NCBI GenBank assembly: GCA_024867545.1
Contig: JANFNE010000018.1
Span: 1-64,000, forward strand
DNA from: Phytopythium helicoides
Taxonomy: Eukaryota > Oomycota > Peronosporomycetes > Pythiales > Pythiaceae
DNA: 64,000 nucleotides
Direction of reading: 5' to 3'
The notes beneath the pieces were generated by a model. It was given only the letters and a program-made list of their open reading frames with translations, was not told the origin of the DNA and ran no database searches. Below are positions 1-64,000 of this stretch, one piece after another. Position 1 is the stretch's first letter. Every line of letters starts with the position of its first letter. The translations under genes were made by a program, and so were the position numbers.

Positions 1-300
1 TAGCTGCCGACTCCATATTGCCAAACATGAACGACAGGATACACGAGTCCAACAAGCACGGCGAGATGGTGGCATCCGCAATGCTTGAAGCAAATCAGAT
101 CATCTTGCTTATAGAGAGATTCCCGACCACGCTCCATGCCAGAACTGGAAAGCTGCTAATCGACCGAGGTATTCTCGGTTTTGAAGTGGGAAAGTTCAGC
201 CAAATGCAAAGTACGGTTGATTGATACGTAGCATTCATAGATGATAGAGGTGATGCATCCTTTCCCTCCTTGCAAAAGGTAAACATGATCGATAGATTCC
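1..300. other. No supported gene
   Basis: This left edge holds only short open frames on either strand, with no recognisable motif, repeat or RNA gene. The LRAT-RING gene ends just to the right. Confidence 0.5.
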
Positions 301-1544
301 TTATTCCCACGCAAGCGCATGCTTCGCACGCAACTTTGTCGACTTGTGGATCTCGTCAACAGCTCCAATGTCCGAGCTGTGGCATTTCAGAAGAGCAGAT
401 TAAATCGAATTCTCGATTGACATAGGCACGGTATGTATGACATGAGCACTCACCGGCAGTAGGGACAGCTCTTGTGCCCACTAGCGTTTTCGTGGAACGC
501 AGCAAAGCACACAGCGCACGTAAAGTGGTCGCATGGGAAGGCGACCGCGCGCACGCGCAGAAGATTCGAGTAGCAGATGCTGCAGGCATATCAAGTAGGT
601 TAGTTCCCATCAACTCGTTCTCTACAACCGTTCAAGTAGCCGCACCCGCACTGCAGCCCGTCCTCTGCCAGTCGACTCGCGAGCGCCTCATGTCTGTCGT
701 CGCCATATTTGCGCGCTGACGCGGCCACAGCCTCATGCCTGCGGCCTTCAATCCAGCTCGTCATATCCGCTGCAGACTGCCGCCCCTGCTCCGAGTCGGC
801 TCGTGCCGCGGCAGTATTCGCTGCCACATCAGCCCACAATCGTTCGCGCTCGGCTGTGTGGAGCCCACTTCCGACCTCCGAGTCCGAATCCGACAACGAT
901 GACAGCCGATCACCCTCGTCCTCGCTCATGTTCTCCCCGTCATCTCCGAACGTGTTGAGCGCTGACGCACCGACTGACGCTCCTGCAGTGGTGCCGACCG
1001 AAGCCGACAGCGCGTCGGCCTTCGTAAAGAGCGAGATCAGCGCGCCGACCACGAGCCCCGCTGCCCCGCCGACCGCCGCGCCCAGCATAGCCGCCGACAG
1101 CACGTCGCCCGCGTGGCTCTCGACCTGCGGCGACGCGCGCCGGCCGTAGCGTGCCCACGTCACAAAGTGCTCGCAGTTGTCGCTCACGCAGTCGTACTGC
1201 AGCGCCTCCCCCAGCCGCGAGCGCGCGCGCCGCGCCGCCTCCTCGCCGTCGAAAGGCTCAAGCGCGTGGTCACGCCGCATGCGCGCGTCCAGCTCGGCCG
1301 TGGCGCGCTCTGGCGCCTCGAAGAATCCGCCGCTCGGCCGCTTCATGACCGTGCGCAGCGTGTCGAGCCGCACCCGGAAGGCGCCGGCGCTCGAGGGCGA
1401 CCACAGGTGCACGACACGCCCGCGGCCCACGCTCAGCGCCAAGTGGCTGTAGGCGCCGCGGCGGAAGCGCAGCACGTCGCCAGGCACGAAGGCCGCGGCC
1501 AGCGCGCGCCAGTCGGGCTCCCCCTCAAGCTGCGGCTGCGCCAT
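301..1544 (-). CDS. LRAT-domain protein with C-terminal RING-HC finger
   Basis: Three-exon model: 1544-646, 579-454 and 376-301, with introns of 66 and 77 nt (second donor GTGAGT, acceptors CTGCAG and CCACAG). It totals 1101 nt and keeps frame, giving 366 residues. The N-terminal part is an LRAT/NlpC-P60-like fold: a GDVLRF strand, the His of YSHLALSVG and the catalytic-Cys motif NCEHFVTWARYG. A glycine/alanine-rich hydrophobic stretch (LGAAVGGAAGLVVGALISLF) may insert in a membrane. Splicing the first intron creates CGIC, which opens a RING-HC pattern C-x2-C-x13-C-x-H-x2-C-x2-C-x13-C-x2-C. The family transfers acyl groups or hydrolyses phospholipids through the Cys; the RING suggests ubiquitin ligase activity (inferred). 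An upstream in-frame Met at 1790 exists, but the Met at 1544 directly precedes the domain. The gene is divergent from the carboxypeptidase gene across 266 bp. Confidence 0.75.
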
Positions 1545-1810
1545 CTCGCCGAGAAAGTGCAAGTGGCGCTTGAGGGAACGGGACTGGGTCGCGCGTCTTT
1601 GCGGGGTGTTTCGAGGAGAATTAGCATACGTTTTACGGTTTCCCCTCTTCCATACAAATACAAGACGTTTACACCTTTGGAAGGCCGCGGATCGCGAATT
1701 TAGAGGAGAGAAGACACGTTTTGCCATCTTTTCGACGCGGAATTGCCGCGCCGAGGCCAGGACGCCCATCCACCCCTCGCACTTGCACACACGTCAGCTC
1801 TTGAGCAGCC

Positions 1811-4790
1811 ATGCGGGGCTCCTGGCGCGCTCTGCTGGCGCTCGCGGCCGCGCTTGCTGCACTGGCGCACGGCTCATCGACCTCCTCGACCTCCTCGAAC
1901 CTCCTCGAGCTTCCCGGCGGCCGGCGAGCCGTTCCGCTACCGCTCGTACGCGCAGACGGCCGCGTACCTGCTGGAGCTGAACGCGACGTTCCCGGAGGTG
2001 CTGCGCGTGTCAGTCGCGCAGGAGACGTACGGCCTGCCGTACCCGGAGGAGCTCACGTGCATCGTGGACGACGAGAGCAAGGAGGAGGCGCCGTGCAAGC
2101 ACTACGTGGTGCACCTGACCAACCACTCGACGCTCGCGGCGGACCAAGAGCGACCCGAGGTGTTCATCAGCGGCGCGCTGCATGGCAATGAGCGCGTTGG
2201 GCCCGTCTCGACGGTTGAGCTGCTCGCGCTGCTCGCCAAGTTCTCCACGTGGTTTCGCGCACCCGGAGAAGATGCCGGCGGACGCCAAAGGGAAATGTGT
2301 CGGTGGACACGCTGCGGTGGGCTCACATGCTCGTCAATACGCGCAACGTGCTGTCGACTCCCATGACCAACGCCTGGGGCATTTCCCACAACAAGCGCGA
2401 GGAGCTCGACGTCGACCCGAACAGAGACTACAACTACATGCGCAGCGGTGACGAGTGCATGACGACCATGACCTCGCGCTGTCGTCAACGAGATCTGGAG
2501 AGACCACATCTTCCAGATGGCTATCACGTTCCACGGTGGAACCCGCGCCGTCTCCTACGAGTGGGGCTCGCCTGATCCACTATGTCAAGGGTGACTCGAC
2601 GCGCAGTGAAAAGTCTCCTGACCACACGGCAGCAGTTCCAGCTCGCCAACACTTTCGCGACGTTCGCTGGCGCCTTCCACGACGGCACGCTTTACCCCAC
2701 CGGAACTATGAACGACATTGTCTACGGAGTAACTGGCGGAATGGAGGACTGGGCGTACGCGGCGTCATGGGAGAACGAGTTCTACAAGAACGACAAGCCT
2801 TTCAAGCCGTGTAGCCCCAAGACATTCGGAGGATACCCCGAGGAGAAGACTGTGTACGGCAGCGTCACTCACCGTGCCTTCAACATGCTGGTAGAAACCT
2901 CCAACAAAAAGGAGCCCAAAGAGAGTGACCTTGGTGAGTATGACGACTTGTACCGCACGAATGTGGACTTCTTCCACGCTACCGACGGCATCCGTGTGGG
3001 TCACGTGACCCAAAACGTGCGACTAGCACTCATGATGATCGAGATGGTACAGCCATTCGTTCGCTGGGTGGACTCGGGTATGGATGCATTCAACCAGTCC
3101 ACGTCAGCGCTGTCGCCGTTCCCGTCAGCAGCACGGTATGTGAGTGGGTACGACCAAGTGGATCAAATGGGCTGTGGCGCCTCAAGCTCGTCGGCGGAAC
3201 CACCACTACTGGCGACATGCAGCAGCTTGAACTGCACAGTTGATTTGTCGGCGGCAAAAACTGATGCAGTCAATCTTCAGCTTTCATGGGAAGTGCTCGG
3301 GTCGCTCACGATTGAAAAGACCAATATCCAGGTCGCTACGAGCCCGAAGTTTGAAGCGGGCAGTAAGTTCTTACCTAGGTATTGGATTCTTCGTTGAGAG
3401 TCCCTGACTGATGTGAAATTCGTTGCGGCAGGCATCATTCTCGAGACCACGGAGATGAGTGGGATCTCAAGGTATGTTACAGCATGTCTGGCTCGCGAAA
3501 TTTCCTTGGTGAGAGATCTAACGCACTACCCACAGACGCTTCTTTGAGTTCGCCTCTGATCAGGAAGAACAGAAGAATCTGAACGCGGATACGCTCGATA
3601 CATCGATGTTCATGGCGTGCTTAGAGTTTGATGAGTTGGTCTCTGGAGAGGTTTTTCGTGCGCGCCAAGGCCATCGTTGACCAGGTTAGTTTGATCTTGA
3701 CAGGAGTTATCGACAGAAACTGATTGCATGGTGGCTTTGCTCAGGACTGGGCATACCAAGGAATTGGGAGTGACAACCCGTCACCTGATGTTCCTCCACA
3801 ATCCCACATGGTGAATGCTCGTACGAATCCCAAATGGGACATGCAATGGAATGGTCACCGAGTCAAGGCATCGCTGGAGTGGTTCTCGCCGGTACGGCGC
3901 TTTATTGTGCTGGTAGTGTATCTCATATTATGCTAACGTTGTTTTGCGCTTGCAACCTGCAGGTCATATCCGTATCCTTTGTTGGCGGGTCTACTGATGA
4001 CAGTGCCGAATCGGATACTCAAGACGCAGCCAGTGGATTCACCGATGATACGACTGTGGGAGACGATGAGGCACTTGTGATCTACTCGCCTACCCCGTCC
4101 ATTGTTGTTGCTAATGCGACATCGATTCCGAACGACACGATCACGATTGAATCGACTGCTCTTCCTGATGACAGTTCAGTGGCTGAAGACGATGAGGATG
4201 AAGATGCATTGGAGTTGCCAGTTGTAATCACGGCAGCTCCTACCGCAACGCCACGTACCGTCACTAAGGCTCCTGTGACTGAGGACCAAGATGATGACGA
4301 AATTGAAGAGGAACTGGACGAGCTGGATGCCGAGCTCGACGCGGAAGACGGTGAGCTCGGGAGTAGCGATGAGATTGTTATCGAGGAAGCAGACGAAGAC
4401 GAAGAAGAAGACGAAGACGAGGGATATGATGACGACGATGATGTAGAAGAGACGTCAGCTCCTACGTCTGCTCCAGCCGTGACTTCCGCAGCAACCTCAG
4501 AACCATCGTCTGACACAGATGGAGGCGAGGCTCTTGCTGCGCTACAGCGAACTGATGACGACTCGAGCAATGGTCCGTCGTTGCTGACCGTGGGGTATGC
4601 GGTGCTGGGTACGGGTGGGATTGTGATGGCAGTCATCATGGCGCTTCTCTACCGTCGCGTCTTCCGGCGCCGTCGCCAGCCATACGAGAGCCTCAATGCT
4701 CCCCGCGCTTCTCCTTCGTCTCCCCGCCAAGGTCGTCGTGCATCCGTGGATCTCGAAGATGATGATGACGACGACGAAGAAGACCCGTAG
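1811..4790 (+). CDS. M14-family zinc carboxypeptidase, type I membrane protein (frame-disrupted)
   Basis: The start at 1811 opens a clear signal peptide (RALLALAAALAALAHG). The M14 zinc motif HGNER (HxxE) lies near 2190, followed by LVNTRN, PNRDYNYM, ITFHGGTRAVSYEWG and GMEDWAYAASW, typical of M14 enzymes. After the catalytic part come a beta-rich region, a long Asp/Glu-rich low-complexity stalk (about 4160-4440), one transmembrane segment (VLGTGGIVMAVIMALLY) and a basic/acidic tail. Introns: 3363-3431, 3472-3535, 3685-3744 and 3892-3962. The frame must change near 1905, 2250-2290, 2485, 2575-2630 and at a T5 run near 3655, none explained by splice sites. The conserved residues on both sides of each break argue for sequence error or very recent decay. 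It probably trims C-terminal residues of extracellular or vacuolar peptides. Confidence 0.7.
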
Positions 4791-4914
4791 AGCGAAAGAG
4801 TATCTGACCATGTAACCATTGGGAATGTACTTCGTAGGTTCGCTGAAGCGTTTGCCTAGCGAGTCGTCGCATCAGTTGCCCACTTTAGCTCTTGACAGCA
4901 GACCGCTCAGCAGC

Positions 4915-5175
4915 ATGGCAGCGGCTAGCTACGATGTGGATTTTGCCGCGCTTGGACTGTCGCCTGAGCGCTTTGCAGCCTTCCGACAAGTGTTTGAGTC
5001 GCTTGACACGGCACGCACTGGCGCCATTCCACCCTCGCGGCTTGAAGCTCTCTGTTTTCAGCTCGGTGAGCCGCTCGAAGACGAAGAGCTTGCAGTTGCG
5101 CGCACGAGTCTCACGGACCCACGCTCAGGACTCGTACACTTCTCGGCTTTCCTGAAGTGGTGGGTTGCCGAGTGA
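4915..5175 (+). CDS. Small EF-hand-like (calmodulin-fold) protein
   Basis: An 86-residue single-exon frame starting MAAASYDVDF. The pattern FRQVFESLDTARTGAIPPSRLEALCFQLG followed by DEELAVARTSLTDPRSGLVHFSAFLKWW has the helix-loop-helix spacing of an EF-hand pair. The loops lack several acidic calcium ligands (DTARTGAIP, DPRSGLVHF), so calcium binding is doubtful. An in-frame Met at 4819 would add 32 residues with no EF character; I prefer 4915. The gene lies 124 bp after the carboxypeptidase stop on the same strand, and whether it is independent is unknown. Confidence 0.55.
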   Translation: MAAASYDVDFAALGLSPERFAAFRQVFESLDTARTGAIPPSRLEALCFQLGEPLEDEELAVARTSLTDPRSGLVHFSAFLKWWVAE

Positions 5176-5249
5176 TATCGACAACAACAGATCCACAGCG
5201 ACAATCAACACCACGCAATTGATTGTTACTATTTTTCGTTCCATTATTA

Positions 5250-5999
5250 TCAAAGCCTCCTCTTGACACTACCTATAGAAGTGCTTGCATGAGTTCCGCT
5301 AGTTGGACTGATTGGGGCTGCTGCTGCTTTGATCAGCGTCTGAGATACAGCCGTGCGAACCCGCAGAGCACGAGTGATAAGCTCTCTGCGTCTGGAGCGA
5401 GAGTGTAGCAGCACGTTTCGCTCGTGCAGGCGGCGGAGCCGCTCCGGTGCATTTTCTAGGGTTGAATTGCCGCTCAAGTCCACAATGCACAGCTTCTTTA
5501 GATTCTCAAGCTGCTCGTCGATCGATTCGAGAGTATTGTCTCGTGCTATGAGCTCTTCTAGCTGCTCCAAGCGAGACAAGCTTGCAGGGAGAACGGTTAA
5601 TTTGTTGCTGGCCACGTTGAGGCGCTGCAACGATGTGTTCAAATGGTCCGGCAGTGACTGAAGCTTGTTTTCGGATACATCAAGTGTAGTTAGTAGTGGG
5701 AATAACGAGCCGAAGTCCGCAGGTAAATGCGTGAGGGAGTTCTTGCGCAAACTAAGCTTGCGCAGCTTTGGGAACAGAGGAAGATTGCGTGGAAACGACA
5801 TTAAATCGAGCCGAGAGAGATCGAGCTCTGCTCCTCCCATCTCTGTTAAGCATCGAGCGCACCGCTGCTTGATCATAGCCTCCAATGTTAGCTCTTGGTC
5901 AGTAGCTTCAGCTGAGCCGCCATCGGTCGGCTCAATCTCTTGCGGCTCCATTTTCTCGTCCTTGTTCATTAACGCTTTGCTCGAAAAATAAAAAGTCAA
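5250..5999 (-). CDS. Leucine-rich repeat protein
   Basis: A 249-residue frame (249 codons from the 5999 Met; Mets at 5969 or 5951 are also possible starts). It holds about five LRRs of the LxxLxLxxNxLxxLP type: LRKLSLRKNSLTHLP, LTTLDVSENKLQSLP, LQRLNVASNKLTVLP, LEELIARDNTLESI and LCIVDLSGNSTLE, roughly residues 75-195. A basic C-terminal tail follows. No signal peptide or kinase domain is visible, so a cytosolic protein-protein interaction role is inferred. It is convergent with the EF-hand-like gene and tail-to-head with the LCMT-GNAT gene. Confidence 0.7.
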   Translation of the reverse strand: MTFYFSSKALMNKDEKMEPQEIEPTDGGSAEATDQELTLEAMIKQRCARCLTEMGGAELDLSRLDLMSFPRNLPLFPKLRKLSLRKNSLTHLPADFGSLFPLLTTLDVSENKLQSLPDHLNTSLQRLNVASNKLTVLPASLSRLEQLEELIARDNTLESIDEQLENLKKLCIVDLSGNSTLENAPERLRRLHERNVLLHSRSRRRELITRALRVRTAVSQTLIKAAAAPISPTSGTHASTSIGSVKRRL

Positions 6000-6041
6000 T
6001 GTTAGCGCAACGACTGCTGTATTTAGTACCGCTAAGTTGAA

Positions 6042-7874
6042 CTACTGGAGCAACTTCTCGAAACGCACGAGCGTGAAAGACGAAAACGTCGAGATTGCTG
6101 TCTGAATGTAGCCGTGGGAAAGATACAGTTGCTGTGCCGCTTCCATCGCACCGATGGTCTCGAGACAAATCTTCTGGTACCCAAAAGACTCCCTTGAGCA
6201 ATCGACAAAGGCCTCCAGCGCTGAAACAAGAGCTGATGCAACACCACGACGACGGGCCGAAGCGTCTACACTGAGGCGGCAAAGTTCCGCGTTGGTTCCG
6301 ACCTCATTTGGGTCACTAGTCGCAAGAGGTTTGACACCAATGCATCCAACAAGAACGCCATCGATTTCGGCAACCCAGAAGCCTCTTGCTGGACCACGAA
6401 AGCTGCTTGAAACGTCCACCAAGTCCCCGCTCGGTGCCTGGAGTCGCTTCTCAACAAACTTTCGAACAGCCTTGGACGTCTTGCCGAACTCAAGATGGGT
6501 CGTGCGGAACAGTTCTTGCACGCGGACTAGATCATTTGGCTGGAATGTCCGCACAATAATCGGAGAAGTACTCGATGGTGGTCTTGATGGATACGCTGCC
6601 GCATAATAACCACTGCGGCTACTACCAACATGGCGATACACCTCACTGAAATCCTGGGTGTTAGTGGCGACAAACATGGCGTAATGAGCATTGCAAAGCC
6701 ACCAATCCGCAAATTCGTCAAACGGCTCAAGTGTCACGAGTCTCTTCTTGTCCTCAGCAGATGTGAGATGAGCGTAGACATCATTCATGTCTGTAATTGC
6801 ACAGTTTGACCACCCTGACAGCGCTAGGAAGCGGCGAGCATGGTCATGGGCAGTTTGAAACGTCCGCAGCGAGCGCAACTCACAGCCCTTGACAGCAAAA
6901 TATCGCTGCAGCGTCTCCCCAAATGTATCATTAAGCGAAATTGGGTCGTACAGCACGGCAGTTGCTGATGGAAAGCGCGAGGTGAGCCACTTGAGCAGCA
7001 TTGTGCCGCGCTCTGGCTCCAAATACGACTGCATGCAAGGCGGAAGGTTAGCGAGATATTTTTTTTTTGGAAGTCGAGAGTGCACGTACCACCACACACT
7101 CGGCCAAGACAAGCGTTGGAAGAGACCAGTCGATATCCGACGCCTCTAACTTCTTCTCCAGCGCAGTTGTATTGCCCAAATCGCACGTCAAGAGTGCATA
7201 CGTCGACGATGAAGCCACTTCTCCTGAAGTAGATGCAACCTCACATCGGTACGCAACTCCATCTTTGTCAACATGATCACTCAGAACGGATGCTGGCGCC
7301 GGGAAGAACTCGTCGCGCTGGTCTCTCAGCATCGTCACTTTGGGGTCCACGATAGGTGCGCAGTCCACCTCGAAAAACCGGACGCGCGTCTTCTGTGCCT
7401 GCACAAGCCGGAAGAAGAGGGTGTCGAAGCCCGCGCCAAGCGAGACAATATTCACCGGCTTGTCTTCATCTTTGCAGCAATTGAAAGTCAGCAATGGCAA
7501 ATCTCACGAACACAGCTTTAATGTGCTACCAACATACTTTGCATGAGGAAGGCGTCCACATGGTGCGTGATCGCCACGTGCCGCAGATAGTACCCCCGAT
7601 GGATCTACCGCGCTCAATCCACTACCGTCAGTAACCCGCATCAGCCACCGAAAGCAACTCCATGACCAATCCCACCAGCGGAATGCGGCGCGAGGGCTTG
7701 GTGACCACGAGTCGCAGGAAATCGTCGCGGAAGTAGCCTAGCGTGGCCGCCGACCTATCGTCACGTCATTCAGCCGCCAGCCTTCACCTTCTAGAGGCCC
7801 ATGGAGACGCACAGCTTGCACTTGGCGGCGTCGAGCGCCGTCTCGGCCACGTTGTGGTCGCTGGTGGCCGCCAT
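6042..7874 (-). CDS. Leucine carboxyl methyltransferase fused to a GNAT acetyltransferase domain
   Basis: Five-exon model: 7874-7822, 7754-7676, 7604-7538, 7469-7090 and 7028-6042. Introns are 61-71 nt, all GT-AG, and the sum is 1566 nt in frame (521 residues). The N-terminal two thirds resemble LCMT/PPM1, which methylates the C-terminal Leu of PP2A-type phosphatases: AATLGYFRDDF, IHRGYYLRHVAITHHVDAFL, the SAM loop VSLGAGFDTLFFRL, and LAECVVVSYLEPE formed across the last splice. The last ~170 residues are a GNAT fold: VRTFQPNDLVRVQELF, then motif A AELCRLSVDASARRRGVASALV with the RxxGxA acetyl-CoA loop, then LETIGAMEAAQQLYLSHGY. I see no stop or splice option separating the two halves, so a single fusion protein is predicted. 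The acetyl acceptor is unknown. Confidence 0.78.
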
Positions 7875-8120
7875 GCAACCAACCGCACCTGGAACCGAAA
7901 AATTGCTCGTCCGCCAGCAAAATTTGAAATACGTCAGCGTACCGGTATCCCACCGGTTCATCGATTAGTCCGGATGACAGTGGTTGAAGAAGCAGGACTC
8001 ACCCGTCGTCGGTCGCCGCTCTATGCCTGTCAACGTGGCAGGGTGGTGCGGCAGTCTCCAACAAGCCGCGTGCAGCTCAAGCCTCAAGCCCCACAAGCGA
8101 GAGAGAGACACACACTCCTG

Positions 8121-9658
8121 ATGGGCATCGAGGTCAAGGTGTCGACGCCCGAGAGCATCGCCGAGGACGTGCAGGCGCTGCGCGCCACCTTCCGCCAGGG
8201 CGTGACGCGCGACTTGGAGGCGCGACGCCGCACGCTCGACGCCATTGCGCGCATGCTGCGCGAGCAGCGCCAAGCCATCCAGGAGGCGCTGTGGAAGGAC
8301 ATGCACAAGCCGCCGGCTGAGACGCTCATCTCGGAGCTCGCGGCGCTCGACAGCGAGCTGCAGACGCACATGGACTACATGGGCGACTGGGCCGCGCCGG
8401 AGAAGGTCTGGACCAACCTCGCCAACCTGCCCGGCTCCGCCTACATTTACAAGGAGCCGCTCGGCGTCGTCTGCCTCATGGGCACGTGGAACTACCCCGT
8501 GCAGCTCACCATTTGGCCGCTCATTGGCGCCATCGCGGCGGGCAACTGCGTGCTGCTGCGCCTGCCGTCCGACGACACGTGCGTGCACACCACCGAGCTG
8601 CTCTTCAAGATCGTCAGCGGGTACATCAACCGCCAGGTCGTGCGAGTCGTGCACGGCAACATCCCGGCCACGCAAGGCCATGCTGTCGCACAAGTTCGAC
8701 CTCATTCTGGCCACGGGCGGCACCACGATCGGAAAGATCGTCGCGGAGGCTGCCGCAAAGACGCTCACGCCGACCATCCTTGAGCTCGGCGGCAAGTCGC
8801 CCACCATCGTCGACGAGACGGTCAATATCGACGTCACAGGCCAAGCGCCTCACGTGGGCGGCGTTTTTGAACTGCGGCCAGTCGTGCGTGCGTCCCGACT
8901 ACATCATGGTGAGCGCCAAGATTGGCGACAAGCTCGTGGCTGCGATCGAGAAGAACATCAAGACGTTCTTTGGCGAAGACGCAAAGGAAAGTGCGTCCTA
9001 CTGCCGCTTGGGTACTGACCGCTTTTACGCCCGCGTTGCCGCGTTGCTCGACAAGGATGCCAAGTTTGTCACATTTGGCGGCGAGCGGGACGCGGACGAT
9101 AAATTCATTGCCCCCACCGTGCTCAACTTCAAGCGCGACTTTGCCGCGTTCAAGGAGAGTGCTGTCATGCAGGAAGAGATCTTCGGGCCGCTGATACCGA
9201 TCTACTACTACGAGACGATTGACGAGGCTATCGACTACGTCAATGAGGGAGCAAAGCCGCTCGCGCTATACGTGTACTCATCCAAGTCGAAGGTCCAGGA
9301 GCGCGTACTTCAAGAGACGAGCTCGGGAACAGCCTGCATCAACGATTCGATGGTGCAGAATGTCAACCTGAACCTTCCGTTCGGTGGCATCGGAGCCTCG
9401 GGTATGGGTGCGTACCACGGCAAGCATTCGTTTGACACGTTCTCGCACAAGAAGGGTGTGCAGAAGAAGTACTGGATCTTTGATGCAGCGCAGCGCTACA
9501 TGCCGTATACGAACTCGAATGTCGCGATTCTGAAGCTCGTGATGCGGCCTATTCCTCGCGACGTTCTCGTCATGATGGTGTTCTCGATATTCGCGTTTCT
9601 CTTTACCGCGATCGGTCTCTTCATCCAGGACTACCGTCTCCGTGAGACGGACGAATAA
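8121..9658 (+). CDS. Tail-anchored fatty aldehyde dehydrogenase (ALDH3 class)
   Basis: About 510 residues. Landmarks in order: LGVVCLMGTWNYPVQLT (NAD/substrate region), ATGGTTIGK, the conserved Glu in LELGGKSPTIV, the catalytic Cys in NCGQSCVRPDY, QEEIFGPL, and NLPFGGIGASGMGAYHG. The C-terminus has a hydrophobic anchor (VLVMMVFSIFAFLFTAIGLFI), as in microsomal ALDH3A2-type enzymes that oxidise long-chain fatty aldehydes to acids. Two single-base insertions break the frame: one near 8683 (acgcaaggcc where acgaaggcc is expected) and one near 8840 (acaggccaag where acagccaag is expected). The flanking residues are perfectly conserved, so sequencing error is likely, but decay cannot be excluded. 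No introns are seen. The start at 8121 gives the usual family N-terminus. Confidence 0.82.
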
Positions 9659-9806
9659 GTTGGTGCGACTGTAATGAACGTAGCGTCGAGTGCAGTGGGC
9701 CATCCTATAAGCCCCTTTGGCTGAGTTAATATCACGTCGCTGTGTTTGTCATGAATTACATGCGGCCCTACTCATCTCGATCCCGACTCACAAAATACCA
9801 AGAATG

Positions 9807-11391
9807 TTACAGGCTCTTTGAGGCTGAAAGATGCATCGCCAACCGCGTTCGCATCGTCGAAGGATGGGTATCACGAGCAATTTCCTGTCACACCAAAAAG
9901 CACACGAATCAGCTTGCTATGACCAGCAATAACACAGGATCACGAAACAGAAACATACGTGATCGTCCAATAGCACGGTTGTCTTCAGCGGACTGAGCTC
10001 CATAGCTTTGTCAATGGCAGTCTTCGGGCGCTTCATAGCTTGCTCAACCTATTTCAAAGAGTTGCACGTAAACTTAGTGGTCCCTTTGCACAAGCTCATG
10101 GGTAGCAGCGATCAAACGTACGACGTGAATGGTCTCAGTCGTGTGGGTTACAACTTGAGCGAGCTTTGTATTTGCACTTGCAATAGTCGTCGATGTCTAC
10201 ACAAGCAGAAAGGAAAATTAGCGCAATGATAACGCAGATGCGATGTTGACATTAATCGTACCTTGACGTAAGCGTCTCGCAGAGCTTCCACTTCGGCATC
10301 CTCAATTTCCACATCCTTGGACGCTTCTGCGGTGCTGCACGCATCAAAAGTCCTTCAGATTATAACTTCAAATGCCATATACACGCAGAAATAAAGCTTA
10401 CGTGACCAGTACGTCTGCACTCCGTTTCCGCTCGTTTGCAAGCTGCAACCGAGTGGCGACTGCAGCCAATTGCGGAACCTAAATGTATGGAAATCCAATG
10501 AGTAACCGGATAACCCACATTCACAAGGCAACATACACATAAACGCTACAAACCTCTTTGCGTAGCGCTGCGATAGAAGCCTCCTTGGCCTTTAGCTTCC
10601 TTTCCATCTCGGCGACCTTGGCAGCGATAGCTGTATCTATCGGCTCCACATCCTCTGCGAACGGGTTGTAATAGTGTTAGCTGGACAATACAGGTAGATG
10701 ATCAATCTAAAGCGGTAGTTTTCATACCTTTGCTATCAGGGTTGTATTTGCGCAGTGCTGCAGCAAAGACGTTGGCGCAGAGGTCGGTCACGTGAGCGCG
10801 GAAGATCTCCTTCTGCGGCTTGGACGACTCGGAGCACTCGAGAAGTGCTGTCTCGACCATTTTGGCCTCGCACCGCCGCTGCGCTTCCTTGAGCTCTGCA
10901 TACGTATAGCGCGAGGAGCGAGAAGGAGTGGCGGCAGTAGGTGTGCGCTTTGGCGCCGGCGTCGGCGCAGCGGGCGTCGTCTGGGTCTTAATCACTGGCT
11001 GCTCGCGCGGAGGGGACGGCGGGTTGAACCGCGGAGCCTCCTCCTCTGTCTTCTCCTCTGCGATCTCCTTCTGCTGCTGTTGCTGCTGCTGTTGCTGGTC
11101 CACGGGCACCTCGAGCTCCTGCGGCTCCTCTTGCTGCTCCTGAAGCGGCTCTGCTGGCTGCGCGGGTGTTTCCTCCGCCCTCTCCTCCTTCTCCTCCTCG
11201 CCGTCCTCGTTGTCCGTGAGTGGCCGGTCCTCCGCCTCCGCGCGCTTCTCCTGCGTCTGCGTGGGCTCCTGCGACTGCTGCGACTCGCCCACGAGCCCCA
11301 GCGAGCGCTCCGCCTCTTCGATCTCCTGCTCCCGCTCCGCCTCGGCCGCCAGCGGCCGCTCCGTCGCCCGCTCGTCGCCCGCGTCCGCCAT
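9807..11391 (-). CDS. Coiled-coil protein, possible kinetochore NSL1/Mis14-like subunit
   Basis: Seven exons assemble in frame: 11391-10728, 10654-10554, 10478-10402, 10334-10262, 10196-10122, 10048-9959 and 9884-9807. They total 1158 nt (385 residues), with GT-AG introns of 65-75 nt. The first ~150 residues are low-complexity Glu/Gln/Pro-rich with a poly-Gln run. Next comes a conserved-looking helical block (YAELKEAQRRCEAKM, IFRAHVTDLCANVFAAALRKYNPD), followed by coiled coil (KVAEMERKLKAKEASIAALRKEV) and a C-terminal helical part ending MKRPKTAIDKAMEL. The order of helix, RKYNP turn, coiled coil and the ExxxAx(R/K)P element reminds me of NSL1/Mis14 of the MIND complex, but I hold that weakly. 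The gene is divergent from the PH/CHI gene. Confidence 0.65.
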
Positions 11392-11817
11392 GGCCTCGCC
11401 CCGTTCCCGCCGCCGCGACCAAATATTCAAACCACAACCCACGCGCTTATTCCGGAACGCACCACTTATTCCACCACGGTCGCACTTTCTCCGTATGTCC
11501 TCCTTATAAAGTCCCTTTACAAATGTATTTTCCAATAAAAACCCTTCTATAGTCCTGCTTTAAACCGGACACCGCGCTTCCACGCGCAAGTCAGTCACAG
11601 TCACAGTAGCACCACGCGGCCGACGACCGCGTCGCTGCCTTCCGCCGAGCGGCTTCAAGCGCGCCGCCCGCCGCGCCGCGCTCTCTTCCTCGCGCCACTG
11701 TAGGTACACAGGCGCCCGTGTCCACACTGCGGTTGTCCCCTTCGGTGAGGAGCGCGGCCCGTTTGCCGAGCTTTTCCCTTGCGCCGCGAGCGACAGGACG
11801 ACTGAGCAGCTCCTCCG
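11392..11817. promoter_or_regulatory. Divergent intergenic region
   Basis: A 426-bp gap between two divergently transcribed genes (start codons at 11391 on - and 11818 on +). It must hold both promoters. I did not find an exact copy of the oomycete initiator-flanking element here. Confidence 0.4.
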
Positions 11818-14800
11818 ATGCGGCGGCCGGAGGCGAACGGCGCGACGACGCAACACGAGCAGATGGAGCCGCCGCTGACTCTCGCAGTCGGCGGACCAGC
11901 CGCGCCCAGTGGCGTCAACGCCGCAGGGAGACTGCATCGCACTCCGACCATGACGCCCAACCCCAACGTGCCCATGCTAGGCGAGCCCGCCTTCGGCGTC
12001 GGCGGCGGCGTGCTGCTGCTCGGCAAGCTCATGCGCCGCGACCGCCGCTTCCTCACGTGGAAGTGGCGCGACTTCATCCTCGAGCGCAACCGCCTGCAGT
12101 ACTTTAGCGAGAAGGGCTTCCGCAAGGGAGACATCATGATCACGCCCACGACGCCCATCACGATCCGCCTCACGAGCGAGCCCAAGCCGTTCGGCTTCCT
12201 GCTCTTCATCAAGGACGAGAAGCTCACGCTCGCCGCGCAGAACGAGATGGAGCGACGCAAGTGGATCGACGTCTTCTGCGATGTCTTCCACGCGAGCGTC
12301 GAGCAGGCGCCGCCTGACAACAAGGCCGAGCGCCGCGCTCGCCCGACGTTCCTGCCGATCCCGGACATTAGTACTTCGGGAAGCAGCCACTCACTCTCGC
12401 TGTCACAGCACGGCTCTATGAGCAGCATGAACGGATCCAGCAACAAGCTGTTGCCCACTGGATCGCCAGAGATGGAAAAGCTAAACTCCGCGACTGGTGT
12501 CGACATGGACGTGATTCCGATCCTCGAGTCTCGTATGACCTACGGTCCGCTGAAGGAGATGTACTCGCGAATTACGTTCCCGCCTAGCCTTGCGAACGGG
12601 GACTTACTGGTCGGTGTTGGCCCGATTGTGCGGCGCATGGGGTGGACAGACGAGCGCATTCTTGCCGTCGGAATGTACATCGACCCCGAGGTGGCGGCAA
12701 ATGAGCTCGAAAAGTTCCATGGGAGAAGCCCCAAGAGCTTGTACGGCGACCAGCAGTTCTACGACTTCATGATCCAGAAAACGACGTTTCGCCGTAGCTT
12801 TGTCTTCACGGCGAGGAAGCGAGTGTCCAAGTCGGTGATCACTGCGTTGCTTCACGATGAGCTCGGTCCGCGACTTGGCCCAGACTCGCAAGCGGTCCAA
12901 ACGTTTTTGGGTTTCATCGAGAAATCCCTCAAGAAAGCAGAGTCGACCGTCCTTCGTATTCATGAAGATGGCCGGTTTGAATACCGCCACCGAGGTCAGT
13001 TGTACCCACCAATTGCGTCCCACGCTCTTTGCAAGGGTGTGCAGGCTATATTTTTCGACAGTAATTCGATTCAGCACGACGCAAAGCGCAGTCTCATCGA
13101 TCGCCTGCCCTCGCTTTGGGGCGGTGAGATTCTCGATGCGCAGGACGAAATCTTTGGAAGCATGCATGAAAAGCAAATCAGTGACGATGACGACGACAGC
13201 GACGACGACGACGACGACTTGTTCGACGATGACGATGAATTTGAAGTTTTCAGCGAGAAAGACGGTGAGGAGGAAGAAGTCTTTGAACACGAAGATGGCG
13301 ACGAGCATGACCATTCGCACGGCGACGGCAGCGATAACGGGGAGGACAACAGTAGCGACGAGCACGATAAGGATGAGCGAGGCGACCGAGTCTCCGAGAT
13401 CCGCAAGAGCACGGTCAAGTCGCGCAGTAGTCGTCTCTCTGGCTACCGCTCATCAACTAGTCGACATAGTACTCATAGTGCCCCGCGACGAACACTCTCG
13501 ACCAAGGAAGAGCTGGATGAACAAGATGAGCAAGAGCATGAGCTGATGCGACGCGAAAGTCGCAACCTCGTTGCAAACTTTGGGCCACTACTTGATCCGG
13601 ATACGAACGCAGTCTTCACTGGCGATCTCCTCGTGGACGGTAGCACTCTGCTTGGTACGTGGTCGCAGAAGATGGCTGTTTCTCCGGATCGCTTTGATGC
13701 TCCGCACGACGGTCATTCGCACCGCTTGACGATCGGTCTTTATGTCGACCCTGGCGCTGCCAGTGAAGAGTTACTCAAGTACAAGGGTTTGTCAGTTGGA
13801 AGCATTTTGCAGGATCCGGACTTTTTCGTTCGGTTCGCCCGTGGTGCATTTGTGAAAAACTTGGTGATCAAGGTTGACAGCAAGGTGCCCTTGACGGACG
13901 TCCTCGACTTCTTTGATTCATGTCTACAGTTAACTGCATCCGCTTCAGATGAGGAAACGTCGAAACCGGAAAGTTTGCGAGCGTCGTGGACTGAGAAAGC
14001 AACAGAGCGTTTCCAGAAGCAAACGTTGCTGCTCCCTAAGGATGAGATCCGACTCACAATCGGGCCTCATGGAGACATGAGCATGACTGTGAAGCACCGA
14101 GGCTCGACCTCCATTTCCTCTTCCGCATCTTCGTCGTCTTCTGGCGCAAACAGCCGGAAAAACACCGTTGGCAGTGCGGATGAAGCTACCAAGAGTACAT
14201 TCAATGAGTCGAAGCGCACAGACTCGGATGCGAGCAACGGCTCGGCGTCGTTCATTACGGATGAGACGATTTTGTTGCCTCCCCCACCTTTCCACCTTCG
14301 ATTTCAGAGTATTCTGTACGGCTTCCATGCGCGGCACTCGACGTCAAGCGCTCAGCTGATGCAGCGATTGCCCAATTTACTCGATCTGGCCAAGGACGAT
14401 CTCGTGCACACGTACCATGATGAGATCCAAGTGCTCAAGGAGAACTACAAGCGTCAGCGACCAGAGAATCGTGTCAAGGTCGGGTACCTGTCCATCTCGT
14501 TTGAGAAGACGAAGAAGCTGCGTAGCGCCGAGACAGGTGTAAAGGAGCCAACCGTTGTCGCTTCGCGCTGGTCCAAGCGCTGGTGCCGCCTTGATGGAAC
14601 TTTGTTTTCATACTACTCGCACAAGCGTTCTCGGAAGTACCGCGATATGATGGATCTCACTCGATGCGAAGTTATCGAAGTAACATCCACGAGCGGTACG
14701 GAGCTCGCACGATTTGCGTGGGGCAAAGGCGAGAACGATAGTATCCGGATCGCGATCGTCAAGCCCAATGGTGAAATCCTCGCACTGCGAACAGAAAGCA

Positions 14801-15294
14801 TCTACGAGGGAGAGGAGTGGCTCGAGTCACTTACCGAAGCTAGTCGTGTCCGGCGTACCTCAGACGCATCGCTAGGTTTTGTTTCGACTGGCGCCACAAC
14901 TGGCGTATCCACACCTTGGGACAGTAACATGGCACGACTGCGTCGTCGAAGCAGTGCTGCAGTGCCAGGCTTGGTGCGTGGCACCTCCGCGAGCAACCTC
15001 ATTCCAGGCAGTGGTGGAAGCAATCCCAGCGTTACAGGAGAACATCTTGCTGATGTCGAGGGAGGTCGGGGAAGTGATGTCCAGCAGTCAGTTCACAATG
15101 GATCGAGGTTGTCGACATCCGGCGCTCTCGATCATGATGGTGGTGAAATCGACAGCGTCGAGAAGGAGGGCTCTCTGGTCGCGTGGGTGCAGGAAGACCC
15201 GCGCCATGCGGTAATCACCGTCCTTTTGGTCGTTATCGTGTGGCTTGTGACTGCGCGCCACACCGCTCGCTTCCTCGAGGTTGACCTGCCGTAA
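11818..15294 (+). CDS. PH - CHI-like - CHI-like - PH - transmembrane protein
   Basis: A 1158-residue uninterrupted frame. Residues ~64-160 form a PH domain (LGKLMRRDRRFLTWKWRDFIL ... MERRKWIDVFCDVF). Residues ~240-445 resemble a chalcone-isomerase-like fold of the fatty-acid-binding/AIM18 kind (ITFPPSLANGDLLVGVGPIVRR, ILAVGMYIDPEVA, GRFEYRHRG, VQAIFFDSNSI). An Asp/Glu-rich linker follows at ~450-530. A second CHI-like unit spans ~588-870 (VFTGDLLVDGSTLLGTW, LTIGLYVDPGAA, FARGAFVKNLVI, PPPFHLRFQSILYGF). A second PH domain spans ~886-1010 (KVGYLSISFE ... WCRLDGTLFSYYSHK ... GEEWLESLTEA). One C-terminal transmembrane helix lies at ~1129-1150 (VITVLLVVIVWLV). The catalytic residues of plant CHI are not expected, so lipid binding or transfer at a membrane is the likeliest role (inferred). 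In-frame Met codons at 11863 and 11950 are alternative starts. Confidence 0.75.
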   Translation: MRRPEANGATTQHEQMEPPLTLAVGGPAAPSGVNAAGRLHRTPTMTPNPNVPMLGEPAFGVGGGVLLLGKLMRRDRRFLTWKWRDFILERNRLQYFSEKGFRKGDIMITPTTPITIRLTSEPKPFGFLLFIKDEKLTLAAQNEMERRKWIDVFCDVFHASVEQAPPDNKAERRARPTFLPIPDISTSGSSHSLSLSQHGSMSSMNGSSNKLLPTGSPEMEKLNSATGVDMDVIPILESRMTYGPLKEMYSRITFPPSLANGDLLVGVGPIVRRMGWTDERILAVGMYIDPEVAANELEKFHGRSPKSLYGDQQFYDFMIQKTTFRRSFVFTARKRVSKSVITALLHDELGPRLGPDSQAVQTFLGFIEKSLKKAESTVLRIHEDGRFEYRHRGQLYPPIASHALCKGVQAIFFDSNSIQHDAKRSLIDRLPSLWGGEILDAQDEIFGSMHEKQISDDDDDSDDDDDDLFDDDDEFEVFSEKDGEEEEVFEHEDGDEHDHSHGDGSDNGEDNSSDEHDKDERGDRVSEIRKSTVKSRSSRLSGYRSSTSRHSTHSAPRRTLSTKEELDEQDEQEHELMRRESRNLVANFGPLLDPDTNAVFTGDLLVDGSTLLGTWSQKMAVSPDRFDAPHDGHSHRLTIGLYVDPGAASEELLKYKGLSVGSILQDPDFFVRFARGAFVKNLVIKVDSKVPLTDVLDFFDSCLQLTASASDEETSKPESLRASWTEKATERFQKQTLLLPKDEIRLTIGPHGDMSMTVKHRGSTSISSSASSSSSGANSRKNTVGSADEATKSTFNESKRTDSDASNGSASFITDETILLPPPPFHLRFQSILYGFHARHSTSSAQLMQRLPNLLDLAKDDLVHTYHDEIQVLKENYKRQRPENRVKVGYLSISFEKTKKLRSAETGVKEPTVVASRWSKRWCRLDGTLFSYYSHKRSRKYRDMMDLTRCEVIEVTSTSGTELARFAWGKGENDSIRIAIVKPNGEILALRTESIYEGEEWLESLTEASRVRRTSDASLGFVSTGATTGVSTPWDSNMARLRRRSSAAVPGLVRGTSASNLIPGSGGSNPSVTGEHLADVEGGRGSDVQQSVHNGSRLSTSGALDHDGGEIDSVEKEGSLVAWVQEDPRHAVITVLLVVIVWLVTARHTARFLEVDLP

Positions 15295-15493
15295 TCCCGA
15301 TGAACAGAGAATTCCGACGAGAGAAAACACAAGAATCCTCATTTGCGCTCTTCCCGGCGGAAGGAAGGGGCCGAGACAAGGAGGCAGGCATCGGTGAACA
15401 TGGTAGATGAATTGAAAGCATTTTGTATTGGTACATGTTCCACGCGGAGGCTCATATGGATGCAACTACTTTTTTTTTCCTCGACTACACCCC

Positions 15494-16120
15494 TCAGTCA
15501 TAGTAAAGGTTGCGCGTGTCTGAAGGGAAGTAAACGGCGTTGAGTTTGCTGACCGCCGCCGCGTTAGCCGAGAAGTGTGACTCCCAGAGCGCGTCGGCGC
15601 CGAGCTTGGGCGACCTGCGACCCGAGTCGTCGCCGACGCCGCTGGATGCGTCAGACGGGAATCGCCGCCGCCAGATGGACTGCGTCTCGGAGCTGGGCGG
15701 CGGCGTGGGGAGGTGGTAGTCACCGTACATGGCTGCATCGTCATCCTCGTAGAGGAAGGCCTCTGGCGACGCGCTAAAGTCGAAGGCGTTGAGCATGAGC
15801 ACCTGGTGTTCGTGCACGAGCGGCGAGTCTGGCGCGGGCTCGTCGCCCGGCGCGCGGTAGCTCTGGTAGGTGGACGCCGTGTATGGCTGGCTGCTGGGGA
15901 GCATGCGCAGCTTGCCCTTGTTGCGCGCCACCTTGCGCCTGCGCGGCGATTCCTGCTCGTCCTGGCCGGCCACGGGGTCGTCCACGTGCGCGCGCTGCCT
16001 GGGGGCGCCTCTCTGCAAGCGCGAGCGCAGCCTCGCGCTTGCTCGAAAGCGCTCGACGTCGTCCACACGGTCGCCCGCGCCAAAGACCGACTTGATGGCC
16101 GACACGAGCCCCGCGATCAT
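15494..16120 (-). CDS. Hypothetical protein, 208 residues
   Basis: A continuous frame beginning with a short amphipathic stretch (MIAGLVSAIKSVFGAGDRVDDVERF). A basic patch follows (ESPRRRKVARNKGKLRM), then an acidic/Pro-rich middle (FLYEDDDAAMYGDYHLPTPPPSSETQSIWRRRFPSD) and the C-terminal SKLNAVYFPSDTRNLYYD. No family is recognised. GC-rich wobble usage resembles the neighbouring real genes. It is convergent with the PH/CHI gene, 200 bp apart. It may be a disordered adaptor or regulatory protein. Confidence 0.55.
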   Translation of the reverse strand: MIAGLVSAIKSVFGAGDRVDDVERFRASARLRSRLQRGAPRQRAHVDDPVAGQDEQESPRRRKVARNKGKLRMLPSSQPYTASTYQSYRAPGDEPAPDSPLVHEHQVLMLNAFDFSASPEAFLYEDDDAAMYGDYHLPTPPPSSETQSIWRRRFPSDASSGVGDDSGRRSPKLGADALWESHFSANAAAVSKLNAVYFPSDTRNLYYD

Positions 16121-16734
16121 GCTGTCTTGGGCGGGCGGTCTCTCAATGAGGGCCGAGTCGCACGCGTGCCGCGAGCCGCTGGGTCGTTTCCGCGCCTGTA
16201 TTTAGAATCCTGCAGCCAGGATCCGTGCGTCCGCTCAAGGCTGCGGATTGCGCTGTGAGCGCGTGACGACCGACGGACCGACGCCGCGCTCGACACACCC
16301 AGCCGCCGCACCGTCTACGCGCGCGCGCCAGCGAGCTCGCTCGGCGCTGACGCGGCGCCGCGAGGCCGTCGGGCGGGCAAATGGCGGCGCGCGAGCGCTC
16401 GCATGGCGCTCGTCGCCGCCAGATTCCTCCGGCGGGCGGTTGCCGCGGGCCGACGCCGCGCGCTGATTGGACGAGCGCGGCAGTCAATGGGAGCGCGAAG
16501 CGGCGCGGCGTCACGCGGCTGAGCGGGTGCGCAGAAACCGGTTTTCGGGGGTTGGCTTGATGTTTGTATGGGAGTGGTACCGGTTCACGCGCACTTCAAC
16601 TTGCGCCTGCGCCAGGAGGACCATCCGATGGCATCAACCCGGCGGATTGATGCGTCGCGGATCGTGCGCGGATCGCCAGGCGCCGGACGCCTCTGCGCTG
16701 CGTTCGCGGATCTCGCCAGCTGCGGCGCGCGCCT

Positions 16735-17120
16735 GTCAGCGCCTGACGGTGACGAGGCGGAATCCTGCGGCAATCATTGGCGCACGAGTGATCGCAGCGA
16801 TGGACAGCGGGTGATTGCTGCGGGCGCCCGCTGCTTGCAGACGAACACGAGCCGGAAGGGGCCGAAAGGCGCCGATGGACGCGTGCTGCGGCCGTGAAAC
16901 TTTGGCGGAGCGCGGATTTGTGGGAAAGCCGCGTCATTTCTGGCGATGCGGACTTTTGCAGCTGACGAAAGAGTTCAGGCGCGGTGGAAGACAGGCGGAG
17001 GAGTGTAGCAAATTGCATCGCATTCTCCTAGGCGGACACGACCTAGCTCTTTGGGTCATTGCTGCTTTGTGTGTAGCAACCAAAATTTTGGTGAAGACTC
17101 GAGGGCAGCGCTGGCTAAAT
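16735..17120 (+). repeat. Dispersed non-coding repeat, copy A
   Basis: Shares ordered blocks with copy B: GACGAGGC(G/A)-AATCCTG, GTGCTGCGGCCGTGAAACT, GCGGATTTGTGGGAAAG, GTCATTTCTGGCG, TGCATCGCATTCTC and GCGGACACGACCTAGCT. Copies are clearly diverged, with small indels. No coding potential or terminal inverted repeat was found. Confidence 0.7.
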
Positions 17121-17249
17121 GGTGTAGCAACCGAATCACCGTGCAGGTTGCTGTGAGTGGTGGGTCGTCTTGCTGGAAGATTTCGTCAAAGCCCTTAGGC
17201 ATCAGTGTCTCGCCACATTCAGAGGTCGAGATTATTAGGTTGACAGCCG

Positions 17250-17740
17250 CATTTGATGACCAAATTGATGGCAGGCTCCATGTGGGCAGTCCGACCAGCG
17301 CTGGACACGTCCGCCTAGCTAGCAACTAGCGATGGGAATCTCACCGGCTCCAATAAGCGCCTGGCAGTGACAACCGGTGACGAGGCAAAATCCTGTGGTA
17401 GTCATTGGCGCGACTCCGTCTTGACTGAGTCGATCCCTGACGGCGTTCGCTGGCAGCAGACGAACGTACATCTCATCGACGTCAGAAGTAGCCGGAAGGT
17501 GCCGACGAGCGCGTGCTGCGGCCGTGAAACTCAGGCGGAACGCGGATTTGTGGGAAAGTCGAGTCATTTCTGGCGGTATGGACTTGACGAAAAAGTGCAG
17601 GCGGTGAGATGTGCTCGAAGATCTGGACGGTGAGTGCAGCAAACTGCATCGCATTCTCGTGGGCGGACACGACCTAGCTTTCAGAGCTACTGTTGCTCCG
17701 TAAGTCGCAACCAAATTGACAACTCGAGGGACGACGTTGG
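17250..17740 (+). repeat. Dispersed non-coding repeat, copy B
   Basis: The longest copy. Its left half (from GATGGCAGGCTCCATGTGGGC through GCTAGCAACTAGCG and GGGAATCTC) matches copy C. Its right half matches copy A. Together the three copies suggest a unit of about 500 bp. Confidence 0.7.
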
Positions 17741-17848
17741 AAATCTAGCTACCTACAATTTTTTGTCTTAAATTACGCGTGTATCGTGCCTCGCACGTCC
17801 TCCACGGCTCGCTCTGGAGCATACACAACAATAGATAAACGCCACTCT

Positions 17849-18583
17849 CTACACGATGGCGGTGTGCGACTCGGTCGAGGCAAAGTCGAACCGGGCGCTG
17901 CCCCCGATGATCATCTCCTCGAGCGAGTTGGTGCTCCACATCTCGGGCATCAGGTCCATGGGCTCGAACTCGGGGAAGATCTCGCTCACGCTCGCCTGCT
18001 TGAACAGCACGTTCCAGTCGAGCGGCGGCGGCGCATCGCCCGCCAGCTCGAGCGGCGTGTCGGCCATGAGCTCGTCGCCGGCGTCCGTGCTGGGCTCCGA
18101 GCTGGTGCTGCGCGGCGACGAGTCCTCGCTGTCCAGGTCGCAGTCGAGCTGGATGTCGACCTGGATGTGGGTCTGCTTGGGCTCGGCGCGCCTGAAGCTG
18201 GCGCCGCTGTTCCTGCCCTTGGCCTTGGTCTTGGCGTGCTTGGCGCGGTTCCGCAGCCCGCGCTGCTGGCGCTCGTGCTTCTGTCGGTACTTCTGCGCGT
18301 GTGTCATGGTCTGGCGCGAGTTCTTGGAGCCGACGTAGTCTGCGATGGCCTTCCACGGGCCCGACGGGAACAGGTCGAGCGCCACTAGGAAGCGCTCGTG
18401 CTCCTCGCGCGTCCAGGCCTTGCCCTTGCTGGCGGCCGCCAGCGCCGACACCGTCGCGCCGGTCGCCTCGCTGCGGCTCGTCGCGATCCTCGCCGGCTGC
18501 TGCGTCAGCGCGCGCACCGCCGCCACGTCGGCGGCCGGCACGGCCTGCACCAGCTCCTTCTGCACGCGCTTGGAGATCGTCAT
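17849..18583 (-). CDS. Single-repeat Myb (SHAQKY-like) transcription factor
   Basis: The Met at 18583 gives 244 residues. A single Myb/SANT repeat (about residues 54-105) has the conserved tryptophans in KAWTREEHERFLVALDLF and GPWKAIADYVG. It ends TMTHAQKYRQKH, a variant of the SHAQKYF signature known from plants and abundant in oomycetes. A basic nuclear-localisation-like stretch follows (RGLRNRAKHAKTKAKGR). The C-terminal half is acidic (DIQLDCDLDSEDSS, FPEFEPMDLMPEMW) and looks like an activation region. Upstream in-frame codons run to 18850 but encode low-complexity sequence that I take as leader. Target genes are unknown. Confidence 0.82.
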   Translation of the reverse strand: MTISKRVQKELVQAVPAADVAAVRALTQQPARIATSRSEATGATVSALAAASKGKAWTREEHERFLVALDLFPSGPWKAIADYVGSKNSRQTMTHAQKYRQKHERQQRGLRNRAKHAKTKAKGRNSGASFRRAEPKQTHIQVDIQLDCDLDSEDSSPRSTSSEPSTDAGDELMADTPLELAGDAPPPLDWNVLFKQASVSEIFPEFEPMDLMPEMWSTNSLEEMIIGGSARFDFASTESHTAIV

Positions 18584-19869
18584 GGGCCGCTCGTTAACTG
18601 TCGGGGAAATGGGAAAGTGCGCACCGCTGCAGGACGGCGCGCAGCGGCGGCAAAATGCGCCGGCATTCCGCATTGCCGCACCAGCACTCAGGCGTCGACT
18701 GCCCTTTGGCTTCAATGCCCGCTGGATTTTGTGAGTGTTGGTGAGAGAGTGCGGGGTGTTTTTGGCCAATGGGGGAGGCGAGAAGGAGGGATTGGACCAA
18801 TCGCAGCGCGCCAACTCGGGACCCATGTGCGGGGCGCCGAGTAGCTTCAATGGCGCAAGTGGCCGGTAATGAGCTGGGAGCAGAGGGGCTGCTGACCCGC
18901 ATGGACATGGAGAAACGGGCGGACGATTCTTGTGTTGGCGAGCCCTGCATCTGCGCTCGGCGCATCACTTCGCGCCAGCTGCCGAAACTCGCTGCTGTTC
19001 TGGGTGCTGCTTGTTCGAGTGAACTGCATCTGTGGACCAAGGTGATGGCAGGCTCCGTGTGGGCGGACCGAACGAGTCTCTATAGTAGCTAGCAGCCAGC
19101 GGTGGGAATCTCTCCAGCGACAGTACAATACTCGTCTGCCAGCGAACAGCAAATGACGAGGTAACATACTGCCGCAACTGTTGGCGCATAGAGTCTCGAC
19201 TGAGCCGGTCGCTGGCGGTGTTCGCTGGCGGCAGACGAACGGACTTTTCATCGACGTCGGAAGGAGCGAGAAGTTCTTGGGGATGAACTTGCTAGGGTTC
19301 GGACCGATGAGGTAGACGCGAGCAAGGTCGGAATGGCAAAGTAAACTCAAGGATGTGACACCATCTTCTAGTTGGGGCTCTCACAACCTCAGTGGCTCCT
19401 AGGTGACTCACGAGTACTATACCTCCGACCCATAGGAAGTTCTGTTGACAACACTCTGGCCGCAGCAACCACCGCACCCGCGTTCTTCTGCTGTACAGTA
19501 CTGCCTCATGGCTGCAAGGCTAGAGCGAAGTTCGCTAGCCGTTGACCGAAAGTGGTCTAATGCACCACTAACTTAGTCGACGCACAAATGCATGGACGCC
19601 TCCTGTCGCCAAGCCCAGCAGTTGTTTGGTCTTCATGAGAACGAGGCCACCACACCGGCACCAGACCACCACGCGCGCTATTTCCATCTCGAGACCCTTT
19701 CATAACCGATCGCCTATTTTCTGCCGCCGCTCCTTCAAGCTCCAGCGCATCAAGCCGAGAATAGCGCCGGCCGCCAGCTCCGCCCCAGCGCCGCCTCCCT
19801 GCGCCGCGCCGCACAGCCGAACTCGCCAAACCGCCAGCCGCAGCTCCAGCCTCGCCGCGAACCCGCGCC
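18584..19869. other. Intergenic between Myb and TVP15-like genes
   Basis: About 1.3 kb with no supported gene. It holds copy C of the dispersed repeat and, near the right end, the presumed promoter of the TVP15-like gene. Confidence 0.5.
19018..19275 (+). repeat. Dispersed non-coding repeat, copy C
   Basis: Matches copy B in the same order: GATGGCAGGCTCC-TGTGGGC, TAGCTAGCA-C-AGCG, GGGAATCTC, GTCTCGACTGAG/TTGACTGAG, GGCGTTCGCTGGC/GGTGTTCGCTGGC, CAGACGAAC and CATCGACGTC. It separates from copies A/B across the Myb gene. Confidence 0.6.
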
Positions 19870-21021
19870 ATGAACCGCAACCCGTTCGACGTGCGCCGCG
19901 TGTCTGCACTTCCTGTCGGTTTTGCGGTCTCCTGACGCTCCTCGTGGCGCCGCAGGACCCGTCGGTGACCCGCTTGTCGTCTCCCGCGCCGCCGCCGCCG
20001 CTGGATCCTTCACGGGTGAGGCTTTTTTTTTTTGTCGAGTTGGAGTGGATATGGGGGCTGCTCTTCTGACTGGGATGAGGTTGTTGACCGCTTCAGCTGG
20101 CGCCGCCTCCGCCTGCGGTGACCCCCATGGGCGTCACGCCGCAGTACAACCAGCCGATGAACGCGTCGATGAAGTCCAACCACCAGAACCTCATGGACGA
20201 GATCGGCAGCTCGTGCGCTCTGTGCGTTAGTGTTGAAATGTTCTGGAGAGAATTGCTCAAGTGGTTGGTTTTGCGTTGGCAGCATCAAGGCGACGAACAG
20301 CACTACCATCATGCGCGTGATGCGCACAATTAACTTGATCCTCGCCATCTCCACGATTACCGCGGGTCTGCTTGCGTGGATCATGGGCTACGTCTCGACC
20401 TTCCAGAAAGTCATCGCCGGCATCTACATTATGTGCGCTCCAGCGAGTTACTTGATCTGGATTGAGGTGGAGAGAATCGCTTACTTTCGCGCTGAACGAT
20501 GTAACAGAATGTTTGGCGTGCTGCTGCTCATGTTCGAGCTGCGGACGGAGAAGATTGACGTCGTGCTGCGCGCCAACTTTGGCTTTATGTACGACAACCG
20601 CACGCGCACGGCCTTCCTCCTCTTGTACGTTGCTTGCACTTCATGCAATATCCACATTGCGAGTCGATGGCTTACTCCGCCTCTCTTTACAGTATCGCGA
20701 TCTGGCCGCTGTCGATGGGCAACTTCTGGCTCACAATCCTGGACGCCGTGCTGCTTTTCGTCAACGCGTTTTTCAACTACTATGTCATCTCGCAGGTACG
20801 ATCTGCTCTCGCACCTCCATTATGAGCACCTCTGAGAGCTAACGAGTATTTCTTTCCCCCGATGACAGCACCCTGGGTTCTCGCAGAATCCGGCCGTGTA
20901 CAATGTCGGCGAGGCGCAGGGCAACAACAACACTGGCTACAACAACACTGGCTACACCAACGCCGGGTACAACAACAATGGCTACAACAACAATGGCTAC
21001 GTGCCAACCGAGCAGATCTAG
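19870..21021 (+). CDS. TVP15-like COPI-associated membrane protein with NPF motif
   Basis: Seven exons: 19870-19890, 19956-20015, 20097-20221, 20283-20432, 20508-20624, 20693-20795 and 20869-21021. They total 729 nt in frame (242 residues). The N-terminus MNRNPFDDPS carries an NPF motif, known to bind EH-domain trafficking proteins, then a Pro-rich cytosolic segment. The core matches the COPI-associated/TVP15 family: four hydrophobic segments around MRTINLILAISTITAGLLAW, AGIYIIMFGVLLLMFELR, NFGFMYDNRTRTAFLLF and LTILDAVLLFVNAFFNYYVI. The C-terminus is a degenerate GYNN(N/T) repeat. It likely acts in Golgi membrane traffic. Its first coding exon is only 21 nt. Confidence 0.78.
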
Positions 21022-21229
21022 GTCGCTCTCGACCGCGTCTCGGAGCGTTCGGCTTCCCTTCACGCTCATGAGCTCCTCCTAACACTATCTTGAATCGATT
21101 TTTCCTTGTTGCCTTCAACGCCTGGTTCTTAACTGGTGACCAGCAGCCCTCCCATACAACAACCAAGTGAATTCGAGATACCATTACTCGAAACGTATCA
21201 CCGCCGTCCACCAACGGCTCATAGCCGGC

Positions 21230-22825
21230 ATGCTGCTCGACGCCGACGCCGACCGCGCGCCGCCGGCCCCCGCGGCCATGGAGCCCCCAGCACAGCTCCC
21301 CACGTCCTCACCCAGCAAAGAAGCGCCTGCTGCTGCCGCTGATGGCGCGCAGGCGGCCCTCGCTGCGCCTGCGAAGCGCAGCAAGTACGAGAAGAAGAAG
21401 GCGCGCATCCAGCGGCGCAAGGCGGCGGCGGCGCTGGCCGCAGCAGAGGCCGCCGCCGCTTCCATCGCCGCGGACCGCCCGGCCGCGGCATTCGCGCGCT
21501 GCTGTCCTCCGTGGATCACGACTCCCGAGCAGCTGGCGCGCGTGAACGACCGCTCGCTGCCGCTGACCGACAGGTGCGTTGCGGCGTGGGTTGCTCGGAA
21601 GTGGTGCTGTGCTGACGGAAGCGCGACAATGCGCGGAGTAGGCTTGGGGAAGAGGTGGCTGCGTTCGCGAGCTACACGCAGCGCGTGGTGGACGTCGCGA
21701 GTGCGCCGATCGACGCAGCCATCGAGCAGATCGCGCGAAGAGTGGCGGCGATCTGGCCGCACGCGCGCGTCACGCGCTTCGGTTCGTTCGCCACGGGGCT
21801 CTGGCTCCCATCGAGTGATGTAGACGTTGTTGTCATGGGTGTGCTGCCGGTAGAGCCCGAGTCTAGCGAGCAGGCATCAACCAATAGCACAGACACGGCC
21901 GCATCGGCGGTGGTGACATCTAGCAACAGCCAGGAACCCAGTGGGAGTAGAGATATTAGCGATAGCAGCAGTGCGGTGAAGCAGTTGAGTGACGTCGAGG
22001 CGCTTGAAGCAATCGCTGAAGGACTTCGAGGACAGACAGAGTGGGTCGCGCGCATCGACGTCGTGCGGAGCGCCAAGGTGCCGGTGGCCAAGGTCGAGCT
22101 ACGAGGCGGCAGGCGCGTGGATATTTCAATCGAGAATAGCCACACAAGGCGCGGCATTGAAGCCAGCGAGCTTGTGACAGGCGTATGTTGCAGCGCTGCC
22201 GGAGCTTCGACCCATCATGTTCGTGCTCAAGCAGTTTCTTCGGGAGAAGGCGCTCAACGACGCCTTCACGGGTGGTCTCAGCTCGTACGCCATCACGCTG
22301 ATGGTTGTGTTTCTGCTCCAACAAATGGAACCGCTCGAGGAAGCTCCATCGTCAGCTACTCCTTCCGGGAAGAAGTCCAAGAACAAGCAGAATTCTGCGG
22401 CCGCCGCCACCGCCGCAGCAAGTGCGACACCCTTGAACGCGGCGATGACAAGTGCGCAGCACCGCAGGTTGGGCGAGGCGCTGCTGGAGTTTGTCGAGTT
22501 CTACGGCTTGCACTTTTGCTACGCCGACACGGGCATCTCTCTCCGACCCGAGGCGTTCGGCGCGTATCTGCTGATGGGACCCATGATGATGATGGGGATG
22601 ATGCCGCAGCTCGTGATCGACGACCCCGTGTACGCCGCCGGGCAGCACAACGCCGCCGCTGGCGCGTTTGCCATCGCACGAGTCGTTGCAGCGCTCGAGA
22701 ACGCCCACTACGCGCTGCACTTTCACCGCGCGACCCGCTTCACGCCGTCTCCGCTGAGTCAGCTGCTGCATTGGTCGGGCTACGCGCCGCCTGCCAAGAT
22801 GGACGAGTCGGCTGGAGCCCAGTGA
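21230..22825 (+). CDS. TRF4/PAPD5-like non-canonical poly(A) polymerase (frame-disrupted)
   Basis: Exon 1 is 21230-21573 and exon 2 starts at 21642 (68-nt intron, codon-split junction TDR-LGEEVAAF). After an Ala/Lys-rich N-terminus, exon 2 holds the nucleotidyltransferase GS motif RFGSFATGLWLPSSDVDVVVMG. The spacing GS-x-DxD gives the two metal-binding Asps; the third acidic residue is in RVDISIEN. The central domain follows: LPELRPIMFVLKQFLREKALNDAFTGGLSSYAITLMVVFLLQ, HFCYADTGISLRP and the nucleotide-recognition part DDPVYAAGQHNAAAGAF. A one-base frame change near 22180 separates the catalytic and central domains. The family adds short A tails to RNAs for nuclear exosome decay. An in-frame Met at 21167 is an alternative start. 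Confidence 0.72.
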
Positions 22826-23178
22826 GCGATGGGATCACTCGGCCAGCCAGCCGCGCGCACAGTGAACTAGGAACACTCATAGCAGCGCGTACACTACCCA
22901 AGTATTTAACCCTTCGTGCACATGAGGTATCCCGTACTGGGGCCACAGGCACGCGTCCGTGACCCGTCAAACTGCAACTGGTTGCACCAATGGCTTTCAG
23001 TAATAATCCAACCTGAATCGTAATAATCCAAAGCTGCGTGTCGCATTCCGTAATTCTCCCCCCTTCGACTCAACACCGGAAGTGATGGCGTTCCATTTTC
23101 ACTCGCCGTTTGTATGCGCCCGCGCCTTTCCTGGTCGCTCCAGTCCCCATCCTGACCTGCCGACAAGCCTCGCCCGCC
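22826..23178. other. Intergenic upstream of bZIP gene 1
   Basis: 353 bp. An initiator-like CCATTTTCA lies about 90 bp before the start codon at 23179. Nothing else is recognised. Confidence 0.4.
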
Positions 23179-24674
23179 ATGGAAGCCCGTACGTATCGCT
23201 CCTGCGCCGCCTGTATGGCTCTCCCCCATCGCCTGCTGACCCGTGCCGCTCACCAGCGCTGGAGCTCGACGAGCTCGACCTGCTCATGCTCGACGGCGCC
23301 GATCTGGCTCCGCTGCCGTCTCCTCCTCACGCTCAGCAGCAGCTCGAGTGGAAGCAGCCGGCGGGGGATGGCGCGCTGCTGGTGCCAGCGATCGGCGACC
23401 TCGTGGAGCTCGTCACGGACGACTCGGCCGAGGACCGCAAGGCGCGGCGCCGCGTGCAGGACGCGCTGCATGCGCGGCAGAAGCGCACGCGCAAGAAGAA
23501 CGAGATGCTGGCGCTGCGCAAGCAGGTGGACGCGCTCGACGGACACCTCGCGGGGCTGCGCTCGCGCCACAAGCTGCTACGGCGCAGCGGCGCCGAGGCC
23601 GAGTGGGAGGAGCGCGCCATGGCGCAGCGCCTCAAGCGCCGACAGGCGGAGAAGCTCAATGAACAGCTCAAGCGCGCCGTCGTGCAGCAGCGAGGCTTCC
23701 TGCTTGACCTCAAGGACGTGTTCGCGCACGCCATGATGAGCTCGGTGCGGGCTACTGCGGGCTTTGTAGGTCCTGGAGTATGTATTGCTCACGTCGCGAT
23801 TTGTGCAGGAACTCAACATGCGGTCGCTACTGCACACGTACACACACCTAGGGTGCTCGCCGCGCTCGCGGCTGCGGGACTTTGAGACTGTCTGCAGCAA
23901 CTCCAAGCTGGATCTGGCCATGGAGATCCTGGAGCACGAGACGCGGTCAGTGCCGCTGGACACGCCCAATATCACGGTCCAAAAGGTCAAGACGGCCTCG
24001 AACGAGTTTGGGATGACGACCGTGTCGGTCTACGCGCTCGACTCGGTCGACATTAACCAAATCTTCCTCGCTGCGAGCAGCGCCATCCTGAGCTGCGAGC
24101 TGGACTGGCCCAACTACACGCTGGCGAGCACGACCGCCAAGGTTGTCGACTCGCCTGCCGCGCACGTCCGCTACGGTTTGTCGAACACGCGGTACAAGAG
24201 CAACTTGACTGGCGAGGAGATTCTGCTCGAGGGACGCGCGATCTCGTACTACCGCGTCACCAAGGACTACGCTGTGCTGCTGTGGGACTTTGTGGACGTG
24301 GACGATATGTACCCGCTCAAGCCCGAGACGCACATGAAGCGCGACGTCATTGGCGCGTACGTCTCGTGCACTGCCACTTGCTGTCCCTGCGAGCTGAAAC
24401 TAATGTTTTGATTCGTGTGTGCGTGTGCATGTGCGTGCGTGCGTGCGTATGTGCGTTTTTGAATTGCTTCAGCGTGCTGATGCGACCTGAGATGTGCGAC
24501 GACGGCGTCGAGCGCGTCGTGTGCCGCAAGATTTGCACCAAGATCCACTCAATGAACCGCCCGTCGCAGGGCGTGCTGCGCTTCTCTCAGCAGCGCATGC
24601 TTGGCGCGCACGCGCACGGCTGCTGGGTGTACAAGCAGATCAACAGCAGCGTCTCTCGCCAGATCTCGGCCTGA
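23179..24674 (+). CDS. bZIP protein with conserved C-terminal domain, gene 1
   Basis: Four exons: 23179-23188, 23257-23744, 23809-24356 and 24473-24674. They sum to 1248 nt (415 residues). Exon 1 supplies only ten bases. The basic region (RKARRRVQDALHARQKRTRKK) leads exactly ten residues on to the first zipper leucine. The canonical invariant Asn position holds Asp (D-A-L-H-A-x-x-x-R). The zipper follows (LRKQVDALDGHLAGL). The C-terminal ~250 residues (NMRSLLHTYTHLG ... SKLDLAMEIL ... NEFGMTTVSVYAL ... RVTKDYAVLLWDFVD ... MKRDVIGAVL ... DDGVERVVCRKICTKI) form a domain shared with bZIP genes 2-4. Its pattern is compatible with a START/PAS-like ligand pocket, but I cannot name it firmly. Confidence 0.8.
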
Positions 24675-24812
24675 GTCACTCGTGTGTACATATGATGTGA
24701 GCGTGTGGATGTGGGATGCAACTTCTCCACCGTATGGCTGGTCGAGAAGTGGTCCTGTATGTATTTGGTTGAAGATGAACATGAACGGATGGATGCAGTC
24801 GCCTGCCAGATG

Positions 24813-25374
24813 CTAGTCGTCGTCCGCGAGATTGCGTCGGCGCCGCTTGCCGCCCGCGCCTGTGCTCCCGCCCAGCGTCTCCCGCTGGAACTTCTCCAGG
24901 CTCCTCGCCTTCGAGCCACCACCAGTCAGACCCTGCTCATCGCAACTACGTAGCGCCTCCGTCGCACCATGGCTGGCAGCTTGCGCGCGCAGAGTAGCAC
25001 GTCCTCGCCCTTGATGACCTTGCGGTTGGCGTGCGCCGCGAAGAACTGCAGCTCGGTGGCCATCACTGCGTGCCAGCACCTCTCAGAGTCCGCCCACGCG
25101 CCCCACCTCCGCCTACACCGCCCCACCCTCCGCCTGCTTGAGCGCCAGGTCCGCCAGCAGCGCCAGCGTCTCCTTGGACGGCCGAGGCCGCGCGCGCGCC
25201 GCCAGCTCCCGCCGCTGCCGCTGCTCTGCCACGCCACGCTCGTCACCACGGCCGCCGCGCACTCAGCACCCGCCTGCAGCACTCGCCCTCCTCGTCGCAG
25301 ATGCAGCCCACGGCGTACAGCGCGCTCTGCCGCGCCTCCAGATCGTCCCGCTCGCGATCCTCGCGCGCCGCCAT
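24813..25374 (-). CDS. CENP-S/MHF1-like histone-fold protein
   Basis: The start at 25374 gives DLEARQSALYAVGCICDEEGE, like the CENP-S helix 1 region (hYTVGCLCEE). A 64-nt GTGCTG...GGGAG intron leads to LAARARPRPSKETLALLADLALKQAE. The block MATELQFFAAHANRKVIKGEDVLLCARKLP matches the most conserved histone-fold part of CENP-S/MHF1 (LEMFARHAKRTTINTEDVKLLAR). After that the frame either stops at 24926 or, with one more frame change near 25060, continues into EALRSCDEQGLTGGGSK to a basic tail ending at 24813. The join between LKQAE and VMATELQ also needs a short intron or an indel. The family acts with CENP-X at kinetochores and in Fanconi-type repair. It overlaps no other gene and is convergent with bZIP gene 1. 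Confidence 0.6.
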
Positions 25375-27458
25375 GATGCCGATTGGCCAGTATGACCCTT
25401 TTTCAAGGCTGTTTTATGCACAGGAAAAGCCTGGGTTTTATGAAATGCAAGAACGCAAGGTTATGTGGATGCGAACCACTGCTCCGCGAGCTCTGAGCTC
25501 TGTTGTGTTCGCTTTCGTTAGACAGGAACGCTTGAGCGGCATGTACTCTGCTCTGGAAAAACTCGACACGACTTCGCTCTTTATTGTGCTACTCGTTTTG
25601 AGCGCACCACACTACTGTTGTATCAGATACTTTTGAATCTTCCGGGGCGTCATGTCCCGCTGTCACTTGTAATCGTCTCTCTCTCTCGTACTACTCAGGA
25701 TGCTCACGGTGCAGCCAGCTCGACGAGGCATCGATCGAAAGCGAAATGAGCCCTGCTGCCGCTCGCATACGATCCAACTGGCACCTCAATACTTCTGGCG
25801 ACAGAAAGCGCATATGACCAAAATTGCATTGCCGCTGCAGTCAACGATGCTGGTGCTCGCAGAACTGTGCACTGCGATCTCGACCGAGATGCTCATCGGC
25901 AAGCCATCCCCTCTCATCACCGACCCAGAGCTACCAACCGAATCGGCCAATGATTCACAATTCATCGTCACGTTATGTTGCTGCCTACGCACTGCGAGTT
26001 TGTGGACCCAAGGATATGCACATACTGTGCTGCTCCCGCATCGGACAAGCCGCTGCCTAAATTGTCGCTTGACATGATCACAACACGCACATTCCCGCCA
26101 ACAGACGCCCCTCTCGATCCACTGCGCAACGCCGAACGCACTGTCCACTCTTGTGTCAACTTGTACTAACTAGATTCTGCTGCTGCTCTTTGGAGGAGGT
26201 GATATGAAACCTGTTATTCTATCGATTCCACACGCATCTTCATCTTTCAATGTGCTTACCAGAAGAATCTTTCACCACTTATCCTCACAAATCTAGATGG
26301 GAAGCAACGAACGCCGTATTGTACAATGCCTGGTTGCAGTGGATTCTTACTCAGGAAGTCGGGTGGGAACAACACTCGACAGTAGCCACTTAGGCTGCGC
26401 TTCACCCGACCTGCTTGACATGCTAGGCTCAGATAGCCTTTGACTGAGCCTAGAGAATATTTAGGATCTCAGACCCAACACGCGACGCTAATGAACCAAA
26501 AAAATAAACCTGATGTCACCACCACCACCATCATCATCTCTGTTGCTTTTGTATCCATTGCTAGATTTGCGAGGACATCTCCTTACATTCTGAATCGAAG
26601 CATATCATCGCAGTTGAGTCTTGATCTGATCTTCTAGTGCGAGTAAACTTGACGCGTGTAGCTGAGCCCTCCGTTGAACACCAATATGATCAGCTACTTG
26701 CCTTCGATGTCTTCCAGGTCCACTGACACTTTGTTCCTGTTCTTTGACAAGTACACAAGCCCTAGCAGCAGTCCCGTAAGCTCATTTTAGTTGGTTGTCG
26801 TTTTCTTGCATGTTGATGCGAATCCTCCAACAATCAGATGCCTTGTAGTCGTAGTGGAATCCCAGCTGGATATGCACCACCGACTTCAGGGTTGCCTCGT
26901 GCTCCACCGTCAGAGTGCAGTCACCCTCTTTCAGTCATGTGGCTGAGGTGAGCGGTCAGGTTCGAGTCAGTCAGCACGGGGAGCAGTTTGCTCCAATTTA
27001 ACCTTGATCACGTGGTGCGCGAGACGTCAGCAAGCATCAAATCTACCCAAGTAAACTTGCCTGCGCTGCTTGGCGGAGTGGGAAACTCAGATGTATAAAT
27101 GCGTCCTACCAACGTCACGCCCACCACGGCTTGGTTTCCGAGCAAGCATTCACACACACACATCACGACTGCACCAACCACGGTCGAGCGCTGCTGGCGA
27201 GCTGAGAGACTCCATCTAACAACTCTGGATAAAATCCAGATACCAAAGACACGCACATGTCGCCGATTGCATAGTCTGTGTGGTCACTCAATCGTGACGC
27301 AGCTTGACTTGTCGCGTACACATCATTTTGTATGGAGTAAAGTATGGGCTCGCGCCATTCAACCCGACAGCGGACCAGAGCGCCCAGACCAGAGCGCCCT
27401 GACGCCCCAGTCGCCAATTTACTCTCCGGACGACGCCACGCCTGTCGCCCCACTCGCC
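25375..27458. other. Long intergenic stretch with a possible coding relic
   Basis: 2.1 kb without a supported intact gene. On the - strand at about 26640-26990 two neighbouring frames read like a decayed protein (GDCTLTVEHEATLKSVVHIQLGFHYDYKAS, then KNRNKVSVDLEDIEGK) with stops between them. I cannot assign a family. The rest is AT-richer than the genes and shows nothing else. Confidence 0.4.
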
Positions 27459-29086
27459 ATGAACTTCACACCTCTGGGCGCCGACCTGGAGCTGCTGGCC
27501 GCCGACCAGCTCGACATGAACTTGGCTACAGTTGTGCCGACGGCCGCGGGCACCGCCGAGGGGTTCGAGGATGTCGACATGATGCTCGACTACCTGATCG
27601 CCGACGGGCAGCACGCCTCGCTGCCCGCGGGCTCGACGGGCGAGCAGCTGGTCATCGGCGACGTGCCCACGCTCGAGCTTATCTTCGACACCTCCAGGCT
27701 CGAGAGAGAGCTCGAGTCCAGCACGTACAGCTCGTCCGACGCCGCGTCCTCTCCCACCTCGAGGGACGACGCAGACGCAGACCCAGACGCCGAGGCTGAC
27801 GACGACTCGGACGAGATGGAGCACAAGGCACAGGAACGCAAGGCGAGGCGCCGACAGCAGGTCGCGACCAGCTCCCGCCGCCACCGCACGCGCAAGAAGG
27901 CGAGTGTGGCTGCTGCATTGCCCACAGTAGTACTGGTCTGCTAACGCTTTGCTGACACGTAGAATGAGATGATCGAGCTGCGGAAGCAAGTGGAGGACCT
28001 CTCGAGCGAGCTGGAGGCGCTGCGCTCCATGCACAAGATCAAGCACCGAGACGGAGGCGAGGACTGGCAGGAGCGCGCCATCACCCAGCGCCACAAGCGC
28101 AGGCAGACGGAGGAGCTCAACCAGCAGTTGCGACACGCTCTGCTCGAGCAGCGCGGGCTCGTCAAGGACCTCAAGAACGTCTTCTCCATCTCGCCCGTGC
28201 ATAACCTGGTACGTGGTGGCGGCCTTGCCTCTTGATCCTGTTGACAACTCTAACGCCAATGCTCTGCAGGAGGTAAATATGCGGTACCTCATGCATTCGT
28301 ACACGCGCCTGGGAACAGACTCGCAGTCGCGGGCACGTGAGAACACTCGACTCTACGCAGACTCCAAGCTAGACCTTACGATGGATATCCTGACTCGGGA
28401 GACGGCAGCGATCACCTTCGACACACCGAGCATCACGACTCGCCAGATCCAGGCGGAGTCGAACGAAATTGGCATGACAACCGTGGCTGTTTACGCACTC
28501 GACACACATGACGTCAACAAGGTCTTCTCCTCTGCGTGCAATGCGATTTTGAGCTGCGGATCCGAGTGGCCCAACTACTCTCTTGTGGATCAACACACTG
28601 AAGCAGTTCAATCGACCGAGGGTCATGCCCAGTATCGTATCTCGGACTCGACTTACCGAAACACCTTGACGGGTAAAGAGATTCAGCTCGCGAGTCGGGG
28701 GATCTCTTACCACCGTATCACCGACAAATACGCCGTGATGTTGTGGGACTACGTTGATGTGGACGAACTGCACCCCGTCAAGAATGAGACTCAAATGAAA
28801 CGAGACGTAATCGGCGGGTAAGCGCGATCACTTATTGTTTCTCCTTATTAGCAGTCCATCTAACATTTCATGCAGAGTGCTTGTCCGTCGTGAAAAGTGC
28901 GCCGATGACGTCGAGCGAGTCGTCTGCCGCAAAATATGCACCAAGATGTACTCCCAGATCAAGCCGCTCGTGTCCGACGAGAACCGAACCCATTACTCGC
29001 AGTTTACGCTCTCCCAGGCAAGGGATTGCGGGTGCCGGGTGTTCAACCACATCAAGGAAGCCGGTGCCTGTCAGGCGAGTATCTAG
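27459..29086 (+). CDS. bZIP protein with conserved C-terminal domain, gene 2
   Basis: Four exons: 27459-27899, 27963-28208, 28270-28817 and 28876-29086. They total 1446 nt in frame (481 residues). Order: acidic N-terminus with ADLELLAADQLDMNL and VDMMLDYLIAD, a second acidic patch, then basic region KARRRQQVATSSRRHRTRKK. The invariant bZIP Asn is Val here (V-A-T-S-S-x-x-H-R), and the first zipper Leu comes ten residues after the final Arg. The zipper is LRKQVEDLSSELEAL. The C-terminal shared domain spans NMRYLMHSYTRLG to CRVFNHIKEAG. The first intron has a GC donor (AAG|GCGAGT) at exactly the position where genes 3 and 4 have GT. The upstream open frame to 27099 is probably leader. Confidence 0.83.
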
Positions 29087-29664
29087 GTCTGTGAGTAGCA
29101 ACATTGCTGCGGCTGACACGTAGCTCCGTCAATTTGTAATCTGTAAGTTTGGACGTGTAATTCCCTCCTTTATCACCAAAGTACCCTTGGGTCTGTAGCG
29201 CCAGTAGGAAACCTACTGGTGCTGAACTCCATCCTCCTGCTTCTATCATTCATGCGAGCAGTGAAGACTCGACACTTGTATTGAATGAAAGAACGGTCGC
29301 AAGCGGCGGATCAAAGGTGCAGGCTTGCAAACTCGTGCGGTGGAATCCACATCGCAACAAATGAGCTCTCGGCAAGCCTTGAACGCGACTGAGGAATCCA
29401 GCGGCGTCTTTGAGCGCCTTGGCTGTCCTCATGGCGCTCGGTTCCTTGCTGAGTTCCAGGCACTCCATGCAAATGAGAAACTAGCGTGTCATGCAGAGAC
29501 AATCGATCGCAGTTCACAATAAGATAAGACGATGGGAACCAAGGGTTTATCAGTCAGCCAAATTGATCACCTCTGAATGTTATCAAACTCACTTCGCCAA
29601 CTTCAAGACAACCAAAGCAATCCAGTACTAATCAAAAGCATTTGACTTGAGATCGATTCAATAG
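29087..29664. other. Intergenic between bZIP gene 2 and the OYE array
   Basis: 578 bp without a supported gene, RNA or repeat. The ends of two convergent genes face each other here. Confidence 0.5.
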
Positions 29665-30927
29665 TTACATAACTGAGCACCGCTTGTTGGGCATGCAGCA
29701 ATCGTCGGCACCGACCGTGAGGTCGTTTCTTCTTGTATCCACATCAACTGTAGACTCATCCGACACGTTCTCGTGCGGAGCGTCTTCCCTCTGAGCCTTC
29801 TTGTCAGCCTTGGACTTGTCGTAGGCCAAGTAAATGGTGTTGTAGCCTTCGTCGCCCTTGTGCGCATCCCAGTAGTGCTCGTAGGCAACGTCGCCGTTGA
29901 GCGGCCAGTCGTTGAGGAAGCGTTCGGCCAGGTCCGGGTTGGCCATGTACAGGCGCGCAAAGCCGACGAGGTCAGCGGCCCCGCTGCGGAGCACGCCCTC
30001 GGCCACGTCGCGCGTGAGTGCACTGTTGGCGATGACGGTTCCCTTGAACGCCTTCTTGGCGTCCAACACCGTCAGCGGCGTGACACCCTCGTTGGCGCCG
30101 ATGAAGAAGCCGTCGAGCAGCGCCAGGTACGCGATCTTGTGCTCGCCCAGACGCTCGAACACGTACCGGAACATCTCGTTGTTGTCGGGACTTCCCATGC
30201 CGCCGAACACACCGTTGGGCGACAGACGCACGCCGATGCGGTCCGCAGGAAACACCGTCTTGAGTGCCTCCAGCAGCTCGTCCAGGAAGCGGTAGCGGTT
30301 CGCGAACGAGCCGCCGTACTTGTCCGTGCGCTGGTTGGTGCACGACTGCAGGAACTGATCCGGCAGGTACCCGTTGCCCGCGTGGACATCAATGCCGTCG
30401 AAGCCGATCTTCTTGCCGAGCTCGGCACACTTGCGGTAGTCCTCGATGATGTCGGCGATCTCGCTGATCTCGAGCGCGCGCGCACGCTCGAACTTGACCT
30501 GCTCGCCGTCGGCGTTGCGCGTGGAGCCCGTGTCGTAGTGGGTGGCGGACGCTGACACGACCTCGTTCTTCGGGTTGAACGACGGGTGCGACTGGCGACC
30601 CATGTGCCACAGCTGCAGGAAGATCTTGCTCCCCTTGGCGTGCACGCGGTCCACGAGCGTCTTCCAGCCGGCGGCGTGCTCCTCGTTGTACAGCGCGGGT
30701 GCTCCCCACCAGCCGTAGCCCTGCTCGGACACGGCCGTGGCCTCTCCGATGAGCAGACCGGCACCCGTGCGGTTCTCGTAGTACTCGTGCATGCGCGCGA
30801 TGGGGGCGCGCGTCTTGATGTCTGCGCGTGCGCGGGTCGTCGGGTTGTACACGATGCGGTTCTTGAGTGTCAGGCCCTTGGTCAGCTCGTACGGCGTGAA
30901 CATCTTGTAGTCTGCGATGGCGGCCAT
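29665..30927 (-). CDS. Old Yellow Enzyme-family flavin reductase, copy 1 (with CaaX tail)
   Basis: 420 residues. OYE/OPR signatures: FTPYELTKGLTLKNRIVYNPTTRARA (FMN-side strand with Thr31), GLLIGEATAVS, IFLQLWHMGRQSHPSF, and the substrate motif VHAGNGYLPDQFL, where His182 and Asn185 match the OYE anion-binding pair and Tyr187 the proton donor. DKYGGSFANRYRFLDELL and VGFARLYMANPDLAERFLNDWPLN are the FMN-phosphate region. The family uses NADPH to reduce activated C=C bonds of enones, including oxylipins such as 12-oxophytodienoate. Residues 1-377 equal the array consensus. Then a unique 43-residue tail begins AQREDAPHENVSDES and ends NKRCSVM, a farnesylation-type CaaX box. Copies 2-9 stop after KKN instead. 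It may therefore be the founder gene. Confidence 0.93.
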   Translation of the reverse strand: MAAIADYKMFTPYELTKGLTLKNRIVYNPTTRARADIKTRAPIARMHEYYENRTGAGLLIGEATAVSEQGYGWWGAPALYNEEHAAGWKTLVDRVHAKGSKIFLQLWHMGRQSHPSFNPKNEVVSASATHYDTGSTRNADGEQVKFERARALEISEIADIIEDYRKCAELGKKIGFDGIDVHAGNGYLPDQFLQSCTNQRTDKYGGSFANRYRFLDELLEALKTVFPADRIGVRLSPNGVFGGMGSPDNNEMFRYVFERLGEHKIAYLALLDGFFIGANEGVTPLTVLDAKKAFKGTVIANSALTRDVAEGVLRSGAADLVGFARLYMANPDLAERFLNDWPLNGDVAYEHYWDAHKGDEGYNTIYLAYDKSKADKKAQREDAPHENVSDESTVDVDTRRNDLTVGADDCCMPNKRCSVM

Positions 30928-32151
30928 GGTGACAGGATTGGTTGGTTCTGTGTGTGTGTGTGTGTGTTTGCAGGCTGGAGTGCTTGTCGAGCGCGGTGCA
31001 AATTGCAAAGTGAGGGAGCGAAGCCTGGGCCTCGACAGTCGAGCGCGCACACGAGATGGAGTGGTGGACCAGTGTTAGCACAGGTGCATGTATGGCTTGT
31101 GCGAGCCTCGAGGCAGCCGCAGACCGCGTCGCAATCCGGCGAGACACGACACGTGGTTCATTGACCTGGGTCTGTAGGCGCACCGCAATCCGTTTGGATT
31201 GCGCACGCCTTGGACGCCAACCTGCTGGTCAGTAAACAACGCGGACTGTACCGTGCATCGAAATGCTACTGCCTGCTATGGTAGAGCTACTACTTCTTCG
31301 AAGAGTACTACGTACAGGATCACTACTACTACTATATATACTCTACTACTCCAGTGGACCCGACTCGATTCGACTCGACCCGACTCGACCCGACTCGGAC
31401 GACGGCCGGCACCTGGGAGCATTAAGCCACCCATCCATCCACACCCACACGACCGCCAACGATGCACCATGCGGAATTGACGCCGCTGGCCTTGCCACTC
31501 ACCACGAGAGAAACGCGAGAGCAGTATTGGTGCATGTCCTTCGATGGACGCCATTTCAGACACTCATAGCTCGTCGCCGTCGCTAAGCTCGAGAGCCCGA
31601 GCATAGAAGTACGTACACGCTGCTCGGCAGTGACGGTAGCCATGCTGAGTGCGTGCTCCATTGTTGACGACCGCTACTTGCTAGATCATCTCGATTCGTC
31701 TCGTCTCGTCTCGTCTCGTCTCGTCTCGTCTCATCTCATTTCACCTCATCTTGTCAACTTGACAGTCAAGTGTGGTCACGCTCGCGCGGCAAACTGAGGC
31801 TGGTGGTGTGTTTAGAGTTTTAGATTTGCTATGCTAGATCGCTATGGTACTCGGAGTCGGTTGGGTAGGTAAGGTTAGTGCGATGCGTGGTAAGGTAGCT
31901 AGCTACTGAGTGAGGACTGGTGCAGGCTCGACTCGGTGGTAACCTTTGAAACGACAGTCAACAAAGCGGAAAAGGGACGGAAAGTCAGGTGTCTACTGAA
32001 TATTAGCTCCTCCGTCTGCGTCATTGCGTCATCTGCCTCCGTCCGTCGTCTGCGTCTGTCCGCCATCTTTCATCGTATCGTGTATCGTAGCTTCAGGTAG
32101 CACCTCACTCTCGACTGACTAACTTGGCCTCCTCTCTCTCTTTCTCTCCAC

Positions 32152-33288
32152 TCAGTTCTTCTTGTCAGCCTTGGACTTGTCGTAGGCCAAGTAAATGGTG
32201 TTGTAGCCTTCGTCGCCCTTGTGCGCATCCCAGTAGTGCTCGTAGGCAACGTCGCCGTTGAGCGGCCAGTCGTTGAGGAAGCGTTCGGCCAGGTCCGGGT
32301 TGGCCATGTACAGGCGCGCAAAGCCGACGAGGTCAGCGGCCCCGCTGCGGAGCACGCCCTCGGCCACGTCGCGCGTGAGTGCACTGTTGGCGATGACGGT
32401 TCCCTTGAACGCCTTCTTGGCGTCCAACACCGTCAGCGGCGTGACACCCTCGTTGGCGCCGATGAAGAAGCCGTCGAGCAGCGCCAGGTACGCGATCTTG
32501 TGCTCGCCCAGACGCTCGAACACGTACCGGAACATCTCGTTGTTGTCGGGACTTCCCATGCCGCCGAACACACCGTTGGGCGACAGACGCACGCCGATGC
32601 GGTCCGCAGGAAACACCGTCTTGAGTGCCTCCAGCAGCTCGTCCAGGAAGCGGTAGCGGTTCGCGAACGAACCGCCGTACTTGTCCGTGCGCTGGTTGGT
32701 GCACGACTGCAGGAACTGATCCGGCAGGTACCCGTTGCCCGCGTGGACATCAATGCCGTCGAAGCCGATCTTCTTGCCGAGCTCGGCACACTTGCGGTAG
32801 TCCTCGATGATGTCGGCGATCTCGCTGATCTCGAGCGCGCGCGCACGCTCGAACTTGACCTGCTCGCCGTCGGCGTTGCGCGTGGAGCCCGTGTCGTAGT
32901 GGGTGGCGGACGCTGACACGACCTCGTTCTTCGGGTTGAACGACGGGTGCGACTGGCGACCCATGTGCCACAGCTGCAGGAAGATCTTGCTCCCCTTGGC
33001 GTGCACGCGGTCCACGAGCGTCTTCCAGCCGGCGGCGTGCTCCTCGTTGTACAGCGCGGGTGCTCCCCACCAGCCGTAGCCCTGCTCGGACACGGCCGTG
33101 GCCTCTCCGATGAGCAGACCGGCACCCGTGCGGTTCTCGTAGTACTCGTGCATGCGCGCGATGGGGGCGCGCGTCTTGATGTCTGCGCGTGCGCGGGTCG
33201 TCGGGTTGTACACGATGCGGTTCTTGAGGGTCAGGTCCTTGGTCAGCTCGTACGGCGTGAACATCTTGTAGTCTGCGATGGCGGCCAT
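32152..33288 (-). CDS. Old Yellow Enzyme-family flavin reductase, copy 2
   Basis: 378 residues ending ADKKN. All catalytic motifs of copy 1 are present (His182, Asn185, Tyr187). The only protein change seen against the consensus is Gly18 to Asp (ELTKDLTLKN). The 5' flank carries an intact initiator (TCACTTTGCAATTTG on the - strand, 33362-33374) about 80 nt before the start codon. Confidence 0.93.
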   Translation of the reverse strand: MAAIADYKMFTPYELTKDLTLKNRIVYNPTTRARADIKTRAPIARMHEYYENRTGAGLLIGEATAVSEQGYGWWGAPALYNEEHAAGWKTLVDRVHAKGSKIFLQLWHMGRQSHPSFNPKNEVVSASATHYDTGSTRNADGEQVKFERARALEISEIADIIEDYRKCAELGKKIGFDGIDVHAGNGYLPDQFLQSCTNQRTDKYGGSFANRYRFLDELLEALKTVFPADRIGVRLSPNGVFGGMGSPDNNEMFRYVFERLGEHKIAYLALLDGFFIGANEGVTPLTVLDAKKAFKGTVIANSALTRDVAEGVLRSGAADLVGFARLYMANPDLAERFLNDWPLNGDVAYEHYWDAHKGDEGYNTIYLAYDKSKADKKN

Positions 33289-34501
33289 GGTGACTGGATT
33301 GGTTGGTTCTGTGTGTGTGTGTGTGTGTTTGCAGGCTGAAGTGCTTGTCGAGCGCGGTGCAAATTGCAAAGTGAGGGAGCGAAGCCTGGACCTTGGCAGT
33401 CGAGCGCGCGCGCGAGATGGAGTGGTGGACCAGTGTTAGCACAGGTGCATGTATGGCTTGTGCGAGCCACGAGGCGGCCGCAGACCGCGTCGCAATCCGG
33501 CAAGACACGACACGTGGTTCATTGACCTGGGTCTGTAGGCGCACCGCAATCCGTTTGGATTGCGCACGCCTTGGACGCCAACCTGCTGGTCAGTAAACAA
33601 CGCGGACTGTACCGTGCATCGAAATGCTACTGCCTGCTATGGTAGAGCTACTACTTCTTCGAAGAGTACTACGTACAGGATCACTACTACTACTATATAT
33701 ACTCTACTACTCCAGTGGACCCGACTCGATCCGACTCGACCCGACTCGACCCGACTCGGACGACGGCCGGCACCTGGGAGCATTAAGCCACCCATCCATC
33801 CACACCCACACGACCGCAACGATGCACCACGAGGAATTGACGCCGCTGGCCTTGCCACTCACCACGAGAGAAACGCGAGAGCAGTATTGGTGCATGTCCT
33901 TCGATGGACGCCATTTCAGACACTCATAGCTCGTCGCCGTCGCTAAGCTCGAGAGCCCGAGCATAGAAGTACGTACACGCTGCTCGGCAGTGACGGTAGC
34001 CATGCTGAGTGCGTGCTCCATTGTTGACGACCGCTACTTGCTAGATCATCTCGATTCGTCTCGTCTCGTCTCGTCTCGTCTCATCTCATTTCACCTCATC
34101 TTGTCAACTTGACAGTCAAGTGTGGTCACGCTCGCGCGGCAAACTGAGGCTGGTGGTGTGTTTAGAGTTTTAGATTTGCTATGCTAGATCGCTATGGTAC
34201 TCGGAGTCGGTTGGGTAGGTAAGGTTAGTGCGATGCGTGGTAAGGTAGCTAGCTACTGAGTGAGGACTGGTGCAGGCTCGACTCGGTGGTAACCTTTGAA
34301 ACGACAGTCAACAAAGCGGAAAAGAGACGGAAAGTCAGGTGTCTACTGAATATTAGCTCCTCCGTCTGCGTCATTGCGCCATCTGCCTCCGTCCGTCGTC
34401 TGCGTCTGTCCGCCATCTTTCATCGTATCGTGTATCGTAGCTTCAGGTAGCACCTCACTCTCGACTGACTAACTTGGCCTCCTCTCTCTCTTTCTCTCCA
34501 C

Positions 34502-35638
34502 TCAGTTCTTCTTGTCAGCCTTGGACTTGTCGTAGGCCAAGTAAATGGTGTTGTAGCCTTCGTCGCCCTTGTGCGCATCCCAGTAGTGCTCGTAGGCAAC
34601 GTCGCCGTTGAGCGGCCAGTCGTTGAGGAAGCGTTCGGCCAGGTCCGGGTTGGCCATGTACAGGCGCGCAAAGCCGACGAGGTCAGCGGCCCCGCTGCGG
34701 AGCACGCCCTCGGCCACGTCGCGCGTGAGTGCACTGTTGGCGATGACGGTTCCCTTGAACGCCTTCTTGGCGTCCAACACCGTCAGCGGCGTGACACCCT
34801 CGTTGGCGCCGATGAAGAAGCCGTCGAGCAGCGCCAGGTACGCGATCTTGTGCTCGCCCAGACGCTCGAACACGTACCGGAACATCTCGTTGTTGTCGGG
34901 ACTTCCCATGCCGCCGAACACACCGTTGGGCGACAGACGCACGCCGATGCGGTCCGCAGGAAACACCGTCTTGAGTGCCTCCAGCAGCTCGTCCAGGAAG
35001 CGGTAGCGGTTCGCGAACGAGCCGCCGTACTTGTCCGTGCGCTGGTTGGTGCACGACTGCAGGAACTGATCCGGCAGGTACCCGTTGCCCGCGTGGACAT
35101 CAATGCCGTCGAAGCCGATCTTCTTGCCGAGCTCGGCACACTTGCGGTAGTCCTCGATGATGTCGGCGATCTCGCTGATCTCGAGCGCGCGCGCACGCTC
35201 GAACTTGACCTGCTCGCCGTCGGCGTTGCGCGTGGAGCCCGTGTCGTAGTGGGTGGCGGACGCTGACACGACCTCGTTCTTCGGGTTGAACGACGGGTGC
35301 GACTGGCGACCCATGTGCCACAGCTGCAGGAAGATCTTGCTCCCCTTGGCGTGCACGCGGTCCACGAGCGTCTTCCAGCCGGCGGCGTGCTCCTCGTTGT
35401 ACAGCGCGGGTGCTCCCCACCAGCCGTAGCCCTGCTCGGACACGGCCGTGGCCTCTCCGATGAGCAGACCGGCACCCGTGCGGTTCTCGTAGTACTCGTG
35501 CATGCGCGCGATGGGGGCGCGCGTCTTGATGTCTGCGCGTGCGCGGGTCGTCGGGTTGTACACGATGCGGTTCTTGAGTGTCAGGCCCTTGGTCAGCTCG
35601 TACGGCGTGAACATCTTGTAGTCTGCGATGGCGGCCAT
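34502..35638 (-). CDS. Old Yellow Enzyme-family flavin reductase, copy 3
   Basis: 378 residues, the consensus sequence of the array, with all OYE motifs intact. The 5' flank has the intact oomycete initiator at about 35710-35722. The short C-terminus KKN is followed directly by spacer sequence (GAGTGGAGAGAAAGAG) not present after copy 1. Confidence 0.93.
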   Translation of the reverse strand: MAAIADYKMFTPYELTKGLTLKNRIVYNPTTRARADIKTRAPIARMHEYYENRTGAGLLIGEATAVSEQGYGWWGAPALYNEEHAAGWKTLVDRVHAKGSKIFLQLWHMGRQSHPSFNPKNEVVSASATHYDTGSTRNADGEQVKFERARALEISEIADIIEDYRKCAELGKKIGFDGIDVHAGNGYLPDQFLQSCTNQRTDKYGGSFANRYRFLDELLEALKTVFPADRIGVRLSPNGVFGGMGSPDNNEMFRYVFERLGEHKIAYLALLDGFFIGANEGVTPLTVLDAKKAFKGTVIANSALTRDVAEGVLRSGAADLVGFARLYMANPDLAERFLNDWPLNGDVAYEHYWDAHKGDEGYNTIYLAYDKSKADKKN

Positions 35639-36849
35639 GGTGACAGGATTGGTTGGTTCTGTGTGTGTGTGTGTGTTTGCAGGCTGGAGTGCTTGTCGAG
35701 CGCGGTGCAAATTGCAAAGTGAGGGAGCGAAGCCTGGGGCTCGACAGTCGAGCGCGCACACGAGATGGAGTGATGGACCAGTGTTAGCACAGGTGCATGT
35801 ATGGCTTGTGCGAGCCTCGAGGCAGCCGCAGACCGCGTCGCAATCCGGCAAGACACGACACGTGGTTCATTGACCTGGGTCTGTAGGCGCACCGCAATCC
35901 GTTTGGATTGCGCACGCCTTGGACGCCAACCTGCTGGTCAGTAAACAACGCGGACTGTACCGTGCATCGAAATGCTACTGCCTGCTATGGTAGAGCTACT
36001 ACTTCTTCGAAGAGTACTACGTACAGGATCACTACTACTACTATATATACTCTACTACTCCAGTGGACCCGACTCGATCCGACTCGACCCGACTCGACCC
36101 GACTCGGACGACGGCCGGCACCTGGGAGCATTAAGCCACCCATCCATCCACACCCACACGACCGCAACGATGCACCACGAGGAATTGACGCCGCTGGCCT
36201 TGCCACTCACCACGAGAGAAACGCGAGAGCAGTATTGGTGCATGTCCTTCGATGGACGCCATTTCAGACACTCATAGCTCGTCGCCGTCGCTAAGCTCGA
36301 GAGCCCGAGCATAGAAGTACGTACACGCTGCTCGGCAGTGACGGTAGCCATGCTGAGTGCGTGCTCCATTGTTGACGACCGCTACTTGCTAGATCATCTC
36401 GATTCGTCTCGTCTCGTCTCGTCTCGTCTCATCTCATTTCACCTCATCTTGTCAACTTGACAGTCAAGTGTGGTCACGCTCGCGCGGCAAACTGAGGCTG
36501 GTGGTGTGTTTAGAGTTTTAGATTTGCTATGCTAGATCGCTATGGTACTCGGAGTCGGTTGGGTAAGTAAGGTTAGTGCGATGCGTGGTAAGGTAGCTAG
36601 CTACTGAGTGAGGACTGGTGCAGGCTCGACTCGGTGGTAACCTTTGAAACGACAGTCAACAAAGCGGAAAAGGGACGGAAAGTCAGGTGTCTACTGAATA
36701 TTAGCTCCTCCGTCTGCGTCATTGCGTCATCTGCCTCCGTCCGTCGTCTGCGTCTGTCCGCCATCTTTCATCGTATCGTGTATCGTAGCTTCAGGTAGCA
36801 CCTCACTCTCGACTGACTAACTTGGCCTCCTCTCTCTCTTTCTCTCCAC

Positions 36850-37986
36850 TCAGTTCTTCTTGTCAGCCTTGGACTTGTCGTAGGCCAAGTAAATGGTGTT
36901 GTAGCCTTCGTCGCCCTTGTGCGCATCCCAGTAGTGCTCGTAGGCAACGTCGCCGTTGAGCGGCCAGTCGTTGAGGAAGCGTTCGGCCAGGTCCGGGTTG
37001 GCCATGTACAGGCGCGCAAAGCCGACGAGGTCAGCGGCCCCGCTGCGGAGCACGCCCTCGGCCACGTCGCGCGTGAGTGCACTGTTGGCGATGACGGTTC
37101 CCTTGAACGCCTTCTTGGCGTCCAACACCGTCAGCGGCGTGACACCCTCGTTGGCGCCGATGAAGAAGCCGTCGAGCAGCGCCAGGTACGCGATCTTGTG
37201 CTCGCCCAGACGCTCGAACACGTACCGGAACATCTCGTTGTTGTCGGGACTTCCCATGCCGCCGAACACACCGTTGGGCGACAGACGCACGCCGATGCGG
37301 TCCGCAGGAAACACCGTCTTGAGTGCCTCCAGCAGCTCGTCCAGGAAGCGGTAGCGGTTCGCGAACGAGCCGCCGTACTTGTCCGTGCGCTGGTTGGTGC
37401 ACGACTGCAGGAACTGATCCGGCAGGTACCCGTTGCCCGCGTGGACATCAATGCCGTCGAAGCCGATCTTCTTGCCGAGCTCGGCACACTTGCGGTAGTC
37501 CTCGATGATGTCGGCGATCTCGCTGATCTCGAGCGCGCGCGCACGCTCGAACTTGACCTGCTCGCCGTCGGCGTTGCGCGTGGAGCCCGTGTCGTAGTGG
37601 GTGGCGGACGCTGACACGACCTCGTTCTTCGGGTTGAACGACGGGTGCGACTGGCGACCCATGTGCCACAGCTGCAGGAAGATCTTGCTCCCCTTGGCGT
37701 GCACGCGGTCCACGAGCGTCTTCCAGCCGGCGGCGTGCTCCTCGTTGTACAGCGCGGGTGCTCCCCACCAGCCGTAGCCCTGCTCGGACACGGCCGTGGC
37801 CTCTCCGATGAGCAGACCGGCACCCGTGCGGTTCTCGTAGTACTCGTGCATGCGCGCGATGGGGGCGCGCGTCTTGATGTCTGCGCGTGCGCGGGTCGTC
37901 GGGTTGTACACGATGCGGTTCTTGAGTGTCAGGCCCTTGGTCAGCTCGTACGGCGTGAACATCTTGTAGTCTGCGATGGCGGCCAT
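36850..37986 (-). CDS. Old Yellow Enzyme-family flavin reductase, copy 4
   Basis: 378 residues, identical to copy 3 at the protein level. The initiator is intact (38064-38070 plus flanking GCAATTTG). The unit is also nearly identical to unit 3 in the spacer, including the short (CA)n run. Confidence 0.93.
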   Translation of the reverse strand: MAAIADYKMFTPYELTKGLTLKNRIVYNPTTRARADIKTRAPIARMHEYYENRTGAGLLIGEATAVSEQGYGWWGAPALYNEEHAAGWKTLVDRVHAKGSKIFLQLWHMGRQSHPSFNPKNEVVSASATHYDTGSTRNADGEQVKFERARALEISEIADIIEDYRKCAELGKKIGFDGIDVHAGNGYLPDQFLQSCTNQRTDKYGGSFANRYRFLDELLEALKTVFPADRIGVRLSPNGVFGGMGSPDNNEMFRYVFERLGEHKIAYLALLDGFFIGANEGVTPLTVLDAKKAFKGTVIANSALTRDVAEGVLRSGAADLVGFARLYMANPDLAERFLNDWPLNGDVAYEHYWDAHKGDEGYNTIYLAYDKSKADKKN

Positions 37987-39197
37987 GGTGACAGGATTGG
38001 TTGGTTCTGTGTGTGTGTGTGTGTTTGCAGGCTGGAGTGCTTGTCGAGCGCGGTGCAAATTGCAAAGTGAGGGAGCGAAGCCTGGGGCTCGACAGTCGAG
38101 CGCGCACACGAGATGGAGTGATGGACCAGTGTTAGCACAGGTGCATGTATGGCTTGTGCGAGCCTCGAGGCAGCCGCAGACCGCGTCGCAATCCGGCAAG
38201 ACACGACACGTGGTTCATTGACCTGGGTCTGTAGGCGCACCGCAATCCGTTTGGATTGCGCACGCCTTGGACGCCAACCTGCTGGTCAGTAAACAACGCG
38301 GACTGTACCGTGCATCGAAATGCTACTGCCTGCTATGGTAGAGCTACTACTTCTTCGAAGAGTACTACGTACAGGATCACTACTACTACTATATATACTC
38401 TACTACTCCAGTGGACCCGACTCGATCCGACTCGACCCGACTCGACCCGACTCGGACGACGGCCGGCACCTGGGAGCATTAAGCCACCCATCCATCCACA
38501 CCCACACGACCGCAACGATGCACCACGAGGAATTGACGCCGCTGGCCTTGCCACTCACCACGAGAGAAACGCGAGAGCAGTATTGGTGCATGTCCTTCGA
38601 TGGACGCCATTTCAGACACTCATAGCTCGTCGCCGTCGCTAAGCTCGAGAGCCCGAGCATAGAAGTACGTACACGCTGCTCGGCAGTGACGGTAGCCATG
38701 CTGAGTGCGTGCTCCATTGTTGACGACCGCTACTTGCTAGATCATCTCGATTCGTCTCGTCTCGTCTCGTCTCGTCTCATCTCATTTCACCTCATCTTGT
38801 CAACTTGACAGTCAAGTGTGGTCACGCTCGCGCGGCAAACTGAGGCTGGTGGTGTGTTTAGAGTTTTAGATTTGCTATGCTAGATCGCTATGGTACTCGG
38901 AGTCGGTTGGGTAGGTAAGGTTAGTGCGATGCGTGGTAAGGTAGCTAGCTACTGAGTGAGGACTGGTGCAGGCTCGACTCGGTGGTAACCTTTGAAACGA
39001 CAGTCAACAAAGCGGAAAAGAGACGGAAAGTCAGGTGTCTACTGAATATTAGCTCCTCCGTCTGCGTCATTGCGTCATCTGCCTCCGTCCGTCGTCTGCG
39101 TCTGTCCGCCATCTTTCATCGTATCGTGTATCGTAGCTTCAGGTAGCACCTCACTCTCGACTGACTAACTTGGCCTCCTCTCTCTCTTTCTCTCCAC

Positions 39198-40334
39198 TCA
39201 GTTCTTCTTGTCAGCCTTGGACTTGTCGTAGGCCAAGTAAATGGTGTTGTAGCCTTCGTCGCCCTTGTGCGCATCCCAGTAGTGCTCGTAGGCAACGTCG
39301 CCGTTGAGCGGCCAGTCGTTGAGGAAGCGTTCGGCCAGGTCCGGGTTGGCCATATACAGGCGCGCAAAGCCGACGAGGTCAGCGGCCCCGCTGCGGAGCA
39401 CGCCCTCGGCCACGTCGCGCGTGAGTGCACTGTTGGCGATGACGGTTCCCTTGAACGCCTTCTTGGCGTCCAACACCGTCAGCGGCGTGACACCCTCGTT
39501 GGCGCCGATGAAGAAGCCGTCGAGCAGCGCCAGGTACGCGATCTTGTGCTCGCCCAGACGCTCGAACACGTACCGGAACATCTCGTTGTTGTCGGGACTT
39601 CCCATGCCGCCGAACACACCGTTGGGCGACAGACGCACGCCGATGCGGTCCGCAGGAAACACCGTCTTGAGTGCCTCCAGCAGCTCGTCCAGGAAGCGGT
39701 AGCGGTTCGCGAACGAGCCGCCGTACTTGTCCGTGCGCTGGTTGGTGCACGACTGCAGGAACTGATCCGGCAGGTACCCGTTGCCCGCGTGGACATCAAT
39801 GCCGTCGAAGCCGATCTTCTTGCCGAGCTCGGCACACTTGCGGTAGTCCTCGATGATGTCGGCGATCTCGCTGATCTCGAGCGCGCGCGCACGCTCGAAC
39901 TTGACCTGCTCGCCGTCGGCGTTGCGCGTGGAGCCCGTGTCGTAGTGGGTGGCGGACGCTGACACGACCTCGTTCTTCGGGTTGAACGACGGGTGCGACT
40001 GGCGACCCATGTGCCACAGCTGCAGGAAGATCTTGCTCCCCTTGGCGTGCACGCGGTCCACGAGCGTCTTCCAGCCGGCGGCGTGCTCCTCGTTGTACAG
40101 CGCGGGTGCTCCCCACCAGCCGTAGCCCTGCTCGGACACGGCCGTGGCCTCTCCGATGAGCAGACCGGCACCCGTGCGGTTCTCGTAGTACTCGTGCATG
40201 CGCGCGATGGGGGCGCGCGTCTTGATGTCTGCGCGTGCGCGGGTCGTCGGGTTGTACACGATGCGGTTCTTGAGTGTCAGGCCCTTGGTCAGCTCGTACG
40301 GCGTGAACATCTTGTAGTCTGCGATGGCGGCCAT
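39198..40334 (-). CDS. Old Yellow Enzyme-family flavin reductase, copy 5
   Basis: 378 residues, identical to copy 3 in protein. One silent base change is visible near 39354 (GCCATATACAGG against GCCATGTACAGG). From this copy to copy 7 the flanking element reads GCTATTTG instead of GCAATTTG, a shared variant that groups these units. Confidence 0.93.
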   Translation of the reverse strand: MAAIADYKMFTPYELTKGLTLKNRIVYNPTTRARADIKTRAPIARMHEYYENRTGAGLLIGEATAVSEQGYGWWGAPALYNEEHAAGWKTLVDRVHAKGSKIFLQLWHMGRQSHPSFNPKNEVVSASATHYDTGSTRNADGEQVKFERARALEISEIADIIEDYRKCAELGKKIGFDGIDVHAGNGYLPDQFLQSCTNQRTDKYGGSFANRYRFLDELLEALKTVFPADRIGVRLSPNGVFGGMGSPDNNEMFRYVFERLGEHKIAYLALLDGFFIGANEGVTPLTVLDAKKAFKGTVIANSALTRDVAEGVLRSGAADLVGFARLYMANPDLAERFLNDWPLNGDVAYEHYWDAHKGDEGYNTIYLAYDKSKADKKN

Positions 40335-41551
40335 GGTGACAGGATTGGTTGGTTCTGTGTGTGTGTGTGTGTGTGTGTTTGCAGGCTGGAGTGCTTGTCG
40401 AGCGCGGTGCAAATAGCAAAGTGAGGGAGCGAAGCCTGGGGCTCGACAGTCGAGCGCGCACACGAGATGGAGTGATGGACCAGTGTTAGCACAGGTGCAT
40501 GTATGGCTTGTGCGAGCCTCGAGGCAGCCGCAGACCGCGTCGCAATCCGGCAAGACACGACACGTGGTTCATTGACCTGGGTCTGTAGGCGCACCGCAAT
40601 CCGTTTGGATTGCGCACGCCTTGGACGCCAACCTGCTGGTCAGTAAACAACGCGGACTGTACCGTGCATCGAAATGCTACTGCCTGCTATGGTAGAGCTA
40701 CTACTTCTTCGAAGAGTACTACGTACAGGATCACTACTACTACTATATATACTCTACTACTCCAGTGGACCCGACTCGATCCGACTCGACCCGACTCGAC
40801 CCGACTCGGACGACGGCCGGCACCTGGGAGCATTAAGCCACCCATCCATCCACACCCACACGACCGCAACGATGCACCACGAGGAATTGACGCCGCTGGC
40901 CTTGCCACTCACCACGAGAGAAACGCGAGAGCAGTATTGGTGCATGTCCTTCGATGGACGCCATTTCAGACACTCATAGCTCGTCGCCGTCGCTAAGCTC
41001 GAGAGCCCGAGCATAGAAGTACGTACACGCTGCTCGGCAGTGACGGTAGCCATGCTGAGTGCGTGCTCCATTGTTGACGACCGCTACTTGCTAGATCATC
41101 TCGATTCGTCTCGTCTCGTCTCGTCTCGTCTCATCTCATTTCACCTCATCTTGTCAACTTGACAGTCAAGTGTGGTCACGCTCGCGCGGCAAACTGAGGC
41201 TGGTGGTGTGTTTAGAGTTTTAGATTTGCTATGCTAGATCGCTATGGTACTCGGAGTCGGTTGGGTAAGTAAGGTTAGTGCGATGCGTGGTAAGGTAGCT
41301 AGCTACTGAGTGAGGACTGGTGCAGGCTCGACTCGGTGGTAACCTTTGAAACGACAGTCAACAAAGCGGAAAAGGGACGGAAAGTCAGGTGTCTACTGAA
41401 TATTAGCTCCTCCGTCTGCGTCATTGCGTCATCTGCCTCCGTCCGTCGTCTGCGTCTGTCCGCCATCTTTCATCGTATCGTGTATCGTAGCTTCAGGTAG
41501 CACCTCACTCTCGACTGACTAACTTGGCCTCCTCTCTCTCTTTCTCTCCAC

Positions 41552-42688
41552 TCAGTTCTTCTTGTCAGCCTTGGACTTGTCGTAGGCCAAGTAAATGGTG
41601 TTGTAGCCTTCGTCGCCCTTGTGCGCATCCCAGTAGTGCTCGTAGGCAACGTCGCCGTTGAGCGGCCAGTCGTTGAGGAAGCGTTCGGCCAGGTCCGGGT
41701 TGGCCATGTACAGGCGCGCAAAGCCGACGAGGTCAGCGGCCCCGCTGCGGAGCACGCCCTCGGCCACGTCGCGCGTGAGTGCACTGTTGGCGATGACGGT
41801 TCCCTTGAACGCCTTCTTGGCGTCCAACACCGTCAGCGGCGTGACACCCTCGTTGGCGCCGATGAAGAAGCCGTCGAGCAGCGCCAGGTACGCGATCTTG
41901 TGCTCGCCCAGACGCTCGAACACGTACCGGAACATCTCGTTGTTGTCGGGACTTCCCATGCCGCCGAACACACCGTTGGGCGACAGACGCACGCCGATGC
42001 GGTCCGCAGGAAACACCGTCTTGAGTGCCTCCAGCAGCTCGTCCAGGAAGCGGTAGCGGTTCGCGAACGAGCCGCCGTACTTGTCCGTGCGCTGGTTGGT
42101 GCACGACTGCAGGAACTGATCCGGCAGGTACCCGTTGCCCGCGTGGACATCAATGCCGTCGAAGCCGATCTTCTTGCCGAGCTCGGCACACTTGCGGTAG
42201 TCCTCGATGATGTCGGCGATCTCGCTGATCTCGAGCGCGCGCGCACGCTCGAACTTGACCTGCTCGCCGTCGGCGTTGCGCGTGGAGCCCGTGTCGTAGT
42301 GGGTGGCGGACGCTGACACGACCTCGTTCTTCGGGTTGAACGACGGGTGCGACTGGCGACCCATGTGCCACAGCTGCAGGAAGATCTTGCTCCCCTTGGC
42401 GTGCACGCGGTCCACGAGCGTCTTCCAGCCGGCGGCGTGCTCCTCGTTGTACAGCGCGGGTGCTCCCCACCAGCCGTAGCCCTGCTCGGACACGGCCGTG
42501 GCCTCTCCGATGAGCAGACCGGCACCCGTGCGGTTCTCGTAGTACTCGTGCATGCGCGCGATGGGGGCGCGCGTCTTGATGTCTGCGCGTGCGCGGGTCG
42601 TCGGGTTGTACACGATGCGGTTCTTGAGTGTCAGGCCCTTGGTCAGCTCGTACGGCGTGAACATCTTGTAGTCTGCGATGGCGGCCAT
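41552..42688 (-). CDS. Old Yellow Enzyme-family flavin reductase, copy 6
   Basis: 378 residues, identical to copy 3 in protein. The flanking promoter element is the GCTATTTG variant (initiator at 42774-42780). The (CA)n run before the start codon is longer than in copies 3-5. Confidence 0.93.
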   Translation of the reverse strand: MAAIADYKMFTPYELTKGLTLKNRIVYNPTTRARADIKTRAPIARMHEYYENRTGAGLLIGEATAVSEQGYGWWGAPALYNEEHAAGWKTLVDRVHAKGSKIFLQLWHMGRQSHPSFNPKNEVVSASATHYDTGSTRNADGEQVKFERARALEISEIADIIEDYRKCAELGKKIGFDGIDVHAGNGYLPDQFLQSCTNQRTDKYGGSFANRYRFLDELLEALKTVFPADRIGVRLSPNGVFGGMGSPDNNEMFRYVFERLGEHKIAYLALLDGFFIGANEGVTPLTVLDAKKAFKGTVIANSALTRDVAEGVLRSGAADLVGFARLYMANPDLAERFLNDWPLNGDVAYEHYWDAHKGDEGYNTIYLAYDKSKADKKN

Positions 42689-43907
42689 GGTGACAGGATT
42701 GGTTGGTTCTGTGTGTGTGTGTGTGTGTGTGTGTTTGCAGGCTGGAGTGCTTGTCGAGCGCGGTGCAAATAGCAAAGTGAGGGAGCGAAGCCTGGGGCTC
42801 GACAGTCGAGCGCGCACACGAGATGGAGTGATGGACCAGTGTTAGCACAGGTGCATGTATGGCTTGTGCGAGCCTCGAGGCAGCCGCAGACCGCGTCGCA
42901 ATCCGGCAAGACACGACACGTGGTTCATTGACCTGGGTCTGTAGGCGCACCGCAATCCGTTTGGATTGCGCACGCCTTGGACGCCAACCTGCTGGTCAGT
43001 AAACAACGCGGACTGTACCGTGCATCGAAATGCTACTGCCTGCTATGGTAGAGCTACTACTTCTTCGAAGAGTACTACGTACAGGATCACTACTACTACT
43101 ATATATACTCTACTACTCCAGTGGACCCGACTCGATCCGACTCGACCCGACTCGACCCGACTCGGACGACGGCCGGCACCTGGGAGCATTAAGCCACCCA
43201 TCCATCCACACCCACACGACCGCAACGATGCACCACGAGGAATTGACGCCGCTGGCCTTGCCACTCACCACGAGAGAAACGCGAGAGCAGTATTGGTGCA
43301 TGTCCTTCGATGGACGCCATTTCAGACACTCATAGCTCGTCGCCGTCGCTAAGCTCGAGAGCCCGAGCATAGAAGTACGTACACGCTGCTCGGCAGTGAC
43401 GGTAGCCATGCTGAGTGCGTGCTCCATTGTTGACGACCGCTACTTGCTAGATCATCTCGATTCGTCTCGTCTCGTCTCGTCTCGTCTCATCTCATTTCAC
43501 CTCATCTTGTCAACTTGACAGTCAAGTGTGGTCACGCTCGCGCGGCAAACTGAGGCTGGTGGTGTGTTTAGAGTTTTAGATTTGCTATGCTAGATCGCTA
43601 TGGTACTCGGAGTCGGTTGGGTAAGTAAGGTTAGTGCGATGCGTGGTAAGGTAGCTAGCTACTGAGTGAGGACTGGTGCAGGCTCGACTCGGTGGTAACC
43701 TTTGAAACGACAGTCAACAAAGCGGAAAAGAGACGGAAAGTCAGGTGTCTACTGAATATTAGCTCCTCCGTCTGCGTCATTGCGTCATCTGCCTCCGTCC
43801 GTCGTCTGCGTCTGTCCGCCATCTTTCATCGTATCGTGTATCGTAGCTTCAGGTAGCACCTCACTCTCGACTGACTAACTTGGCCTCCTCTCTCTCTTTC
43901 TCTCCAC

Positions 43908-45044
43908 TCAGTTCTTCTTGTCAGCCTTGGACTTGTCGTAGGCCAAGTAAATGGTGTTGTAGCCTTCGTCGCCCTTGTGCGCATCCCAGTAGTGCTCGTA
44001 GGCAACGTCGCCGTTGAGCGGCCAGTCGTTGAGGAAGCGTTCGGCCAGGTCCGGGTTGGCCATGTACAGGCGCGCAAAGCCGACGAGGTCAGCGGCCCCG
44101 CTGCGGAGCACGCCCTCGGCCACGTCGCGCGTGAGTGCACTGTTGGCGATGACGGTTCCCTTGAACGCCTTCTTGGCGTCCAACACCGTCAGCGGCGTGA
44201 CACCCTCGTTGGCGCCGATGAAGAAGCCGTCGAGCAGCGCCAGGTACGCGATCTTGTGCTCGCCCAGACGCTCGAACACGTACCGGAACATCTCGTTGTT
44301 GTCGGGACTTCCCATGCCGCCGAACACACCGTTGGGCGACAGACGCACGCCGATGCGGTCCGCAGGAAACACCGTCTTGAGTGCCTCCAGCAGCTCGTCC
44401 AGGAAGCGGTAGCGGTTCGCGAACGAGCCGCCGTACTTGTCCGTGCGCTGGTTGGTGCACGACTGCAGGAACTGATCCGGCAGGTACCCGTTGCCCGCGT
44501 GGACATCAATGCCGTCGAAGCCGATCTTCTTGCCGAGCTCGGCACACTTGCGGTAGTCCTCGATGATGTCGGCGATCTCGCTGATCTCGAGCGCGCGCGC
44601 ACGCTCGAACTTGACCTGCTCGCCGTCGGCGTTGCGCGTGGAGCCCGTGTCGTAGTGGGTGGCGGACGCTGACACGACCTCGTTCTTCGGGTTGAACGAC
44701 GGGTGCGACTGGCGACCCATGTGCCACAGCTGCAGGAAGATCTTGCTCCCCTTGGCGTGCACGCGGTCCACGAGCGTCTTCCAGCCGGCGGCGTGCTCCT
44801 CGTTGTACAGCGCGGGTGCTCCCCACCAGCCGTAGCCCTGCTCGGACACGGCCGTGGCCTCTCCGATGAGCAGACCGGCACCCGTGCGGTTCTCGTAGTA
44901 CTCGTGCATGCGCGCGATGGGGGCGCGCGTCTTGATGTCTGCGCGTGCGCGGGTCGTCGGGTTGTACACGATGCGGTTCTTGAGTGTCAGGCCCTTGGTC
45001 AGCTCGTACGGCGTGAACATCTTGTAGTCTGCGATGGCGGCCAT
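43908..45044 (-). CDS. Old Yellow Enzyme-family flavin reductase, copy 7 (promoter truncated)
   Basis: 378 residues, identical to copy 3 in protein. It has the longest (CA)n leader run of the - strand copies. Array homology upstream of this gene ends just beyond the initiator (CTCACTTTGC at about 45134-45145); further upstream is unique junction sequence. Any distal promoter elements of the other copies are therefore missing, and its expression may differ. Confidence 0.92.
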   Translation of the reverse strand: MAAIADYKMFTPYELTKGLTLKNRIVYNPTTRARADIKTRAPIARMHEYYENRTGAGLLIGEATAVSEQGYGWWGAPALYNEEHAAGWKTLVDRVHAKGSKIFLQLWHMGRQSHPSFNPKNEVVSASATHYDTGSTRNADGEQVKFERARALEISEIADIIEDYRKCAELGKKIGFDGIDVHAGNGYLPDQFLQSCTNQRTDKYGGSFANRYRFLDELLEALKTVFPADRIGVRLSPNGVFGGMGSPDNNEMFRYVFERLGEHKIAYLALLDGFFIGANEGVTPLTVLDAKKAFKGTVIANSALTRDVAEGVLRSGAADLVGFARLYMANPDLAERFLNDWPLNGDVAYEHYWDAHKGDEGYNTIYLAYDKSKADKKN

Positions 45045-45062
45045 GGTGACAGGATTGGTTGG

Positions 45063-45100
<38 letters not shown>

Positions 45101-45600
45101 AGGCTGGAGTGCTTGTCGAGCGCGGTGCAAATAGCAAAGTGAGGGAGTGACAGTAACATTGCTTTGTCTTCCATGTTAGTTTTGATTGAGATTTCTGTTG
45201 CCTGGGACAACCACTTCACATTGAAGTAGTCTTCAATTGTTTCAGTTTGGATGATCCCATGCTTACATCAGCATGAGCCGAATCCGTTTTGTCGGCTAAT
45301 CATGCGAAGGTGATTTTGATTGGCCATCTGTTTTTGAATCTGAATTTGATTGGGCAGCTCGCATTGGTTACCACGCTTACAAAACGCCCAGCCAAGATTG
45401 CGAGCGTGCGCAATCTCCAAGCTGAGTCCCATGAGCAAAACAGACACGACAAATTCCAATGATCAATGGTTCCACAGCCGAACACCTTGAAAACAAGACC
45501 GCAGGGGGTCTCTCACCTCATCTTCGGCTCACGAGCATGACACCAAACCAGCAGCCTCTCAGTTTGCAATTTGCACCGCGCTCGACAAGCACTCCAGCCT

Positions 45601-45638
<38 letters not shown>

Positions 45639-45656
45639 CCAACCAATCCTGTCACC
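45045..45656. promoter_or_regulatory. Inverted junction between the two array arms
   Basis: This is the head-to-head region of copies 7 (-) and 8 (+). About 410 bp of sequence found nowhere else in the array (45148-45562) lies between the two core promoters. On the left the initiator is intact (TCACTTT at 45136-45142, - strand). On the right it reads TCAGTTT (45559-45565), so homology starts inside the initiator. The unique stretch contains no gene that I recognise. Confidence 0.8.
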
Positions 45657-46793
45657 ATGGCCGCCATCGCAGACTACAAGATGTTCACGCCGTACGAGCT
45701 GACCAAGGGCCTGACACTCAAGAACCGCATCGTGTACAACCCGACGACCCGCGCACGCGCAGACATCAAGACGCGCGCCCCCATCGCGCGCATGCACGAG
45801 TACTACGAGAACCGCACGGGTGCCGGTCTGCTCATCGGAGAGGCCACGGCCGTGTCCGAGCAGGGCTACGGCTGGTGGGGAGCACCCGCGCTGTACAACG
45901 AGGAGCACGCCGCCGGCTGGAAGACGCTCGTGGACCGCGTGCACGCCAAGGGGAGCAAGATCTTCCTGCAGCTGTGGCACATGGGTCGCCAGTCGCACCC
46001 GTCGTTCAACCCGAAGAACGAGGTCGTGTCAGCGTCCGCCACCCACTACGACACGGGCTCCACGCGCAACGCCGACGGCGAGCAGGTCAAGTTCGAGCGT
46101 GCGCGCGCGCTCGAGATCAGCGAGATCGCCGACATCATCGAGGACTACCGCAAGTGTGCCGAGCTCGGCAAGAAGATCGGCTTCGACGGCATTGATGTCC
46201 ACGCGGGCAACGGGTACCTGCCGGATCAGTTCCTGCAGTCGTGCACCAACCAGCGCACGGACAAGTACGGCGGCTCGTTCGCGAACCGCTACCGCTTCCT
46301 GGACGAGCTGCTGGAGGCACTCAAGACGGTGTTTCCTGCGGACCGCATCGGCGTGCGTCTGTCGCCCAACGGTGTGTTCGGCGGCATGGGAAGTCCCGAC
46401 AACAACGAGATGTTCCGGTACGTGTTCGAGCGTCTGGGCGAGCACAAGATCGCGTACCTGGCGCTGCTCGACGGCTTCTTCATCGGCGCCAACGAGGGTG
46501 TCACGCCGCTGACGGTGTTGGACGCCAAGAAGGCGTTCAAGGGAACCGTCATCGCCAACAGTGCACTCACGCGCGACGTGGCCGAGGGCGTGCTCCGCAG
46601 CGGGGCCGCTGACCTCGTCGGCTTTGCGCGCCTGTACATGGCCAACCCGGACCTGGCCGAACGCTTCCTCAACGACTGGCCGCTCAACGGCGACGTTGCC
46701 TACGAGCACTACTGGGATGCGCACAAGGGCGACGAAGGCTACAACACCATTTACTTGGCCTACGACAAGTCCAAGGCTGACAAGAAGAACTGA
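45657..46793 (+). CDS. Old Yellow Enzyme-family flavin reductase, copy 8 (inverted arm)
   Basis: 378 residues, identical to copy 3 in protein, but on the + strand. The initiator differs at one core base (TCAGTTT in place of TCACTTT) because the array homology begins there; the flanking GCAATTTG is kept. An in-frame Met at 45459 would add 66 residues, including a His-Thr run from the (CA)n tract, but the Met at 45657 matches the other copies. Confidence 0.92.
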   Translation: MAAIADYKMFTPYELTKGLTLKNRIVYNPTTRARADIKTRAPIARMHEYYENRTGAGLLIGEATAVSEQGYGWWGAPALYNEEHAAGWKTLVDRVHAKGSKIFLQLWHMGRQSHPSFNPKNEVVSASATHYDTGSTRNADGEQVKFERARALEISEIADIIEDYRKCAELGKKIGFDGIDVHAGNGYLPDQFLQSCTNQRTDKYGGSFANRYRFLDELLEALKTVFPADRIGVRLSPNGVFGGMGSPDNNEMFRYVFERLGEHKIAYLALLDGFFIGANEGVTPLTVLDAKKAFKGTVIANSALTRDVAEGVLRSGAADLVGFARLYMANPDLAERFLNDWPLNGDVAYEHYWDAHKGDEGYNTIYLAYDKSKADKKN

Positions 46794-47924
46794 GTGGAGA
46801 GAAAGAGAGAGAGGAGGCCAAGTTAGTCAGTCGAGAGTGAGGTGCTACCTGAAGCTACGATACACGATACGATGAAAGATGGCGGACAGACGCAGACGAC
46901 GGACGGAGGCAGATGACGCAATGACGCAGACGGAGGAGCTAATATTCAGTAGACACCTGACTTTCCGTCTCTTTTCCGCTTTGTTGACTGTCGTTTCAAA
47001 GGTTACCACCGAGTCGAGCCTGCACCAGTCCTCACTCAGTAGCTAGCTACCTTACCACGCATCGCACTAACCTTACCTACCCAACCGACTCCGAGTACCA
47101 TAGCGATCTAGCATAGCAAATCTAAAACTCTAAACACACCACCAGCCTCAGTTTGCCGCGCGAGCGTGACCACACTTGACTGTCAAGTTGACAAGATGAG
47201 GTGAAATGAGATGAGACGAGACGAGACGAGACGAGACGAATCGAGATGATCTAGCAAGTAGCGGTCGTCAACAATGGAGCACGCACTCAGCATGGCTACC
47301 GTCACTGCCGAGCAGCGTGTACGTACTTCTATGCTCGGGCTCTCGAGCTTAGCGACGGCGACGAGCTATGAGTGTCTGAAATGGCGTCCATCGAAGGACA
47401 TGCACCAATACTGCTCTCGCGTTTCTCTCGTGGTGAGTGGCAAGGCCAGCGGCGTCAATTCCTCGTGGTGCATCGTTGCGGTCGTGTGGGTGTGGATGGA
47501 TGGGTGGCTTAATGCTCCCAGGTGCCGGCCGTCGTCCGAGTCGGGTCGAGTCGGGTCGAGTCGGATCGAGTCGGGTCCACTGGAGTAGTAGAGTATATAT
47601 AGTAGTAGTAGTGATCCTGTACGTAGTACTCTTCGAAGAAGTAGTAGCTCTACCATAGCAGGCAGTAGCATTTCGATGCACGGTACAGTCCGCGTTGTTT
47701 ACTGACCAGCAGGTTGGCGTCCAAGGCGTGCGCAATCCAAACGGATTGCGGTGCGCCTACAGACCCAGGTCAATGAACCACGTGTCGTGTCTTGCCGGAT
47801 TGCGACGCGGTCTGCGGCTGCCTCGAGGCTCGCACAAGCCATACATGCACCTGTGCTAACACTGGTCCACCACTCCATCTCGTGTGCGCGCTCGACTGTC
47901 GAGGCCCAGGCTTCGCTCCCTCAC

Positions 47925-47950
47925 TTTGCAATTTGCACCGCGCTCGACAA
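47925..47950 (+). promoter_or_regulatory. Oomycete initiator plus flanking element (representative of all copies)
   Basis: CCTCACTTTGCAATTTGC matches the known oomycete core promoter (initiator TCAYTYY followed by CAWTTT). It sits about 80 nt before the start codon of copy 9. The same block lies upstream of copies 1-4 (31003-31013, 33364-33374, 35712-35722, 38060-38070). In copies 5-7 the flanking part is CTATTT, and in copy 8 the initiator is mutated. Confidence 0.75.
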
Positions 47951-48010
47951 GCACTCCAGCCTGCAAACACACACACACACACACACACAGAACCAACCAA
48001 TCCTGTCACC

Positions 48011-49147
48011 ATGGCCGCCATCGCAGACTACAAGATGTTCACGCCGTACGAGCTGACCAAGGGCCTGACACTCAAGAACCGCATCGTGTACAACCCGACG
48101 ACCCGCGCACGCGCAGACATCAAGACGCGCGCCCCCATCGCGCGCATGCACGAGTACTACGAGAACCGCACGGGTGCCGGTCTGCTCATCGGAGAGGCCA
48201 CGGCCGTGTCCGAGCAGGGCTACGGCTGGTGGGGAGCACCCGCGCTGTACAACGAGGAGCACGCCGCCGGCTGGAAGACGCTCGTGGACCGCGTGCACGC
48301 CAAGGGGAGCAAGATCTTCCTGCAGCTGTGGCACATGGGTCGCCAGTCGCACCCGTCGTTCAACCCGAAGAACGAGGTCGTGTCAGCGTCCGCCACCCAC
48401 TACGACACGGGCTCCACGCGCAACGCCGACGGCGAGCAGGTCAAGTTCGAGCGTGCGCGCGCGCTCGAGATCAGCGAGATCGCCGACATCATCGAGGACT
48501 ACCGCAAGTGTGCCGAGCTCGGCAAGAAGATCGGCTTCGACGGCATTGATGTCCACGCGGGCAACGGGTACCTGCCGGATCAGTTCCTGCAGTCGTGCAC
48601 CAACCAGCGCACGGACAAGTACGGCGGCTCGTTCGCGAACCGCTACCGCTTCCTGGACGAGCTGCTGGAGGCACTCAAGACGGTGTTTCCTGCGGACCGC
48701 ATCGGCGTGCGTCTGTCGCCCAACGGTGTGTTCGGCGGCATGGGAAGTCCCGACAACAACGAGATGTTCCGGTACGTGTTCGAGCGTCTGGGCGAGCACA
48801 AGATCGCGTACCTGGCGCTGCTCGACGGCTTCTTCATCGGCGCCAACGAGGGTGTCACGCCGCTGACGGTGTTGGACGCCAAGAAGGCGTTCAAGGGAAC
48901 CGTCATCGCCAACAGTGCACTCACGCGCGACGTGGCCGAGGGCGTGCTCCGCAGCGGGGCCGCTGACCTCGTCGGCTTTGCGCGCCTGTACATGGCCAAC
49001 CCGGACCTGGCCGAACGCTTCCTCAACGACTGGCCGCTCAACGGCGACGTTGCCTACGAGCACTACTGGGATGCGCACAAGGGCGACGAAGGCTACAACA
49101 CCATTTACTTGGCCTACGACAAGTCCAAGGCTGACAAGAAGAACTGA
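48011..49147 (+). CDS. Old Yellow Enzyme-family flavin reductase, copy 9 (inverted arm)
   Basis: 378 residues, identical to copy 3 in protein. It has a complete 5' spacer and an intact initiator (TCACTTT at 47931-47937 followed by GCAATTTG). This is the last copy of the inverted arm. The 3' spacer continues to about 49934 with noticeably more base changes than between inner units. Confidence 0.93.
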   Translation: MAAIADYKMFTPYELTKGLTLKNRIVYNPTTRARADIKTRAPIARMHEYYENRTGAGLLIGEATAVSEQGYGWWGAPALYNEEHAAGWKTLVDRVHAKGSKIFLQLWHMGRQSHPSFNPKNEVVSASATHYDTGSTRNADGEQVKFERARALEISEIADIIEDYRKCAELGKKIGFDGIDVHAGNGYLPDQFLQSCTNQRTDKYGGSFANRYRFLDELLEALKTVFPADRIGVRLSPNGVFGGMGSPDNNEMFRYVFERLGEHKIAYLALLDGFFIGANEGVTPLTVLDAKKAFKGTVIANSALTRDVAEGVLRSGAADLVGFARLYMANPDLAERFLNDWPLNGDVAYEHYWDAHKGDEGYNTIYLAYDKSKADKKN

Positions 49148-50136
49148 GTGGAGAGAAAGAGAGAGAGGAGGCCAAGTTAGTCAGTCGAGAGTGAGGTGCT
49201 ACCTGAAGCTACGATACACGATACGATGAAAGATGGCGGACAGACGCAGACGACGGACGGAGGCAGATGACGCAATGACGCAGACGGAGGAGCTAATATT
49301 CAGTAGACACCTGACTTTCCGTCTCTTTTCCGCTTTGTTGACTGTCGTTTCAAAGGTTACCACCGAGTCGAGCCTGCACCAGTCCTCACTCAGTAGCTAG
49401 CTACCTTACCACGCATCGCACTAACCTTACTTACCCAACCGACTCCGAGTACCATAGCGATCTAGCATAGCAAATCTAAAACTCTAAACACACCACCAGC
49501 CTCAGTTTGCCGCGCGAGCGTGACCACACTTGACTGTCAAGTTGACAAGATGAGGTGAAGTGAGATGAGACGAGACGAGACGAATCGAGATGATCTGCCT
49601 AGTAGTGGTCGTCAACGATGAAGCACGCACCCAGCATGACTACCGTCGCCGCCGAGCAGCGTGTACGTACTTCTATGCTCGGGCTCTCGAGCTTAGGGAC
49701 GGCGACGAGCTCTGAGCGTCTGAAATGGCGTCCATCGAAGGACATGCACCAATACTGCTCTCGCGTTTCTCTCGTGGTGACTGGCAAGGCCAGTGGCGTC
49801 AATTTCGCATGGTGGGTCGTTGGCGGCCGTGTGGATGTGGGTGAGTGGGTGGATTAATGCTACTAGGTGCCGGCCGCCGTCCGAGTCGGGTCGAGTCGGG
49901 TCGAGTCGGGTCCACTGGAGTAGTAGAGTATATTGCGTACCCGATCTGAGGCTCGGGGGTTCGAAGTTCTCGCAGCGAGCAAGGGGTTATGTTGATCAAC
50001 GACGTGGGGTTGTCGTTCTAGCGCGGATGTATATGAAAGCGACGGCGTTGATTGATTGACGGACGCGATCACTACTCGATGAAAGGAACTGCACTGAAAT
50101 CAGTGCGCCAGACTGCGGCTGCCTGCCGACACGCTT

Positions 50137-50226
50137 ACTGCGCTCATGGGATCTAATGTTGCCGGCAAGACCTCGCTCATGGACGTCATTGCCAGCCGCA
50201 AGACCGGCGGACAGATCCATGGCAAA
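50137..50226 (+). pseudogene. Fragment of PDR-type ABC transporter (second nucleotide-binding domain)
   Basis: One frame reads [20 protein letters not shown] then [11 protein letters not shown]. This is the Walker A region of pleiotropic-drug-resistance ABC transporters, whose usual form is [24 protein letters not shown]. Gly and Ser of the P-loop are altered (NVAGKTS), and nothing of the transporter is found on either side. It ends at a stop, next to the deaminase scrap. Confidence 0.75.
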
Positions 50227-50352
50227 GACTGAGCTGTGGCTCAGTGAGGGCGCCATCCCCATCGGCTCGGTGCTCGTGATCGTGAACGACGGGCAGATCG
50301 TGGCCCGCGGCCACAGCCGCCGCATGCATAAGGGCAGCGTCGCAGGGTGGCA
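50224..50352 (+). pseudogene. Fragment of a yeast FCY1-type cytosine deaminase
   Basis: The frame reads LWLSEGAIPIGSVLVIVNDG then QIVARGHSRRMHKGSVAGWQ. This matches the N-terminal part of FCY1-type cytosine deaminases (EGGIPIGAVLV-DGKIVGRGHNRRVQKGS). The zinc-binding HAE motif that should follow is absent, as are the PCxxC cysteines. It uses a different frame from the ABC fragment directly before it. Confidence 0.65.
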
Positions 50353-50499
50353 AGAGATCCTAATTATATCGTTTGCTTGGGTTCCTACATACCCACTGCG
50401 ATGCAATGCATGCCATCGACGCACTTAGGTATGGATTCCATTTCTTCGACATCGCTCTGAGACGGCGGCATGAATTGCTGCACTCAGCGAAATAGATCG

Positions 50500-52130
50500 C
50501 AATTGAGCCTCGTCCGATCGAATGAGGGCATATAGACGGTAGATACCAGACACCCTATCAATCTGAGGCTACTTCTAATTGCCACAAACTCGACGCCTCT
50601 GTCGCTGCACGGAAAGCCAGCACTCGTGACAACGCTGGTCCAGTTTGTCGGAGAGTTGCTGTCCAATATGTACATGCAACTGGATGGTCCACTGCTGCTA
50701 CTGTCGGCGCATCTATTAGTCACCGTTCCAACCACCTTCGCAACACCCCGCCACAAATGACGACTGACGACTCACAACTACCCATCCTGCTAGCTCCAAT
50801 CGCCACCAACGTGCTTCGTTCACGCTACTACAAGCTATCTCCTGACATTGAGGTGACACAGACCTCATGGCACCAAGCAACAGAAAGTAGCACACCACTG
50901 CTCACTGAGCTCGTCGACGTCGTCCTCGTAGAACTCGCACCGCAAGAGATCAATACTTCTCCGGCAGCGCCCGTCGAGCTCGAGCCGCCAGACACAGCCA
51001 TGCGACCACCGTCTGCAATGAACGATCCCACCGACACGACAATGTCGCCGGCAGAGACACTGCTCACTGACCCATTCGGCGGCGTTACAGCAACAGAGCT
51101 CGAGCTAGTCGCGCTTGACACGAGCACACTGCCGATCGTCGTCAAACTCTCACCACTCGACACACGCCAAGGTGCTGGCAGTCGAAGAGCTTGCACCGTC
51201 CGACACATGCATGTCGCCGCCGACCGACCCAGCGGCGCTGGACACCGACAAAGACCCAACACTGCCAACTGACGCAGAGTTCGCCGCGTTATCTCCGAAA
51301 ATCTCGCCAGAGCCGTCGAAGCCGCCAGAGCCGCCAGACACGCCCACCACACCGCCAGAAGCAGTCGTGGACGTACCTGACGAGATCGACACCGACCCAG
51401 ACGCACCGCCAGATGCAGAGCCGCTTGTAACACGCATGATGCTGCTCCCCACGTCCACATCACAGCGCTTGAACCCACACTCATCCTCACCATGACGCTT
51501 GTCATCGACTCGCTCGCTCGCAAGCACTGCTCAGGATGATCACGCTGCCGCCCGCGCCACTCGATGACGCACCACTCGACAGAGAGATGGACGCGCCGCT
51601 GCCGCTCACGGAAGATCCGCCCGCGACCTTGATCTTGCTGACAACAGACGACGTCGACAATCCGCTTCCAATATGCACGGACCCGCTCGACACGTCAGAG
51701 TCACCGCTCGTCACGGTCACGTTACCGCTGCTGCTGCTCGCAGCACCGTGTGTCGAGATCACCACCGAGCCGCTCATCGACCACTCGGCAAAGACACACA
51801 GTCGCCAACAAACTGGACGACGACTCACCATCCACCTTCACGCCGCCGCCCACTTCTTGCGTGTTGCTGCCATCTAGGTTCTTCACGGACTGCGCCGCAC
51901 TCGCGCTGTCCATCGATCCGCTCTCCACCAACACTTGTGCTTTCAATCCAGACACGCCAGCTAGCGGCTTGGTCTGCAAGTCGGTACCGTGGGCTCCTCT
52001 CTTCTTTGCGTACGGACCTTCATGCAGTTTGCTCACACCGAATGCCTGCAGTTTCCACATGCACCAAGTTCTCGTTAGCATCCTGGCGAAGGAGGCACGC
52101 CCTACTGCGCTACTGGAGCGTCTCAAAGAC
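50500..52130 (-). pseudogene. Decayed Ser/Gly-rich repeat protein
   Basis: Read on the - strand, several frames in succession carry a loose repeat of about 14-20 residues, G(S/G)V-hydrophobic-(S/V)SG(S/A)SS. Examples: GNVTVTSGDSDVSSGSVHI (about 51700), GSGASISLSSGASSSGAGGS (about 51570), SGSASGGASGSVSISSGTS (about 51400) and GGRMAVSGGSSSTGAAGEVL (about 50990). The repeat jumps between all three - strand frames at least three times, so no continuous protein can be made. Regular alternation of small residues suggests a beta-solenoid or surface protein. No known family is assigned, and coordinates are approximate. Confidence 0.6.
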
Positions 52131-52841
52131 CGGACCGTATCGCATCATCTCTTGGGCACTAACTTTAGCATGACTAGCCTTCCATCCAGCGACGCAGCAG
52201 CAAGCGAGACCGCGCCCGCCAGCAATGCTGCGGCCTCTCGGAACACGCCGCCATCGAGCAGTGTTGGCGTGTGAGCAGGTGTGTTGTGTGCAGTGGAGCC
52301 AACTTTGCTCTCAATAGAGGGGAGCCGATTTCAACTGAGTGACGTTTCATCGGGTTCACTTCGTTTCAGTATATTTTAGAATAGTGCCATGTTGAACTTC
52401 GATAAGCTGTTTGAGAGGGGTAACCGCACTAGAGTTTTTCTCAGAATGAAAAGCTCTTGGAGGGTACACGACACTTGTCATGCGTTATGTTAGGTTTATG
52501 CTCAATGAATGATAGGATAGGCTCCCAATGCGCGTAATAAGTCGGGTACCCCGACCATTTTGACCAGTTTTGACCAGTCACATGCCTCCCCCCTGCTAGT
52601 CAGCACCCGATCGCGCTGCCATTGGGTAAAAAGCCGCATGGTTGTCTCAAGCGTCGGACGTCGTAATCAGCACCCGTTTACCGGTTTGCCACCCGCGTGT
52701 GCCTGGTCCGTGTCGCCACCATGTGCTTGCATACAAATCCCAAGTCAGGCGCTTCTTCGAGAAGGCCACTACTCGACTCGGCTGGAAGGTGTCGCCGCTC
52801 TCGGAGCGCGAACCCGCCAGTCCCCCTCTTCCCTCGCTGCC

Positions 52842-54660
52842 ATGTCGCTCACGTCCGTCGACGCCGGTGCGTGCTGCGCGCTTGCTCCCCCCGCCTCGGC
52901 GTCCCTCGCGGCCTCTAACTGCTCTCTTGACGCGTCACGTTGCGCCACTTGCTGCTTCCTGACGCCGGCGCAGACCTCGAGCTCCTCGGCCGCACGCAGC
53001 TCGACCTGCTATCGCTCGCGCCTGCGACCGACGCGGCAGGCAAGGAGGACGCGCTGGCGCTGTTCGATGAGGACGCGGGCATCGCGGGCTCCGTGGAGGA
53101 CTTCGACGTCAACTTCCTCTCGGACTTTCTCATGGCGGACGGCCCCACGCTGCCCGAGCCCGAGTCGCCGCCGGCCGGGGCCGCACGCAGACAGCCACGC
53201 CAACGAGGCCATGGTCGTGGGCGCCGTGCCCGCGCTCGAGTTCGTGTTCGACGCCGCGCGCGTGCAGCGCAAGGTCTCGGGCGCGTCCAGTCCGTCGGGC
53301 TCCACGACGTCGGCGTCCTCGGACCACAGCCACCACCTTCGAGGCCGCGGCCGAGCCCAAGGACGACGAGTCCCCCGAGGAGCGAAAGGCGCGGCGCCGC
53401 GCACAGGTCGCCATCAGTGCTCGCCGCCACCGAAACCGGAAGAAGGTCGGTGTTGCGAGGATGTTCAGGTAACAAACAGTGCGAGCTAACGCAGCGCTTC
53501 CCCCGCACAGAACGAGATGATGGAGCTGCGCAAACAGGTGAACGCGCTCAACAACCACCTCGAGTTTCTGCGGTCCAAGCACAAGATGATGCGGCGCGAC
53601 GGTGCTGTCGCCGAGTGGGAGGAACGCGCCATGGCGCAGCGCCACAAGCGCCGGCAGGCCGAGGAGCTGAATGAGCAACTCAAGTACGCGCTGTTCTCGC
53701 AGCGGGGCTTCGTGAAGGACCTAAAGAGCGTGTTTTCGAACTCCCCCATGCACAGCACGGTGCGTTGTTCTGGCCGCATCGGCTTTTAGACGCTGAATAG
53801 TTCTCTGACCAGTGCTGTATCTCCCCCACCCTTAGGAGCTCAACATGCGCTACCTGCTGCACACGTACACGCGGCTGGGCAAGAACCCGCACTCACGGTT
53901 CCGCGATTTCCAGTCTATCTGCACCAACTCCAAGCTGGATCTGGCAATGCAGATCGTGACGCGCGAGACAGACGGCGTCAACTTTGACACGCCCAGCATC
54001 ACGACGCGGCAAATTCAGGCCGAGTCGAACGAGTTCGGCATGACCACGGTGGCCGTGTACGCGTTCAACACGCCCGACATCAACAAGATCTTTGTCGCGG
54101 CGTGCAGCGCCATCCTGAGCTGCGGGTCGGACTGGCCAAACTACACGCTCATGAGCGCACAGGCCAAGGTAGTCGACTCGCCAGCTGCCCACATTCGCTA
54201 CGGAGTTTCGAACGCACGGTATACGAACGACTCGACGAGCGAAGAGATCCTGATCGAGGGCCGCGGCACGTCCTACTACCGCATCACGGACAAGTACGCC
54301 GTGCTGCTGTGGGACTTTGTGGACGAGGACGACCTGTACCCGCTGAAGGACGAGACCGACATGAAGCGCGACGTGATTGGAGCGTACGTGCTGGCTTGTT
54401 CGCCTGATGTGGACATCCTACCATGACTGACGATGTTGTGTATGTACCTCAGTGTGATCGTCCGACAGGAGATGTGCGAGGACGGCGTGGAGCGTGTCGT
54501 GTGCCGCAACATTTGCACCAAGGTGCACGCGCTGTGCAAGCCTGCCACCTCGCAGAACATCAAGTTCTTCTCGCAGCACACGCTTTCTGGCGCCAAGGCC
54601 TGCGGCTGCCGAGTGTACCAGCAGATCAAGGATAGCAACCAGCGGCAAGTGTCCACGTAG
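52842..54660 (+). CDS. bZIP protein with conserved C-terminal domain, gene 3 (frame-disrupted)
   Basis: Exon 1 (52842-52866, MSLTSVDA) joins at 52974 to DLELLGRTQLDLLSLAPA. The acidic N-terminal region includes VEDFDVNFLSDFLMAD. Frame changes are needed near 53190 and 53330 before the basic region ERKARRRAQVAISARRHRNRKK (53446-53510 intron, GT-AG). The invariant Asn is Val (V-A-I-S-A-x-x-H-R). The zipper is LRKQVNALNNHLEFL, then NEQLKYALFSQRGFVKDLKSVF. The shared C-terminal domain runs from NMRYLLHTYTRLG to YQQIKDSNQ. It is closest to gene 2 among its neighbours. The two frame changes lie in a GC-rich low-complexity part and could be sequence errors. Confidence 0.78.
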
Positions 54661-55486
54661 GGGCTCTAGGCTTCCGCAGAGTCTGCGCATCTTGGTGTTG
54701 GCAGTCGGGTCGCCACTGCAGGTCGTATCATGTCGAGTGCGTCGTAATTTCTATTTCCTTTTCCTACTGTTTTGGCGTGAGTCGGACGGGGGCGGATGAT
54801 CGGAGCACATGAGGGCGCGAAGCTTGGTCGCCTGGCTCGGCGATGTGGAGAGGAGTGGGAGATCGACTCTTCGAGGGATAAGAGGGAGGATGGGCCTGCA
54901 GAGTGGGTGGGATGCGTGAGTATTAATTGAGACATGGTATTCGTTTCTGAAAACGATCCGACGCGTCGCGACGCGTCGTCCAGGTATTAAATAGAACAGA
55001 CGCATCCTATCTCGCGTCTCGACCTGTATCTCTTCGAGCAGGAAGATCGAGTTGCGCAGGGCAAAGCGACCAAAAATCCTAGATTAGTGTCTTTTTCGAT
55101 ACAAACTAGGGACTTTGAAGCACTAGGGATAGGCCTTTCGGAACACAATGCCTAGTGTTTTGCACCTCATGCCAATCATGGAAGGCGCTGGCAGCACCTG
55201 GTCGGCGAATGCCGTGCGGCACGATCACCAGCCGCTGGCTCTGCCCCGTAAACCTGTTGGCTGTTCGCGCCATGCGCCAGTCCCGATCCCTCGGAGCCTT
55301 TCCGGCGGCGCTCAGAACCCCACGACGCGCGTCGGCAGCAGGGCTCAAGCGAAAATGAGAGCACAACGCGCGGGCCCCGCAGCCGCCAGCCGCCGGTGCG
55401 CTTACGCCATCGATTCCTGTCGACGTAGGCGGCCCCGCCGGATCTGACGCTGGGACACTTTCGCTTTGGCGCTCGGCGCAGCAGCC
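54661..55486. other. Intergenic between bZIP genes 3 and 4
   Basis: 826 bp without supported genes. The longer open frames on either strand look like leader or shadow sequence. An inverted CGACGCGTCG-type palindrome pair lies near 54957-54980. Confidence 0.45.
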
Positions 55487-57072
55487 ATGGGCAGCGCAGA
55501 CGGACCCGTGGCGACGCTGCCGACGGCCGGCGGGCTTCCTGAACGACATGGACGAGCTCGAGGTCGGCTTCCTCTCGGACTTGCTGCTGCCAGAGGACGT
55601 CAGGGCCACGCCGCGAGCGCGCAAGCCCCGCGAGCCCTCGGCCGACGAGGGCGACGACTCGGACGCGCACAGCAGCAGCTCGCGCTCGCAGGACGCCTCG
55701 GGCAGCAGCAACAGCGGCGACGAGACGCCCAAGTCCTCGGACGCGGCCGACAAGATCCCGCGGAGGCGACCTGTGTCCAGGCGCAAGCTCGAGGAGCGGC
55801 GGGCCAGGCGCCGCGCACAGGTCGCCGTCAGCGCGCGCCGTCACCGCTCCCGCAAGAAGGTGGGCTCGTGGTTTTTGACATCGTGTCCGTACAGGACAGT
55901 GAGCTCACCTCAGTCACGTCGACCTCCAGAGCGAGCTCATGGAGCTGCGAGCGTCGGAGAGCGAGCTGAGCGAGCGGCTCGCGAGTCTACGCGCCAATTT
56001 GAACGCCATCCGGCCCAGCCGAGCGGTTGCCGCCGCGGAGGAGGTCGCTGTCGCTGAACGCCTCAAGCGGCAGCGTGTCGAGGACATCAACGCTGAGCTG
56101 CGCCGAGCACTTGTCATGCAGCGCCGCTTCTTCGGGACGCTCAAGACGGTGCTGCTCACATCGGCTGAAGCAAACTCGGTGCGTGGATGAGGAAAAGCTT
56201 GTCGGAGAATGATGCAGTTTGGACTTATGCCGACTGCTGTGGCGATAGGAAGTGGACATGAAGATGCTGCTTCACACGTACACGCATCTGGGTCAGAATC
56301 CGTGGTCGCGTGCGCGCGATTTCAAGTCCATCTGCTCGGATTCCAAGGTGGACTTGGCGATGCAGATTCTGCTGCGAGAAACCGAGGGTTACGACTTCTC
56401 GAAGCCTGCCATCGTCACGCGGTCTGTGCAAACTACGTCGCCAACAGAGACCTGCCGTGACTGCAACTGCGACGTATGCGTTCGAGGCGATGGATCTCAA
56501 GAGCACCTTCGTGTCTGCGTGCGGAGCCATCCTCGGATATAACTCGGATTGGCCTCGGTTCACCACAGTGACGCGCCGCAACCAGATCGCGGACGCTCCT
56601 TCAGGACACATTCGCTACGGCGTGTCCGAGTTACAGTACCAGAGTGAAGATGGTGGCGGCACTCTGACTGTCGGGTCACGACCGCTCACACACTATCGCA
56701 TGACCGATACCTATGGCGTATTGGTGTGGGATTTTGCAGACCTGGATGACTTGTTTCCACTCGACCAGACCACCGCTGTCAAGCGAGACGTGATTGGAGC
56801 GTACGTTTTCTTGTGGGCTCAGGTTAACTTCAGATGACTAAAGTGTTCTATGCTGCAGGATGCTGTTGCGTCGCGAAATTTGTGCTGATGGTGTCGAGCG
56901 GGTTGTCTACCGATCGCTCTGTACTAAGATCCACACATTCCCAAGCGTTCCGGCACTCACGCCAGTCCTAGCCGAGTATGCAGATCGTTGCCACCAGGGA
57001 GCCAAGATGTGTGGTGCCTCCATCTACAACCAGGTCCACTCGGACATTGCGCGCTCGCTAGTCGAGCTGTAA
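55487..57072 (+). CDS. bZIP protein with conserved C-terminal domain, gene 4 (frame-disrupted)
   Basis: The first Met at 55487 (MGSADGPV) lies in another frame than the main N-terminal segment, which can start at 55548 (MDELEVGFLSDLLLPEDV); an indel or missed intron lies between them. The basic region is ERRARRRAQVAVSARRHRSRKK, with Val at the invariant Asn position. A 70-nt intron (55860-55929) sits where genes 2 and 3 have theirs. The zipper is weaker (LRASESELSERLASLRANLNAI). The shared C-terminal domain begins MKMLLHTYTHLGQNPW; one frame change near 56450 then leads into ATYAFEAMDLKSTF and VLVWDFADLDDLFPL. The end is CGASIYNQVHSDIARSLVEL. It is the most diverged of genes 1-4. Confidence 0.75.
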
Positions 57073-57369
57073 AGCTCGATGTAGTTCGTATCATTCTGTA
57101 ATGTATCGCGATTGCCATCAATCACTAGAGTTCCCACGCGCTATATGTTGGCGTGCACGAATATAAATCAAGCCCCAACGTGCACAAACACATTGATCAA
57201 GTTTGGAACACTCACAATCTGTAATTCACAAATAGTTTTTTGTTGTTGTTGTTTGCATTGAGGAATTCATCCACGCGACTCGCACACACGCACAGCTAGA
57301 GTAGATATCGAAATGCAGCAGGCGACACTACCTACGACAGTGTCGCCCAGGTCGGATAAACTAAGGACT

Positions 57370-59173
57370 TCAAGCAACAATCTCTGGTTGATTCAGGCGG
57401 TCCGGGTGCGTCTTGATGAGCAGGTTGCGTGCTGACGCCTCCACGATGTCGGCATTGCGGCAGAAGACTGTGAGGAAAGACTCGTTGATCTTGCTGTGCG
57501 GGTGAGTCAGAGCACCAACTGGCGGGGTGCTATGGATGATGGACCGGTAGAGCGCACGCACACCACCGTTGGGCATCGGTTCCGACTCGATGATCATGCT
57601 AAAGATACCAAGAACACAAACATGTCAGAGGGCTAGAAGAACGACAACGACAAGAGAGCAGGTCCCCACTCACCATCCGACTTCATCGTTGTGCAGCACA
57701 AACTCGGGCGACTCGTCCCTGTCGGGCAGGTACAGGTCGTCCAGCGAAATGGTTTCCCAAACGATAACGACGAACTGATCAAACACTCGTCGGTGCACGA
57801 CAAAGTATGAGTGGAAGTACACGATGCGGTTCTGCTCGTGATCCTTCAGCAGCGGTGCAATCGTGCGGCCATATCGCGTGTTCTCATCCAGCTCCATGAG
57901 CCGCTCGCACTTGACGTGGGGCTGGAAACGCTCAGGAATGTCAAACTGGAAGTTGAAGATTGAGTTCCAGCACGCATCGCCGAGCTCATGGTGCGTGAAG
58001 CCCGGAGTCTTCTTGGCGCGCAACAGCTTTATCTCAATGTCGGGTCCGTTCGAGTTGAGCTTGATATCCGTGAGCGGGTAGTTGACCGGTCCGGGTCCAA
58101 ACTCGCTGTGAATAACTTGCAGCGCCATGTCCATGCGCTTGGCAGCAATGTGGTGCAGCATCTTGGAGCGTTGCAGCGAGTCAACTGGCAGATGATGGAA
58201 CCAGTGCTGAATCTTGACGGGCGAAGGCGACGCCGCGACCGAAAAGTCCAGATCGACCGCGTTCGTCGAAAGCGACGCGAGCTGCGTCTGCGTCGCAATG
58301 AGCGCGCTCTCGTCGGCGTCCAGCAGGTCAACGTCGTCCACCTTCTTGCGCTTGCGGTGGTGCGTGATGACCTCCTGCTCCATTTTGATGCGCTCGGCCG
58401 ACTCGGAGCCGCTGTGGTGCATCATCTTGGCCATCTGCTCCTGCAGCTGCTGCACTTGCTCTCGTAGCCTCGCCAGCTCCTCCTATACGCACGTACGTGT
58501 CAGACGCCTGCTGTCAGACAAGTTCATGGGACCGCACGAGCGGTCGAGGCGCACCTTTTGTCGGTTCCGGTGCTTGCGCGCCGACTTGGCGACCTGCGCG
58601 CGGCGACGCAGCTTCTTCTCCTCCTCGGTGAGGCTCTTGACGGGCGCGTTGAGGATCTCCTCCGAGTCTCGGAAGCCCGGGTCGCTGCCGTTGGTGCTCG
58701 TGGTGGGCGAGGCGACGGGCGAGCTCGTGCGCGAGCGCGTGCGCTGCGCGGGGCCGCTGCTGCTGCTTGAGCTGCGGGCTCTGCGCCTTGCCAGGGGGCT
58801 GTCGCCGTGGGGCTGGCGCCGCTCGAGAAGAACGGCGTCTGGATGGTGGCGGCGTGCACTGGCGCGGCGCGCAGCTCCTCGAACACTGCGGCCGCGCTGG
58901 CGTGGTGCTTGTCGCGTGCTGGTGCTGGAGCTGGTGCTGGTGCTGGAGCGGCTGCGGCTGGTGCGCGTGGTGGTGGTGGTGGTCGTGGTGCGGCAGCGCC
59001 TGCACCGTGGCCACGAAGTCGAGGTCCGTGAGCGTGGCTGGGTACATGCCCATGAGCAGCGCCTGGTCGTCTGGCGACAGCGGCGCGCCGTGCTGCTCCT
59101 CGATCAGCGGGTACATGTCGTCGTCGGACGAGTGCGGCGCGTCGAACACGTACGCGAGCGAGGACGCCTCCAT
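57370..59173 (-). CDS. bZIP protein, second subfamily, gene 5 (frame-disrupted)
   Basis: Three exons: 59173-58555, 58482-57674 and 57598-57370, with 72- and 75-nt introns. N-terminus: MEASSLAYVFDAPHSSDDD, then a His/Gln-rich run (HHDHHHHHAHQPQPLQHQ). Two frame changes lie in the low-complexity part before SEEILNAPVKSLTEEEKKLRRRAQVAKSARKHRNRQK. The basic region again has Val for the invariant Asn (V-A-K-S-A-x-x-H-R), and the first zipper Leu follows at +10 (EELARLREQVQQLQEQM). The C-terminal ~330 residues (WFHHLPVDSLQRSKMLHHIAAKRMDMAL ... VIVWETISLDDLYLPD) are only loosely like those of genes 1-4. It is convergent with gene 4. Confidence 0.78.
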
Positions 59174-60560
59174 CTCGCGGAGGGCGAGTCGGTCAGTCGC
59201 TCGGTCGGTCGGTCGGAGACGCAGGAGGCTGGCGGGAGCTCGAGCGGCGCGCTCCACTCGAGTCGACGGGCGGCGCGCGCTGGTGACGGCGGCGCGAGTT
59301 CCGCAAATGAGCTGGCGGAAGCGAGAGGACGGGGCGGGAGCCCTTCAGCTTTGCGGAACAGAGTTGTTTTGGGGCGATCGGGTGGGGGTATTTTGGGGTT
59401 TTCGGACCACTGCTTGAGGGTATTTTGGGGGGGAGGAATTGGATTGGGCAGGCGGGAGGGGGGAGGATTGGGCAGGCGCGCTCATCGACTACTGCAAGTA
59501 ATCGCTGCTGTACGCACGGTATGGGCGGCAAAAAGCGGATGATGCGGCGCAATGACCCGCCACTGCCCGCGAACATGCGATATCCACAGTGCAGAGCCCC
59601 GCTGGAGGCGGCGGCGACCCGCAGGCGGCGCGAGCCCGGCGCCTTGAGGTGCTGTTAAATGTGAGCAGGCTTTGACAGCCTTGTACGTAGGAAAGTCTCC
59701 TCTTGGTTAGAGTATGGGCGGCAGTTTACCTGCTGCCATTGGCTGGAATGGCGCTCGCTGGGCGTAATCGGTACGCGCAAGCCTACGTTATCTCAAAACA
59801 GTATACGGAGGACCCATGTTGAGCCGTTTTCAAAGTAATTTATACTGAAGTTCGTTATAATGAGCTCAATGGGGAGTGAACATCCTACAGATCAGCTCAT
59901 ACGCCGCGATCTGCCATATTATTTACTATTGCAGTTTCATCTAGATACAAAATGCCAAATGGAGGATGGGCAGGACTTGCTACTATCCATTTACGCAGTT
60001 CTAAACTGGACGCCTAACATACGACACCGGCCACCAGTATTCCCCAATATCAGTACTTGAACCTCTCGCACTGTGCCCATGACGCCACCTCCACCCACGC
60101 CTCGACCACCGTCGCCACCCGTCACTGCGCGCTGTAAACGCCTCCGGCGGCGTCATCGCCGCTCATTCGGTCCCACGCTCGCTCACTCATAGTGAGTGTG
60201 CGCGAACCCTTGACTTCGGATGGGCTCGAGGCTGCCGTGGGGCCGCCTCTGCCCCGCTCTTGACCCGCTTGAAGCTCGGGTCCTTCCAGCAATCGTGCTC
60301 GCAATCCAGCCAAGCAGTGTCGCCGCGCTCACGCATAGACGCTGGCGGCCAACTGTCTGCCGCTGCTTCAACGGCACCTCACTCGACCCGCCCGATCTAC
60401 GCACGCGGATCGATTGCCGCCTTCAGCCTTCAGCCCTGCGTCGGAATGATGGTGCATGTCATCCGTGGCGGCCCGTCACGTCGGCCATGGGGGCTCAGCT
60501 TGCGTCAACACTCGCAAAATCGAGCCACCAGCGGAATGAAGCCGTGACATTCTCGTGGCT
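59174..60560. other. Intergenic upstream of bZIP gene 5
   Basis: About 1.4 kb without a supported gene. Purine/pyrimidine-biased GC-rich sequence (59330-59480) gives way to AT-rich sequence at 59800-60060. Only short open frames are seen. Confidence 0.45.
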
Positions 60561-61806
60561 CTAGGTCGTTGTCCTGGCACACTGCCACCCAATCGATGCA
60601 CGAGCAGCGCTCTGTGTTATCCTCCACCAAGCAGTGTGCGACGGAGTGGGCATGCATTTGCTTTCTAGCTCTGTTCGCCCTTTGGACTTGTCATAGGCCA
60701 AGTAAATGGTGTTGTAGCCTTCGTCGCCCTTGTGAGCGTTGAAAAAGTGCTCACGCGCGACGTCGCCGTTGAGCGGCCAGTCGTTGAGGAAGCGCTCGGC
60801 CAGGTCCGGGTTGGCCATGTACAGGCGCGCGAAGCCGACGAGGTCAGCGGCACCGCTGCGGAGCACGCCCTCGGCCACGTCGCGCGTGAGTGCACTGTTG
60901 GCGATGACAGGTTCCCTTGAACACCTTCTTGGCGTCCAGCATCGTCAGCGGCGTGACGCCCTCGTTGTTCCCAGCGAGAGCAAAGTCATCAATCAAGGAT
61001 AGGTACGCGATTTTGTGCTCGCCCAGACGCTCGAACACGTACCGGAACATCTCATTGTTGTCGGGACTTCCCATGCCGCCGAACACACCGTTGGGCGATA
61101 GACGCACGCCGATGCGGTCCGCAGGGAACACCGTCTTGAGTGCCTCCAGCAGCTCGTCCAGGAAGCGGTAGCGGTTCGCGAACGAGCCGCCGTACTTGTC
61201 CGTGCGCTGGTTGGTGCACGACTGCAGGAACTGGTCCGGCAGGTACCCGTTGCATGCTTGGACGTCGATGCCGTCGAAGCCGATCTTCTTGCCGAGCTCG
61301 GCACACTTGCGGTAGTCCTCGATGATGTCGGTGATCTCGCTGATCTCAAGCGCGCGCGCACGCTCGAACTTGACCTGCTCGCCGTCGGCGTTGCGCGTGG
61401 AGCCTGAGCTGCAGAGTGTAGCGGACGCTGACACGACCTCGTTCTTCGGGTTGAACGACGGGTGCGACTGGCGACCCATGTGCCACAGCTGCAGGAAGAT
61501 CTTGCTCTCCTTGGCGTGCACGCGGTCCACAAGCGTCTTCCAGCCGGCGGCGTGCTCCTCGTTGTACAGCGCGGGTGCTCCCCACCAGCCGTAGCCCTGC
61601 TCGGACACGGCCGTGGCCTCTCCGATGAGCAGACCGGCACCCGTGCGGTTCTCGTAGTACTCGTGCATGCGCGCGATGGGGGCACGCGTCTTGATGTCTG
61701 CGCGTGCGCGGGTCGTCGGGCTGTACACGATGCGGTTCTTGAGTGTCAGGCCCTTGGCCAGCTCGTACGGCGTGAACATCTTGTAGTTTATGATGCGGGC
61801 GGCCAT
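60561..61806 (-). CDS. Old Yellow Enzyme-family flavin reductase, diverged copy 10 (frame-disrupted)
   Basis: Starts MAARIINYKMFTPYELAKGL at 61806 and follows the array protein closely with scattered changes (for example IDVQACNGYL in place of IDVHAGNGYL, and DDFALAGNNEGV for DGFFIGANEGV). The His of the OYE His/Asn pair is Gln here, so activity on the usual substrates is doubtful. One extra base near 60909 (GATGACAGG where the array has GATGACGG) shifts the frame into the last third, which then reads VANSALTRDVAEGVLRSGA to YDKSKGRTELESKC and stops at 60561. The C-terminus differs from both array types. Its 5' flank is unrelated to the array spacer. Probably an older duplicate or a pseudogene. 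Confidence 0.78.
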
Positions 61807-62079
61807 GGCTGTTGTTGATGGTTGGAGTCGCGTGTTGATCTTGAAGCAAGTTGTGTTGTGAGCTGTGGATATGACGTGCTCATGGACAGTATTGCGTCAG
61901 GACTGAGTGATACGCAAGCTGCGAAACTTCAGTTCCATTTGAAAGGGAATTGCTATCGATTGCGCACACCAGGGATCGTGAGAGTTGTGACTCGTAATCT
62001 CGGCTCGCCTGACCTTGTTGATCCGATTATTCACGACCTCTGTTCAAATTACGAGCACCTTGCACCGCAAGCCGTCTGT
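61807..62079. other. Intergenic between OYE copy 10 and the metallophosphoesterase gene
   Basis: 273 bp. One short + frame runs through it and antisense into the next gene. No motif supports it as a gene. Confidence 0.4.
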
Positions 62080-63465
62080 CTAGACTTGCTTCTCCTTGCC
62101 CGAGTTACGGACAACGCGGGCTCGGCAGCAGCGCCAGACCAGCGAGAGCACAACTAACACCAGCGTGGCAGCATAGAGAGCGAATACAAGCGGCTCACGG
62201 GGCAGGTCGCACTTGGTCGCCGAGATCGGAAGCGATTCCTTGTCGTGACCGAGGTGCAGCAGAGTGTAGCTCGGGTCGGGACGCTGGCCCCACGAGAACG
62301 CGGGCGTTGTGAACTCGGCAGCTCCATCCGGGTGCTTCAACGCACACCAGGCGTGCGTGTGACCCGAGAGCACCACGTCCGGTTGAATCTTGGCCACCAG
62401 CTCGGTCGATAAGGCCTGGAGACAGAACGTGGTGGTACACCTCGTATTGAAACGACGGGTGCTCGTAGGTCACGTGACCGCCTTCGCTCCGCCGCGCCTC
62501 GCCGCATTGCATATCGTCAGCTCTGTAGAGTGGCACGTGAGTCAACAGCACAACCTGGCCGGTCGTTCGTGCGCGCAGACGCTCAAAGTCGAGGTCATCA
62601 AGGAAACTGCGCGACCATGAATGAGAACAACATCTTTCATCGTGAGTAGATCGACAGCTTAGACGCTCACCTCCGCGATTGCATCTTCACGTCCATGTTG
62701 GCCACGTCTGCGTCGAGCGCCATGGTGTTGAGCGATACGAACAAGTGTCCGCCCACGAAGTCGATGCGGTTGGATGCCCCGAACGCGACTTCATACCGCT
62801 TGATCTCGGCAGCGCTCATATACCGCCCGAACGACGCGTCGTGGTTGCCAATCTGGACAAGTAAGCGCGACACCTCAGCACGAGAAGAGTGCGCGAACGC
62901 AGGATGCTCAGCGCGAAGCACTGCTGCTCACCAAGTAGAGCGACTGAAGTGGAGCTGCGTGAGCGAACACCGCGAAGAACCGGTCCACGTACTCCTGTCG
63001 ACAATCATAGCAACAGCATTTAGCCGTCACTACCACCGCCATCTATTGAAGCAGCCGCCGCTGTCACCTGCCAGTCTCTGTCGGGCGTCGGCCGGCTCCC
63101 CTCGTCGAACTGGTCGCCGAGAACCAGCACCACATCTGGACGGTGCACCGCCACCGCAGCGCTCACCGACTGCTGCACCTGCACTAGCACTGCATCAGTC
63201 GCCCTCACGGGACTCCTGCGGCCATCCACCGCCGGTTTACAATCCCCAAGCCGACCTGCCAGTCAATCCACGCGCGCTCAACAGCAGAGCGCCGGCGCTT
63301 GCCCAACAAGTGGACGTCCGTCACAACCAGCGCACGCACGCGCGACGCCTCCTGCTCGGGCTCGGACCGGCGCAGCTGCAGCTCGCAGCGCAGCGCAGCG
63401 AGGTAGAAGACGCCGCTCTGGCCCAGGGCCAGCGCCGCAGCGACGGCCAGCAGCTCCCGCGTCAT
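62080..63465 (-). CDS. MPPE1/PGAP5-like membrane metallophosphoesterase
   Basis: Start at 63465 (MTRELLAVAAALALG, signal anchor). Exons: 63465-63256, 63178-63068, then EYVDRFFAVFAHAAPLQSLYL, IGNHDASFGRYMSAAEIKRYEVAF through DVKMQSR, and the last from SFLDDLDFERLR. Metal-site motifs in order: VVTDVHLLG (DxH), VLGDQFDEG (GD), IGNHD (GNH[DE]), LLTHVPLYR and SGHTHAWC (GHxH). A C-terminal transmembrane helix (LVFALYAATLVLVVLSLVW) precedes a basic tail. This is the Cdc1/Ted1/PGAP5 family, which removes ethanolamine phosphate from GPI anchors in the early secretory pathway. One extra base near 62420 breaks the frame before LSTELVAKIQPDVVLSGHTH. Intron sizes are about 60-85 nt. Confidence 0.8.
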
Positions 63466-64000
63466 GTCGGACGCGCGCTCTCCGCGACGGCGCCACGTTC
63501 GACTCGATTGCGACCTTCGAGCAACATGGGAGTCGGCCAAGTTGAAGCGGAGCTGTTTGGTTTCAAGGTCACGCCCAGCCGTGATCGCTCCAAATAGACT
63601 TTCGTTCTCAGTTGGACTGAAGTTCACGCCTGACGCAAAGGAGGACGCTTGGACAATCACGTTCCCAATTTCCGCTTTTGCCGCCTTTGGCACTCAAGGA
63701 ACCCAATGATGCCGAGAAGTGCTGGGTGCAGAGCGTTCATTTCGAGGGTTACCAAGCGTGTGCAGATTGAGCTACAGGGGGAGTACTCCATCAACCGACT
63801 CTGCTCGCTTCAGAACTTCAGCAGTCACTCACCACAGCCCATTGCGCTATCGTCCTCGCACTCACCGCGAACGCCCTGTCTTCTGATAACACTTGGAATC
63901 GAGTGCATACCACTACATGATCCGCAGTTGGGAGTGGACCATGCGCTCGCATTCTTCCTCCGGACAGTCATTGTTGTCGCTGTTGTCAACCAGTGTATTA
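63466..64000. other. Right edge, no supported gene
   Basis: 535 bp upstream of the metallophosphoesterase start. An open frame continues in phase to 63693 (MPKAAKAEIGNVIVQASS), but I take this as leader. Nothing else is recognised. Confidence 0.45.

What the first reader, a model, noticed from the sequence alone, without database searches (positions are those of the whole stretch)
29665..49934. Nine near-identical Old Yellow Enzyme genes in a recent local amplification
Units of ~2.35 kb repeat with steps of 2348-2361 bp. Copies 3-9 encode the same protein, copy 2 differs by Gly18Asp, and spacers are also nearly identical, so the amplification is very recent or actively homogenised. OYE enzymes reduce enones and can act on plant oxylipins or toxic aldehydes, so extra dosage could be adaptive in a plant-associated oomycete (inference).
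Basis: partly seen in the sequence, partly recalled or inferred. Interest (0 to 1): 0.88.

Follow-up and report, generated by a model that had tools for sequence, protein, structure and literature searches.

The report
Homogenised inverted array of ene-reductase genes
A water-mould (oomycete) genome carries nine nearly identical copies of a probable detoxifying enzyme gene side by side, seven facing one way and two the other, which look like an older array whose inner copies keep being made alike rather than one very recent burst.

Summary
Confirmed: nine Old Yellow Enzyme genes (PF00724) at 29665-49933, same-strand steps 2348-2361 bp. Copies 3-9 encode one 378-aa protein. Copy 2 has G18D, at a site where D is common (46 of 125 rows). 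Copy 1 matches to residue 377, then gains a 43-aa tail ending CSVM.

"Very recent" is only part of it. The outer spacer is about 8% diverged beyond a sharp border; spacer SNPs show four gametes in 4 of 10 site pairs, all through one site. That fits an older array kept alike by exchange. Coding varies less than spacer (4/1131 v 19/1211, p=0.003). A broken relative (94%) lies at 60.7-61.8 kb.

The genome has about 47 OYE loci; inverted OYE pairs recur on C38, C41 and C22. Relatives place the organism among oomycetes. No reads were available, so copy number and inversion depend on the assembly. The plant-oxylipin idea is untested. New member of a known kind.

The parts
29668..30927 (-). copy c1: OYE residues 1-377 identical to c3, then a 43-aa tail ending CSVM (stop at 29665-29667)
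32152..33288 (-). copy c2, G18D plus two silent changes
34502..35638 (-). copy c3, 378 aa
36850..37986 (-). copy c4, same protein
39198..40334 (-). copy c5, same protein, one silent change
41552..42688 (-). copy c6, same protein
43908..45044 (-). copy c7, same protein, inner end of left arm
45151..45557 (.). 407 bp centre (46% GC) between head-to-head c7 and c8; no second match of this stretch found in the assembly; probable shared upstream region (inference)
45657..46793 (+). copy c8, same protein, inner end of right arm
48011..49147 (+). copy c9, same protein
49148..49933 (+). partial outer spacer after c9: first 412 bp 1-2 mismatches to each of three inner spacers compared, the next ~372 bp 28-30
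49932..51436 (.). dispersed repeat abutting the right end (89% to a stretch on C17, further copies elsewhere)
29223..29553 (.). dispersed repeat near the left end
60682..61806 (-). c10: broken relative, 94% identical, frameshifted in its last third, Gln in place of the catalytic His

Best explanation
An Old Yellow Enzyme (FMN ene-reductase) gene of an oomycete was duplicated both in tandem and head to head, giving seven minus and two plus copies around a 407 bp centre. Shown: layout, nine open frames, conserved catalytic segment, interior near-identical with a diverged outer spacer, spacer SNPs that do not fit one tree, lower coding than spacer variation. Inferred: unequal crossing over and gene conversion keep the copies alike, perhaps also between the arms; the copies are transcribed from their own core promoters; the gain is enzyme dosage against reactive enones or similar electrophiles. 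Likely founder (inference): c7/c8 keep the founding upstream region, because tandem homology and arm homology both stop near the same core-promoter-like motif.
For: Nine PF00724 genes, 7 minus and 2 plus. Four gametes at 4 of 10 pairs of informative spacer sites; the right-arm spacer s8>9 shares alleles with left-arm spacers s2>1 and s3>2. Sharp border at base 412 of the outer spacer. Outer s2>1 shares three variants with the right outer spacer. Coding 4/1131 v spacer 19/1211, p=0.003; 1 v 9, p=0.02 without c2 and its spacer. Catalytic H-N-Y segment aligned to solved ene-reductases (residue roles recalled). Motif resembling the oomycete INR+FPR upstream of 9 of 9 copies, though these are copies of one or two original sites.
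Against: No reads, so copy number and the inversion rest on one assembly. No expression data. All four four-gamete pairs involve site 177, so recurrent change at that site would explain them; they persist without the right arm, so exchange between arms is not shown. The most divergent full spacer is s3>2, not the outermost. Low coding variation could be conversion bias rather than selection. The array lineage has a long branch and four changes at sites at least 95% conserved, so activity might be altered; 6 of 60 relatives have as many. Founder order is not proved.
Confidence: 0.7

Rival explanations
1. Single very recent burst of amplification, with no continuing exchange.
For: The c3 and c4 units differ by 2 bases in 2348; seven of nine proteins identical. 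The four-gamete signal hangs on one site.
Against: Outer spacer about 8% diverged with a sharp border; spacer SNPs do not fit one tree without repeated change.
Confidence: 0.18
2. Assembly artefact: copy number or the inverted join is wrong.
For: No reads available; near-identical units longer than 2 kb are hard to assemble; the array lies 30 kb from a contig end.
Against: Copies carry their own SNPs and repeat lengths; the centre is distinct sequence, and no full-length near-identical second copy of the centre or of the two flank stretches searched was found; a simple fold-back artefact would give matching outer ends, which these arms lack.
Confidence: 0.1
3. Relaxed array drifting to pseudogenes, with no benefit from dosage.
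For: c10 is broken; long branch.
Against: Nine open frames; coding varies less than spacer; dN/dS about 0.3 against the C22a paralog.
Confidence: 0.1

Closest known systems
Phytophthora sojae Avr1a/Avr1c tandem array (PMC3933651, passages seen)
   Same: Tandem segments in an oomycete, with copy number variation reported among strains
   Different: Effector genes, four related 5.2 kb segments; no inverted layout in the passages seen
P. sojae Avr3c array (PMC2678259, passages including the abstract)
   Same: Three near-identical segments in tandem; sequence exchange between copies inferred by the authors
   Different: 33.7 kb segments holding nine genes; effector
Pythium oligandrum OYE cluster
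   Different: Copies 55-63% identical to the query; no homogenised array shown here
Solved ene-reductases (6uff, XenB 4ab4, PETN reductase 1gvo, OPR1 1vji)
   Same: Sequence match over nearly the whole protein; catalytic segment aligned for the three best, 6uff among them
   Different: Substrate of the array enzyme unknown

Membership tests
Old Yellow Enzyme family (PF00724) | Oxidored_FMN domain above curated cut-off | tested here: met
   238 bits v cut-off 27 for c1 and c8; nine of nine copies over cut-off
Old Yellow Enzyme family (PF00724) | Active-site H..N.Y segment (roles recalled) | tested here: met
   vHAGNGY aligned to iHAANGY in 6uff; kept in c1-c9, His replaced in c10
Old Yellow Enzyme family (PF00724) | FMN binding and NAD(P)H-dependent ene reduction | not testable with these tools
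   needs purified protein
12-oxophytodienoate reductase (by function) | Reduces OPDA | not testable with these tools
   database names only
Tandem array under concerted evolution | Head-to-tail near-identical units | tested here: met
   but split into two opposite arms
Tandem array under concerted evolution | End units more diverged than interior | tested here: inconclusive
   clear at the right end; at the left, s2>1 shares three old variants but s3>2 is the most divergent full spacer
Tandem array under concerted evolution | Reticulate variants among units | tested here: inconclusive
   4 of 10 pairs of five informative sites show four gametes, all through site 177
Tandem array under concerted evolution | Copies group by isolate or species, not by position | not testable with these tools
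   no sister isolate held
Inverted duplication (fold-back type) | Near-identical opposite arms around a spacer | tested here: met
   4.4 kb arms, 98.6%, 407 bp centre
Prenylated protein (copy 1 only) | CaaX end, used in vivo | tested here: inconclusive
   CSVM end; 10 of 1756 background stops CaaX-like by a loose rule, 0 of 1756 by a strict one; tail GC3 0.63 v 0.90 in c3; no homologue found

The most novel reading that the evidence does not exclude
Copy 1 is a new chimeric gene: the array's left break fused an intact OYE to a 43-aa tail ending in a CaaX-like box, giving a prenylated, membrane-held ene-reductase beside eight soluble ones, while the c7/c8 centre acts as a two-way promoter.
Probability: 0.12. 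Interest if true: 0.55.

Novelty: new member of a known kind. Interest (0 to 1): 0.4.

Why it matters
It shows an enzyme gene of an oomycete, not an effector, held as a near-identical array in two opposite arms, within a family of about 47 loci where inverted pairs recur. If reads confirm it, the locus is a natural test of how gene dosage and gene conversion shape an enzyme family in water moulds, with copy-specific markers at hand.

Tried and rejected
Copy 1 tail as ancestral C-terminus: the nearest paralogs (C22) end KQEQVEDKP, vaguely like KKAQREDAP, but the 400 bp holding the tail and its 3' flank aligned to the 3' regions of four paralogs and c10 no better than 200 shuffles did, and the metagenome relative P0002 ends QKKN like c2-c9, so the direction is open. 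Tail as a piece of a small GTPase (CSVM recalled as the end of Rheb): of 81 Ras-family rows 30 loci were fetched and none ends CSVM (one ends CIVM, one CSIL). A pattern for one set of CSVM-stop codons hit five places, one of them c1; the other four give, by eye, three long unrelated ORFs and one 7-residue frame. Protein search of the tail: one candidate, none scored. tblastn of it in plasmids: none, a poor collection for a eukaryote. Spacer continuing beyond the right repeat or left of c1: nothing convincing. c10 as a smooth old copy: its differences are clustered (variance/mean 3.5 v at most 1.7 in 2000 shuffles), which may mean partial conversion; not pursued. Structure model of c1: pLDDT 72.9, pTM 0.77, tail 376-420 below 50, but some core segments below 50 too; no fold search run. 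PMC5635513 gave no matching passage; PMC6895562 named flavin oxidoreductase only in its references. Controls: P450 rows also suggest a 4-unit array on C1; aldehyde dehydrogenase shows no identical-score neighbours, but only 11 of 39 candidates were scored.

Full report
What is there. The window is bases 1-64000 of contig C11 (1.13 Mb) of a 49.06 Mb, 100-contig assembly. PF00724 gives 52 rows in the genome, which I merged by hand into about 47 loci; nine full rows lie in the interval. Genes c1-c7 are on the minus strand with ATGs starting at 30927, 33288, 35638, 37986, 40334, 42688 and 45044; c8 and c9 are on the plus strand with ATGs at 45657 and 48011. So this is not one head-to-tail row: two arms face away from a 407 bp centre, 45151-45557, of 46% GC, for which no second match was found in the assembly. 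The arms match over 4.4 kb at 98.6%.

Proteins. c3-c9 are identical (378 aa); c2 has G18D and two silent changes; c5 has one silent change. At position 18, the 125 rows compared (111 database relatives, 14 own paralogs) have G in 58, D in 46 and N in 12, so the change is probably mild. c1 equals c3 to residue 377, then reads 43 further residues ending CSVM. The tail has no homologue found, GC3 0.63 against 0.90 for c3 and at least 0.81 for any 43-codon stretch of it, and low model confidence, so it looks more like read-through into flanking DNA than a coding exon; yet only 10 of 1756 background stops are preceded by a loosely CaaX-like end and 0 of 1756 by a strict one. The array protein is closest among solved chains to ene-reductases.

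How old and how kept alike. Among seven full spacers 19 of 1211 ungapped columns vary; in the nine genes 4 of 1131 (Fisher p=0.003; 9 v 1, p=0.02, leaving out c2 and its spacer). That may be selection on the protein, or conversion favouring the gene. Five spacer sites are informative; 4 of 10 pairs show all four gametes, all four involving site 177, so one repeatedly mutated site could also explain it, and the pattern does not need the right arm. The partial spacer after c9, compared with three inner spacers, has 1-2 mismatches in its first 412 bases and 28-30 in the next ~372. The spacer beside c1 shares three variants (two bases, one insertion) with that outer piece. The most divergent full spacer is s3>2, second from the left (10-15 differences). 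I read this as an array whose edges partly escape homogenisation; the right edge shows it clearly, the left less so. c10 is 94% alike, frameshifted, and has Gln for the catalytic His; NG86 dN 0.036 and dS 0.127 against c3 over 293 codons, and dN 0.138 and dS 0.468 for c3 against C22a over 377 codons. In a 59-row tree the array and c10 group (100/100) on a branch of 0.31, nearest the C22 pair (84/71, weak) and then P0001 (98/88). Four array residues depart from sites at least 95% conserved; 6 of 60 relatives and one of the seven own paralogs counted have as many.

Regulation. A 16-base motif recalled as the oomycete INR+FPR consensus, with up to 3 mismatches, occurs 19 times in the window (4.7 expected; 0 of 100 shuffles reach 19), once upstream of each of the nine copies, 86-100 bp before the ATG; the six hits with 2 mismatches are all array copies (distances). 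The nine are copies of one or two original sites, and the other ten hits, all with 3 mismatches, are themselves near the chance range (largest shuffle 11), so the motif is suggestive only. PMC3599244 (passages including the abstract) describes a 16-nt INR+FPR motif near start sites, found in several oomycetes; the consensus string itself was not found there. c7 and c8 have the centre upstream; the other seven copies have a spacer of about 1.2 kb.

Surroundings. A dispersed repeat starts at 49932, where the array ends; another lies at 29223-29553. Similar DNA lies on both sides (27832-28965 and 53378-54542, 66%). Inverted OYE pairs elsewhere: C38 2181 bp arms at 99.7%, C41 1264 bp at 99.3%, C22 2548 bp at 92%. 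P450 rows on C1 repeat four times at steps of 4.36-4.46 kb, each a plus match left of a minus match, so local amplification is probably not peculiar to OYE here; the identity of those units was not measured.

Organism. None of the 120 listed OYE hits is identical; the two nearest (73 and 71%) are metagenome proteins and the best named ones are Phytophthora, Nothophytophthora, Globisporangium and Pythium (69% and lower). A PH-domain protein of the window is 88, 75 and 67% to unnamed sources and at most 57% over most of its length to named oomycetes (72% only over a quarter to a third of it). An oomycete is well supported; a Phytopythium-like genus is my guess.

Known comparisons. P. sojae effector arrays are the nearest described cases seen. 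Searches for OYE, flavin oxidoreductase, ene-reductase or OPR with oomycete or Phytophthora listed no paper that, from title and abstract start, describes such an array; capped lists and the open-licence library limit this. PMC12414984 (passages) reports several 12-oxophytodienoate reductases of P. cinnamomi changing with phosphite, without a substrate test in the passages seen.

Limits. No reads, no expression, no second isolate; the assembly could still miscount units.

Noticed in passing
own genome C1:1380796-1396492: P450 rows in four repeats at steps of 4.36-4.46 kb, each a plus match left of a minus match: probably a second local amplification; identity not measured.
   Followed up: no
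own genome C50:179562-219238: Part of the repeat that borders the array (82%) recurs at five plus places with alternating 4934 and 11374 bp steps and a sixth inverted: an array of about 16.3 kb units.
   Followed up: no
window 50140-50340: By eye, degenerate stretches resembling an ABC-transporter P-loop and a cytosine deaminase inside the right-hand repeat; Pfam gave nothing for the one ORF tested.
   Followed up: partly
window 23007-28818 and 52931-59344: Several similar ORFs with a basic RRxAQVAxSxRxHRxRKK-like stretch on both sides of the array; one gives a sub-threshold bZIP match.
   Followed up: partly
own genome C38:33067-41212: Near-perfect inverted duplicate with identical OYE proteins, 2181 bp arms at 99.7% plus 1.2 kb at 97%.
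   Followed up: partly
window 60682-61806: Differences of c10 from the array are strongly clustered, which may reflect conversion tracts.
   Followed up: partly
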